IMG/VR virus record: IMGVR_UViG_3300039018_000259 | Span: 1 to 35,981 of that record | Reading direction: 5' to 3' (one strand) | Length of the DNA stretch: 35,981 nt | Origin: a virus | Shown here: positions 1-35,981 of the stretch, piece by piece | Layout of the letters: every line of letters begins with the position of its first letter | Numbering within the stretch: position 1 is the first letter of the stretch | Translations under genes and position numbers: made by a program | The notes under the pieces: generated by a model | Told to the model about the DNA's origin: nothing | Seen by the model: the letters and a program-made list of their open reading frames with translations, nothing else | Databases searched by the model: none

Positions 1-127
1 GCAGGTGTTTTTGATTGCGGAATCGGTAGTTGAAATCGGGCCATTTCTGCAAATTGACATCCTGCCAGCCCGGCACACAGAGGATGAAACAATGACTTGG
101 CGGGTTCAAATACCCGCTCACTTCGTC
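1..127. repeat. Contig-terminal direct repeat (circularity overlap), left copy
   Basis: Bases 1-127 are identical to 35855-35981. An exact 127-base overlap is what a de Bruijn assembler using k=127 leaves when a circle is closed, so I read it as proof of a circular or circularly permuted molecule and not as a biological terminal repeat. A reading frame runs across the join without a break, which supports this. P22-like phages package by headful and give circularly permuted DNA, consistent with this interpretation. Confidence 0.9.
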
Positions 128-184
128 CTAGCAATAGCCCAGTTTCGCCCAAGCGCCAAGCCTCAGATGGGGTTTGCTCCCTAG
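2..184 (+). CDS. Cassette 4 hypothetical protein, 3' part of an 88-aa gene
   Basis: The gene starts at 35772 and crosses the contig join. In this window its frame opens at base 2 and stops with TAG at 182-184. The whole protein is 88 aa, starting MKQIILLQPDLPESLLDLL. I do not recognise a family. It has no signal peptide or membrane segment that I can see, and looks like a small soluble protein with alternating hydrophobic positions. It is the only sensible gene of its cassette, oriented towards the attC as most cassette genes are, with a GGAG ribosome site before the ATG. Function unknown. Confidence 0.6.
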   Translation, partial: QVFLIAESVVEIGPFLQIDILPARHTEDETMTWRVQIPAHFVLAIAQFRPSAKPQMGFAP

Positions 185-230
185 GAAACCAATGCATAAA
201 CCCCCCGTTCATAGTCTTTCGTTTTCGTAT

Positions 231-317
231 GCATAACTGGTTGCTCGTCACGGACAGTCACCGTCAGGTTGCGGCTTCGCCGCAAGTGGTGCCTGCCGGA
301 CAGCGCTAACGTTTGTA
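231..317 (+). repeat. attC: attC site of cassette 4, fused to phage DNA
   Basis: An 87-bp imperfect palindrome. The left simple site is GCATAAC (231-237) and the right core begins with G at 311. The centre forms a perfect 7-bp hairpin TTGCGGC-TTC-GCCGCAA (269-285). From 232 to 313 it is identical to the site at 34733-34814 (82 bp). Its right core reads GTTTGTA instead of GTTATGC because the bases after the first G come from the phage target, as expected when attC recombines at a secondary site. Confidence 0.85.
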
Positions 318-595
318 ATCGTCTGTCTTGTCTGATCTGCCCAGTGCTTCGCCATGGTTCGCGTTCCTTCGCAGCTGTAAAGCACGTATTGGTCGAAGTT
401 GGCATGGCACCCAATCACACCAGGTCGTGCGCAGCACAGCGGAAAGCAATCTAGGTCATTCTCTTTTATGCCTTTTCCCGTTGGTGGCGGGTGCGCTGCT
501 TGGCTATAGCCCTCAATGCCGCAAAAAATGCAGGGCAGTGCAGCTACTAGGCGGCGGTAGGTTTCGCTACGCACTGGCGCGGCTTTGGGGAACAT
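248..595 (-). pseudogene. HNH-type phage endonuclease, 3' end replaced by integron cassettes
   Basis: The 115-aa frame starts MFPKAAPVRSETYRRLVAAL. A metal-binding nuclease-like core follows: CIFC, then AAHPPPTGKG, then FPLCC with GCHANFD, the Cys/His pattern of HNH or NinG-like phage recombination nucleases. The ATG (593-595) overlaps the previous stop as TGATG and has an AAGGA site. Only residues 1-95 are native. After Asn95 the frame enters the attC site and adds 20 foreign residues to a stop at 248. The original last 16 codons and stop lie at 34153-34204, and joining 312 to 34204 gives an uninterrupted 111-aa gene. Only the C-terminal tail was swapped, so the product could still be active. 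Confidence 0.8.
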
Positions 596-774
596 CACGC
601 CGCATCCTTGTTTTGTTCTACTGGCGCAAAAAAATAGGTAAATGCTTCTTTGTTTTGCAAAATCCAAGCTTCTGCATTTTTTCTATCCTCACCCTCTAGT
701 TTTTCCCACCAAGGCGCGTTTCCGGGTACTTGGGTGTATTTCGTTGTCCAGCGTTGGTCAAACTTGATCGTCAT
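595..774 (-). CDS. Small phage protein (59 aa)
   Basis: A 59-aa frame beginning MTIKFDQRWTTKYTQVPGN and ending NKDAA. The start overlaps the previous stop by ATGA and the stop overlaps the next start by TGATG, so it sits as a coupled member of the early operon. It is rich in Trp, Lys and Glu, with no membrane segment. No family recognised. The tight overlaps on both sides are the main evidence that it is translated, and they fix the start of the HNH gene that follows. Confidence 0.65.
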   Translation of the reverse strand: MTIKFDQRWTTKYTQVPGNAPWWEKLEGEDRKNAEAWILQNKEAFTYFFAPVEQNKDAA

Positions 775-1250
775 TGCACAATCCCCCGCGCTATCAGGTG
801 CTTTTGATAAGGCCCACGCACTGTTCTGTGGAATTTCTCGGCGGCTACCGGGTCATAATCTAGCTCTGCACGGCTTTCAATACCGCAGATTGCGTACAAA
901 CAAGCTGCTGCGCCTTGTGCGCTGTGGCAGGCGTTGTCTGGGTCGGTTTCCATCCATGCCCAAAACTCCGGGTCGTTGCACCACATCCCAGCCAGCTTTG
1001 CCAGTGCGCCGCCCTTTGGCTTTTCAGGTGTCAAGGATTCCTTGACTGTTGGTTTATCAACAATGTCGTTAACTTTGTCGTTAACTGCCGCATAACCCAC
1101 AGCAAGCGCAGCAATAGCCGCAGGCGTGCCAGGTGCTGCAAATAGCTTGAATGCGTCTTGCGCGTGCATTGGCTCTATGTCAAAGCTGATTCTTAGCGTG
1201 CCATCAGCCATTGTTTTCAGGCTTACGCTTGCGCAGGGTATGGCGCTCAT
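771..1250 (-). CDS. Conserved phage early protein (159 aa)
   Basis: Starts MSAIPCASVSLKTMADGTL at 1250, chosen because its ATG overlaps the upstream stop (ATGA) and an AAGGA lies just before it. The N-terminal third looks like a beta-strand rich segment (GTLRISFDIEPM). The C-terminal half, with KGGALAKLAGMWCNDPEFW, resembles short hypothetical proteins that I recall next to replication genes of betaproteobacterial phages. Function unknown. Confidence 0.7.
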   Translation of the reverse strand: MSAIPCASVSLKTMADGTLRISFDIEPMHAQDAFKLFAAPGTPAAIAALAVGYAAVNDKVNDIVDKPTVKESLTPEKPKGGALAKLAGMWCNDPEFWAWMETDPDNACHSAQGAAACLYAICGIESRAELDYDPVAAEKFHRTVRGPYQKHLIARGIVQ

Positions 1251-1735
1251 ATCCTTGCCCCCAATCCCGCAAACGGCGATGAAAAGTCGCGCCATACTTT
1301 GCCAAGTCTCACGGCTGAAATCTTGGCTTGATTCACACCGTATTTTTTTGAAAGCGCCACACCAGTTTCATCGCTGGTGCGAATATCGCGCACCGCTGCA
1401 TTATTCAACTTTCCATGAGTCTTGCGCTTTGCCCGTGCAATTGCAGCGCTACGCACCGGGCCACTCATTACCCCAAGCGCGCCCAATTGTTTGCCTAAAC
1501 GCTGGTAAGTAGTCAGCTCGGTGCATTCAGGGTTGATGCACAGAACATTACCGCAAGTAACCCGCACAATACGGCCAGCAGGTATAGGCCCGTGTGCAGC
1601 CTCCCATAGCACCCGACGAACCAGCCTTGTCTTGCCGTCTACTCGTGTAGCTGGGTGGCCGTTGCAGCAGCCGCGTTGCCAAATAAGGCATCCTGCATCG
1701 TCTGTGCAGTGGTGGCGCAGGTCTTCAATGTTCAT
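1247..1735 (-). CDS. HNH homing-type endonuclease with C-terminal helix-turn-helix
   Basis: 162 aa starting MNIEDLRHHCTDDAGC, preceded by GGAAAGG. The N-terminal half has the HNH_3-like pattern CLIWQRG, RRVLWEAAHGPIP, then VTCGNVLCINPECTEL, with Cys pairs and His near the expected catalytic positions. The C-terminal region (about 105-150, VRDIRTSDETGVALSKKYGVNQAKISAVRLG) looks like a helix-turn-helix DNA-binding module, as in many free-standing phage HNH enzymes. It is embedded with ATGA overlaps on both sides. Whether it acts as a homing nuclease or in phage recombination cannot be told from sequence. Confidence 0.8.
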   Translation of the reverse strand: MNIEDLRHHCTDDAGCLIWQRGCCNGHPATRVDGKTRLVRRVLWEAAHGPIPAGRIVRVTCGNVLCINPECTELTTYQRLGKQLGALGVMSGPVRSAAIARAKRKTHGKLNNAAVRDIRTSDETGVALSKKYGVNQAKISAVRLGKVWRDFSSPFAGLGARI

Positions 1736-1887
1736 ATTTTTGCCTTTCCAAGTAATCTGCGAAGCCACCTAGCCCCGCCTAGATCAAGATATTTTTGCCG
1801 TTCGGTTTCAGTTTTTGGCCTCCAGCTCACTGGCTTAGGGCGTGGCGGGGCTTTTGGTCTACCGGGTTTACGGTTCAACTTTTCCAC
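1732..1887 (-). CDS. Small basic phage protein, GTG start (51 aa)
   Basis: A 51-aa frame opening with GTG at 1885-1887, preceded by GGGAG and lying 1 base after the DUF3560 stop. Its stop overlaps the next ATG (ATGA). The protein is strongly basic and proline rich at the start (EKLNRKPGRPKAPPRPK) and ends with WLRRLLGKAKI. The AT-hook-like GRPKAPPRP stretch suggests nucleic-acid binding, which is an inference. No family recognised. Confidence 0.6.
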   Translation of the reverse strand: MEKLNRKPGRPKAPPRPKPVSWRPKTETERQKYLDLGGARWLRRLLGKAKI

Positions 1888-1888
1888 A

Positions 1889-2530
1889 TCACTCCCAAAG
1901 AATTGCAGCAGTATGAACCTTGTTTTCTAAGTCCTTTACCGCCTTCTTTGCATATTGCAGCGCCATGCCGTGGCTGCGCTCAATAGTTCCATCCTTTAGC
2001 CCAGCGTGGCGAGTCTTTGCACGCTCCAATTCATGGGTAAAGTATTCGATTGATTCCGGCATTGATAAATCAATGTCGTTTTTCCGGCTCTCCCAATAAG
2101 CTGCCTTGTTCTCGTGGTGATCTGCTTGTTTCATTGAAGCTATGCAGTTATCCATACGCGCATGATTTCGAGCAATTAGAGCTCGGTGGCGACTTTCGCT
2201 GTGGTGTCCAACTTTAATGGGCTCTGCAAGCGATAAGAACTCGTGCCCCTCTTTAGACTTGCTTTGCCAGTCGCTTGCTTTGTTGCTTGCAGCGGCTGCC
2301 CAAGCGTTATATTTTTCTGCCTTTTTCTCAGCGTACGTTTGTTTGTTCAAACCGTCGCACCGCGTGATTGAATAATAAAACTTTGTCAAGTTTTTATGCA
2401 CTAGGTTATGAATCTCACAATCTGACTCTTTCCCATACTTGTTAGCCACTTGGATGATGTCACCCTTAACGTGCTCTGTTTCACATTCTGCAACCCATAC
2501 ATTCGGGCAATATTTGGCATAAGTGTTCAT
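1889..2530 (-). CDS. DUF3560 family protein
   Basis: 213 aa starting MNTYAKYCPNVWVAECE. The long helical body with EPIKVGHHSESRHRALI (about 100-117), SMPESIEYF and KTRHAGLKDGTIERSHGMAL matches the DUF3560 pattern found in plasmids and phages. Molecular function is not known for the family. It is the first gene after a probable promoter (2559-2586), so it may start a second transcript within the early minus operon and drive the following HNH and small genes. Confidence 0.85.
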   Translation of the reverse strand: MNTYAKYCPNVWVAECETEHVKGDIIQVANKYGKESDCEIHNLVHKNLTKFYYSITRCDGLNKQTYAEKKAEKYNAWAAAASNKASDWQSKSKEGHEFLSLAEPIKVGHHSESRHRALIARNHARMDNCIASMKQADHHENKAAYWESRKNDIDLSMPESIEYFTHELERAKTRHAGLKDGTIERSHGMALQYAKKAVKDLENKVHTAAILWE

Positions 2531-2558
2531 TTTTACTGGTTTCGTTATTTATGCCTAA

Positions 2559-2586
2559 ATTGTAGCGCAAAAATAGGATATTGCAT
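2559..2586 (-). promoter_or_regulatory. Putative sigma70 promoter for the DUF3560 transcript
   Basis: On the minus strand the hexamers ATGCAA (2581-2586) and TACAAT (2559-2564) are 16 bp apart in the AT-rich gap before the DUF3560 start. The -10 is close to consensus and the -35 is weak. The GCGCTAYAAT context is shared with the promoter at 5758-5785. Confidence 0.45.
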
Positions 2587-2613
2587 TTGTTTATTTGCAA
2601 ATTTTTCAAATAT

Positions 2614-2811
2614 TTATGACACCACCCGCACATCAATGCCGTGGACCGACTTCATCAGGTGTTGCTTTACTCTGAATAGCGGCGTGATTACGCCCTTTAC
2701 GTCCTCGACCACAATCTGCCCCCATTTGGTATCGGAGTACACGAAGTCGGCTATGTACCGGAGTGGCGGCTTGGCACGCTTGGAGCCTGCCAGCTTTACG
2801 CCATTGGTCAA
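2614..2811 (-). pseudogene. N-terminally truncated DUF1064 phage endonuclease
   Basis: The frame reads KPPLRYIADFVYSD (near the start), then QIVVEDVKG, then FRVKQHLMKSVHGIDVR. These are the core beta-strands and the ADF..VEDVKG nuclease motif of the DUF1064 (phage endonuclease I-like) family. The usual first 40 or so residues with FDSKKEA..E are missing. The frame opens at an in-frame TAA near 2870 and has only TTG/CTG starts. A different gene with a hydrophobic N-terminus occupies the upstream DNA in another frame. I read it as a decayed or recombinationally truncated copy. It could still be expressed from the TTG at 2811. Confidence 0.6.
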
Positions 2812-2947
2812 GCCAAACTTTTTTGTGTTGGCGCAATTTATTGGCGGCGCTAGTTGGTACGCCAGTTACAAAATCACCAATAACTAAATCAATGACGATG
2901 GCAATCGGCAGAAGTGGAAGCGTTAGCAATGCGCAAACTTTATTCAT
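2633..2947 (-). CDS. Small protein with hydrophobic N-terminus (uncertain)
   Basis: Starts 2 bases after the previous stop with MNKVCALLTLPLLPIAIVID, a plausible signal anchor. From about residue 45 onward it overlaps the DUF1064 fragment in another frame and its sequence (rich in Arg, Gln, Cys) looks like non-native translation. A likely reading is that only the first 40 or so codons are a real small membrane gene or leader, and the rest is read-through into DUF1064 DNA after a mosaic join. No family recognised. Confidence 0.35.
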   Translation of the reverse strand: MNKVCALLTLPLLPIAIVIDLVIGDFVTGVPTSAANKLRQHKKVWLDQWRKAGRLQACQAATPVHSRLRVLRYQMGADCGRGRKGRNHAAIQSKATPDEVGPRH

Positions 2948-2949
2948 AT

Positions 2950-3234
2950 CTAAGCCCTCAATACCTTTAATGCGCCCAATGCGCCTTGCGTGTTAGTCAC
3001 CATCACCCACGGATGGCCTGCCATGTCGTTTAGTTGCTTGTCGTTTGGGCCTTTGCGCCCGTAGGCTGTGGCTAGGTTTTTGACCTCCACAAACATAAAC
3101 TTTTGCTTTGTTGCGTCAGCCCACACTCGCAGGTCTACAGGCTCATGGATTACTTCAACCACAGCACCAGCGGCGCGGAATGCGTCAACGATGCCGGTTT
3201 GGTTGTTGTCGGTGCGTTTGGCAAAGCGGGTCAT
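2950..3234 (-). CDS. VRR-NUC-like PD-(D/E)XK nuclease
   Basis: 94 aa. The order RTDNNQTGIVDAFRAAGAVV, then DLRVW, then FMFVEVKN, then KQLNDMAGHPWVMV matches small phage VRR-NUC-type nucleases: an active-site Asp, an E-V-K motif and a downstream Gln/Trp segment. Stand-alone VRR-NUC enzymes are structure-selective nucleases thought to act on recombination or replication intermediates. Its ATG lies 0-4 bases from the ends of the two frames upstream, in the recombination and modification part of the early operon. Confidence 0.75.
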   Translation of the reverse strand: MTRFAKRTDNNQTGIVDAFRAAGAVVEVIHEPVDLRVWADATKQKFMFVEVKNLATAYGRKGPNDKQLNDMAGHPWVMVTNTQGALGALKVLRA

Positions 3235-4199
3235 TCAGACACCTCCAAGCAAGCGGTAGGCTGTTGCAGCTTGGAGCGGGACTTGGGCGTTACCCAATCC
3301 CTTGAGGCGGTGAACCCTATGGGAAACCCCATTAGCCACTCTACCCACGTTGGGTTCAGTTGCCCAGAAGTTGGATGAACCACCATACTCAGATTCAACT
3401 GTTTGCCAATCTCTGCCCTGCGCTGAATGGCTGGATTGCTCATGTTTTCCCTGTCCCTGCTGTCGCTGGCATTCGGTGTAGGCCACATCTTTACCATTGA
3501 TCTTAATTGGATTGTTTTGCGTGTGTATTCCGCTGGGTATCCCATTTCCTTGGCGTTGTGCGCTGTCGGTGTCGGCCAGAACTTCTCTTTCTTGCTGGCA
3601 GCTGCTCGATGCCCCATTGCAAACATTTCCTCCTTGTTGTCGCACATCTTCGCCAGCATTGATAGGCTGCCCTCGTTCACAAACCCCCTTGTGTCTGGTG
3701 TCGGCCAATGCAAACCATCTGTCTCGGTGATGCGGCGCTCCGACATCGGATGCGCGTATGCAGAGCCACCTTGTGTCATACCCCAGCGCGGCCAAGTCTC
3801 CGAGTACGGTTCCCAATCCGTTACTAAGGATTGCTGATACGTTTTCCAAGAAGAGCTGCTTTGGTCGTACCACGCCAGCGATCCGCAGGACTTCTCGGTA
3901 AAGACCTGATCTGGTTCCCTCATGTACGCCTGCCTGTTTTCCAGCAGTGCTAATGTCTTGGCAAGGGAATCCCGCATGAATGATGTCCACGCCTCCGGTG
4001 TACTCGGATGGGTCGAACAATCTAACGTCCCCTTCCCACACTCGCAAGCCTGGAAACCATCCGTCTGCGGCTCGTTCTCTGAGGACTTGGCAGGCATATC
4101 CATCCCACTCAACAGCGACAACTGGTCGGTGGCCGAGAATGAGGTCGGCAAGTAGCCCGCCGCCGTGTCCGGCAAATAGGTGCATGGTTCGCATATCAT
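3231..4199 (-). CDS. Second long frame overlapping the methyltransferase ('WPTP' frame)
   Basis: A stop-free frame of about 322 codons covers the whole methyltransferase gene in a different phase. The start used here is MICEPCTY at 4199, whose ATG overlaps the upstream stop (AAATGA) and has a GAGG site. Its stop overlaps the next gene's ATG. It could also open at 4220. It contains ETWPRWGMT, three WPTP motifs (HWPTPDT, FWPTPTA, MWPTPNA) and a tail LNPTWVEWLMGFPIGFT. I recall near-identical motifs in many database proteins. They are also what the conserved methyltransferase motifs give in this phase (LADTD becomes WPTPT), so those entries may be shadows. Genuine dual coding is possible but not proven. 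Confidence 0.4.
   Translation of the reverse strand: MICEPCTYLPDTAAGYLPTSFSATDQLSLLSGMDMPAKSSENEPQTDGFQACECGKGTLDCSTHPSTPEAWTSFMRDSLAKTLALLENRQAYMREPDQVFTEKSCGSLAWYDQSSSSWKTYQQSLVTDWEPYSETWPRWGMTQGGSAYAHPMSERRITETDGLHWPTPDTRGFVNEGSLSMLAKMCDNKEEMFAMGHRAAASKKEKFWPTPTAHNAKEMGYPAEYTRKTIQLRSMVKMWPTPNASDSRDRENMSNPAIQRRAEIGKQLNLSMVVHPTSGQLNPTWVEWLMGFPIGFTASRDWVTPKSRSKLQQPTACLEVSE
3235..4194 (-). CDS. DNA (cytosine-5) methyltransferase
   Basis: 319 aa, complete C5-methyltransferase. Motif I is LFAGHGGG (6-13), motif IV is GFPCQDIS with the catalytic Cys78, motif VI is FLENV (Glu117), motif VIII is HHRDR (155-159), and motif X near the end is LGNAQVP. A variable recognition region lies between VIII and X. 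It methylates cytosine in double-stranded DNA using AdoMet. In a phage the usual role is protection against host restriction, and here no cognate restriction gene is visible. The start at 4194 lies 5 bases after the competing ATG of the overlapping frame and shares its GAGG site. Confidence 0.9.
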   Translation of the reverse strand: MRTMHLFAGHGGGLLADLILGHRPVVAVEWDGYACQVLRERAADGWFPGLRVWEGDVRLFDPSEYTGGVDIIHAGFPCQDISTAGKQAGVHEGTRSGLYREVLRIAGVVRPKQLFLENVSAILSNGLGTVLGDLAALGYDTRWLCIRASDVGAPHHRDRWFALADTRHKGVCERGQPINAGEDVRQQGGNVCNGASSSCQQEREVLADTDSAQRQGNGIPSGIHTQNNPIKINGKDVAYTECQRQQGQGKHEQSSHSAQGRDWQTVESEYGGSSNFWATEPNVGRVANGVSHRVHRLKGLGNAQVPLQAATAYRLLGGV

Positions 4200-4345
4200 T
4201 TGCGCCTCAGTTCCAGCCATGGGAGTAGCTGGTCGTACCAGTTAAATGCTGCGATTGCATAGGCTCGGTCATAGGTTGCAATCCATTTGCAGTGTTCAAC
4301 GATGCGGGTGCGTAGTGCTTGTTCATGTTCTGATAGCTCATGCAT
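4196..4345 (-). CDS. Small phage protein (49 aa)
   Basis: 49-aa frame MHELSEHEQALRTRIVEHC ending LLPWLELRRK. Its ATG overlaps the end of the previous small gene and its TGA overlaps the ATG at 4199. It is helical and rich in Trp and Arg. Small proteins of this type are common beside phage methyltransferases. No function recognised. Confidence 0.6.
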   Translation of the reverse strand: MHELSEHEQALRTRIVEHCKWIATYDRAYAIAAFNWYDQLLPWLELRRK

Positions 4346-4451
4346 CTAGGTCGCCAGTGAGTACTAGGGCTTGTGTGATCTGCGCGAATGTCGGCGTTAG
4401 GTCGCCAGCACGGACGCGGATTAGGATTGATAGGGCTTCGGTGTAGCTCAT
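4338..4451 (-). CDS. Small phage protein (37 aa)
   Basis: 37-aa frame MSYTEALSILIRVRAGDL ending LTGDLDA. Its ATG overlaps the stop of the P-like gene as ATGA, and its own stop overlaps the next start by a few bases. This fits a translationally coupled string. Function unknown. Confidence 0.55.
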   Translation of the reverse strand: MSYTEALSILIRVRAGDLTPTFAQITQALVLTGDLDA

Positions 4452-4879
4452 GCAGCCCCCAATGCTTGCTTTGCCATTTGAACCACTGTCGGGCTTCTGC
4501 GCAGCCCGCCTTGCACATCACGCAAGATTGCTTTAGCCCATGCTTTGTGATCTACGGTAGTTTTTGGGGCCGATAAACCCTCCATCACGCGCCGCACTAT
4601 CGCAGGGTCAGCTTTCGGCAATAACAGCTCTAAAGGCTCATTCCTAGGTGCAGACCGGCACAATGCACGAAACTGGATAACCGTAGGCGGCAAGTCTGGC
4701 AAGTTTTGCAATGCGTACTGAATCGACTCTGGAGACTTTTCAAAACCAGATAGCTCGTGTAGCCAGTCCGATTTAACAGAGTTCATATCCACATCGCGCC
4801 ACCGTCCTAAAAACTGCTGCCCGTAGGTCAATGTCAGCTTGTCAAAAATCCGGTCAACCCAAGAGAGTGGCATTGTCAT
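4448..4879 (-). CDS. Lambda P-like replication protein (helicase loader type)
   Basis: 143 aa, with VDRIFDKLTLTYGQQFLGRW, VKSDWLHELSGF and IQYALQNLPDLPPTVIQFRALCR. This is the same layout as the central part of lambda P-type proteins (helical, 'WARELAGF..ALENLPERPPTAPQFK'-like). It lies directly after the DUF1376 initiator gene and overlaps it by 26 bp, the O-P arrangement of lambdoid phages. The probable role is to bring the host replicative helicase to the phage initiator. It is shorter than lambda P (233 aa). The start may be ATG 4879 or 4873. Confidence 0.7.
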   Translation of the reverse strand: MTMPLSWVDRIFDKLTLTYGQQFLGRWRDVDMNSVKSDWLHELSGFEKSPESIQYALQNLPDLPPTVIQFRALCRSAPRNEPLELLLPKADPAIVRRVMEGLSAPKTTVDHKAWAKAILRDVQGGLRRSPTVVQMAKQALGAA

Positions 4880-5615
4880 TGGTTACTCCATTAAAAAATT
4901 CAGGTTCATAAGCTGCTACGCCGGGGGCTGCAATTTGGGTTCTTTGGCGTTGTTCAGCTCTCCATGCGGGTTCTGCGTTAGATGGCGGTTTCTTGGCGTT
5001 TCTGCACCAGTTTCTCCAAGTTGCTTGCCAATCAAGTTTCACACCACGCGGCCCAGATTGTGCGCTCCAATAATCTCTAAACTTTGCAGATTCCTCCAGA
5101 CAGTTTGTCAAACCCTGATCTACAGCAAATTTCATATCAACTTGGAAGTCAGTAGGCAAGCGGGTACCGCGTGTTGTCTTACTACTGGTTCTTGGTTCTT
5201 GGTTTATGGTTCTTGGTTCATGGTTAGCTAGGCTCTGGGTTCTTTCTGGGTTAGCCTTGGGAACCTGCTGGGAACCTGCTGGGTTCTTTGGCTCATCAAC
5301 ACTAGCTTTGCGTCTACCACCTTTTGCGCCATTTGCCCTAGATCGCTCAGCTTTTATGTTGTATTCGCGTATTTCCATTTCACATCTAGCATGCGAATAC
5401 CCGTTTTCTGTAAACACAAAGAAGTCAGTTAGAACACTTTCAACAACATCAGAACCCATGCGTAACCTGCGGCTAACCCACTGGGTATCTGCTGGGATAG
5501 GTTGCTCTGTGTCGTAGTACATCTCAAGCAACCGGCGGTAAGCCAAATCCTCAAGGTCTGACAAATGCGCCGTTGCAGCTTTGTAGTCGCCAATATGGTG
5601 CGGGTAGTAGTTCAA
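4854..5615 (-). CDS. DUF1376 replication initiation protein (O-like), TTG start
   Basis: 253 aa. The N-terminal NYYPHHIGDYKAATAHLSDL (from residue 2) followed by DLAYRRLLEMYYDTEQPIP is the DUF1376 domain, typical of phage initiator proteins. A Lys/Arg/Gly-rich linker follows, then an acidic and aromatic C-terminal half. The TTG at 5615 is chosen because it overlaps the stop of the leader gene as TTGA, sits 7 bases after AAAGGGG, and puts the conserved NYYP at the N-terminus. The linker (NHEPRTINQEPRT) is encoded by iteron-like repeats at 5187-5225, as lambda O contains its own origin. Confidence 0.85.
   Translation of the reverse strand: MNYYPHHIGDYKAATAHLSDLEDLAYRRLLEMYYDTEQPIPADTQWVSRRLRMGSDVVESVLTDFFVFTENGYSHARCEMEIREYNIKAERSRANGAKGGRRKASVDEPKNPAGSQQVPKANPERTQSLANHEPRTINQEPRTSSKTTRGTRLPTDFQVDMKFAVDQGLTNCLEESAKFRDYWSAQSGPRGVKLDWQATWRNWCRNAKKPPSNAEPAWRAEQRQRTQIAAPGVAAYEPEFFNGVTNDNATLLG
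5187..5280. repeat. Iteron-like repeats inside the initiator gene, probable replication origin
   Basis: 5187-5225 holds five and a half tandem 7-bp units with consensus GGTTCTT (variants GGTTTAT, GGTTCAT). 5259-5280 is an exact tandem duplication of GGGAACCTGCT, and GGTTCTTT motifs lie between. On the coding strand the units read AACCAAG. They encode the linker of the DUF1376 protein. Lambda-type phages have iterons bound by O within the O gene, so an origin is the natural inference. No adjacent AT-rich unwinding element is obvious within 50 bp. Confidence 0.6.
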
Positions 5616-5719
5616 AATGCACACCCCTTTGAAAGACACACGCACAGGGTCGTATCCCGGACAAGAACGGCGTGCGCCTTTGATGGGCCTGAATGTGTGT
5701 CTATCGAAAGAGTCTTCAT
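5612..5719 (-). CDS. Leader gene of the replication operon (35 aa)
   Basis: 35-aa frame MKTLSIDTHSGPSKAHAVL ending SKGCAF, preceded by AAAGGA and about 35 nt downstream of a good promoter. Its stop overlaps the TTG of the DUF1376 gene (TTGA), so its translation probably feeds ribosomes to that weak start. No family recognised. It may be a short functional peptide or only a coupling leader. Confidence 0.55.
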   Translation of the reverse strand: MKTLSIDTHSGPSKAHAVLVRDTTLCVCLSKGCAF

Positions 5720-5757
5720 CTTGTCCTTTGAGGCATACGACTGCCGTTTGAGTTGTA

Positions 5758-5785
5758 ATTATAGCGCTAGTGCGCAGAATTGCAA
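5758..5785 (-). promoter_or_regulatory. Sigma70 promoter of the replication operon
   Basis: Minus strand: TTGCAA (5780-5785), 16 bp, TATAAT (5758-5763). It reads into the leader gene at 5719. A terminator for the upstream genes lies directly before it (5811-5834), so replication genes have their own transcription start apart from cro. Confidence 0.65.
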
Positions 5786-5810
5786 ATTTATTTGTTTACT
5801 CTCTAGAAAG

Positions 5811-5834
5811 ACAAACGGCCACACTATGTGGCCG
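5811..5834 (-). terminator. Probable intrinsic terminator after the cro transcript
   Basis: CGGCCAC (5816-5822), 5-base loop, GTGGCCG (5828-5834). On the minus strand the stem is followed by a T-rich run (GTTTGTCTTTCT). It is placed between the 86-aa gene end at 5921 and the promoter at 5758-5785. The T-run is imperfect, so read-through is likely. Confidence 0.55.
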
Positions 5835-5920
5835 CTGCATGCAAGTCTCTCTACCCTTGCGGGATTCCTACTCTAGGTGGGACCGTTTGCCCGGCGGCGC
5901 TCTCTTTTGCATTTACTTGA

Positions 5921-6181
5921 TCATTGGCTGCCTTTTCTCATTAGTTTTGCAAGTTCCTTACTGTCACACATCCACTCTTCTCCAAACTCTTCGCAAAGTT
6001 TGGCGCAGCGTTCCATCTCTAAATTTGTGGCTACTTCAAAAGCAGCCTGCCATGCTTTCCAAGCATTTGCACACCCAATATATTGATACGAACCACGTGC
6101 ATTTTTTTCAATTGCATTCTGGCAAACCCCAGCGTCAGAGTACCAATTCTCAAATTCAAGTTGGCCAGTTTCATTTTTCAT
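5921..6181 (-). CDS. Phage early protein (86 aa)
   Basis: 86 aa, MKNETGQLEFENWYSDAGV, with WKAWQAAFEVATNLEMERCAKLCEEFG. The WQAA..A....E..ACA..C pattern is common in small early proteins of Gram-negative phages (Ea22-type relatives). The start overlaps the previous stop (ATGA) and has a GGAAGGAA ribosome site. Function unknown. Confidence 0.65.
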   Translation of the reverse strand: MKNETGQLEFENWYSDAGVCQNAIEKNARGSYQYIGCANAWKAWQAAFEVATNLEMERCAKLCEEFGEEWMCDSKELAKLMRKGSQ

Positions 6182-6480
6182 ACGCTTGCGTTCCTTCCAG
6201 TTGCAAAAGGCACCACTTTGCTTGGCGTAGGGCTTTGGGTGAAGTTGTGTGTTTGTGGGCGAAAAGCTCTAGGGTCTGAGTTCTTGCCTGTGTTGCGGTA
6301 GTACCTAGCCAGAGCGTTTTCGCGGTTGCGCTGGATAGCGGCTTGCTTTGCCAGCTCTTGCTCCGTTGGCTCTGTGGGCGCGATCTTTATGCGCTCTAGG
6401 TAAAAGCAGTTTCGCCCTGCTGGTATGTCTTCTAGGCCGGTAGCAATCACGCCTTGGGGTTTGCCTTGTAAGTAAATCAT
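6178..6480 (-). CDS. Phage early protein (100 aa)
   Basis: 100 aa, MIYLQGKPQGVIATGLEDI. The N-terminal half is predicted strand-rich and the second half basic and helical (EQELAKQAAIQRNRENALARYYRNTG). It overlaps cro by 4 bp upstream and the 86-aa gene downstream, so all three form one transcript. No family recognised. Confidence 0.6.
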   Translation of the reverse strand: MIYLQGKPQGVIATGLEDIPAGRNCFYLERIKIAPTEPTEQELAKQAAIQRNRENALARYYRNTGKNSDPRAFRPQTHNFTQSPTPSKVVPFATGRNASV

Positions 6481-6662
6481 GCCGCCCTCGCTTGCTTCTT
6501 TTCAAACTGCGGTTTGTACAAAAACCCAATCACCTGGCGCTCTATTGATGCCGGTAGCGTCTCAGGCCATTGGTACACGGCTTGCACTGATTTATAGCCA
6601 AGTGCTGCCTTGGCCTTCTGGTGTGTGCCGCCCAGTAGTTTTATTGCTTCGGTTTTAGTCAT
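6477..6662 (-). CDS. cro: Cro-like transcriptional repressor
   Basis: 61 aa, MTKTEAIKLLGGTHQKAKAALGYKSVQAVYQWPETLPASIERQV. This is the helix-turn-helix of the Cro family (helix 2 GGTHQKAKAALG, recognition helix KSVQAVYQW), at the usual 60-70 aa length. It sits at the start of the minus early operon, facing the divergent plus operon, and would bind operators in 6663-6813. No CI-type partner is visible, so Cro may be the only phage regulator of this switch. The predicted transcription start coincides with its ATG. Confidence 0.85.
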   Translation of the reverse strand: MTKTEAIKLLGGTHQKAKAALGYKSVQAVYQWPETLPASIERQVIGFLYKPQFEKKQARAA

Positions 6663-6668
6663 GGCTGG

Positions 6669-6697
6669 ATTGTAATGCGGATTTAACGCAGTTTCAA
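6669..6697 (-). promoter_or_regulatory. cro promoter, predicted leaderless transcript
   Basis: Minus strand: TTGAAA (6692-6697), 17 bp, TACAAT (6669-6674). The usual start point, 7 bases after the -10, falls on the A of the cro ATG at 6662, so the mRNA would have no 5' leader. There is no Shine-Dalgarno sequence between the -10 and the ATG. GTTTCAAAC (6691-6699), a 9-bp palindrome, overlaps the -35 and is a possible operator. Confidence 0.6.
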
Positions 6698-6748
6698 ACT
6701 ATTTTTAAGGCATTAGGGTAAACCCCTATAAAATAAATTAAATTAAGT

Positions 6749-6777
6749 TTGAATTTATCTTAAATTGTGTTTACAAT
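6749..6777 (+). promoter_or_regulatory. Promoter of the plus-strand early operon
   Basis: TTGAAT (6749-6754), 17 bp, TACAAT (6772-6777), about 36 bp before the first plus-strand gene. It is divergent from the cro promoter across a very AT-rich region. Confidence 0.65.
6752..6766. promoter_or_regulatory. Palindromic operator candidate
   Basis: AATTTA-TCT-TAAATT is a perfect 15-bp palindrome that covers the -35 and start of the spacer of the plus promoter. A repressor bound here would block it. Cro is the obvious candidate by position, which is an inference. Confidence 0.45.
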
Positions 6778-6813
6778 CATATCATCGCAACAAACAAGCG
6801 AATGGAGTGAAAA

Positions 6814-7095
6814 ATGCAAGCAGCAACAGACAAAGAGCTAGACCAGTTTTATGGGCGCGAAGTGACAGAGATTGACCGCCACATGGCTATTGGTCAAGCA
6901 TCTACCGAAGTAGACCAAGACATATATTCGGACATTGTTTTTGAGCATTCAGAATCAATCGCTGACAATATTGGTGACCCGTACATGATTGGGCGCATCA
7001 TCATTGCAGCGCGCAAACAGTGGATAGCCGATCAAGCAAGCCGTGCACTGTACGGTAAAGCGGGATTGATTAAAGCTGATGAGGTGAATGTATGA
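6814..7095 (+). CDS. First protein of the plus early operon (93 aa)
   Basis: 93 aa, MQAATDKELDQFYGREVTEID, with a GGAG site 6 bases before the ATG. It is acidic and helical, with GDPYMIGRIIIAARKQWIAD in the second half. As the first gene behind the divergent promoter it should be among the earliest products, but I recognise no family. Confidence 0.7.
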   Translation: MQAATDKELDQFYGREVTEIDRHMAIGQASTEVDQDIYSDIVFEHSESIADNIGDPYMIGRIIIAARKQWIADQASRALYGKAGLIKADEVNV

Positions 7096-7322
7096 ACAAG
7101 CCTTTTGTAATCGATGAAGGCCTGCGCGGGTCTGTCACTTGGGTATGGGAAAAGCAACAAACAACAAATGGGCAGCTTGAAGCAGCCGCGCCTGAGTTGC
7201 TTGAGGCGCTGACCAACCTATGCGGACTAGCTGAAAAGCGTCCGGGAAGCTTGTTTGAGTACAAGGCCGCTGTAGACAGTGCCCGCGCCGCAATTTCCAA
7301 AGCAACAGGCTGTGCAGCATGA
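7092..7322 (+). CDS. Phage early protein (76 aa)
   Basis: 76 aa, MNKPFVIDEGLRGSVTWVW. The C-terminal AAPELLEALTNL with ARAAISKATG is a motif seen at the end of many small phage proteins. ATGA overlap with the gene before. Function unknown. Confidence 0.65.
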   Translation: MNKPFVIDEGLRGSVTWVWEKQQTTNGQLEAAAPELLEALTNLCGLAEKRPGSLFEYKAAVDSARAAISKATGCAA

Positions 7323-7507
7323 GCGCCCCAAATCAGCAGGCAATTGATGAATTTCACGCCTACAAAGATGCAGTGCTGGCAACTTGTGATGGATATGCCA
7401 AACAAGAGCGCGAGGCCGAGCGCATTCAAAAGGAAGCGCAAGAAATAAAGCAAGCGCTGGGAATGACTGAATGGCATGCCTTGCAGCAAGTGGGTGTGGA
7501 ATCATGA
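7319..7507 (+). CDS. Small helical phage protein (62 aa)
   Basis: 62 aa, MSAPNQQAIDEFHAYKDAV. A highly charged helical stretch (KQEREAERIQKEAQEIKQAL) suggests a short coiled coil. ATGA overlaps on both sides. No family recognised. Confidence 0.6.
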   Translation: MSAPNQQAIDEFHAYKDAVLATCDGYAKQEREAERIQKEAQEIKQALGMTEWHALQQVGVES

Positions 7508-7740
7508 AAACAATCTACGCCATAGCCGCTGTGCTGTGCGCTTACCTAAGCGTGACAGACCCAAGCGATACACAAACCACATCAACGCAAGACGGTATTG
7601 CAGCCACTAAAGCCGAACTGCGCACAGACGCAGGTAAACAACGCGCTTGTGGGCCGAATGCGTCATGGCGCGAGATTGACGAAACGACTATCCAGTGTGT
7701 AACGAAAAAGAACAAACCAACAGTAAAGGTATCGCTATGA
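7504..7740 (+). CDS. Small exported protein (78 aa)
   Basis: Starts MKTIYAIAAVLCAYLSVTDP at 7504, chosen for the ATGA overlap. The first 17 or so residues look like a signal peptide or anchor. The rest is polar with two Cys (RACGPNASWREID..IQCV) that could form a disulfide in the periplasm. This pattern suits early proteins that act in the envelope, for example in superinfection exclusion, but that is only an inference. Confidence 0.6.
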   Translation: MKTIYAIAAVLCAYLSVTDPSDTQTTSTQDGIAATKAELRTDAGKQRACGPNASWREIDETTIQCVTKKNKPTVKVSL

Positions 7741-8102
7741 GTGAATTGTTAGAAAAACTTCATGTATACATGGAAAAGAACAAAGGAACAGAGCTTGGAG
7801 GACTGCTGCAATGGGCTGCTCTTCATATTCAAAGCCAAGACGAAGCTTTAGCAGATGTGCGCGAAGAGTACGCCAACGAAGAGCGCGAGCGCCTACGGCT
7901 AGAGCAATCGGCACACGATGCAAAGACCGCGATTGAAGCAGCTTTAGCGACCATTTCTCAGCCATTGTGCAGCCCGGTTGAGCTTGGACGCGACTTAGTG
8001 CCGCACATCAACCTTATGGCCGCCCACGGCGACCCTGACTATTTGAAAAAAAATGGTATGAGCATTCGCCACATTGATTGCCGCAAAAAAGGAGCGCTAT
8101 GA
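7737..8102 (+). CDS. Phage early protein (121 aa)
   Basis: 121 aa, MSELLEKLHVYMEKNKGTE. A charged helical middle (EEYANEERERLRLEQSAHDAK) is followed by ALATISQPLCSPVELG and a basic tail. Overlaps its neighbours by ATGA. No family recognised. Confidence 0.65.
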   Translation: MSELLEKLHVYMEKNKGTELGGLLQWAALHIQSQDEALADVREEYANEERERLRLEQSAHDAKTAIEAALATISQPLCSPVELGRDLVPHINLMAAHGDPDYLKKNGMSIRHIDCRKKGAL

Positions 8103-8212
8103 CTATTGCAATCATTCTTTGTGTGGCTGTGATTTCTGTTTTTGTTATCGCAGCTTGCCTTGTCTACATCGAAAAGAACATCGACGTTCACGAAATGGAT
8201 ACACAGCTATGA
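8099..8212 (+). CDS. Single-span membrane micro-protein (37 aa)
   Basis: 37 aa, MTIAIILCVAVISVFVIAAC followed by LVYIEKNIDVHEMDTQL. One transmembrane helix with a short acidic tail. ATGA overlaps at both ends show that it is part of the operon. Function unknown. Confidence 0.6.
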   Translation: MTIAIILCVAVISVFVIAACLVYIEKNIDVHEMDTQL

Positions 8213-8430
8213 GCGACTACGAATTCATCTTTTGGATTGTCATTGCTGTAATGTGCTTTTTAGCTTTCGGCGTTTGGTCGGCTGACAAGCTGATTGAAAA
8301 ACACCAGCCCACAGCACTGCAAAAACGGCTTGAGCAAATCAACCGTGAAGCAGACGAATTGGTAAAGCAAGCACACCGCAAGATTGACCAGCGCGAGCGT
8401 TTAGGCGATACGAAATGGGGGAAGTTATGA
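8209..8430 (+). CDS. Membrane-anchored small protein (73 aa)
   Basis: 73 aa with an N-terminal transmembrane helix (FIFWIVIAVMCFLAFGVW), then a long charged helix (EQINREADELVKQAHRKIDQRE). It directly follows another single-span protein and the two may work together in the inner membrane. ATGA overlaps on both sides. Confidence 0.6.
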   Translation: MSDYEFIFWIVIAVMCFLAFGVWSADKLIEKHQPTALQKRLEQINREADELVKQAHRKIDQRERLGDTKWGKL

Positions 8431-8606
8431 CTAAACACGAAATTATTTTGATGCTGTACGCAATGGGCCAAGAGTCCGGTACAGCTTACGAGCACATGGA
8501 ATACCTGTGCGCAGCGTTTGAGGTGCCATATCCACCCAATCCATACAACGCAATCGCCGTATCTCAACAGGTAAGCCAGCACCTATTAACGCTGGCAACA
8601 CACTAA
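8427..8606 (+). CDS. Small phage protein (59 aa)
   Basis: 59 aa, MTKHEIILMLYAMGQESGTAY. Start set by the ATGA overlap. Helical, with no membrane segment. It is the last gene before the ssDNA-binding protein, 10 bp away. Function unknown. Confidence 0.6.
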   Translation: MTKHEIILMLYAMGQESGTAYEHMEYLCAAFEVPYPPNPYNAIAVSQQVSQHLLTLATH

Positions 8607-8616
8607 AGGAAACATT

Positions 8617-9270
8617 ATGTCATTTATTGCAACAGACAGCGGCGGCGGTAACTTTAAGCGCGTACCCCAAGGCGTATTCATTGGGCGCTGCTACTCACTT
8701 ATTGACCTTGGCACACAGCACACCACCGGCCAATATGGTGACAAATTCCAACACAAAATCCGCATTGGCTGGGAGTTGTTCGGCGAAGACGAGCAAGGCG
8801 CACCGCTCACAATTGATGTGGATGGCAAGGAAATGCCGCTCACTATTAGCAAGAGCTACACAGTTAGTCTGCACGAAAAATCTGGCCTGCGCCGCGATTT
8901 AGCTGCATGGCGTGGGCGTGACTTCACCGAAGACGAGGCTAAGGCGTTTGACGTGTCCAAGTTGATGGGCGCGTTTTGCATGATTAACGTCACCACCAGC
9001 GAAACCAACGGCAAGACTTACAGCAACGTGGCAGGCATTACGCCGTTACCGGGTGCGCTCAAGAATGCCAAGCCTGCACCAGTACATGAAAACGTGGTGT
9101 TTGATTTGGACGAGCCAGATATGGCAGTGTTTGCCACCTTCCATGAAAAGCTGCAAGAGGCTATCAAGAAGTCTCCAGAGTGGGCGCAAGCAACCAAGGG
9201 GACGCAGCCACCAGTAGGCAGCACTGGCAGCGGGTTTGACGATATGCCTGGCGAGGATTTCCCCTTCTGA
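8617..9270 (+). CDS. Phage single-stranded DNA-binding protein
   Basis: 217 aa, MSFIATDSGGGNFKRVPQGVF. Strand-rich N-terminal domain with FIGRCYSLIDLGTQ, KIRIGWELF and LTISKSYTVSLHEKSGLRRDL, then an acidic aromatic tail (DDMPGEDFPF). This order, a beta-rich core plus a short acidic C-terminus ending in Phe, is typical of phage SSB-type proteins in recombination modules. It should coat ssDNA during replication or recombination. A GGA site precedes the ATG. Confidence 0.75.
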   Translation: MSFIATDSGGGNFKRVPQGVFIGRCYSLIDLGTQHTTGQYGDKFQHKIRIGWELFGEDEQGAPLTIDVDGKEMPLTISKSYTVSLHEKSGLRRDLAAWRGRDFTEDEAKAFDVSKLMGAFCMINVTTSETNGKTYSNVAGITPLPGALKNAKPAPVHENVVFDLDEPDMAVFATFHEKLQEAIKKSPEWAQATKGTQPPVGSTGSGFDDMPGEDFPF

Positions 9271-9285
9271 TTTACGGGGGAGTAG

Positions 9286-9326
9286 TTGGCTGGCCTCTGG
9301 GAAATCTCGGGGGAGGCCACCAGCCA
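9286..9326 (+). promoter_or_regulatory. Imperfect stem-loop after the SSB gene
   Basis: TTGGCTGGCCTC (9286-9297) can pair with GAGGCCACCAGCCA (9313-9326) with a small bulge. It lies in the 95-bp gap between the ssDNA-binding protein and the Gp157 gene. There is no T-run, so it is more likely an mRNA stability or processing element than a terminator. Confidence 0.4.
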
Positions 9327-9365
9327 CGGCTTAACCGCCCTCCCTCACCCTATTGAAAGCACACC

Positions 9366-9857
9366 ATGAACCTTTACGAGCTAAAAACCGCCTACTTGCA
9401 AGACGCGCAAAAGCTGCAAGACCTTGACCTAGACGAGCAAACGCTTGCCGATACTTTGGAAGCTATGTCGGGTGATCTTGAAACGAAGGCCACAAACACG
9501 GTCATGGTTGCTAAGAATATGCGCGTTACAGCCGCAGCAATCAAAGAGGCCGAAGCAGCTATGGCAGCGCGTAGAAAAGCGATAGAAGCGCGTGCTGATT
9601 ACTTGGATAAGCGCGTATTCAATACGATGCTTGAGACTGGCATCACAAAGATTGAATGCCCATATTTCAAGCTATCAATACAAGACAACCCGCCAAGCGT
9701 AGAGGTGTTTGATGCGCTGCAAATTCCAGCGGATTACTTGCGCGAAGTGCCAGCTACTTATGCGCCAGATAAGGCGCTGATTAAGAAGGCAATCGGAGAT
9801 GGATTTGAAGTACCGGGCGCAAAGCTCACGACTAGCAAGCGGCTGGTGATTAAGTAA
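9366..9857 (+). CDS. Siphovirus Gp157 family protein
   Basis: 163 aa. MNLYELKTAYLQDAQKLQD, a helical region, then KATNTVMVAKNMRVTAAAIKEAEAAMAARRKAIEAR and the C-terminal KLSIQDNPPSVEVFD..IPADYLRE..APDKALIKKAI. This is the Gp157 family (PF05565) in full length. The family was linked to phage resistance in Streptococcus thermophilus and usually lies next to SSB and recombination genes, as here. Confidence 0.85.
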   Translation: MNLYELKTAYLQDAQKLQDLDLDEQTLADTLEAMSGDLETKATNTVMVAKNMRVTAAAIKEAEAAMAARRKAIEARADYLDKRVFNTMLETGITKIECPYFKLSIQDNPPSVEVFDALQIPADYLREVPATYAPDKALIKKAIGDGFEVPGAKLTTSKRLVIK

Positions 9858-9858
9858 T

Positions 9859-9872
9859 GGTAAACCCCTATA
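9859..9872 (+). repeat. 14-bp motif shared with the cro switch region
   Basis: GGTAAACCCCTATA occurs here, 33 bp before the next gene, and at 6717-6730 in the divergent cro/early promoter region. Both copies lie in AT-rich non-coding DNA on the plus strand. It contains the short inverted repeat GGT-AA-ACC. A regulatory site is likely, but its binder is unknown. Confidence 0.45.
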
Positions 9873-9904
9873 GCAATAATTCAAAAACTTGCGAGAATAA
9901 AAGC

Positions 9905-10102
9905 ATGAACACAATAGAGCAAAAAGAAATTGAATCATCACGTCATGTGAGGATATTGGCAACTGTACATGCAACAAACTATTCAAATTCACAAGACGTA
10001 GAGGCTGCAACACTTGCTCTATTGTGGTGCGCATTTGAGCACGAAGCTATGGCGCAGGGTCTTACACAATGGCGCTGGATAAAACTTCGAGATGAAGAAT
10101 GA
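9905..10102 (+). CDS. Phage early protein (65 aa)
   Basis: 65 aa, MNTIEQKEIESSRHVRILA, with TLALLWCAFEHEAMAQGLTQWRW. The ATG at 9905 is preferred over the one at 9857 because the upstream segment holds the repeated 14-bp motif and looks non-coding. ATGA overlap with the next gene. Function unknown. Confidence 0.6.
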   Translation: MNTIEQKEIESSRHVRILATVHATNYSNSQDVEAATLALLWCAFEHEAMAQGLTQWRWIKLRDEE

Positions 10103-10473
10103 CTACTTACACACTGACTGAGGCGCAATTAGATAGCGCTATATCTGGCAAAGCTACGGCTTTATTAAAAACACTCAAACCAAACTTGCAAGAGTCGGAT
10201 GCAGTAGTTTTCCAGTCTGCAAAAAATTATGACGGCGAATGGTCAAGTATTGTCATAACAAAAACAGAACTTCAAAAAGAAACAGAGCTCTACACCCACC
10301 CAGCACCCATGAGCAAAGAAGACATGGTGAAGGTGTTGGGGGCTTTAGTTGGCGCTGATATTGCACTGCCTGCAATGTTGTTGGGGCATTCTATGGAACA
10401 TGCTGCAAGGCAGTACGCGAAAAGACAAGAAGCTATCACCATCATGCAATCAGCTATTGAAGGAATGAAATGA
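10099..10473 (+). CDS. Phage early protein (124 aa)
   Basis: 124 aa, MTTYTLTEAQLDSAISGKA. In the middle is TELYTHPAP, a short motif found in many early proteins of Gram-negative phages. It is followed by a helical region GALVGADIALPAMLLGHSMEHAARQYAKRQEA. ATGA overlaps at both ends. Function unknown. Confidence 0.65.
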   Translation: MTTYTLTEAQLDSAISGKATALLKTLKPNLQESDAVVFQSAKNYDGEWSSIVITKTELQKETELYTHPAPMSKEDMVKVLGALVGADIALPAMLLGHSMEHAARQYAKRQEAITIMQSAIEGMK

Positions 10474-10700
10474 ACACGATGTTTGTTTGGACTATCAGTG
10501 ATGCATTTGCTGTAGTGATAGCGGCTATCTTTATCGCTATAGCATCTTGTTTTTACGCTGTTCAATGGTGGAAACAAAGTCGCTGCAAGCACGATAACTG
10601 CGTATCAGAAACGCAAGCATGTGATGCGATCTGCAACGACTGTGGCAAAAACCTTGGGTTTATTCAAGTATGGCGTAACAAAAAGGCAGCAGCTAAATGA
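10470..10700 (+). CDS. Membrane protein with zinc-ribbon-like tail (76 aa)
   Basis: 76 aa. An N-terminal transmembrane helix (AFAVVIAAIFIAIASCFYAV) is followed by CKHDNC and CDAICNDCGK, a four-Cys arrangement that looks like a small zinc ribbon on the cytoplasmic side. I do not know this combination in a named family. ATGA overlaps on both sides. Confidence 0.6.
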   Translation: MNTMFVWTISDAFAVVIAAIFIAIASCFYAVQWWKQSRCKHDNCVSETQACDAICNDCGKNLGFIQVWRNKKAAAK

Positions 10701-11266
10701 CTACAACCACTGAACTAATAGAGCTTATAGACGGTCTCCGCAACAATGGCGACGATTGCAAATGTTGCGTACGCGGTTTTAGCGAGTGTGGTTGCAGTGC
10801 AAACTGGAGTGAACTTCATGCAGAAGAAGCCGCAGACTTGTTAGAAGCCCAAGCCAAGCAGATAGAAGCGTTTACCGGCGTTGACAGGATTAATGTTGAT
10901 CTACACGCAAAAGTACAGGCGCTGCAAGCAAAGCTATCCGCGATTGAAGCGCAGGAGCCGGTGGCGTGGGCAAATCCACATGATTTGCCAAACTTTGACA
11001 TGAAGGTTCGTACATGCGGAAGTCCTTTACATACAATACCACTCTACGCCGCCCCCGTGGCACCCGCCCAGCTAGTGAATGAATTGGTGGAGGCGCTGGA
11101 GTGCCTAATCGCTACACATTGGCCTCTTGAGGAAGCTACTACCAGTGATGGTTGCTATACCGATGACCCGAATGAAATTAAAGCGCGAAAAGCCCTAGCC
11201 AACGCAGAGCGGGTGCCGCTTAGTGATGCGCAGATATGTGCAATTGAGCGAGAGGTGGCGTTGTAA
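10697..11266 (+). CDS. Ea22-like phage early protein (189 aa)
   Basis: 189 aa, MTTTTELIELIDGLRNNGDD. A Cys-rich start (CKCCVRGFSECGC) is followed by a coiled-coil-like helix (VDLHAKVQALQAKLSAIEAQ), then EPVAWANPHD..IPLYAAPV, the bipartite motif of Ea22-type and related proteins, and a second helical part. These proteins are early, variable and of unknown role. Confidence 0.65.
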   Translation: MTTTTELIELIDGLRNNGDDCKCCVRGFSECGCSANWSELHAEEAADLLEAQAKQIEAFTGVDRINVDLHAKVQALQAKLSAIEAQEPVAWANPHDLPNFDMKVRTCGSPLHTIPLYAAPVAPAQLVNELVEALECLIATHWPLEEATTSDGCYTDDPNEIKARKALANAERVPLSDAQICAIEREVAL

Positions 11267-11344
11267 GTGTTGAACAACCACGCAACAGATGCAATTGCAT
11301 TCGCCCGCGCCATTGAAGCTGAAATAACGAAAGGCCAACAATGA
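11267..11344 (+). CDS. Micro-ORF with GTG start (25 aa)
   Basis: GTG directly after the previous stop opens a 25-codon frame ending AFARAIEAEITKGQQ, and its TGA overlaps the next ATG (ATGA). The C-terminal FARAIEA looks like the end of a larger phage early protein, so it may be a remnant kept for translational coupling. Confidence 0.35.
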   Translation: MLNNHATDAIAFARAIEAEITKGQQ

Positions 11345-11544
11345 CCACAACATTCAAGATGCCTGAAAAAACACATTTTCCGGTTGACTCCAGAATGGGG
11401 CACACAGACGAAGCACTAAAGCAAGCCCTGTGTGACGTACTAGAGCGGGCTGCACAAGCTTGTGATGAAGTTGAAAAATACCCGTCACTTGGACCAAGAC
11501 ATTGTGCTGAATCTATCCGCGCCATGATTGGAAAGATTAAATGA
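11341..11544 (+). CDS. Phage early protein (67 aa)
   Basis: 67 aa, MTTTFKMPEKTHFPVDSRM, with CDVLERAAQACDEVEKY and SIRAMIGKIK. The A..CD..E....A.SIRAM pattern is common in short phage proteins. ATGA overlaps at both ends. Function unknown. Confidence 0.65.
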   Translation: MTTTFKMPEKTHFPVDSRMGHTDEALKQALCDVLERAAQACDEVEKYPSLGPRHCAESIRAMIGKIK

Positions 11545-11681
11545 CCACATGGCAAATATCGACAAAGACGGAGTTCCTACCGCGCAAGTGGCCTTGCTTC
11601 GCAATTGGATTTATTGGCGGTTGGCGTGGATTTGTCCTGCACCTATGGCTTGTGTGCTTCACTATTCGATGGGGGATTTGA
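11541..11681 (+). CDS. Hydrophobic small protein (46 aa)
   Basis: 46 aa, MTTWQISTKTEFLPRKWPCF, then AIGFIGGWRGFVLHLWLVCFTIRWGI. Probably one membrane segment rich in Trp. It starts by ATGA overlap and ends 1 base before the next ATG. Function unknown. Confidence 0.5.
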   Translation: MTTWQISTKTEFLPRKWPCFAIGFIGGWRGFVLHLWLVCFTIRWGI

Positions 11682-11682
11682 T

Positions 11683-11907
11683 ATGACCAACATTATACGA
11701 CTGCCTGCGTCAACAAACATGACAGCACAAATGGCCCTTGATTCTGCGCTGATTGACACCGAGAGCGATCACCTGAAAGACGTACTGATATGCGGCTACA
11801 CCGAGAGCGGTGTCCTGTACATCCGATCATCAAAGCTAACTTGCGCAGAAGCATTTTTCCTAGCAAGTAAAGCAGCGCAGTGGGCGCAGAACGGGGGTGA
11901 GGAATGA
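11683..11907 (+). CDS. Conserved phage early protein (74 aa)
   Basis: 74 aa, MTNIIRLPASTNMTAQMALDSAL, with DVLICGYTESGVLYIRSSKLTCAEAFFLASKAAQWAQ. The two-part pattern of beta hairpin plus EAFFLASKAA helix resembles a small conserved protein I recall from betaproteobacterial phages. The ATG follows the previous stop by 1 base, and the end overlaps the next gene by ATGA. Function unknown. Confidence 0.65.
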   Translation: MTNIIRLPASTNMTAQMALDSALIDTESDHLKDVLICGYTESGVLYIRSSKLTCAEAFFLASKAAQWAQNGGEE

Positions 11908-12131
11908 CCCAATGTTCATCGTGCGGTGGATTCTGTGGCAGTCATTGCCTGCGCGATTTTTCTGACCGTGCGCTTAACTCAGCCGTGTACTGGCAGAACC
12001 GTTATTGCGACCTATTGGAAATCATCGAACTGTTTTGCATGGATGCAGAGCAGCAATACCAATGCGCCCAATCATCAGAGTCAATCATTTTAAAAACACC
12101 ACACCCCGAACTTGAAGGACAAATAGCATGA
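11904..12131 (+). CDS. Cys-rich phage early protein (75 aa)
   Basis: 75 aa, MTQCSSCGGFCGSHCLRDF. The N-terminal CSSCGGFCGSHC could bind zinc. A helical remainder follows. ATGA overlaps on both sides. No family recognised. Confidence 0.6.
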   Translation: MTQCSSCGGFCGSHCLRDFSDRALNSAVYWQNRYCDLLEIIELFCMDAEQQYQCAQSSESIILKTPHPELEGQIA

Positions 12132-12418
12132 CAAACCCAATCGAACAAGCAATAGACCACCTTGTAAAAGCAGGATGGACAAAGGATGAAGCCAAGAACC
12201 TACTTGGTTCTATCAATGATAAAGACGGGCATCGCCTATTCCATGAAGTCGCCCCAAAGTGGGTAGACCATTGCTTCGACTCAATGAGCTACGTTAAAAA
12301 TATGCTTGGTGTTGTGGCTATGGGCTTGGTGTCCGTAACACTCCACGAGGATGGTGAGTGGCGCTTTAAGTTAAACGACAAAGGCATCGAGGCCGGAAAG
12401 CAAATGGGGTTTAAATGA
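12128..12418 (+). CDS. Phage early protein (96 aa)
   Basis: 96 aa, MTNPIEQAIDHLVKAGWTKDEAKNLL. The start resembles a UBA-like three-helix segment, followed by a longer helix and a C-terminal strand pair (GLVSVTLHEDGEWRFKL). ATGA overlaps at both ends. Function unknown. Confidence 0.6.
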   Translation: MTNPIEQAIDHLVKAGWTKDEAKNLLGSINDKDGHRLFHEVAPKWVDHCFDSMSYVKNMLGVVAMGLVSVTLHEDGEWRFKLNDKGIEAGKQMGFK

Positions 12419-12603
12419 TCGACGAAGCTAGAGAGCGTTTTGAAGAATGGGCCAATGCATCAGGGTGGAGCATTGACCGAACCAACGAGGGCGACTATCG
12501 CACCCAAACCAGTGATGCGGCATGGGGTGGATTCATGGCTGCGCTGTATATTTTCGGAGTATTCGGCCAGCCTTGTGACGACGACACGGAGTACCTAAAA
12601 TGA
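12415..12603 (+). CDS. Phage early protein (62 aa)
   Basis: 62 aa, MIDEARERFEEWANASGWSID, with DAAWGGFMAALYI. The F..W....G....... W.G.MAA pattern is frequent in phage early proteins (Ea22/DUF551 neighbourhood). ATGA overlaps on both sides. Confidence 0.65.
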   Translation: MIDEARERFEEWANASGWSIDRTNEGDYRTQTSDAAWGGFMAALYIFGVFGQPCDDDTEYLK

Positions 12604-13274
12604 AAACATACATCACACAAGAGCAGGCCGTAGAATTGGCGAAAGCCTCTGGTTTTACTGTGCATCGCGGCCTAGGACTCCTTCAGTCTGTGCCAGAGGA
12701 TGTGTTCGGGCACGGGCTTATCAGTAAAGAAATATACGCCCTTTGCAACGCCGCAATACAGCACTACAGAGACAGCCTAGTGGCTGGGGTGGTGTTGCCT
12801 GAGCCTGTTGCGTATTTTTATCATGATGCTGGCAGTGCCGAAACAGCGAACCCATTGCTGCACAGCACGATGTTTTTGCACAGAAGTGAGCGCAGGCAGA
12901 ATCTTAGAAACGAAACGCCACTTTATACAGCCGACCAACTACGCCAAGCAATAGCCGATGCGCTATGTGTGGCTGAAAAAGAAACAGCAGAACTAAGGCT
13001 CTATAAGCAAAACATGGAAGCGCGATTCAAGGGCTTGAATAACATGCTTGCCGATGCGCTGGCGAAGCAAGTGCCGCAGTGGCAACCGATAGAGACTGCG
13101 CCAAAGCCGTCAGGCCAAGTGCTGTTATCTGCTGGAAAGCAAACAGGCTGCGGGCATTGGTATTCAACTTACAACCGCTGGGAGTATGACGGTTACGGCT
13201 TTGGCATTCCCAAAAGCCAACCTACACACTGGATGCCACTACCAGCCGCACCAGACCCAAAGAAGGCGGCGTAA
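12600..13274 (+). CDS. DUF551-containing phage protein (224 aa)
   Basis: 224 aa, last gene of the plus operon. The middle has EPVAYFYHD..TPLYTADQLRQAIADAL, as in Ea22-type proteins. The C-terminal 60 residues, WQPIETAPKPSGQVLLSAGK..GHWY..WEYDG....PTHWMPLPAAP, are a clear DUF551 domain. Role unknown. Such proteins are common at the end of early operons. It converges with the late operon across 27 bp. Confidence 0.75.
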   Translation: MKTYITQEQAVELAKASGFTVHRGLGLLQSVPEDVFGHGLISKEIYALCNAAIQHYRDSLVAGVVLPEPVAYFYHDAGSAETANPLLHSTMFLHRSERRQNLRNETPLYTADQLRQAIADALCVAEKETAELRLYKQNMEARFKGLNNMLADALAKQVPQWQPIETAPKPSGQVLLSAGKQTGCGHWYSTYNRWEYDGYGFGIPKSQPTHWMPLPAAPDPKKAA

Positions 13275-13301
13275 CCATTTTGTTGACACTACCCAAATGG
13301 T
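13274..13301. terminator. Weak stem-loop between converging operons
   Basis: ACCATTT (13274-13280) pairs with AAATGGT (13295-13301), leaving a 14-base loop, in the gap between the DUF551 gene (plus) and the outer spanin gene (minus). No clear T-run. It may serve as a weak bidirectional terminator. Confidence 0.35.
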
Positions 13302-13526
13302 CTACTTCACCCCAGCCGCAGCACGGCACTGGTAGTAAATCCCGCTCACCTCAACAAGCTTTTCAGTGGTCGCGCCAAAGGTGTCACTTTCCAGTGGTGT
13401 CAGCTTTGGGCAGCTTGCCACTATCAGGGGCGATGGCTCCACCGTTGAGCGCTTGCTGAACAAGCCGCAGCCCGTCAGGGCTATGGACACAAGAAGAGTA
13501 AATGGTATTGATAGAAGTCTCACGGA
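13302..13526 (-). CDS. Rz1: Outer spanin (Rz1-like lipoprotein), nested
   Basis: 74 aa from a GTG at 13526 with AAGGAAAGG before it. VRLLSIPFTLLVSIALTGCGLF has a lipobox (LTGC), followed by a short Cys-containing tail. It lies almost wholly inside the Rz-like gene in another frame, the classic nested spanin arrangement. The mature lipoprotein would sit in the outer membrane and pair with the inner spanin to fuse the membranes at lysis. A longer frame could open at 13592. Confidence 0.75.
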   Translation of the reverse strand, partial: SVRLLSIPFTLLVSIALTGCGLFSKRSTVEPSPLIVASCPKLTPLESDTFGATTEKLVEVSGIYYQCRAAAGVK

Positions 13527-13731
13527 TGACCTTTCCTTGTATGGTGGTGTAAACGGGCTTGAGTTTGGCGATGGCCTGTGCCGAGGCGGCATTTGCTGCG
13601 TCCACAGCCTCTGTTATGTGCTTTTCTGCCTTAGCTTGCCGGGCAACTTCATAATCTGCGCCCAATTTGAAACCGCCAGCGCCCGCCCCCCCCAGGGCAA
13701 CTAGCACAAAAATGATGATGTAAGGGTTCAT
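13384..13731 (-). CDS. Rz: Inner spanin (Rz-like)
   Basis: 115 aa, MNPYIIIFVLVALGGAGAGGF. One N-terminal transmembrane anchor, then a helical periplasmic part (YEVARQAKAEKHITEAVDAANAASAQAIAKL) and a Cys near the C-terminal third. It overlaps the outer spanin gene and follows the holin-like gene, so the lysis cassette is complete: holin, endolysin and spanins. Confidence 0.75.
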   Translation of the reverse strand: MNPYIIIFVLVALGGAGAGGFKLGADYEVARQAKAEKHITEAVDAANAASAQAIAKLKPVYTTIQGKVIRETSINTIYSSCVHSPDGLRLVQQALNGGAIAPDSGKLPKADTTGK

Positions 13732-13919
13732 GGCTTAGGGACTCCGTTTTTGTTGTCTACTGTTCCACCTGCGATGTAAGCTCCAACAGTGCCAATGATG
13801 ACCATCGAATAAGCAGCGCCAGCCGGGTCGAGTTTCCCCATGTACTGCAAAACCGTGGTCATGATGCCCGCGCCCATAGTCACGACAAAGCGCCTGCCGC
13901 CTAGCTTGGTGAAGTTCAT
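13728..13919 (-). CDS. Holin-like membrane protein (63 aa)
   Basis: 63 aa, MNFTKLGGRRFVVTMGAGI, with two hydrophobic segments (VVTMGAGIMTTVLQYMG and AAYSMVIIGTVGAYIAGG). The LGGRRF..TM start resembles small two-span holin-like proteins near phage lysis genes. It would form the inner-membrane lesion that releases the endolysin. Its end overlaps the inner spanin start by ATGA. Other small membrane proteins nearby (14689-14826, 14823-15170) are alternative or additional holin candidates. Confidence 0.65.
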   Translation of the reverse strand: MNFTKLGGRRFVVTMGAGIMTTVLQYMGKLDPAGAAYSMVIIGTVGAYIAGGTVDNKNGVPKP

Positions 13920-14237
13920 CTAGCAGCCCTTTCTTTCCCATTTATCTTTAGCTTTGCCGTCTGCCACAGACTGCCATTGCATGTTAGATGCGGCATCAGG
14001 GCCACCACATGCCAATGGTTTAATGTGGTCGATTACATAGCCTTTGCATGATGGTTTTGTTTGTCCGGTAGCGGGGCAAGGCGTTGATTTGGCAAACTCT
14101 ACTTTGGCTGCGTGGCTGCGGTGTGGTGCTGCAAATGCAACAGTAGCAGTCATAAGCAGCGCAAATATTGCTTTCTTTGCCCAGGGGCACTTAGCCGCTG
14201 TATGGTGGCCGGTGCGACCGCATAGTGTGCAGGTCAT
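13920..14237 (-). CDS. HNH endonuclease-like protein with exported N-terminus
   Basis: 105 aa. MTCTLCGRTGHHTAAKCPW is a zinc-knuckle-like start. A hydrophobic stretch (AIFALLMTATVAFA) follows, then an HNH core: STPCPATGQTKPSCKGYVIDHIKPLACGGPDAASNMQWQSV. The DHIKPL..GG.D..SN.QW pattern is the catalytic HNH signature. Such small HNH proteins often lie next to lysis or terminase genes. The hydrophobic segment may be a signal peptide if a later start (about residue 27) is used. Confidence 0.7.
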   Translation of the reverse strand: MTCTLCGRTGHHTAAKCPWAKKAIFALLMTATVAFAAPHRSHAAKVEFAKSTPCPATGQTKPSCKGYVIDHIKPLACGGPDAASNMQWQSVADGKAKDKWERKGC

Positions 14238-14692
14238 GCCACTATTCCAGCCACGTAATCCCGGCCTGCAACTGTGATGATTCGATTAATAACCTTTTCC
14301 GGCGTGCGCGTAGAAACATGAATCCATGTGTGTTCATAGATCAATTGCCCAATGCCAAGCACATCAATGACCTGCGCAAGCGCTTTGCACACCTCTAGCG
14401 GCGTACCAAATGCAGGCGCTTTGAAATCAGCAGCTTGGGCGCGGATATGGTCGCTTTTATCGGTTGAACCAATGGCCTTGTTTAGCATTGGGCAACGGTA
14501 GCCACTGGTAAGCACAATCGGCACTTCCTTGCCTTTAATGCTCCCTAAATGCTCACGGATGCGTTCTAGCATGGAGGCTGTGGCCCTTGCGTTGTCTAGC
14601 AGGGTAATGGGCAGGATGTTGTCAATGTCAAGCCGTGCGGCTGTGTCCGATGCGGTAAATTCATCGGCTGTGAAGTGGGGGGATAGGGTCAT
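14234..14692 (-). CDS. Endolysin, M15 peptidase (D-Ala-D-Ala carboxypeptidase-like)
   Basis: 152 aa, MTLSPHFTADEFTASDTAAR. It has SGYRCPMLNKAIGS, SDHIRAQAADFKAP and HTWIHVST, the zinc ligands (His, Asp, His) and fold of the M15 family used as phage endolysin. It should cleave peptide cross-links of the murein. It has no signal peptide, so it needs a holin. The start at 14692 overlaps the previous stop (ATGA) and has a GAAAGG site. Confidence 0.85.
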   Translation of the reverse strand: MTLSPHFTADEFTASDTAARLDIDNILPITLLDNARATASMLERIREHLGSIKGKEVPIVLTSGYRCPMLNKAIGSTDKSDHIRAQAADFKAPAFGTPLEVCKALAQVIDVLGIGQLIYEHTWIHVSTRTPEKVINRIITVAGRDYVAGIVA

Positions 14693-14826
14693 TTTGCAAA
14701 CCTTTCTATAAGCCACAATACACCAAATGCGAGCACCATGCAAAGTACAAACGTCGCCGCACCTATGTAAAATAACTCTGTGGGCCAGTCAAACTGCATC
14801 ATGGCTAGGGTTTCAGCGTCGATCAT
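14689..14826 (-). CDS. Small membrane protein before the endolysin (45 aa)
   Basis: 45 aa, MIDAETLAMMQFDWPTELF, then one transmembrane helix (YIGAATFVLCMVLAFGVLWLI) and a basic end (ERFAK). ATGA overlaps on both sides. By position it could be a pinholin, an antiholin or a holin partner. Confidence 0.6.
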   Translation of the reverse strand: MIDAETLAMMQFDWPTELFYIGAATFVLCMVLAFGVLWLIERFAK

Positions 14827-15170
14827 TTGGAGTCGCTTGACAGCATTTTGGGGGGAAGTTTCACACCCGAGCGCAGTAGTGCAATCTCCATTTGTTGCTC
14901 TACACGCTTCAAAATATCGAGCAGCTCTTGCCGTTTCACCGATGCGGTTTCCACGGCTTTGACTTCAGCTCTAAGAGCTGCAATCTCAACGTCATGCTGG
15001 GAAGTCTTATCAATAAGTTTATTGACGCTGTTGTATGTGGCCCATGCCCCGCCAGTAACCACAATCACACAAGCCACCATTAGCGGCGGCACGACCTTCG
15101 TTGCTAGGCCGTTGATGGCAAACCATACAGGGTTTGACTGTGAAAAATTAACAGGCTTTTGGGGCGGCAT
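14823..15170 (-). CDS. Membrane-anchored coiled-coil protein (115 aa)
   Basis: 115 aa. A transmembrane helix (VVPPLMVACVIVVTGGAW, about 26-43) is followed by a long helical segment (QHDVEIAALRAEVKAVETASVKRQELLDILKRVEQQMEIALL) typical of a coiled coil. Lysis regions often carry proteins like this as holin partners or extra envelope factors. No family recognised. Confidence 0.6.
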   Translation of the reverse strand: MPPQKPVNFSQSNPVWFAINGLATKVVPPLMVACVIVVTGGAWATYNSVNKLIDKTSQHDVEIAALRAEVKAVETASVKRQELLDILKRVEQQMEIALLRSGVKLPPKMLSSDSK

Positions 15171-15627
15171 AACTTGGCTCTATGAGTAAAAGTGCCGAAT
15201 CATTTACGTGCCCCGACTCGATGAACAAATTGCGGCCTGCGGCCCGTAGCGCAGCGGCGCATAGCTCATGGCAAAACCAACTATCATCAGAGCCCCATAC
15301 GCGATCAGGAGATAGCGATACACCTAATGCACCGCGCCAGTCGTAGGGCTTGCCAACTTGTGTGTCCAACCAAGCAAGTGCAGCGGGTGCATCAAGCACT
15401 TCAAAGTCTCGCTGTGCAACCACGGTTTGCCCGTGTAGCGCCTGTTCAATGGGCTCCTTAACAACGCCGTGCCGCATGGTTGCGTGGTAGGCGAAGCCGT
15501 CTTTCACAATCATTGAATGGCCCGCTCTAGCCCACTTAAAACGGCTTACAGGTAGTGCCCAGCGGATAATTGCACCGCCGATATGCCACCACGGACGGCG
15601 AACAAAAAGGATGGTTAGGGTGTTCAT
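15148..15627 (-). CDS. NlpC/P60-like (permuted, YiiX-type) cysteine hydrolase
   Basis: 159 aa. ARAGHSMIVKDGFAYHAT supplies the His. GKPYDWRGALG and DDSWFCHELCAAALRAAG supply the catalytic Cys block, the permuted NlpC/P60 order (His before Cys). Such enzymes cleave amide or ester bonds, often in murein or lipids. It lies between the tail-fibre group and the lysis group, so a role in tail-tip murein opening or in lysis is possible. Confidence 0.65.
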   Translation of the reverse strand: MNTLTILFVRRPWWHIGGAIIRWALPVSRFKWARAGHSMIVKDGFAYHATMRHGVVKEPIEQALHGQTVVAQRDFEVLDAPAALAWLDTQVGKPYDWRGALGVSLSPDRVWGSDDSWFCHELCAAALRAAGRNLFIESGHVNDSALLLIEPSYAAPKAC

Positions 15628-15995
15628 GCCGGAATGTAAAAGGACTGTCTAAACGGCATCCAAGTCGCAATGAATGCGGCAATGTTGGACTTTGTGATTG
15701 TCAGCACACTACCGTTTTCAAACTTGAAAATAGTAGGCTGAAAATTTGCGCCTTGTAGCTGGCTTGCTACCAACACCGCGACAAGCCCGTCTTGGTCTGT
15801 TTTCATGGCGCTGCACATAACACCTTCGAACTCGATTCCGATAAATTTCGGGGGAGATGGTGGAGATGGCGGGGTATTTGCAATGCGGATAGCTTCGGCC
15901 TCGGCTTCCGTGATTTGTACACATCCGGCAGGCAGTAAATGCGCGAAATCAGGCTCGATAATGTGCAGGGAGTTGTCGGGGGCTTTGTAGTTCAT
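15624..15995 (-). CDS. Tail-fibre-associated protein (123 aa)
   Basis: 123 aa. MNYKAPDNSLHIIEPDFAHLLPAG is a start found in many proteins that follow tail-fibre genes. A Pro-rich hinge (TPPSPPSPPK) and a second domain of strands come next. It lies directly after the fibre gene, the usual place of a fibre assembly or tip protein. Confidence 0.6.
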   Translation of the reverse strand: MNYKAPDNSLHIIEPDFAHLLPAGCVQITEAEAEAIRIANTPPSPPSPPKFIGIEFEGVMCSAMKTDQDGLVAVLVASQLQGANFQPTIFKFENGSVLTITKSNIAAFIATWMPFRQSFYIPA

Positions 15996-16005
15996 AATTT
16001 ATTCC

Positions 16006-17349
16006 TTAGCGAAGTTCAGTCCAAGAAATTATTGATGTTAGGTTGGGGCCTATCAAGTAAGAACCCCCAATAGGAACCAAAAAGGTCACAAATCCTTCTA
16101 CGCCCTGAGCTAATGAATATGTCGAAACATTTACTCCGTTGACTACTGCAACTAAAACTCCTGTAGCGTTTGACCGTACGGCTCCGACGCAAACAAGTAT
16201 TGGTTTTCCCGTCGTGTTGTAATACGTTGTGTTGATGGCACGACTGCCCGACACGTTCTGCCAAGTCTGCCCATACCCCAAGCTACTCATCGCCGCTAGC
16301 GCCTGACCGCCTGCGCCTTGTATCGTTGGTGCCGTGACCCATGTTCCCGCTGTGGCTTGTGTGCTTTCTATATAGCCAATGACGCGATAGGCTACGCTTG
16401 TGCGGGCAGTGGTCGAATAGACAACAGTTGCGCTATCAGCCGCACCAGCGCCGCCCTCGGCCGTAGTGCTGATAAGGCCCGTCTCGGATAGATCAACACC
16501 ACCCGAGATATTGACAGCAGCGAGCTCAATAGTGCCTGCGTTGTTGAGTGCCAATACAGCAATGCGCGAAGCGACGGCATTCACGGTGCCAAGCGTAGAC
16601 CCGCTGGAAATAACGAGGTTGGCGGGGGTGCCGATTACGCTTGTCACCGTGCCGCTACTAAGCGTCGAACTGCGAAACTCAAGTCCCAACAGTGATGCAG
16701 ATATGGTGAGCGCCGATGCGGCAACCGACGCTGATATGGGCTGGATTTGATTCGTGCCAAAGCCTGCATAAAGCGCGTAAGGCACGGAGCTAGGTGAATA
16801 GCTTAGGAATCCATAAGCAACAGCAGACAAACCAGCATCCAGCGACCCTGTGTCGTTTATCACCGTAACCGTAGTGATACCAGCACCAAACGCTGATACT
16901 GTGATGCGCCCGTAAATCAAGCCGCCCGTGTTGGTTGTGCGCACCCTGCGGTTTACTTGGAATATTGCGGTTTGATCGCCTGTAACGCTAAATTGCGTGG
17001 CGCTTATATACGTGGGTGTAAGCCCTGAGCTTGTCCACTCGCTAGCCGTGCTGGATGTGTCGTTTACGCCGCTTATGTTGTCAACCGTGCGGATAGTCAC
17101 GTCGGCTGAATCTTTGATGATGAACTTAAGCGGGAAACCACCCAGCAACCAAATAGGCGAGGCTGGCAGGCCTAGGCTATTCAGAATAATCGGGTTAGCC
17201 TGTGGCGTAGCTCCGGTGTTGTCCGTGTACGTGGCGCTAGGCGTGCTAGTGCCTGCTAGATAGGTGAAAATCTTTCCACCGCTGAGGGGTGCGCCAGCAG
17301 AGCTAACCTGCTGATCGTTTCCAATAGGGCTGAGGTAGTAGGAAGGCAT
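16006..17349 (-). CDS. Tail fibre / receptor-binding protein
   Basis: 447 aa. The N-terminal SSAGAPLSGGKIFTYLAGTS with YTDNTGATPQANPIILNSLG is the virion-attachment type domain found at the start of many podovirus fibres. The remainder is rich in Ser, Thr, Ala and Gly with strand-forming repeats, suiting a trimeric fibre. The C-terminal 120 residues probably bind the receptor. A GGAG site precedes the ATG, which lies 14 bp after an intrinsic terminator, so its expression may be damped. Confidence 0.75.
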   Translation of the reverse strand: MPSYYLSPIGNDQQVSSAGAPLSGGKIFTYLAGTSTPSATYTDNTGATPQANPIILNSLGLPASPIWLLGGFPLKFIIKDSADVTIRTVDNISGVNDTSSTASEWTSSGLTPTYISATQFSVTGDQTAIFQVNRRVRTTNTGGLIYGRITVSAFGAGITTVTVINDTGSLDAGLSAVAYGFLSYSPSSVPYALYAGFGTNQIQPISASVAASALTISASLLGLEFRSSTLSSGTVTSVIGTPANLVISSGSTLGTVNAVASRIAVLALNNAGTIELAAVNISGGVDLSETGLISTTAEGGAGAADSATVVYSTTARTSVAYRVIGYIESTQATAGTWVTAPTIQGAGGQALAAMSSLGYGQTWQNVSGSRAINTTYYNTTGKPILVCVGAVRSNATGVLVAVVNGVNVSTYSLAQGVEGFVTFLVPIGGSYLIGPNLTSIISWTELR

Positions 17350-17362
17350 AATTCTCCAAAAG

Positions 17363-17392
17363 AAAAAGCCCCTGACATTGCTGCGAGGGGTT
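17363..17392 (-). terminator. Intrinsic terminator before the tail-fibre gene
   Basis: On the minus strand a 7-bp stem (AACCCCT with AGGGGCT, 12-base loop) is followed by TTTTTCTTTT. It lies between the ejection-protein gene and the tail-fibre gene, on the template strand of a small plus-strand gene. Confidence 0.65.
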
Positions 17393-17425
17393 ATGATTTG
17401 CGGTTGAAACTTAGAGAGGTGTTAC

Positions 17426-17521
17426 ATGGAATTCACTGAATTCATGCTTTGGAAGGCACTAGCCTTGCTTGTCATCATTGCAATATGGGAGTTTTATCGA
17501 GGCTTTACTGGGCGGCGCTAA
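17426..17521 (+). CDS. Isolated plus-strand membrane micro-protein (31 aa)
   Basis: 31 aa, MEFTEFMLWKALALLVIIAI ending WEFYRGFTGRR. One transmembrane helix and a basic tail. A GAGG site lies 6 bases before the ATG, and a TATGAT -10-like hexamer lies at 17392-17397. It is the only plus-strand gene within about 20 kb of minus-strand late genes and overlaps the 3' end of the ejection-protein gene by 17 bp. That placement suits a moron gene expressed independently of the late operon. Confidence 0.5.
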   Translation: MEFTEFMLWKALALLVIIAIWEFYRGFTGRR

Positions 17522-19352
17522 GTGCGGGAGCCAACTTGTACATGAGCTGTTGACCTTCTTGGCTTGTTAGCAGCTTCATCAAAGCATTTTTCTCTGCGGG
17601 CGAACCAGTCATTGCGCCAGTAAGCGACTTAGAGTTCATAAGCGCATTAGCCAGTCTTCCAGCACCAGCGCCACCAGCTACCGCAACCGGCCCAGCAGTT
17701 AATCCGCCAACTGTTCCAACCACAGCCCGTTGCATAGAACCGTGAGCACTTTCCCTTGCTTTTACGAATTGGGCGGCAATGTCTGCAAGCTCCTGCAATG
17801 GCTTGTTATTGATGTTTTGCATGTTGCCCAAACGTGCCGCTGAAATTTCACCTTCTGCACCGTTTTTGGCAAGTTTTTCAAGCGCAAGCATGTTGCCGTA
17901 TTGCTCTCGGGTTTTGGCAAATGCAGCCGCCCCATCAGCACCTAAAGAGCGGTCTAGCGCGTCCATCAACTTACCTTTTAACTCAAGCGCATGGAAAGCT
18001 GTCGTGGTGTTGCCGCGTCCAAGCCGGTCAAGTTCTCGCTTGATGTTGTAAGCAGCTTGCCCATCAATCTCGCCTGTGGCACCCTTTGCCATTAGGTCAT
18101 CTATGTTTTTTGTAATGGGCTTTAAGGCATCCGCGCCAAGCTCACGCTCTGCTTTGTTGTAGACGTTTGCTAAGTCTTCCAATAAAGTCTTATCGACTTT
18201 TACAGAGTTTTTGCTTAGTACATTGTCAAACTCAGAACCAAGTTTGTCGCTGGCTTTGCGCAGTGCCATTGTCACGTTGCTGGAGTCTTGGCCGAAAGTT
18301 CTAGAAACAGCTTTATTTAGTTGCGAAGCCATCGCATCCTCTGTTGCTGCGCGGCCACTCATTGGAATGTAATTCAGCGTAGAGGCCAAGGCATTCATTG
18401 GCCTGTTGTTTACTAACCTATCAGCAGGAATATCAACACCCAATTCTTTTGCGCGTCTTGCCAGTGCAGCCACATCATCTGACACAGTAGAACGCAATGC
18501 GTTAGAAATCTTGTTCCAAATTGCGCCAGAAGTTGCGCCTACAGCTTTTGCAACAACAGGAAACGCACCTCCAATTGCCGCTCCAGTAGCTGCGTCTTCT
18601 GGATTTACCATGCCAGCTTGTAATCCGCCTGAAATAGCACCACCACCAGCCCTTGTAGCTAGGTTTGCAAGCGCATTGCCTCCAGTTGCCCCCGTAGTCA
18701 TGCCAGATGTGCGAATCGCGTTAAGCAATGGCGCGGCATTGTTTGCCAATACGGGCACACGGCCCAAGGTTTGAGCAAGTGCACCACCAGCGCCCGCAGT
18801 GCCAGCTATTTCGCCGCCAATCTTTCCAACTGCAAAAACGGTCGAATCCGTGTCAACGCCCATTAACCGCAATCCATTAGTCATGGCTTCACGGCGAACT
18901 TCGTCACGGCTTGGTTCTTTTTTGCCGCCAGTCACCAAGTCGGAAAGCGATTTATTGCTAACGCCGTTAAACGTGTTGTAAGCCTTCTTTACTTCGTCTA
19001 TGGCCTCTGGCACTTTATCAATCGGGCTAAACCGAAGCAAGGTGGAGCCAATAGAACCAGCGCCACGCACAAGCCCACCCGCCACATTCTGCGCAGTACC
19101 GCCCTTTTCAAAGAAACCCGGCCCAGCCTCTTTGCGCGCTTGCACCTGTTGTAGATAGGTGTCGCGGTCTATGACATTGGGCGCGTTTGGGCCTTTAGGC
19201 GCAGAATTACGACCACCGTCAAGTGCAGTTACTTGCTTGCCAAACTCTTTGGAAGCCCTAGCCTCTACAGCGTCAGGCGTAACATCATCAGGCGCATTCT
19301 GGTAAGTGTGGCTAGTGCCATCAGCAAAAGTTACTGTGATATTGCGTGCCAT
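17505..19352 (-). CDS. Large ejection (internal virion) protein
   Basis: 615 aa, MARNITVTFADGTSHTYQNAP. A short beta domain at the start is followed by a Gly/Ala-rich membrane-active region (about 150-280) and a long helical C-terminal part. This composition, together with its position after two further injection-type genes and before the fibre, matches the ejection proteins of P22-like phages (gp7, gp16, gp20 functions) that form a channel through the envelope. No muramidase motif is obvious. The ATG is 2 bases after the previous stop. Confidence 0.7.
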   Translation of the reverse strand: MARNITVTFADGTSHTYQNAPDDVTPDAVEARASKEFGKQVTALDGGRNSAPKGPNAPNVIDRDTYLQQVQARKEAGPGFFEKGGTAQNVAGGLVRGAGSIGSTLLRFSPIDKVPEAIDEVKKAYNTFNGVSNKSLSDLVTGGKKEPSRDEVRREAMTNGLRLMGVDTDSTVFAVGKIGGEIAGTAGAGGALAQTLGRVPVLANNAAPLLNAIRTSGMTTGATGGNALANLATRAGGGAISGGLQAGMVNPEDAATGAAIGGAFPVVAKAVGATSGAIWNKISNALRSTVSDDVAALARRAKELGVDIPADRLVNNRPMNALASTLNYIPMSGRAATEDAMASQLNKAVSRTFGQDSSNVTMALRKASDKLGSEFDNVLSKNSVKVDKTLLEDLANVYNKAERELGADALKPITKNIDDLMAKGATGEIDGQAAYNIKRELDRLGRGNTTTAFHALELKGKLMDALDRSLGADGAAAFAKTREQYGNMLALEKLAKNGAEGEISAARLGNMQNINNKPLQELADIAAQFVKARESAHGSMQRAVVGTVGGLTAGPVAVAGGAGAGRLANALMNSKSLTGAMTGSPAEKNALMKLLTSQEGQQLMYKLAPALSAAQ

Positions 19353-19354
19353 GC

Positions 19355-20629
19355 TTACCACCCGCTCACAGATGCACCGCTAGGCGTTTTTTCTGGTGGA
19401 GTGGCTGCTTGTGCAGCTTTCGGCCCACGTATATCGCTAACGATACGCTCGCGGCGAGACTCTGGAACGTCGATCAATACGCCGCGAGTTGCGGCCTCTC
19501 GGTTCGCCTTCTTTTGCGCGATAACTTGTGGCGTGTCGCCAATTTGCGGGAAATACTGCAAATTGGCGTTGGCAAATTCAGAGTCACCAATCACCGCGCC
19601 TGATTCACGGCGAAGCACCGCATTTAAAAAATTTCGCTTTGCCTGCATTAGTTGTTGTTGGTCGTTAGAGGATAAGCCGCTAACCAAAGTTCCAACACCA
19701 TAACCAGCATTCATGCCGGGTGTTGATTTTTCTGTACCGCCTTTTGCAAGCGTGTCTAATATGTCGTTGGCTTCCTGCATGCGTGCGCCAAATAGGGCAG
19801 ATTTAGACTGCCCCTCGGTCAATGGCTTGTTGTCTTGGGCAATGCGGTTAGCTTCGCGTGAATTTTCGTTTAGATCACGCGCCCGAAAATCTGCGAGTGT
19901 CTGCCCACGCATTTGTACTGCACGGTTAGCCGCACCTTCTGCCGCTTGTCGTGCATTGCTTGCTGCGTTGTCGGCGCTTTGGGTAATAGGTGCGCTGCCA
20001 ATTGTGGTAAGTTGGCCGGTTGTAGAGTCAAAAACCTTATCAACCATAGAGCCCCCCATGTTTTGGCTAACGTGTTTAACAAGCTGCTCTTTTGCGTCAA
20101 GTGATGATCTAAAGGCAATATCAGCCAAGCGGCCAATATCTGCCGGGTTAGCTGCAACTTGTGCTTTGTATTGGGCTACCAAATCAGGCGTATAGACACC
20201 ATTTGCACCAAGGTAATCAAGCACGGCATTGGCGTTTTGAAGCGTAGGGCTTTGGCGCACTTGGTTGAATGCGCTTCCTGCAATGTCTAGTTTCTTTCTA
20301 GCAGTCTCAAAGTCTTTAGCGCTTGCCTCTGAGCCAATCTTTCGGCGCTCTAGCACGCCTTTGTCTAGCTTATCGGCTTCGTCAAAATAGCCGCCGCCCT
20401 TAAGTGCTGCACTGCGTTGGTCATCCGTAGCGTCACCGGGTAAGCCGCCCATTAGCTGGACAAGTTTGTTTTTGCGCTCTACGCCTTGACGGTATTGGTC
20501 TTGCTCCATTTCGCCGCGTGCTATGTTCTGCTGCGCGCCTTGGATTTGCAAAACCTTTGCCAGTTGGTTTACAGGCGATTCAAACTGAATTGGGTCAACG
20601 CCGCGTGCGATTAGTTCATTGATTGGCAT
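19355..20629 (-). CDS. Ejection protein (gp16/gp20-like function)
   Basis: 424 aa, MPINELIARGVDPIQFESPV. Mostly helical and Gln/Ala rich. The C-terminal segment QAKRNFLNAVLRRESGAVIGDSEFANANLQYFPQ is a motif I know from injection proteins of many tailed phages. It lies between two other ejection-type genes, 2 bp from the next. The role in DNA delivery is inferred from order and composition. Confidence 0.7.
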   Translation of the reverse strand: MPINELIARGVDPIQFESPVNQLAKVLQIQGAQQNIARGEMEQDQYRQGVERKNKLVQLMGGLPGDATDDQRSAALKGGGYFDEADKLDKGVLERRKIGSEASAKDFETARKKLDIAGSAFNQVRQSPTLQNANAVLDYLGANGVYTPDLVAQYKAQVAANPADIGRLADIAFRSSLDAKEQLVKHVSQNMGGSMVDKVFDSTTGQLTTIGSAPITQSADNAASNARQAAEGAANRAVQMRGQTLADFRARDLNENSREANRIAQDNKPLTEGQSKSALFGARMQEANDILDTLAKGGTEKSTPGMNAGYGVGTLVSGLSSNDQQQLMQAKRNFLNAVLRRESGAVIGDSEFANANLQYFPQIGDTPQVIAQKKANREAATRGVLIDVPESRRERIVSDIRGPKAAQAATPPEKTPSGASVSGW

Positions 20630-20638
20630 TGTTTATCC

Positions 20639-21337
20639 TTATCCGTAACCGGCATTACCGTAAAGTGCTGCACGATCTGAGTTCCCGCTACCTGGAATAA
20701 CTGAATAGTTCGGTCTACCACCACTAATCAAATTCATTAATTGGTTGTTTTGGTAGTTGTTCACACTGCCTTGAATAGCACCACTCCAAGCATTAGCCTG
20801 CCCAAGCTGCCCAGCGCCGTAAGCGTCACCGGCAGCGCGTGTGTTTGCGCCTTGTTGTTGCCCAAAAGCCATGTCGTTTGATGCTTGCCCAGCGGCTGAG
20901 TTTTGGCCCTGCGTAGACACGTTAGACAGGCGGTTAAAGCTGTTTTGAAACTCTTGCGATGCCATGCCTTGCCCGTAGCGTTGCAGCGCTTTTAATGCAC
21001 CACCTGACAAGGTAGAACCCCTAGCGGCTGCACTGTTATCCACTTGCCGCTGACCTTCTTGTAAGCGGAATGCATAACCGGGGTCTTCGCTGGCAAAGTC
21101 AGACGCGGGTTGACCATCCAAGCCGAGCATTCGCGCCAGCCTATTGTTTGCCTGCTCTCCAGACTTGCGCCAAGGCTCTAGGCGTGTTTGTAGGCGTGTT
21201 TGTGCTTCAGCGCGTGCGACTGCGGCTTCTTCGCTTGCTCGTTGTGCTGCGTCAGCCGCCGCGCTTGCTGCTGATCGTGATGCACTAGCGCTGATTAAGC
21301 CGCCTACTATTGGCCCTGCTATTGCTGCTGCTGGCAT
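20639..21337 (-). CDS. DNA transfer/ejection protein (gp7-like)
   Basis: 232 aa, MPAAAIAGPIVGGLISASAS, with a GAAGGAA site. A short hydrophobic Gly/Ala start is followed by a charged helix (AAQRASEEAAVARAEAQTRLQTRLEPWRKSG) and SGGALKALQRYGQGMASQEFQNSFNRL, typical of short podovirus DNA transfer proteins. It is the first of three ejection-protein genes. Confidence 0.7.
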   Translation of the reverse strand: MPAAAIAGPIVGGLISASASRSAASAAADAAQRASEEAAVARAEAQTRLQTRLEPWRKSGEQANNRLARMLGLDGQPASDFASEDPGYAFRLQEGQRQVDNSAAARGSTLSGGALKALQRYGQGMASQEFQNSFNRLSNVSTQGQNSAAGQASNDMAFGQQQGANTRAAGDAYGAGQLGQANAWSGAIQGSVNNYQNNQLMNLISGGRPNYSVIPGSGNSDRAALYGNAGYG

Positions 21338-21789
21338 GTGTGTTCCTTCTTTGTTATACCTAGCTGTGTCATATCTAGGAGTTGTCCGTCTTTTAGAAAA
21401 CTTTGGCGGTTGTTGCCTTCGACAACCATACCGCAGCGCTTGGCATATCTCAAGGCCAGCGCATTTGTTTGTGGCACTTGCGTTACCACCTTTTCGCAAT
21501 TCGTGTTTGCAAAAATCCAGTCAAGCACTAGCTTTCCCGCTTGCTTTGCCTTAGCCCCCCATGCAATGGGTAGAAGGCATGTGTGTATCTCGTAGGTCAC
21601 GCAGTTATGCGGGTGCACTAGGTACATGCCTAGGCTTTGCTCGTCTACAACTTCAAGCCACAGCACTCCGTTTATTGGCGGTGCGTATGTGTCTAGGCTG
21701 CACGAATCGTCAGCCACATGCGGCCAAATAGCGGGATGGGTTACTGTTGCTTTAATCGCTGCTTCGTCCAGTGTCTGGACTATTTGCAT
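21319..21789 (-). CDS. P22 gp14-like GNAT-fold protein (DUF2824 type)
   Basis: 156 aa. It contains CLLPIAWGAKAKQAGKLVLDWIFANTNCEKVVTQVPQTNALALRYAKRCGM, an acetyltransferase (GNAT) core with the N-A-LRYAKRCGM segment of motif B. P22 gp14, a small virion-assembly protein of similar size, belongs to a GNAT-like family and occupies the same gene position between gp26/gp10-type genes and ejection genes. Whether it has enzyme activity is unknown. Confidence 0.65.
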   Translation of the reverse strand: MQIVQTLDEAAIKATVTHPAIWPHVADDSCSLDTYAPPINGVLWLEVVDEQSLGMYLVHPHNCVTYEIHTCLLPIAWGAKAKQAGKLVLDWIFANTNCEKVVTQVPQTNALALRYAKRCGMVVEGNNRQSFLKDGQLLDMTQLGITKKEHTCQQQQ

Positions 21790-22043
21790 TAAACAATCGT
21801 TCCAGCTGCGTCACGCCACACGGCAGGCTTAACCGCCGCTACATAGACCGGCTTGTTTAGCGTTGTGTCGTAATACTGGCGACCAATCCAAAGCTGTGAT
21901 GTGGGTCTTTGCGCTGTAGTGCCTGATTCTTGGCCGGTCAGGATAATCAAGTGCCAGCGACCAAATACAGCTTCCCAACCCATAGTCGGCTTTTTGTCGT
22001 CGCCTACTAGCTCTGTGCCTGCTGGGTAGTCAAATCCACTCAT
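21789..22043 (-). CDS. Small tail/structural protein (84 aa)
   Basis: 84 aa starting MSGFDYPAGTELVGDDKKP at 22043 (ATGA overlap with the gp10-like gene). The C-terminal QLWIGRQYYDTTLNKPVYVAAVKPAVWRDAAG is a short conserved segment of phage tail proteins, a strand-rich 'Y.DTTL.KP..' unit. It sits in the tail-needle gene position but is far too short for a full needle. Confidence 0.6.
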   Translation of the reverse strand: MSGFDYPAGTELVGDDKKPTMGWEAVFGRWHLIILTGQESGTTAQRPTSQLWIGRQYYDTTLNKPVYVAAVKPAVWRDAAGTIV

Positions 22044-23440
22044 TTCAACTTGCCCCAAGCGGCAACAAAGACGGTTTTAACCGGGTCGGTCACTCGGAAT
22101 CTAAAAAGCCAATCACGCGCTCGGCCCAATCGGTTAAACACAGCACGCGCCTTGTACTTTCCCATCGCGCCAATGTCGCGCCATATTTCAGTACCCCATT
22201 CATGCCCACCGTCGCGGCTTATTTGCATCATCAATTGCGGGGCTACGCCTTGGCCTAGGTTTAGGCCAACACCGGATTCCATCTCCAGCCACATGGTAGA
22301 AAACTGCGTAAAGTTACCATTTGATACATGTCGCCCAACAAACTCGCGCACAATCATGGCGCCATCGTCGGTGTATACGCCTTCTTGGAAACGGTACAGC
22401 TTGCCATTTGCGTAGTCGCTCACATAGTTTTTAGACAGTAGCTGCACTTGCATTTCTGCCCTGTGTCTGCCGCTTGTGCCGTATTGAACTTTCGACCAAC
22501 TTTTGCTCTGTCCGTCAAAGAGCCATGATTCGTTAGGCGTTGGAAAATTGATCTGATACATCGCATGCCCGCTGAGCATGTATGTAAAGGCTGTGGCGTC
22601 ACTGGTGGCTGAATACTGACTAAAGATGTAATCCATCTCAGGCGTTGACACAGCCTGCGCAGACGCGCCAGATTGAATGCACACTTGTATTTGCCCTAGG
22701 CGGTTCTTGCGCAGGAATATCAGCGCATCCATGTATTTGCACAGTGAGGCCCTAGCAGCTAAACCCCACTCAATAGCAAATGAACCCACCCGCGCATAGG
22801 GGAAGTCAGCAGCGCCAGAATCACCCCAAAACTCGATTGTCTTATCACCAAATAAGCACAAGCTGCCACTATCTGCAATGACGCGCACTAGGTTGTCCGG
22901 GTCGCTCTCAGCCGTTGCATAGTCCAACGCATCCCAGCTCAAACCGTCATACAACGCGGATATGTAGAACTCGCCACTGTTGGGCTTATTAACCACAAAG
23001 CGACCATTAAAGAATGTGACCGTTACAGCGCCTGGAAAGTCCACATCCGTGATCTGCGCAAAAACTAAGGTATTGAAGTTATAGATATACCCGCTGGTGC
23101 CATCTACTAGCATTAATTGCGTGCCGTTATCAGCAAAGTACACACGCCCGCTGGAAGTGTTTAGTAGCGTACCCAGCACCGTCGTGGTGCCTGCGTTGTT
23201 GATCGAGTACAGCGTAAGGCCAACCACTGCATATAGCACCTCACCACGCTCGTAGATGCCACGGATTGGATTTAGGCCAAAGTTGACAAATACAGACAGC
23301 CCCGGCGTGGGGTACAGCGTGAGAATGTTTTTTTCAGGGTCGCTCTGTACTTCTACATACAGGTTTACCCGGCTTTGAGCATCTACATTGGCAGACTTGC
23401 CTTTATTGCCTAGGCCAAAGAGCGGTACAGGGTTAAGCAT
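22040..23440 (-). CDS. Packaged-DNA stabilization / tail hub protein (gp10-like)
   Basis: 466 aa, close to P22 gp10 (472 aa). Repeating strand-rich blades (GIYERGEVLYAVVGLTLYS, GRFVVNKPNSGEFYISALYDG) and DKTIEFWGDSGAADFPYARV suggest a beta-propeller-like body. It follows the gp4-like adaptor, the same order as in P22. It would bind below the portal and adaptor and close the filled head. Confidence 0.8.
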   Translation of the reverse strand: MLNPVPLFGLGNKGKSANVDAQSRVNLYVEVQSDPEKNILTLYPTPGLSVFVNFGLNPIRGIYERGEVLYAVVGLTLYSINNAGTTTVLGTLLNTSSGRVYFADNGTQLMLVDGTSGYIYNFNTLVFAQITDVDFPGAVTVTFFNGRFVVNKPNSGEFYISALYDGLSWDALDYATAESDPDNLVRVIADSGSLCLFGDKTIEFWGDSGAADFPYARVGSFAIEWGLAARASLCKYMDALIFLRKNRLGQIQVCIQSGASAQAVSTPEMDYIFSQYSATSDATAFTYMLSGHAMYQINFPTPNESWLFDGQSKSWSKVQYGTSGRHRAEMQVQLLSKNYVSDYANGKLYRFQEGVYTDDGAMIVREFVGRHVSNGNFTQFSTMWLEMESGVGLNLGQGVAPQLMMQISRDGGHEWGTEIWRDIGAMGKYKARAVFNRLGRARDWLFRFRVTDPVKTVFVAAWGKLK

Positions 23441-24125
23441 TGCGGTAGTTCACAAAGCCATCCATGGGGATGCCGTAAGGCATAGATAGGCGGGGTACTT
23501 CGGTATTAGTGCGCTTGATAACTTTGCGCGCTTGCATGGCCTTTTTTGTAATGTCAGGAGATACAGGCGCATCAAACTCAGGCCCAATCTCTTGCGCCAA
23601 ACAATACGTCAATGCACGCTCGTAGCCGGGTGGTAGTGTGACCACATCCGTTAGGCTTGCAAACGATTGCAATGCCTTGTTTGACCACAGGTTGAGCGTC
23701 ATGGTCGCACTTGGAACGGGCCAAAGCTGTACCCTAATATTTGGCATATTTGGCAAAACGTGCAGTATTGTTGGGATGCCTTGTGTGGTTTTTGTTGGAA
23801 TTTTCTCGTAGTCAGTCAGTGTAAAAATGGAAAGTGGATAATCAACGCCTTCAAACTGAATGTGTGAAGCTTCCAAAACCTCTACAGGTCTTTCGGTAAT
23901 CGTTTGGCCACTTGGCCCTACTGTATGGGAAACTACACCAGCACTAAAGTTTATTACATTGAGCGTTTTTGCATAAATGAAAAGGTTTTCATTTGACCAC
24001 GACTCCACCATTGCATTAAGCGCAAACAATGCTTCAGCGCTTTCGTCTGCTGATGGCGTTTCTCCAATGGAGTAAACACCAAGCAGCCGCATTGACCGCT
24101 TGATAATGTCTAACGCTGTTGTCAC
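23433..24125 (-). CDS. Head-to-tail adaptor (P22 gp4-like)
   Basis: 230 aa, MTTALDIIKRSMRLLGVYSIGETPSADESAEALFALNAMVESWS. This is the helical start of the P22 tail accessory factor family (P22_Tail-4), followed by YERALTYCLAQEIGPEFDAPVSP, which is conserved too. It binds the portal and starts tail assembly. It overlaps the gp10-like gene by 8 bp. Confidence 0.85.
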   Translation of the reverse strand: MTTALDIIKRSMRLLGVYSIGETPSADESAEALFALNAMVESWSNENLFIYAKTLNVINFSAGVVSHTVGPSGQTITERPVEVLEASHIQFEGVDYPLSIFTLTDYEKIPTKTTQGIPTILHVLPNMPNIRVQLWPVPSATMTLNLWSNKALQSFASLTDVVTLPPGYERALTYCLAQEIGPEFDAPVSPDITKKAMQARKVIKRTNTEVPRLSMPYGIPMDGFVNYRNA

Positions 24126-24287
24126 TTAGTCAGCCTTTGCGGGGCGACCGCGTTTTGGCTTGTCAGCCACTTCACCAGTTAAAGCGAGTTCTGCTTCTTT
24201 GTCTTCACAAAGTACAGGCTCGTTCTCTCCAACAGTCACCCACTTGGGGAACTCTTGGAAAACATAGGGGGTTGTATCTTCTTGCAT
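24126..24287 (-). CDS. Small acidic protein with basic tail (53 aa)
   Basis: 53 aa, MQEDTTPYVFQEFPKWVTVG ending DKPKRGRPAKAD, with an AGGA ribosome site. Short proteins with a PKRGRPAK tail are frequent between head and adaptor genes. The tail resembles an AT-hook. Function unknown. Confidence 0.65.
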   Translation of the reverse strand: MQEDTTPYVFQEFPKWVTVGENEPVLCEDKEAELALTGEVADKPKRGRPAKAD

Positions 24288-24295
24288 GATGTTTC

Positions 24296-24754
24296 CTACA
24301 AGCTAAAGCCGTGGGCCACTACTGCGGCATTGGTGTTGCCAGCGCCAAGGGCAGGCAAAGACACCACAATTGCGGTATTAACCGCAGATGCGGGTAATGG
24401 TGGGTTGAACTCGATAATCAATGGGGTGAGTCCGACCGTTGCACCAGTGGGCGCGGCTACGGAATAGGTAGCAGTACCACCTAATAGGCCGGTAATAGTG
24501 AGTGAAACCACACTGCCAACGGTAGCGCCAGCGCCTGTGACTTCAAAGCCAGCGATATAACTCAGCCGTGAAGCTGTGGCGGGAATGGTTGCGGCTGCGG
24601 TTGCGTTGGCTACGTTACCGCTGGAAAAAGTTGTTGCAGGGCCATAACCCTGATAAACCATCGTCGTGCCATCGTAGGCCCACGGCCCTGCACCATCATT
24701 TCGCGTGTAGAAACCGGACTGGTTTCCAACAAAGTTTTTTGGGATTGAAGCCAT
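24296..24754 (-). CDS. Structural protein, probable head decoration/fibre (152 aa)
   Basis: 152 aa, MASIPKNFVGNQSGFYTRND, then an almost pure Thr/Ala/Gly/Val strand region. Composition and place after the coat gene suggest a surface protein of the head. No named family recognised. Confidence 0.6.
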   Translation of the reverse strand: MASIPKNFVGNQSGFYTRNDGAGPWAYDGTTMVYQGYGPATTFSSGNVANATAAATIPATASRLSYIAGFEVTGAGATVGSVVSLTITGLLGGTATYSVAAPTGATVGLTPLIIEFNPPLPASAVNTAIVVSLPALGAGNTNAAVVAHGFSL

Positions 24755-24762
24755 TTTTATCC

Positions 24763-24792
24763 TTAAAAAGCAGGGAGCCGAAGCCCCCCGCT
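24763..24792 (-). terminator. Intrinsic terminator after the 235-aa structural gene
   Basis: Minus-strand stem of about 9 bp: 24783-24791 pairs with 24770-24778, with G-U pairs and a CUUCGG-type loop. TTTTT follows (24765-24769). It separates the two decoration-type genes. Confidence 0.65.
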
Positions 24793-24801
24793 AGTTACAA
24801 C

Positions 24802-25509
24802 TTAGACCGTGTACAACTGAACCACGCAACCTACAGCGGTTGTGAAAGTGGTCGGGATTGTCAACGTAGCAGGCACCGTGCCAAAAGTACCTGTTGAAGA
24901 AGTTGTCATTACATTAGCGCCGTTGGCCGCAACAAGTTTGTTAGTGGTCGCAGTGGTGCCGTTGGATTGAACGCCGATAAAGTAACGACCCGGTGCCAGA
25001 GTTACAGGCACAAGGAAGTCACGATTTTGGAACGTAGATGCACTAGCAGACAACGTGCCCGCGACAGCACTATTGGCAATCAGTGCACCATTGGAGCCGT
25101 AAAGCGCCACTAGCATGTTGTCGGTTCCAACAGTGGTTCCATTGAGTACGCCTGCACCTTTCCAGGTGTTCCAGTACGGAACAAAAATTTCCGTCAAGTT
25201 CATGGTTCCAGCCACATGTACGGACGAAGTACCCACCGCAGTCAGTGCCGCACCACCCAAAGACACGCAAGGCAGGATTGCCGGGCCTTGCAAAGTAACT
25301 GGATTGCTTTGTCCAGCTTGAGGCATCAAAGCGATATTGCCGCCCTGTGTGACATAGCCAGCCGGGGCACCAACAACCGAAGCTGCAGCGGTGGTTATTG
25401 ATGCGGTGGCCAATCCTTGTGCGATCAACGCTGCTTCTGTGGAGTCTGGAAGGGTAACGATAGCGCCAGAGGCATAGCCTGCATAAGCGCGAAGAAGAGT
25501 AACTGCCAT
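24802..25509 (-). CDS. Structural protein, probable head decoration (235 aa)
   Basis: Starts MAVTLLRAYAGYASGAIVTL at 25509 with an AGGA site. The first 35 residues (DSTEAALIAQGLA) resemble the short N-terminal domain found in several phage head-fibre and decoration proteins. The rest is strand rich with PYWNTWKGAGVLNG and VTLAPGRYFIGVQSNG, a jelly-roll-like carbohydrate- or protein-binding module. It lies directly after the coat gene and a terminator. Confidence 0.6.
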   Translation of the reverse strand: MAVTLLRAYAGYASGAIVTLPDSTEAALIAQGLATASITTAAASVVGAPAGYVTQGGNIALMPQAGQSNPVTLQGPAILPCVSLGGAALTAVGTSSVHVAGTMNLTEIFVPYWNTWKGAGVLNGTTVGTDNMLVALYGSNGALIANSAVAGTLSASASTFQNRDFLVPVTLAPGRYFIGVQSNGTTATTNKLVAANGANVMTTSSTGTFGTVPATLTIPTTFTTAVGCVVQLYTV

Positions 25510-25534
25510 GATATTTTCCTTTGAAAAGAGTTGA

Positions 25535-25553
25535 GAAAGCCCCCGAAGGGGCA
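25535..25553 (-). terminator. Intrinsic terminator after the coat gene
   Basis: GCCCC-TTCG-GGGGC stem on the minus strand (25539-25552) followed by TTTCTC. UUCG is a very stable tetraloop. It would reduce transcription beyond the coat gene. The T-run is short. Confidence 0.6.
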
Positions 25554-25562
25554 TTCAATTGG

Positions 25563-26771
25563 TTAGGCTACGATCTTGCAGGCCAATTCGGGATACGTTG
25601 CCGCCCATCCGAATAGCACGTCAAGTCGCATGATGTTGTTGTCGTTCACACCGTCATAGAACTGAGTCACTTTCACAGTGAATCCGTCATCAGACATTTG
25701 TGTGACCTTTGCACCTGTGCCGTTCATTGGCTCGTACATGGGAACCATTGCCAAGGTGAAAGCGTCGCGGTGATACAACACGTTAGTGTCATAAGAGGCA
25801 GATGCAGCACCCAAGAAAGTGATTACTGCCGAGTTAGCGGGCGATGCGGTCACGTTCTGGAATGGGCCAGAGGTAACGATTGCAGGGCTGATTGAGAACG
25901 ATGTTCCGCCGTTGGCTACGTTGGCGGTCAGAACGAACTGCTGCGCCGAACCAGTATCTTGGCGAGACTGTGGGTTGACAGCGTTCACACCACCAATAAT
26001 GAAAACAGAGCCAGCCGTAGCCGTACCAGTAATCGCGTTCACAGTCAAAGTAGCGCCTGTTTGACCGGCACCGTTAACCGTATTGGCAGCCAGTACAGTC
26101 GTGCCGTTGGTGTGGCGTGACACGTTTTGATCAAGTGCAACACTCAAGCCCAAGCCTTCGACATACATGCCAGAGCTGTATTGCTTGCTTATAGTGGATT
26201 GATTGTTGAACAAACCAGCCATACCAGTGACCAAAGAGGCGTTCATCAGTGGGTTAACCACCAATGCGCGCTGCATGTCACGGGGTGCGCCCATTTCGTC
26301 CAGCTTTTGCTGTCCAGCCAAAACGGTGCTTAGTGCCAATGCTTGTGTATTGGGCACAGTACCCACAGCGCCTACGGCGTTGTACACAGCGCGGCGAGCA
26401 AGATCAAGGCCTTGGCGGTCGATCTCATTCACCACAGCAGCAACACCGGCTTGCATCTTTTGCTCAAACTGTTGAACGGACAAAGTGCGCTCAAAGCTGG
26501 TGAAAGACAAGTCAGTACCGCCTTGTGAGAGGGTCAGCGGAATGCTGGTCTCAGTGGTAGCTTGAGGCACCGACACACGGCCTGCGCGGTAAGTATAGCG
26601 TGGTGGGCGCTTGATGTTGATGGTTTGACCGGGAGAGTAGCCACGGCCTTGATTCGAGCCGAACTCGCTCTCAAAGTCGCGGTTTACGTTCTTGGCAAAA
26701 CCAAGCATGTTTTGGAGAATCGCCAAGGCTTCTTTTGCCACCAGCGAGGAGGTAACGAGTACGTTAGACAT
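25563..26771 (-). CDS. Major capsid protein (P22 gp5-like)
   Basis: 402 aa (P22 coat is 430 aa). MSNVLVTSSLVAKEALAILQNMLGFAKNVNRDFESEF, then PGQTINIKRPPRY, and RVSVPQATTETSIPLTLSQ are the N-arm and first strands typical of P22-type coat proteins. VLYHRDAFTLAMVPMYEP occurs near the C-terminal part. It builds the T=7 head on the scaffold encoded just upstream. Portal, scaffold and coat are in P22 order. Confidence 0.9.
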   Translation of the reverse strand: MSNVLVTSSLVAKEALAILQNMLGFAKNVNRDFESEFGSNQGRGYSPGQTINIKRPPRYTYRAGRVSVPQATTETSIPLTLSQGGTDLSFTSFERTLSVQQFEQKMQAGVAAVVNEIDRQGLDLARRAVYNAVGAVGTVPNTQALALSTVLAGQQKLDEMGAPRDMQRALVVNPLMNASLVTGMAGLFNNQSTISKQYSSGMYVEGLGLSVALDQNVSRHTNGTTVLAANTVNGAGQTGATLTVNAITGTATAGSVFIIGGVNAVNPQSRQDTGSAQQFVLTANVANGGTSFSISPAIVTSGPFQNVTASPANSAVITFLGAASASYDTNVLYHRDAFTLAMVPMYEPMNGTGAKVTQMSDDGFTVKVTQFYDGVNDNNIMRLDVLFGWAATYPELACKIVA

Positions 26772-26798
26772 TTGGTTTATTCCTTATAAAAAATTGAG

Positions 26799-27587
26799 TT
26801 AACGTGCCCAACGTGCGCCCTGCTTTGCTCGCATTGCTTTGTAGCTAGCGAAATCGGCAGAACTCAAATCGAGCGATGTGCCACCACGCGAACCCGATAC
26901 GGGGCTGATAGGTGGGCTTGCTTTGGTTGTCTTGGGAGATTGTTGGAGCTTTACTTCTAACTTTCCAAGCTCTACGGCTTGACGTGCGTCTGAGAGTTTT
27001 GCGATGCGCTCGACTTCTTCGGGGTTGGCACTCATGTACGCCATCAACTGCGGGGCAACATCACTTTCGATCAGTACCGCTGCGATTGACTTTGTAAGTG
27101 GCAGTTCATCAAAGCTCTCTCGGTCAAAGCCTGCGACCTTTTCCGCTTTCGCGTAAATGTCTTCGGTCTTTTTCCATAGCTCTGCTTGTGATTGCCGCGT
27201 GGCATCTTGCGCCTTGGCAGTGTCACGCTGTTGCAGCTTGTATTCCACCTTGGCATCAATCCATTCAGCATCACTTGCGAACTGGTCGCGTGTCGGCTCG
27301 TTTGATGTTTGGCGTTGTACTGGCTGGGTTCGCGTTACCGCTTCCAATGCTTCCCGATAAGCCTCTTTTGCGCGTCTTTCGGCTCTTGCTTCAGACTTGG
27401 CCAACCGCTTTTGCAGAATTTCATCTAACTCTTTTTGAGTAAACGTCTTTTCCGCAGCCGGAGCTTCTTTCTCAGCGTCGGGGGTCTCCGTATCCTGTTC
27501 GCTGGTCTCTGTTTTTACCTGTTCAGTTTCAGGGGTTGTTGCTTCGATTGTTTCGGGCGCAACTGAGCCTGTCTCGTTTTCAGACAT
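26799..27587 (-). CDS. Scaffolding protein (P22 gp8-like)
   Basis: 262 aa. A Glu/Thr-rich acidic start (ETEQVKTETSEQDTETPDAE), a highly charged helical middle with KTFTQKELDEILQKRLAKSEARAERR, and a basic C-terminus (KAMRAKQGARWAR) that should bind the coat protein. Composition and position between portal and coat identify the scaffold. Confidence 0.8.
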   Translation of the reverse strand: MSENETGSVAPETIEATTPETEQVKTETSEQDTETPDAEKEAPAAEKTFTQKELDEILQKRLAKSEARAERRAKEAYREALEAVTRTQPVQRQTSNEPTRDQFASDAEWIDAKVEYKLQQRDTAKAQDATRQSQAELWKKTEDIYAKAEKVAGFDRESFDELPLTKSIAAVLIESDVAPQLMAYMSANPEEVERIAKLSDARQAVELGKLEVKLQQSPKTTKASPPISPVSGSRGGTSLDLSSADFASYKAMRAKQGARWAR

Positions 27588-27634
27588 TTAACTTACCTTC
27601 CGTTGGGAACCCCGATGCGCTCGGGTAGCGACCT

Positions 27635-29854
27635 CTATTGAGGCGGTTGCAGGCCTTCTTCAGGCGTAAAAAAAGCCCCTTGTGGGGCTTCTTGTTCAAT
27701 CTGTTGTCCTAGCATTTCAGGCGGCTCGCCATATTCAGGCATTTCAGGCTCTTCTTCATATACCTCTTGCACTGACTCAGCAGGCGCTGGCGCTTCTAAT
27801 AGTTGCTGCACAGTCTGCATAACCAAAGCTTGCACTTGCTCTGGTGTCATGGCTGCACCAAGTACCTTTAGGCGGTTGGTTTCAGCGTCAAAAGCCTTAA
27901 TGCCTAGCTCGGCTTGCTTGCTATTGCTTTCAGCCTCTAGTTCATCAGCGTGCTTGGCCGCAGCCTCTAGCGCTTGGCCTAATTGCTCTACTTGCTGCTG
28001 CATTTCCTGCATTTGCTGCTGCACCTGTGGCGGCAACTCTTGCTCGCCTTCTTTTTTGTCCAGCAAGTTAGGCGGTAACGTCTTTTCAAGCCGTTTCGCC
28101 ATCTCTTCGGCCATTGGGAAGTCATACGAGCGCATCACAATATCGCCAGCTACTTGCATGATCTGCGGGTTGCGGTTGGTTAGCTCTGTGAGCGTATCTG
28201 CGGCCTCTTGGCGTTGGGTTTGATAGCTTGGCCCTGTGCTAATAGCCACGTCATAGCGGCCCATGAGCGGGTTGAATATCTTTTGTATCTCTCCAGCTTC
28301 GTCGCCCTGCGCTTCGCCATAAGGCTGCTGCATCTCAGGGTCTAGCACAGCTTTAGATTCTTTGCCATCCAAACCGAGTATGCGCACAATGCGTTTGGTG
28401 TCATAAATCTTGGGTATCAGGTCAACCAGTACGCGCATTTCATACGTTAGAGCGCGGGCTAGGTTGTCAGGGAAATGGAATGTTGCAATCTCGCCTTGTG
28501 CTTTTAGGCGCTGGATGCCTACACCACTGGCCGCCTCAGACTTAATGCCAAAGTTTGCATTTTGTTGGCCAGATGCTGCGCGCATTTCCTCGGTGGACAG
28601 TTGCAGCATTTGCACCTGTGCGCTAGGCATAACGGCAGGAGCTTGGCGCTCTGGCTTGGGCAGTTGCCGCCCTTCCTCGTCGTAGGCATTCCACGGCAAA
28701 TAGGCGCGGTTTTCAAGGTTCGCAGCGCCCCAAATATCTTCGAAGTTCTCGATTGATTCAGACGATGCCAAATACGGCACTTTGTTTTGCAGTGCCAACG
28801 TTTCCACAGATGCGCTGTACGAGTAATTCACCATGCGCGCCGGGTCTTTGAGGTCGCGCACAATGCCCTTGCGCACAATCTCGCCGTTTACGTTTAGCTC
28901 TTTGCCTACAACTGTAATGATGGGCAGATAGCTACCGGGCCATTCTTTTTTATCTACCGGCTCAGTCTCGCCGCCTACTAACTTACACCAGTACCATTGC
29001 TTTGTTTTAGTCTCGCGCTGGTTCACAATGGCAAACACTTGCCCATCAAGTAGCGTTAAGAACTTGCCTGCAATCTTTGCGCCTTCTGGCAGCTTAGATT
29101 TAAGCGCTGTAGTACCGTCGCCCAGCAATAGCAGGGTATCTGGAACAAAGTCGCAATAGAAGTATTCGGCAATCCGAATCATGTCCTTTTGCACCCAGCC
29201 ACGGTCACCGTCTTGCGCCCAGCTTGAAGGGTCAAGATCGGGAAACTCTAGCTTGCATTCTTCGGGGCTTAGGTCTTCAAAGATAAAGCCCCACTTAGCA
29301 TCGGAGCGGTCAGGCTCTATGGCATCCGGGTCGATATAGACAAGCTGCGGGTTTACCAGTGGCTTAATCGTGATTACTTGGTCGAAGCTGGTCTCAGTCT
29401 CGTACTCATTCAGAACGCGCCAATATCCTTCACCACCGTAGATGGCGTGTTCTGCGGCTATGTCGTGCGCTGTGTCTGCATTGCTGTAGCTCTGGATAGA
29501 ACGGCATAACCCGCCCAATATCTCTGCTGTGTCAGGGTCTGCTAGGTTATCAACAGGCAGCACGCGCCCACTAGGACGATTCTGGCGAATGCTATTGATG
29601 ATTTGGTTGCAGTGCTGCGCTGTCAGGTTGATTGTGAGACAAGGCTTTTTTTGCACCTCGGCGCGGCTTGTGTACACATCCTCGGGCCATTGCCAATTGT
29701 TTTCACTGTCACCCATCACAAAACGAGTGTCTGCAATAGCTTGCTGGCGCAATGTGTCGTATGCATCACGGGCGCGTTGATAGCGCTTGCGTGCAATGTC
29801 AACGATGGATTGTTTGCCTTCGTCTTTATCCACGGATGGCCTCCGATACAGCAC
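27635..29854 (-). CDS. Portal protein (P22 gp1-like)
   Basis: 739 aa (P22 portal is 725 aa). Conserved parts include DSENNWQWPEDVYTSR, KPCLTINLTAQHCNQIINSIRQNRP and NANFGIKSEAASGVGIQRLK. It ends in a long Gln/Glu-rich helical barrel domain (VQQQMQEMQQQVEQLG). The dodecameric ring is the packaging channel. A full intrinsic terminator is embedded in the last codons of the gene. Confidence 0.9.
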   Translation of the reverse strand: MLYRRPSVDKDEGKQSIVDIARKRYQRARDAYDTLRQQAIADTRFVMGDSENNWQWPEDVYTSRAEVQKKPCLTINLTAQHCNQIINSIRQNRPSGRVLPVDNLADPDTAEILGGLCRSIQSYSNADTAHDIAAEHAIYGGEGYWRVLNEYETETSFDQVITIKPLVNPQLVYIDPDAIEPDRSDAKWGFIFEDLSPEECKLEFPDLDPSSWAQDGDRGWVQKDMIRIAEYFYCDFVPDTLLLLGDGTTALKSKLPEGAKIAGKFLTLLDGQVFAIVNQRETKTKQWYWCKLVGGETEPVDKKEWPGSYLPIITVVGKELNVNGEIVRKGIVRDLKDPARMVNYSYSASVETLALQNKVPYLASSESIENFEDIWGAANLENRAYLPWNAYDEEGRQLPKPERQAPAVMPSAQVQMLQLSTEEMRAASGQQNANFGIKSEAASGVGIQRLKAQGEIATFHFPDNLARALTYEMRVLVDLIPKIYDTKRIVRILGLDGKESKAVLDPEMQQPYGEAQGDEAGEIQKIFNPLMGRYDVAISTGPSYQTQRQEAADTLTELTNRNPQIMQVAGDIVMRSYDFPMAEEMAKRLEKTLPPNLLDKKEGEQELPPQVQQQMQEMQQQVEQLGQALEAAAKHADELEAESNSKQAELGIKAFDAETNRLKVLGAAMTPEQVQALVMQTVQQLLEAPAPAESVQEVYEEEPEMPEYGEPPEMLGQQIEQEAPQGAFFTPEEGLQPPQ
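27668..27690 (-). terminator. Intrinsic terminator inside the 3' end of the portal gene
   Basis: Minus-strand stem AAGCCCC-ACAA-GGGGCTT (27673-27690) is followed at once by seven T (27668-27674, overlapping the stem end). It is textbook and lies about 33 bp before the portal stop, so it encodes part of APQGAFFTPEEG. A polymerase stopping here would give a portal mRNA without a stop codon and no scaffold or coat transcript. Confidence 0.75.
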
Positions 29855-30188
29855 CAGCCACAGTGTTTAATTTGGTTTTGTAGACCTGCGGCATACGGGC
29901 CATTAAGCGAACTGGCTTTGTTTGTATGGTCGCAAAGCCGAAGCGCTCATACCAAGGCGTTAGATTTTCCAGCCCTACTTGACCAAACGGCTTAGGGTTG
30001 AGCATCAGCACAACGCCTTCAATGTCTGCGTCTTCAATGATCGACTTCATCAACTCAGTAGCAAAGCCTTCTTTGCGATGCTCAGGGTCAGTCCATACAC
30101 GGACTACTTCCAGCACACCGGGAGCGCTTGGAATGTTGGCTGATACAACCTCCGCGCTGCTGTGTTCGTTGCTGTAGTGTTTGTTCAT
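29826..30188 (-). CDS. GNAT acetyltransferase
   Basis: 120 aa. VLEVVRVWTDPEHRKEGFATELMKSIIEDAD is the acetyl-CoA binding motif A (R/Q-x-x-G-x-A), and LTPWYERFGFATIQTKPVRLMARMP is motif B. A complete small GNAT enzyme encoded in the terminase-portal interval, where many phages carry accessory genes. Substrate unknown. Its first 12 codons are duplicated upstream (30405-30441). Confidence 0.75.
   Translation of the reverse strand: MNKHYSNEHSSAEVVSANIPSAPGVLEVVRVWTDPEHRKEGFATELMKSIIEDADIEGVVLMLNPKPFGQVGLENLTPWYERFGFATIQTKPVRLMARMPQVYKTKLNTVAGAVSEAIRG
30152..30188. repeat. 37-bp direct repeat, copy 1
   Basis: Identical to 30405-30441. On the minus strand it encodes the start of the acetyltransferase (MNKHYSNEHSSA). 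The repeats flank the 68-aa gene, consistent with a duplication or an insertion that carried that gene in. Confidence 0.85.
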
Positions 30189-30191
30189 TGT

Positions 30192-30398
30192 TTATTTGTC
30201 CAAGTCGTCTGCAACTTTTCTTAGAAGCGCTGCCAACTGCTTTGCCTCTATTGGGAGTGCAAAATCAAAGCCGAAATTCTTAAATTCTGGCGTTGCGTAG
30301 GATGTGCTAAACCTTAGCGATTGCGCAGACTTACCGCAATCACTTACAAAGTGCTCTATTTGGGATACATCAGTAATTTGCATATTTAAGCCATCCAT
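30192..30398 (-). CDS. Small phage protein (68 aa)
   Basis: 68 aa. MDGLNMQITDVSQIEHFVSDC, then FGFDFALPIEAKQLAALLRKVADDLDK. The start may be Met6. The C-terminal PIEAKQLAALLRKVAD looks like a helix-turn-helix or interaction segment. No family recognised. It lies between the two copies of a 37-bp repeat. Confidence 0.5.
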   Translation of the reverse strand: MDGLNMQITDVSQIEHFVSDCGKSAQSLRFSTSYATPEFKNFGFDFALPIEAKQLAALLRKVADDLDK

Positions 30399-30441
30399 CC
30401 ACCGCCGCGCTGCTGTGTTCGTTGCTGTAGTGTTTGTTCAT
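30370..30441 (-). pseudogene. Truncated copy of the acetyltransferase start (23 codons)
   Basis: ATG at 30441 overlaps the previous stop and reads MNKHYSNEHSSA, as in the acetyltransferase, then diverges (AVDGWLKYANY) and stops. It is either the original 5' end of the acetyltransferase, cut off by insertion of the 68-aa gene, or a duplicated translation start that now serves as a coupling leader. Confidence 0.5.
30405..30441. repeat. 37-bp direct repeat, copy 2
   Basis: Exact copy of 30152-30188, 253 bp away in the same orientation. Confidence 0.85.
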
Positions 30442-30581
30442 GTTTTGAAATACAAAAAGCCGTCTTTTACATCTAAGTTCTCAGGGTGTACAAAGAAAGG
30501 CTTGGCAGCGTTTAGGAACTGCTGGTCTGTCATATCCTTAAAGGCTGGCGCAAACCGCATTTTGTTTAGGTCGTCTAGCAT
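30438..30581 (-). CDS. Small protein after the large terminase (47 aa)
   Basis: 47 aa, MLDDLNKMRFAPAFKDMTDQ ending KDGFLYFKT. Start overlaps the TerL stop (TGATG) and stop overlaps the next ATG. No family recognised. The overlaps indicate translation from the late mRNA. Confidence 0.6.
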   Translation of the reverse strand: MLDDLNKMRFAPAFKDMTDQQFLNAAKPFFVHPENLDVKDGFLYFKT

Positions 30582-31924
30582 CAAGTCATCCAAGAAAGTC
30601 CACCATGTACGCGGTGAACATTTGCTTTTGTTTCTTTTGGCTCTTTCGGAGCCTTAATCATTCCGGGGAATAGTTCAGAAAGCACCCATATCCATGCATC
30701 AGCACGGTTTGGGCTTTTATCGCCTAAGTAGCCACTGGTGCTAAATGCCACCAGCTCGTCTTCCAACTCGTGGAAGTCACCCACATGGCGAACCTTGCCG
30801 TTTTCATACAAAGCGCTAAATGGTTCTGCCCTTACTGCCTTACCTCTTGACGCTGAAACCGCCTTAAATGGAGTTCTAGGGCGTGCCGTTTGTATGGTTT
30901 GCTTCACCATTGCACCGCCGTAGTTAATCTCTCCAACAATCACATCGGCTTCATGCCTATCAAATGCGCTTGTTGCCACACGGCCCCAAGTAGCTGGCCC
31001 AGCCTTTACAGTGCAGTCTTCCAATAGATAGGCATTGCCATCTACACCCAGCGCACCTACGCAAATGCCGATTGCATCGTTATCAGCGTTGTCCACATCA
31101 TCCGAGCCGCTAGGGTCAACCCCCACAACTACACGGACAAAATCAGGCAGCACGCCATCAATAACGCGCCATTTATCAATCACCTCATCAGTAAATAAGG
31201 CGTTAGGCGTTGCGTCTGCAAACTCACCTTTAAGAAAGCGCTTTTGCAGCCGTGCGCTTAGGCTTTTCAGTGTGTCTAGATACCCAGCCGATACGTTTTC
31301 GCTGTTGTCCTGCGGGTTAATCTGGAAATATGCGTAATCCATCGGGTTTGGTAGCCCAATCTTTGTGTCAGGGTCGCGCTTTTCTACAAATAACCGGTAT
31401 GTCCAATGCACCTTACTAGGCGGATTGCAGTCGTAGTACATGCGCGGCTTCATGGGCCTTACTTCTCGCCCATCAATCACCTGGTTAACTTGCTGCGCCA
31501 GTCGTGTGACTGCTATATCTCGTGAGCCTTGGGGTATCTGTGACGCTTCATTTAAGTAGATGGTCACAAACTCCATTCCGAGAATTTTCTCGGTGCGCTC
31601 TTTATCGTCTAACCCTGCAAACCATATTTGCGAGCCGTTTTCAAACTCTGCAAACCAGTCTGTTTTACTTAGCGTGTATTTCACGCCAGGGAATGCCAGC
31701 TCCATCACCTTGGGGAACGTGTCCATAACCACGGATGCTTTGATGGCGTTAAACCGAAACCGCAATATGGCGTGGCGGCTTTTGGGTGCTTTGAGCGCCC
31801 TCATGCACACATTGCGCACCAATAGGAACGTCTTACCAGAGCGTGACCCCCCAAATAGCATGCAATGCGTGGCCTCACCAGCCAAAACTTCTTGCGCTGC
31901 CTCTTGCTTTGCCGTTAGTTTCAC
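30581..31924 (-). CDS. terL: Terminase large subunit
   Basis: 447 aa. Walker A GGSRSGKT (25-32), a Walker B-type VTIYLNEA near 120, then the RNase-H-like nuclease with VVVGVDPSGS, VGEINYGG and SPNRADAWIWVLSEL as the acidic sites. It translocates DNA into the prohead and cuts it by headful. It overlaps TerS by 4 bp and precedes the portal region, as in P22-like phages. Confidence 0.95.
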   Translation of the reverse strand: MKLTAKQEAAQEVLAGEATHCMLFGGSRSGKTFLLVRNVCMRALKAPKSRHAILRFRFNAIKASVVMDTFPKVMELAFPGVKYTLSKTDWFAEFENGSQIWFAGLDDKERTEKILGMEFVTIYLNEASQIPQGSRDIAVTRLAQQVNQVIDGREVRPMKPRMYYDCNPPSKVHWTYRLFVEKRDPDTKIGLPNPMDYAYFQINPQDNSENVSAGYLDTLKSLSARLQKRFLKGEFADATPNALFTDEVIDKWRVIDGVLPDFVRVVVGVDPSGSDDVDNADNDAIGICVGALGVDGNAYLLEDCTVKAGPATWGRVATSAFDRHEADVIVGEINYGGAMVKQTIQTARPRTPFKAVSASRGKAVRAEPFSALYENGKVRHVGDFHELEDELVAFSTSGYLGDKSPNRADAWIWVLSELFPGMIKAPKEPKETKANVHRVHGGLSWMT

Positions 31925-32220
31925 AAACGCTCGTCAAGTGTCGAGGCTGCAATCACTACTGGGCCACCGCCTTTGCCGGTTAGCTCAGTACGTGCCAGCT
32001 TGGGAATGTGATATTCCACAACACTCTGGAACAACTCAAACGCCTTAGCTGGATTTGGCTTGTTGTCACCATCCCCCATTGCAACACTATCAAGCCATCC
32101 AGTGAGTCTGTGAGCGTTTTCATCCACAAATAAGGCAATGGCCTCTCTAGCGTCCTTTGTGGCTTTGCCCGGCCCTCTATTTCCTTGATTTGGCTTTTTT
32201 TCGCCTTTTTTAAAAGTCAT
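31921..32220 (-). CDS. terS: Terminase small subunit
   Basis: 99 aa. Basic start (MTFKKGEKKPNQGNRGPGKATKDAREAIALFVDENA), helical middle, and AFELFQSVVEYHIPKLARTELTGKGGGPV at the end, a pattern of short TerS proteins. It recognises pac and recruits TerL. Upstream is a CCCGG/CCGGG hairpin (about 32235-32255) that could be part of the leader or the pac region. Confidence 0.8.
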   Translation of the reverse strand: MTFKKGEKKPNQGNRGPGKATKDAREAIALFVDENAHRLTGWLDSVAMGDGDNKPNPAKAFELFQSVVEYHIPKLARTELTGKGGGPVVIAASTLDERL

Positions 32221-32302
32221 ATCCTGCCTTTCGGCCCCCGGATAACGCCGGGTGCGGTTTGTTAACGATAGAGCGGGGTTTTGCGCTTTGGCAAATGGCT
32301 CA

Positions 32303-32563
32303 CTACTCTGGCAAGGCTTGCTTCACCGCATATACGCAATTGCGTACAAACGAGGTGGAAGCACGCCTTGTCCTGTGAATGCACATGCGAAGCGCAATAC
32401 CGATTAGTTGCTGCGGCGACAATTCAAGCATGTAGCTGTCACCAGTTCCAGTTATCCGTATTACCTGCCATTTGCCTTTGCCGCCAAAGTGATCTAGTGA
32501 GACAGCATGTTGTCCAGGCCATCCACGGCGCTCTACAGGTGGAATGTCTAAATATGCAATCAT
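32303..32563 (-). CDS. Late-operon protein (86 aa)
   Basis: 86 aa, MIAYLDIPPVERRGWPGQHA, with LSPQQLIGIALRMCIHRTRR in the second half. The start overlaps the membrane micro-gene stop (ATGA). It lies between the late terminators and TerS. No family recognised. Confidence 0.55.
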   Translation of the reverse strand: MIAYLDIPPVERRGWPGQHAVSLDHFGGKGKWQVIRITGTGDSYMLELSPQQLIGIALRMCIHRTRRASTSFVRNCVYAVKQALPE

Positions 32564-32685
32564 TGGGTGTAATCAACCCCGGGGAGTCTAGCGTATATGC
32601 CGCCAAACCAGAATGCAACCATTACCAATGACTGCATGACCCACACCACCGAGCGATCAGCCAATAGGCTGCATTGCGTCATCAT
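32560..32685 (-). CDS. Membrane micro-protein at the head of the late operon (41 aa)
   Basis: 41 aa, MMTQCSSLADR-like start (MMTQCSLLADRS) followed by one membrane helix (VVWVMQSLVMVAFWFGGIYA) and LPGVDYTQ. A GAGG lies before the ATG. It is the first gene after the tandem terminators and so depends on read-through. Function unknown. Confidence 0.5.
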   Translation of the reverse strand: MMTQCSLLADRSVVWVMQSLVMVAFWFGGIYARLPGVDYTQ

Positions 32686-32702
32686 TGGCAGGCACCTCAA
32701 AT

Positions 32703-32733
32703 AAAAAGCCACTCAGCATTACTGCGGAGCGGC
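32703..32733 (-). terminator. Late-switch terminator 2
   Basis: Minus-strand stem GCCGCTC (32727-32733) with GAGTGGC (32708-32714), one G-U pair, then TTTTTATTT. It lies 20 bp after the first terminator. Confidence 0.6.
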
Positions 32734-32752
32734 GAAAGATCGGCTGAAACGC

Positions 32753-32777
32753 AAAAAGCCAGCGGGTTAGGCTGGCT
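32753..32777 (-). terminator. Late-switch terminator 1
   Basis: Minus-strand stem AGCCAGC-CTAACCC-GCTGGCT (32757-32777) followed by TTTTT (32753-32757). It lies about 23 bp beyond the expected transcription start, so it ends a leader RNA of about 50 nt. Confidence 0.8.
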
Positions 32778-32806
32778 AAATTTAGGGCGAGTTATGCCCC
32801 AGATGC

Positions 32807-32835
32807 ATTTTCGGGGTATTTTTTGCCGTTGTCAA
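32807..32835 (-). promoter_or_regulatory. Late promoter (PR'-like)
   Basis: Minus strand: TTGACA (32830-32835, full consensus), 17 bp, GAAAAT (32807-32812). It reads straight into two intrinsic terminators and then the whole late operon. This is the layout of a Q-regulated late promoter in lambdoid phages. Confidence 0.65.
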
Positions 32836-32853
32836 CACTTTTTTGCAAATATT

Positions 32854-33231
32854 TCACAACACTCCCGCGCTTTGCAACTTCACCGTTAGCGCCGCCCTAG
32901 CCTCGCCCAATATCACCGCCTGTTCTTTCGGGTCAGCCGGTAGCCGTGCGCTAGTCCACACAGCATAGCCGGTGTGCAGGTTTCTAGCTTGTAGCTGTAG
33001 GCTGGTGCGGTACACATCCCGTAGCTGCATGATGATGCTGTCTAGCGCTTCCATTTGGCTGTGCACTAGGTCGCTGCTGATTATTTCGTCTACCGTGTCC
33101 CATTGGCGACCTGATTTCACCTCTCTAAACATTGGGCTGGTGTTTATCCCCCCCACATGCTGGTAGCCTTTGGCCCATCGGTGCCATTGCGACAAAAGAT
33201 CGTTCAAGATTTCGCTAGATTCATTCATCAT
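32854..33231 (-). CDS. Conserved protein before the late promoter, possible antiterminator
   Basis: 125 aa. HRWAKGYQHVGGINTSPMFREVKSGRQWDTVDEI and QLQARNLHTGYAVWTSARLPADPKEQAVI. I recall this family from betaproteobacterial phages, at this same place directly upstream of the late switch. By position it corresponds to Q of lambda, and the following promoter-terminator module needs such a factor. I see no direct homology to Q. A strong AGGAG-type site precedes the ATG. Confidence 0.55.
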   Translation of the reverse strand: MMNESSEILNDLLSQWHRWAKGYQHVGGINTSPMFREVKSGRQWDTVDEIISSDLVHSQMEALDSIIMQLRDVYRTSLQLQARNLHTGYAVWTSARLPADPKEQAVILGEARAALTVKLQSAGVL

Positions 33232-33243
33232 GGGTTTCTCCTT

Positions 33244-33300
33244 TTAACTAAAAAAACCTCTGTTAGCGTGCATTACTTCGGTGTCTAGGTCAAAGCTCAT
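33244..33300 (-). CDS. Micro-ORF (18 aa)
   Basis: MSFDLDTEVMHANRGFFS. It starts by ATGA overlap with the gene before and ends 12 bases before the ATG of the putative antiterminator. Possibly only a coupling peptide. Confidence 0.35.
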   Translation of the reverse strand: MSFDLDTEVMHANRGFFS

Positions 33301-33488
33301 GGTGTTTTCCTATGTTTGCAATCCGTGCAGCCCTTGTCAGCCTGTCCCAATGCGCTCTTGGTGTACTCGCATGGCTTACCGGCTGAAAAGCTCTTGATAT
33401 AGATAGGTGGGCCATCCTTGGTTACAGGGTAGGCGTGTACTAATGGGTATCTGTTATTACAGCCATTCCGATGAGTTTCTGGGTTCAT
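33297..33488 (-). CDS. Cys-containing regulatory-region protein (63 aa)
   Basis: 63 aa from 33488 (ATGA overlap). MNPETHRNGCNNRYPLVHAYPV, then FSAGKPCEYTKSALGQADKGCTDCKHRK. Four Cys and a His (C..., C..., CTDCKH) could bind zinc. A longer frame with GTG at 33533 is possible but would overlap the preceding gene by 49 bp. Confidence 0.55.
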   Translation of the reverse strand: MNPETHRNGCNNRYPLVHAYPVTKDGPPIYIKSFSAGKPCEYTKSALGQADKGCTDCKHRKTP

Positions 33489-33715
33489 GCGTTTACCGGC
33501 ATTGTTATTACCGCCCCATTTCTTCGATGCCACTCAAGCTCATCACGGAATACATCAGTTTCCACCCCGTTGTCCAAAACAGTCACAGCAAGGTTTTGCG
33601 ATGTTGTCGGGTACTTAATGTGTGCATAAAGAATTTTTTTCTCGGTGGGAGGATTGCAATACCCATCCTCTCCACCTGTCCAAGCCCAATAAATCCCTTT
33701 ATTTACCCAAGTCAT
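33485..33715 (-). CDS. Small phage protein (76 aa)
   Basis: 76 aa, MTWVNKGIYWAWTGGEDGYCN, with LDNGVETDVFRDELEWHRR. Strand-rich first half. ATGA overlap with the winged-helix gene upstream. No family recognised. Confidence 0.6.
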   Translation of the reverse strand: MTWVNKGIYWAWTGGEDGYCNPPTEKKILYAHIKYPTTSQNLAVTVLDNGVETDVFRDELEWHRRNGAVITMPVNA

Positions 33716-34053
33716 ACGCCCACCTGAAATATGCTTGCCGCAAAGCTAAACATGTCGCGCTTGGCTTTGGGGCTTGGGTTTGGACTCTCTTGCTTTACAG
33801 CAGGGTTATCCCCTTTAATGCGCTGCCGCCAGTCTGGTTTTACCGTGTAGACGTTGTAATGGCTGCTATTGCCTATGGGCGACTTTATTACAGTTATCAG
33901 CTTCATGCTTAAAGCACGCTGGCAATACCTGTATGCGTTAGACTTTTCGCCGGTTTCGGTAAGTGCCATAAGTTTGCCAATGTCACCGCTACCTACTGGG
34001 CCTAGCTTCTCCAATAGTTGACATACTTCAATGATTCTTTGGCCTACTCTCAT
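33712..34053 (-). CDS. Winged-helix-like DNA-binding protein
   Basis: 113 aa from 34053 (ATGA overlap with the membrane micro-gene). VGQRIIEVCQLLEKLGPVGSGDIGKLM, then YRYCQRALSMKLITVIKSPIGNSSHYNVYTV, gives the helix-helix-wing order of MarR- or ArsR-like folds. A regulator that controls the switch from early to late expression is a reasonable guess, given the late promoter 0.9 kb downstream. Confidence 0.6.
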   Translation of the reverse strand: MRVGQRIIEVCQLLEKLGPVGSGDIGKLMALTETGEKSNAYRYCQRALSMKLITVIKSPIGNSSHYNVYTVKPDWRQRIKGDNPAVKQESPNPSPKAKRDMFSFAASIFQVGV

Positions 34054-34136
34054 TTGGTAAGCCACATCCACGCCGCATAAACTACGGCTAAGAATATGAA
34101 TCCAACCCAAAAAGGCGCACCAAATAACTTACTCAT
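34050..34136 (-). CDS. Membrane micro-protein (28 aa)
   Basis: 28 aa, MSKLFGAPFWVGFIFLAVVY followed by AAWMWLTK. One membrane helix. AAGGGG lies 5 bases before the ATG, and the stop overlaps the winged-helix gene start. It was directly downstream of the HNH gene before the cassettes entered. Confidence 0.55.
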   Translation of the reverse strand: MSKLFGAPFWVGFIFLAVVYAAWMWLTK

Positions 34137-34152
34137 ATCAACCCCTTCGGCA

Positions 34153-34204
34153 TCATCGGTAATCATCGTTCAGTCCTTTCGGGCGTTGCCCGCTTAGCTC
34201 TTTG
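34153..34204 (-). pseudogene. Detached 3' end of the HNH-type gene
   Basis: On the minus strand these 52 bases encode the last 16 residues (KELSGQRPKGLNDDYR) and TGA of the gene whose first 95 codons lie at 311-595. Together 284 + 52 = 336 bases, exactly 112 codons. The stop overlaps ATG-containing sequence of the next gene, as elsewhere in this operon. The 1.96 kb between the two parts is the cassette array. Confidence 0.85.
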
Positions 34205-34278
34205 TTATGTTTCTGTGGTGTGGGAAGCGTTATAAATAGTGGAAACAAAGCAATGGCAACATATAAGCACCACCACCA

Positions 34279-34737
34279 ATGATTGAAGCCTTCTTTTCTA
34301 ACATTTACGCTATTCTTGGCGCTATCGTGCTGGCTTGCTTTGTTGGTTACATCGCTTGGCGCAACGGCCACAAAGCTCGAAGAGCCATCGCCTGCGATGC
34401 TTTTCGCCGTGCCGTCCTCGACGCTCTGCCGGGGCTTTACCCCGACACCGTCAACTGGCCCGTTGATATTCGGGGCTATTTGAGAAACGCCTTTCCGGCA
34501 CTTCAGTCCGCCGTTGTCGCATTTCGCCCCTTCGTCAGCAGGCGAAAACTGAGCGACTTCGATTTGGCTTGGCATAGCTTTTACGGGGCAACAGACACCC
34601 AAAATGAAGCCCAAAAGTATCACCAATATATGGGCTTTCACGAACCGGGGACGACTAGCGCGTCCGGCCATGCTAAATCTCAAGAGCTTTTTCATACAAA
34701 TGTTCAAAACCTTTTTAAGTTCGCAAATGAAACATAA
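34279..34737 (+). CDS. Cassette 1 protein: membrane-anchored, typical integron cassette family
   Basis: 152 aa. MIEAFFSNIYAILGAIVLACFVGYIAW is an N-terminal membrane anchor. A cytoplasmic domain follows with ACDAFRRAVLDALPGLYP, AFPALQSAVVAFRPFV and KYHQYMGFHEP, ending LFKFANET. I recall proteins of just this build as common cassette genes in chromosomal integrons, function unknown. The stop TAA lies inside the attC left core (ACATAAC), a frequent cassette feature. It is transcribed against the phage early operon. The complementary frame (34153-34752) is judged a shadow. Confidence 0.75.
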   Translation: MIEAFFSNIYAILGAIVLACFVGYIAWRNGHKARRAIACDAFRRAVLDALPGLYPDTVNWPVDIRGYLRNAFPALQSAVVAFRPFVSRRKLSDFDLAWHSFYGATDTQNEAQKYHQYMGFHEPGTTSASGHAKSQELFHTNVQNLFKFANET

Positions 34738-34818
34738 CTGGTTGCTCGTCACGGACAGTCACCGTCAGGTTGCGGCTTCGCCGCAAGTGGTGCCTGCCGG
34801 ACAGCGCTAACGTTATGC
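34732..34818 (+). repeat. attC: attC site of cassette 1
   Basis: 87-bp imperfect palindrome from ACATAAC (34732-34738) to GTTATGC (34812-34818), with the same perfect TTGCGGC-TTC-GCCGCAA centre as the sites at 231. The recombination point is between G34812 and T34813. Confidence 0.85.
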
Positions 34819-35238
34819 CCCAAGGGCAGCATCTGCAACGCGGGCCAGATATGAAAGCTCTGCCGTGTCGCCACCGCAGTCGATTTCTTCGTCTTCGGTC
34901 AAACTGGCGTAGGCCGGGTGCCCCTTGATGCGGTCGCGTAGCTCAGTCAACGCAGAATGCAAGTCGTCGTACCTGTCGCCGCGCACGTAATGCACATCAC
35001 TGTCGTACTGCTTGTCCTCGCACCAAGAAACCTCGCCATCGCGGCAGCAGTTCCAGTGCGTGTCGTCATGCTCAAGCTCGCCGTACACCAGCCACAGTTC
35101 TGCGGGCGGGTCAGTCACACGCGGCGGCGCGCTGCACTCGTCGTCCTCCGCGTTGGGGCCTAACACCTCGTTCGACTTGAGAGCCAACGGCACCGCAGCG
35201 TGTTCGGGCTTGTGGCTGTCGGGTAGTTCAGTGGTCAT
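34813..35238 (-). CDS. Cassette 2 protein, reverse orientation (141 aa)
   Basis: 141 aa, MTTELPDSHKPEHAAVPLAL, then AELWLVYGELEHDDTHWNCCRDGEVSWCEDKQYDSDVHYVR and a helical end (DDLHSALTELRDRIKGHPAYASL..YLARVADAALGA). An acidic soluble protein, and the CRDGEVSWCED..DSDVHYVR segment resembles small phage or prophage proteins. The start at 35238 has GGAG 9 bases upstream within the attC arm. The stop uses the TTA of its own cassette end (34813-34815). The gene therefore fits exactly inside cassette 2 but runs opposite to the usual direction. A longer frame to 35700 crosses an attC and is not favoured. Confidence 0.6.
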   Translation of the reverse strand: MTTELPDSHKPEHAAVPLALKSNEVLGPNAEDDECSAPPRVTDPPAELWLVYGELEHDDTHWNCCRDGEVSWCEDKQYDSDVHYVRGDRYDDLHSALTELRDRIKGHPAYASLTEDEEIDCGGDTAELSYLARVADAALGA

Positions 35239-35272
35239 CGCGTTTGTCTCCAAGTCAACTCGAACGTTATGC
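35158..35272 (+). repeat. attC: attC site of cassette 2 (different class, 115 bp)
   Basis: GCCTAAC (35158-35164), 5-base spacer ACCTC, then GTTCGACTTG. On the other side CAAGTCAAC, then TCGAAC, and GTTATGC (35266-35272). The left arm has one extra C relative to the right arm (GTTCGACTTG against GTTGACTTG), the extrahelical base that sets attC orientation. The orientation agrees with the other three sites. Sequence and length differ from them, so this cassette has a different origin. Confidence 0.75.
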
Positions 35273-35509
35273 ATAAAAATTGGAAGCTCGTGCTGTTGAA
35301 TGTAAACGGGTTCATTCCCCGCAAGCAAACACCTTGGCCAAGGTACAGCACGAACATCCCCGCAAGGTTTGCAGTCTTGCGGTCTGGTGGCAAAGAGGGG
35401 CCAATCGTTACCGGACGTAAACCGGGCAAAGACCTCGTAACCACCAACCAACGCCCGCATAACTGCGGTCGCTGGGGCCTCAGCGGTCGCTCTTCCAAGG
35501 GGAAATCCC

Positions 35510-35602
35510 ATGTTGGAGTTCACGCTATCGGTGAGCATCACTGTGGCGCAGATCATCAGGCTCGGCAGAGTTCTGGCGGTCATCATTGCGCTTCTGGTGT
35601 AG
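35510..35602 (+). CDS. Cassette 3 hydrophobic peptide (30 aa), uncertain
   Basis: MLEFTLSVSITVAQIIRLGR followed by VLAVIIALLV, with AAGGGG 7 bases before the ATG. It could be a small membrane peptide. Cassette 3 has no convincing larger gene. A 159-codon frame begins at 35269, directly at the cassette boundary (MHKNWKLVLLNVNGFIPRK), and runs into the attC, but from about residue 60 its composition (many His, Ser, Gly, Arg) looks non-native. It may be a short or decayed gene. Confidence 0.35.
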   Translation: MLEFTLSVSITVAQIIRLGRVLAVIIALLV

Positions 35603-35669
35603 CTACTCACCTTTCTATGGCGGGCTGGGAAGCAATTTCCAGCCCGTTCATAGTCTTTCGTTTTCGTAT

Positions 35670-35756
35670 GCATAACTGGTTGCTCGTCACGGACAGTCAC
35701 CTTCAGGTTGCGGCTTCGCCGCGTGTGGCGACTGCTGGACAGCGCTAACGTTATAC
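35670..35756 (+). repeat. attC: attC site of cassette 3
   Basis: 87 bp from GCATAAC (35670-35676) to GTTATAC (35750-35756). It is like the sites at 231 and 34732, with several changes in and beside the central stem. The 25 or so bases before it match those before the site at 231, so cassettes 3 and 4 share their 3' ends beyond the attC itself. Confidence 0.85.
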
Positions 35757-35771
35757 ATCGGAGTGTGGAAA

Positions 35772-35981
35772 ATGAAACAAATCATTCTTTTACAGCCTGA
35801 CCTGCCAGAGTCACTGTTAGACCTGTTGTGCGAGCACATACAGCGCAGTGATCCGCAGGTGTTTTTGATTGCGGAATCGGTAGTTGAAATCGGGCCATTT
35901 CTGCAAATTGACATCCTGCCAGCCCGGCACACAGAGGATGAAACAATGACTTGGCGGGTTCAAATACCCGCTCACTTCGTC
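35772..35981 (+). CDS. Cassette 4 hypothetical protein, 5' part of an 88-aa gene
   Basis: MKQIILLQPDLPESLLDLLC, starting 21 bases after the cassette boundary with a GGAG site. It reaches the window end in frame and continues at position 128 to the TAG at 182-184. No family recognised. The unbroken frame across the contig join supports circularity. Confidence 0.65.
   Translation, partial: MKQIILLQPDLPESLLDLLCEHIQRSDPQVFLIAESVVEIGPFLQIDILPARHTEDETMTWRVQIPAHFV
35855..35981. repeat. Contig-terminal direct repeat, right copy
   Basis: Exact copy of 1-127. See the left copy. Confidence 0.9.

Follow-up and report, generated by a model that had tools for sequence, protein, structure and literature searches.

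The closest described systems are the late switches of lambdoid phages, in which a promoter, PR', is followed by a terminator, tR', and then by the late genes, which are reached with the help of a Q-type antiterminator. The Q protein of lambda belongs to the family PF03589 (PMC7171158). The Q protein of phage 21 (Q21 or 21Q), a member of PF06530, is known to be similar to region 4 of sigma factors (PMC6606751). AlpA, from Pseudomonas aeruginosa, has the 21Q fold without sequence similarity to 21Q, and the bore of its ring, at under 14 A, is too narrow for a hairpin (PMC9371919).

Here, a comparable locus is described in a stretch of viral DNA of 35,981 nt (the window), which represents a complete phage genome of ~35,854 bp with an exact 127-nt direct terminal repeat. 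Judging from gene order, conservation and a predicted protein fold, the window very probably carries a lambdoid PR'-tR'-type late switch in which a 125-aa protein would serve as a Q21-type antiterminator.

Layout and conservation of the probable late switch

On the minus strand, the early rightward operon opens with a Cro-like gene (6477-6662), continues with a replication gene, a methyltransferase gene and HNH genes, crosses the ends of the record, and finishes with the gene for the 125-aa protein. On the same strand, this gene is followed by a -35 element, a -10 element, a predicted transcription start at 32800, two terminators (T1 and T2) and the late operon. The features are as follows:

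1-127 and 35855-35981: direct terminal repeat, 127 nt, exact identity
32854..33231, minus strand: open reading frame of the 125-aa Q-like protein, proposed late antiterminator; final early-operon gene
32830..32835, minus strand: -35 element TTGACA, 6/6; TTGAC or TTGC in aligned relatives
32807..32812, minus strand: -10 element GAAAAT, 17-bp spacer; position conserved in aligned relatives
32784..32800, minus strand: 5'-terminal RNA hairpin GGGGC-AUAACUC-GCCCU, predicted +1 to +17; pairing conserved, sequence not
32779..32784, minus strand: -10-like element TAAATT, about +17 to +22; candidate sigma-dependent pause element
32753..32777, minus strand: terminator T1 (tR'-like), AGCCAGC-CTAACCC-GCTGGCT-TTTT, -11.5 kcal/mol
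32699..32733, minus strand: terminator T2, GCCGCTC-C-GCA-GTAA-TGC-T-GAGTGGC-TTTTTATTT, about -12.7 kcal/mol
13302..32563, minus strand: late operon, 19 kb, start at 32563 or 32220, end near 13302

The late operon encodes small ORFs, the terminase large subunit, portal, scaffold, coat, connector and ejection proteins, an endolysin and Rz. Separately, a dispersed sequence of 80-110 nt occurs in three copies, 93-100% identical (204-313, 34733-34816 and 35643-35754), in the region upstream of the Q-like gene.

The promoter scores 10/12 overall and contains the sole perfect TTGACA among 16 promoter-like sites in 20 kb. The distance from the start to the end of T1 gives a predicted terminated RNA of ~48 nt, close to the leader of about 50 nt that had been proposed from the sequence at the outset, and T2 lies ~45 nt beyond; it was overlooked by the consensus scanner because of its internal mismatch. 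In the consensus scan, promoter-like and terminator-like sites are about as numerous in this region as in shuffled sequence; thus, the scan alone provides no evidence, and the case depends on conservation. Together, the minus-strand sequence and its conservation confirm the original prediction of a consensus -35 promoter reading into two terminators and then into a 19-kb late operon.

Relatives of the 125-aa protein were found in 31 viral contigs and at 7 genomic loci in six bacterial genomes, namely one Polaromonas metagenome-assembled genome (MAG) and, at six prophage loci, five further genomes of the same bacterial family; no relative was found among known phage records. A promoter-leader block lies downstream of the relative's gene at 22 of the 32 loci searched besides the window, on the coding strand every time, as detected with a sequence-only model that was trained on 14 of its sequences, the window's among them. 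The block follows the gene immediately or after a single additional gene, and in most relatives a terminator comes after it in the same place, with the same spacing from promoter to hairpin to terminator. A second, T2-like terminator is present in L004, L006, L010, L021, L042 and L052. With this model, and within the available flanking sequence, no leader was detected in some relatives (L031, L032, L036, L038 and L040).

The order of gene, promoter, leader and terminator is maintained down to 35-45% protein identity and persists even where terminase and portal are unrelated to those of the window. For example, L002 encodes a protein 91% identical to the window's, yet its terminase and portal are unrelated; therefore, the switch behaves as a module. 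The proposal of a PR'-tR'-type late switch, for which a comparison of synteny in related phages had been suggested, is supported by this retained order, which extends to phages with unrelated late genes.

Some relatives show further variation around the promoter. At least one extra gene or ORF separates the Q-like gene from the late promoter in L003, L004, L010, L017, L009, L024, L027, L034 and L043. In an alignment of 14 promoters, no common repeat or putative binding site was seen between -35 and -10. The -35 regions of the L009, L024, L027, L010 and L050 promoters have TTGACAAGCTCA in common, and within it AGCTCA could be a candidate binding element of this subfamily.

The leader hairpin and the -10-like element

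Two features go beyond the original prediction: a hairpin at the 5' end of the leader and a -10-like element behind it. The hairpin starts at or within ~2 nt of the predicted +1. Elsewhere, its place is taken by arms of other sequence, such as AGUUGG-ACAC-CCGACU (L002), GUGGC-AUA-GCCAC (L012/L030), AGGCA-UUCG-UGCCU (L029), GGGCGA-AAC-UCGCCC (L007), GGGCGC-AGCU-GCGUCC (L076), GGGGCG-CACU-CGUCCC (L079) and GGAGGCG-CUAG-CGUUUCC (L045). Because the register of the hairpin drifts, a fixed-register covariation count was dropped, and covariation was assessed by arm swapping instead. Across 28 distinct leaders, folding is stronger than in shuffled sequences (Fisher 4e-11), and exchange of 5' and 3' arms between phages weakens the fold, with 12 of 500,000 permutations as good as the native set (151 of 200,000 in an earlier set of 17 leaders); since the leaders are related by descent, these statistics are indicative, not exact. 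The signal is position-specific: no comparable effect appears when the tested segment is shifted upstream by 5 to 120 nt or downstream by 10 nt. Folding is weak in the leaders of L004, L017, L006/L019, L013/L041 and L033.

No structured RNA in the window was matched by Rfam 15 at the gathering score, and the exact 19-mer that 16 contigs share was not found in 400 genomes of the Polaromonas family. The pattern GCCTCTAAAAATAGCC is not diagnostic alone, as it also matches unrelated sequence (L063-L066 and L069-L072).

The hairpin is not confined to relatives of the 125-aa protein. The late leaders of lambda, P22 and phi80 can fold a hairpin at +1 too; for eight lambda-Q-type leaders, the folding test gives Fisher 1.4e-5 and the arm swap 0.015, with an exchange of C-G for G-C in YeP2. 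These leaders point to a structured RNA element that opens late transcripts across Q families, and no description of such an element was found in the literature searched. The generality of this claim is limited by the PF06530-type leaders of Burkholderiales prophages: by eye, L082, L084, L088, L090 and L107 lack the same hairpin, and L086 has it. No leader follows Q in Yersinia phage YP3 (L123), and the phage records vB_EcoM-683R1 and EKP1 yielded no clear comparison.

When the transcribed regions of the 28 leaders were scored for similarity to a -10 element, the maximum lay at a hexamer, YAAAAT, right after the hairpin, with a peak at +17/+18; the motif reaches at least 4/6 in 17 of the leaders and is weak in roughly one third. 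If 21Q and AlpA (PMC6606751, PMC9371919) are a guide, a sigma pause at this element would halt the polymerase near +30, with the hairpin just out of the exit channel. Such a pause would be in tension with a Q ring, which the RNA must thread single-stranded. The question raised is why a ring impassable to a hairpin should load on transcripts that start with one.

Stem-loops at an RNA 5' end impede RppH and RNase E, and the hairpin may plausibly, though tentatively, be a general protector of the 5' end of the leader and late mRNA that has no part in antitermination, a role compatible with the switch. The hairpin retains its pairing although its sequence varies freely, and it sits at the predicted +1 much as do the stem-loops at transcript starts of Emory 1992 and Bouvet and Belasco 1992, in the passage of PMC3997798 that cites them. 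Moreover, qut is annotated at roughly -16 to +14 in the P22 record, so that the 3' arm falls outside it and is probably dispensable for Q loading there; on this account, 5'-end protection is the leading guess for the hairpin's function. It leaves the regular A-rich -10-like motif after the hairpin unexplained, and the starts on which the comparison depends are predictions.

A more novel but unlikely reading is that the hairpin contributes to the working of Q-type switches generally: after the 5' end of the RNA had been threaded through the Q ring, it would fold outside and act as a stopper that locks Q onto the transcript or prevents the paused polymerase from sliding back. If so, the lambda-type and 21-type Q families, which are unrelated, would have converged on the same RNA device.

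It is improbable that the inverted repeat at +1 to +17 is instead a DNA operator for the 125-aa protein or another regulator. The two-fold symmetry near the start and a motif, AGNGG..CCNCCT, in some arms would suit an operator; however, the proteins of the window and L002, 91% alike, face wholly different arms, and diverged Q-like proteins face identical ones (the 19-mer shared by 16 contigs). Together with the drifting register, loops that vary from 3 to 8 nt and the presence of G-U pairs, this mismatch of arms and proteins favours an element that would act as RNA.

Other structures were seen behind the leaders of some relatives. A second structured RNA lies ~60-130 nt downstream of the leader hairpin, after T1 and, in loci where T2 is recognised, upstream of it, in L004, L005, L006, L008, L010, L012, L013, L017, L026, L027, L029, L035, L042 and L052; it is absent from the window. 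It consists of an outer stem of 6-9 bp, usually with one bulged base on the 3' side, an inner stem of 4-7 bp and a large loop, followed by ACC. Arm swapping was used here since MAFFT columns failed to line up the stems: none of 200,000 permutations matched the native pairing (native mean -21.8 kcal/mol, swapped -14.5 kcal/mol), and the sequence varies while the pairing is kept. In six of these loci, Rfam matched nothing except a tRNA elsewhere in L008. The element is possibly a packaging-site or leader RNA. By eye, a long stem (CAAAACGCATGCTGA ... TCAGCAGCCGTTTTG) follows the leader in place of a T-rich terminator in L033, L034 and L039, and a tRNA-like sequence is visible behind the leader in L034 and L037; these long-stem or tRNA-like structures lie at ~1150-1260 in L034 and ~3065-3140 in L037.

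The 125-aa protein

The gene upstream of the promoter had been named as the natural candidate for the antiterminator although not recognisably a Q protein, and curated models agree with that description. The 125-aa protein has no match in Pfam, PHROG or NCBIfam. When the window protein and 26 relatives were compared with PF06530 (Phage_antitermQ), PF03589 (lambda Q) and PF06323 (Q82), none matched at E up to 1. By curated model, the protein is thus not a member of PF06530, and by sequence it belongs to a new family.

More distant comparisons point to Q. PHROG 79 'Q-like' is the sole family matched by several of the 27 members, weakly, in five distant relatives (best E 0.0078). The L049 protein, which lies outside the 27-member alignment, has Phage_antitermQ as its sole Pfam match (E 0.059, below the cut-off), and the identical 19-nt leader was found behind it. 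When the family profile was compared with that of seven PF06530-type proteins from Burkholderiales together with L049, residues 8-87 matched with P 1.8e-5 and a probability of 78%. A PDB sequence search with the family profiles did not find Q21. Two sets of matches were set aside: those of the L047 protein in Acinetobacter phages are chance, lying mostly beneath endolysin or chitinase genes, and many matches to PF06530 are probably sigma factors, covering the C-terminal half only, inside longer frames.

Two AlphaFold models of the 125-aa protein, built from 13 and 36 sequences (pLDDT 79 and 80.5), predict an N-terminal helix and a sigma-region-4-like domain with a helix-turn-helix, as in the Q21 family. 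For both models, the top solved structure is the Q chain of the phage 21 loading complex (6p18_Q; Z 7.8 and 8.0), with 104 and 102 residues aligned over model residues 2-124, nearly the whole chain; the crystal structure of Q21 (6jny_A) matches with Z 6.7 and an rmsd of 2.8 over 88 residues. Domains of sigma region 4 come next (Z 7.1-7.3), as expected from the resemblance of Q21 to that region. Z values of 7 to 8 are modest, and the fold stays a prediction. The putative counterpart of the ring-forming segment (L1-H2-L2), which in the Q21 family enters the RNA exit channel, is residues 22-36 (GYQHVGGINTSPMFR), highly conserved in closer relatives and mostly modelled at pLDDT <50; the conserved linker that would form the ring (residues 24-41) is modelled at pLDDT <50.

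In all likelihood, the 125-aa protein functions as a Q protein. The suggestion that it defines a new family of Q-type antiterminator draws support from the predicted Q21 fold, the PF06530 profile, PHROG 79 and L049. With this assignment, a protein family overlooked by annotation in environmental phages, whose hosts are mostly unknown, acquires a name and a role open to testing; it has relatives also in prophages of the Polaromonas MAG and of its bacterial family.

Proposed mechanism and comparison with known switches

Host RNA polymerase with the housekeeping sigma factor would start constitutively at 32800 and make a leader of ~48 nt; without the phage protein, it would halt at T1 or T2. The 125-aa protein, as the product of the final early gene, would appear late in the early phase. 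From a putative DNA site, it would engage the polymerase soon after promoter exit, probably while sigma holds it at +17 to +22. It would then remain at the RNA exit channel as a Q21-type ring, or 'nozzle', that blocks formation of the terminator hairpins, and read-through would carry on across the 19-kb late operon. Taken together, the retained order of gene and leader and the Q21-like predicted fold lend good support to a PR'-tR' switch with a Q-type antiterminator.

Two other readings would dispense with antitermination. It is very improbable that T1 and T2 merely end the early operon, with a weak or unrelated promoter and late genes expressed from another promoter or through an activator. 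In favour of this reading, both terminators immediately follow the early operon on its own strand and would also halt early read-through; however, most relatives retain a promoter at constant spacing between gene and terminator, and nothing comparable occurs just downstream of T2, where the next candidate is at 32294 (9/12). Least probable is a sigma-like or helix-turn-helix activator of the late promoter: some phage late activators have a sigma-region-4-like domain, and the C-terminal half of the 125-aa protein resembles sigma region 4 nearly as closely as it does Q21, but the promoter is already near consensus at -35 and -10, the terminator within ~50 nt in most relatives would not be overcome by an activator alone, and the N-terminal helix and conserved linker fit Q21.

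With a PR'-tR' switch as the preferred reading, the locus can be set beside described systems. Lambda, P22 and phi80 have the same gene order, PR' then tR', with a different family of Q protein, and the position of the 125-aa gene matches those of annotated P22 gene 23 and phi80 Q. In lambda-type switches, the -10-like sequence sits at the very start of the transcript and not, as in the window, behind a hairpin. At the alpB promoter, the target of AlpA, the -10-like sequence is at -1 to +5 (PMC9371919). AlpA resembles the present case as a small antiterminator whose target promoter has an intrinsic terminator close by (PMC9371919), and is set apart, as described, by two extra helices and a host operon as its target. 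HK022 put RNA is likewise a structured nascent RNA near a phage promoter; it differs in being protein-independent and in its place in early operons (PMC9378689).

The closest counterpart is phage 21: its small Q protein is similar to the 125-aa protein over nearly the whole chain of the predicted fold, and its Q gene is immediately followed by a strong promoter, then a terminator and the late genes. Unlike phage 21 Q, the 125-aa protein has no significant Pfam match, and the TGAGCA direct repeats of the phage 21 binding element were not seen in the window. 21Q arrests polymerase at +14 (PMC6606751), whereas the -10-like element here lies at about +17 to +22, behind the hairpin. The type of switch is known; by sequence, the Q-like protein forms a new family, and the conserved 5' hairpin is new here.

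Follow-up and report, generated by a model that had tools for sequence, protein, structure and literature searches.

An integrase-less array of four integron cassettes in a P22-like phage, probably inserted at a G/TT point of an HNH-type gene by a host integron integrase

The DNA analysed here, called the window throughout, is the whole of the IMG/VR virus record IMGVR_UViG_3300039018_000259 (35,981 nt), and it carries four integron cassettes in a row that split a small HNH-type gene of a P22-like phage near its 3' end. In the reading that we prefer, and to which we assign a probability of roughly 0.8, an integron integrase supplied by the host cell (probably one of the Comamonadaceae or of their near allies) inserted the cassettes into this gene at an attG-like G/TT point, and the phage has carried the resulting CALIN as a passenger. 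An earlier sequence-only reading of the same DNA had described a four-cassette array in a P22-like phage and had explained it as an insertion that would make phages vehicles for cassettes; the present analysis confirms the observation and supports the interpretation.

The two ends of the record are an exact repeat of 127 bp (1-127 = 35855-35981), which closes it into a circle of 35854 bp. Around the array, PHROG matches were obtained for portal, scaffold, coat, the head closure protein Hc3 and DNA ejection proteins, in agreement with the proposed P22-like assignment. The claim that no integrase is present was equally borne out: across the entire record neither the integron integrase profile (TIGR02249) nor the tyrosine recombinase/phage-integrase domain profile (PF00589) gave a match, and the positive controls of both searches were recovered. 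On the circle, the array starts at 34205, passes the contig end and stops at 311, with the following units:

34205..34812, plus strand: cassette 1, 608 bp, with G/TT boundaries and an attC at its end
34813..35266, plus strand: cassette 2, 454 bp, with G/TT boundaries
35267..35750, plus strand: cassette 3, 484 bp, with G/TT boundaries
35751..35981, plus strand: cassette 4, first part, which goes on at 128-311 (35855-35981 repeats 1-127)
1..311, plus strand: cassette 4, last part, including the end repeat, with G/TT boundaries; the whole unit (35751 to 311 across the ends) measures 415 bp

Recomputation reproduced the four unit sizes that had first been proposed. Each unit begins with TTAT, cut at G/TT, and finishes with ACG, and the phage DNA after the last unit reads TTTGTAATCG; as had been noticed, G/TT stands at both edges of the array, and it is also found at the join of the restored phage sequence. 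The stretch 34153-34204, which had previously been counted within the array, is in fact the 3' end of the phage gene.

The recombination sites were scored with two covariance models, R1 built from ten chromosomal Comamonadaceae attC sites only and R2 built from 16 more diverse attC sites, among which no window sequence was included:

34731..34818, plus strand (folding on the minus strand): attC site 1; R1 89.7 bits, R2 66.3 bits; DNA fold z = -4.25
35157..35272, plus strand: attC site 2, longer and of a different type; R2 50.5 bits, R1 only 8.7 bits
35669..35756, plus strand: attC site 3; R1 85.5 bits, R2 61.0 bits
230..317, plus strand: attC site 4, the last of the array; R1 84.5 bits, R2 62.6 bits

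Three of the sites scored 85-90 bits with R1, and because this model misses site 2 the broader R2 was needed; it recovered all four in a single orientation, folding on the minus strand, at 50-66 bits against 11.0 bits for the next best place in the window. The E-values of both models are rough, since calibration was shortened, and the gap in bit score is large. The ten chromosomal sites share one hairpin, in which compensatory changes occur and the L'' arm (the bottom-strand 3' arm) bears unpaired bases, a hallmark of attC, and under R1 the window sites fit this consensus fold; site 2 folds weakly alone, yet it fits R2. Hence the four attC-type sites proposed from the letters hold up both in score and in secondary structure. 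Phage DNA (G/TTTGTA) supplies the remainder of the R' box in site 4. An Rfam gathering scan matched no family, and neither plasmids nor named phages gave a blastn match to the array. With four sites of attC fold within about 2 kb on the circle and no integron integrase, the array is a CALIN, a class for which Qi et al. ask that attC sites lie within 3 kb of one another (PMC9892861); intI being absent from the whole record, it is not a complete integron.

The gene that received the cassettes lies in two pieces on either side of the array:

34153..34204, minus strand: 3' end of the HNH-type gene, 16 codons and stop; left array flank ending TTTG/; its frame joins with 312..595
311..595, minus strand: 5' part of the HNH-type gene, 95 codons; right array flank AACG/TTTGTA; phrog_18962 and phrog_131 (HNH endonuclease)

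Joining 34204 to 312 yields a 111-aa HNH-type frame ending SGQRPKGLNDDYR, in which, just as had been predicted, 95 codons are followed in frame by 16 codons and the stop, and the C-terminus of the family is regained. Its N-terminal part has a match to phrog_18962 and a weak one to phrog_131, a family of HNH endonucleases. In five relatives from other phages the C-terminus reads G-x-x-P-x-x-L, with G, P and L invariant in the six aligned sequences, so that the intact gene expected in related phages does exist there and bears the predicted motif. Joining lifts the profile score merely from 97.7 to 99.4 bits, and it is therefore the motif, rather than the score, that supports the restoration. As it stands, the interrupted gene reads into the antisense of the last attC, where it acquires a new 20-aa tail and a stop; the HNH core is unaffected, and the gene may still work.

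The right edge of the insertion is exact, as the earlier claim of a single-base insertion point requires; the left edge is less sharp. Nine bases at the left cut (window 34195-34204, AAAGAGCTA on the coding strand, three codons for KEL) are absent from all aligned HNH relatives, with which the restored protein minus these codons would align free of gaps, and the left edge is therefore uncertain by about 9 bp. These bases are possibly the relic of an earlier cassette event. We also considered the left flank 34160-34204 as a decayed fifth attC, given that CTTAGCTCTTTG/TTATG is like an attC 3' half, and rejected it: the stretch has no R1 or R2 score and no fold, and it encodes the HNH C-terminal motif.

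An empty version of the locus was found in the phage whose HNH-type gene comes closest to that of the window (86%), IMGVR_UViG_3300008450_000179 (35,821 bp; hereafter G001). At the insertion point of the window it reads ATTG/TTAGTAATCG (ATTG/TTAG), with G/TT at the same place. The point thus has the attG-like character of a G/TT that is neither attI nor attC, for the left flank has no attC score. G001 is without about 41 bp of the window's flank at the end of the HNH gene, and because of this it is not the base-for-base ancestor; with the 9 bp, it is a second difference at the target besides the gain of cassettes. When window 34140-34204 is set against 8800-8860 of the G001 locus (L088), the window displays two similar stretches, CCCGAAAGGACTGA and GCCGAAGGGGTTGA; the intervening sequence may thus have been lost from G001.

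G001 possesses a two-cassette array of its own elsewhere, at the 3' end of the orthologue of the following window gene:

6477..6662, minus strand: cro-like gene, uninterrupted in the window; phrog_409 transcriptional regulator

The first unit of that array is cassette 4 with its 5' end cut off, 95.8% identical to the window over 313 bp, and the second, which terminates in GGCG/TTAAACC, carries a short attC of its own. The backbone segments of the two phages are mostly 70-90% identical, with a few short stretches higher. Because cassette 4 exceeds most of the backbone in identity and sits at different genes in the two phages, two separate acquisitions from one cassette pool would fit better than common descent. 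Among 2.9 million viral contigs, further copies of the window's attC subtype occur only in G001.

These alleles bear directly on how the cassettes entered. Qi et al. (2023) proposed that cassettes get into phages by off-target recombination, either homologous or illegitimate (PMC9892861), and the array might accordingly have been taken up by such recombination with the cell's integron rather than by an integrase; the nine additional bases at the left array edge in the window and the truncated left end of the G001 array do indicate that some non-integrase events happened. Nevertheless, the right edges are exact in both phages (AACG/TT in the window, GGCG/TT in G001), the window array consists of whole cassettes, and the empty point in G001 has G/TT, a preference that illegitimate recombination would not predict. 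We regard this route as unlikely, and favour insertion by an integron integrase.

The placement of the contig ends raises a different doubt, that of an assembly artefact in which bacterial cassettes were joined to a phage, or the arrays of two variants were merged in cassette 4. The contig does end within this very cassette, which is also present in a second phage (G001), and the 127-bp end repeat would correspond to a typical k-mer length. In a chimera, however, the two sides of the array would not be halves of a single phage gene that restore both frame and motif when joined, and independent contigs of the same clade also bear attC arrays (G001 and L072, described below). Variant merging in cassette 4 could alter the number of cassettes, not the insertion at the HNH gene, as one and the same gene supplies both flanks. 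An artefact thus appears more improbable still than entry by homologous or illegitimate recombination.

For the origin of the attC type, a 19-base piece of the repeated site was scanned against 84,980 bacterial and archaeal genomes. It matched a Giesbergeria MAG (Comamonadaceae; L090), in which a site 85-89% identical lies in an array adjoining intI, and the integron integrase encoded there is intact (452.6 bits to TIGR02249). A wider search gave matches in 21 of the 401 Comamonadaceae genomes, and in about a dozen cases the match covered most of the site; in these genomes the attC type occurs at 77-88% identity, in one case beside an intact intI and in another beside an intI fragment at a contig edge. 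A match of the 19-mer in a Myxococcales contig was set aside as chance, having no attC around it. The phage terminase was matched in only one of 251 Comamonadaceae genomes, at 45%. Judged by its attC type, the host probably belongs to the Comamonadaceae or to a group closely allied with them. The protein of cassette 4 was not found in the 401 Comamonadaceae genomes, nor was that of cassette 2 in these and 399 Burkholderiales genomes, a search run with no known holder genome as control.

The shared attC type also weighs on the idea that the units belong to a repeat family specific to phages, or to a transposon with a 3-bp target duplication, which would likewise leave GTT at both edges. Such an element would have to account for an attC fold with compensatory changes, for matches to chromosomal integrons beside intI, for the lack of any recombinase in the record and for four different cargoes that each end in attC; the covariance models contradict it, and we consider it barely credible.

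The cargo of the cassettes is as follows:

34279..34737, plus strand: cassette 1 ORF, 152 aa, hydrophobic N-terminus, no known family
34816..35238, minus strand: cassette 2 ORF, 141 aa, antisense to the array, compared with phage contig L117
35510..35602, plus strand: candidate 30-aa hydrophobic peptide of cassette 3, MLEFTLSVSITVAQIIRLGRVLAVIIALLV, a putative product read from the letters
35772..35981, plus strand: cassette 4 ORF, 88 aa, first part, continuing to 184 across the contig ends

The cassette proteins matched no family in Pfam, NCBIfam, PHROGs or PADLOC, and therefore no role in defence or anti-defence can be claimed for them. No relative of the cassette 1 protein was found in viral contigs. 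The cassette 2 DNA recurs at 91% over 366 bp in L117, with 21 silent and 11 replacement changes in the ORF, which is therefore under purifying selection. Its C-terminal module of about 45 residues (ALTELRDRIKGHPAYA...) is strongly conserved in the window, in L117 (8001-8396) and in L118 (7827-8210), and the N-terminal parts of these proteins vary. Cassette 3 has no convincing long ORF and may be a small-peptide or RNA cassette. A terminator-like inverted repeat follows its candidate peptide (region 35510-35640), and a further inverted repeat pairs 35282-35296 with 35345-35359.

The window is not alone among phages in bearing attC sites. In about 1 Mb of related phage loci, attC scored above chance only in G001 and in L072 (IMGVR_UViG_3300027721_000003), a third P22-like relative of the same clade, which has two clear sites and one marginal:

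4760-4820, 5111-5169 and 5369-5426 of L072: attC sites of 39, 41 and 17 bits, upstream of the terminase genes

Between the L072 sites lie ORFs that run antisense to the array, in the same direction as the phage genes. A relative of an L072 phage gene in Stenotrophomonas phage S1 has no attC nearby. L117 and L118, found through the cassette 2 protein, are unrelated phage contigs with several attC each; some of their sites were used in training R2, whose scores are thus partly circular for them, and R1 gives 25-40 bits. The same protein led to two other phage contigs with long attC arrays, L131 (G403:6500-13500) and L132 (G404:15000-21040), in which some eight and six sites, respectively, score above 30 bits; neighbouring genes include an endolysin in one, and RecT, an exonuclease and a single-strand binding protein in the other. 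In just three phages the array's last attC meets a gene's 3' end at an AAC codon that is in frame (window 311-313; G001 locus L088 3419-3430; L072 near 4767), and there the antisense attC gives a new C-terminus and a stop, the L072 gene being unproven as a phage gene.

A wider proposal, which we put forward only tentatively and think rather doubtful, is that the P22-like clade is a recurrent landing place for cassettes, entered by integrase at G/TT points within the last few codons of small phage genes; there the final attC, read antisense, would furnish a C-terminus and a stop and so preserve the gene. On the same proposal some cassettes, for instance cassette 2, whose C-terminal module is conserved, may circulate mainly among phages.

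For the window itself, the preferred course of events would be the following. During infection or lysogeny the cassettes would reach the phage, the host cell supplying the integron integrase, which would recombine the single-strand-folded attC of a cassette with the non-classical, attG-like G/TT at the 3' end of the HNH gene. The four could arrive together, as a single circle, or successively at the attC sites thus created. As the phage is without such a recombinase, the cassettes, if still excisable, would be mobile only in cells that supply IntI, and the phage would transport them between cells as passengers.

The route of cassettes into phages has been an open question, and the insertion alleles of the window and G001 point to the integrase itself and name a probable source lineage that can be tested. 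If the proposal is true, phages carry cassettes from one cell's integron to another, including cassettes absent from the bacterial genomes searched.

The nearest known systems are the phage CALINs of Qi et al. (2023), who detected 17 attC clusters in a set of 10,705 phage genomes and showed that attC from three virulent phages recombine with attI1 (PMC9892861). Those of Tetrasphaera phage TJE1 and Pseudoalteromonas phage PH101 are likewise integrase-less attC clusters in tailed phages, with cargo mostly of unknown function and with a single orientation as in the window. Consequently, the cassettes in a tailed phage to which the sequence-only reading drew attention are indeed present here and are not new in kind. 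The phage attC of Qi et al. are active in an attC x attI1 assay; the window offers an interrupted gene, an empty relative and a shared cassette elsewhere, so that the event is readable at base level. Insertion outside the classical sites is also on record: according to the account of Loot et al. (2024) in PMC12901181, cassettes enter bacterial genomes at attG sites, and integron integrases use GTT triplets outside attI and attC, including secondary sites in plasmids (PMC10127599). The window resembles these in its G/TT point that is neither attI nor attC and differs in that the target is a phage gene, several cassettes stand in a row and the integrase donor is not seen. Compared with the sedentary chromosomal integrons of Comamonadaceae, such as that of the Giesbergeria MAG, the attC are of equal length and 85-89% identical; the bacterial locus has intI adjoining its array and the phage has none, and the bacterial genomes searched yielded neither cassette 2 nor cassette 4. 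What is new relative to all of these is that the insertion allele can be read at base level, that a relative is empty at the same point, that one phage clade has captured cassettes more than once and that a lineage can be named as the probable source.
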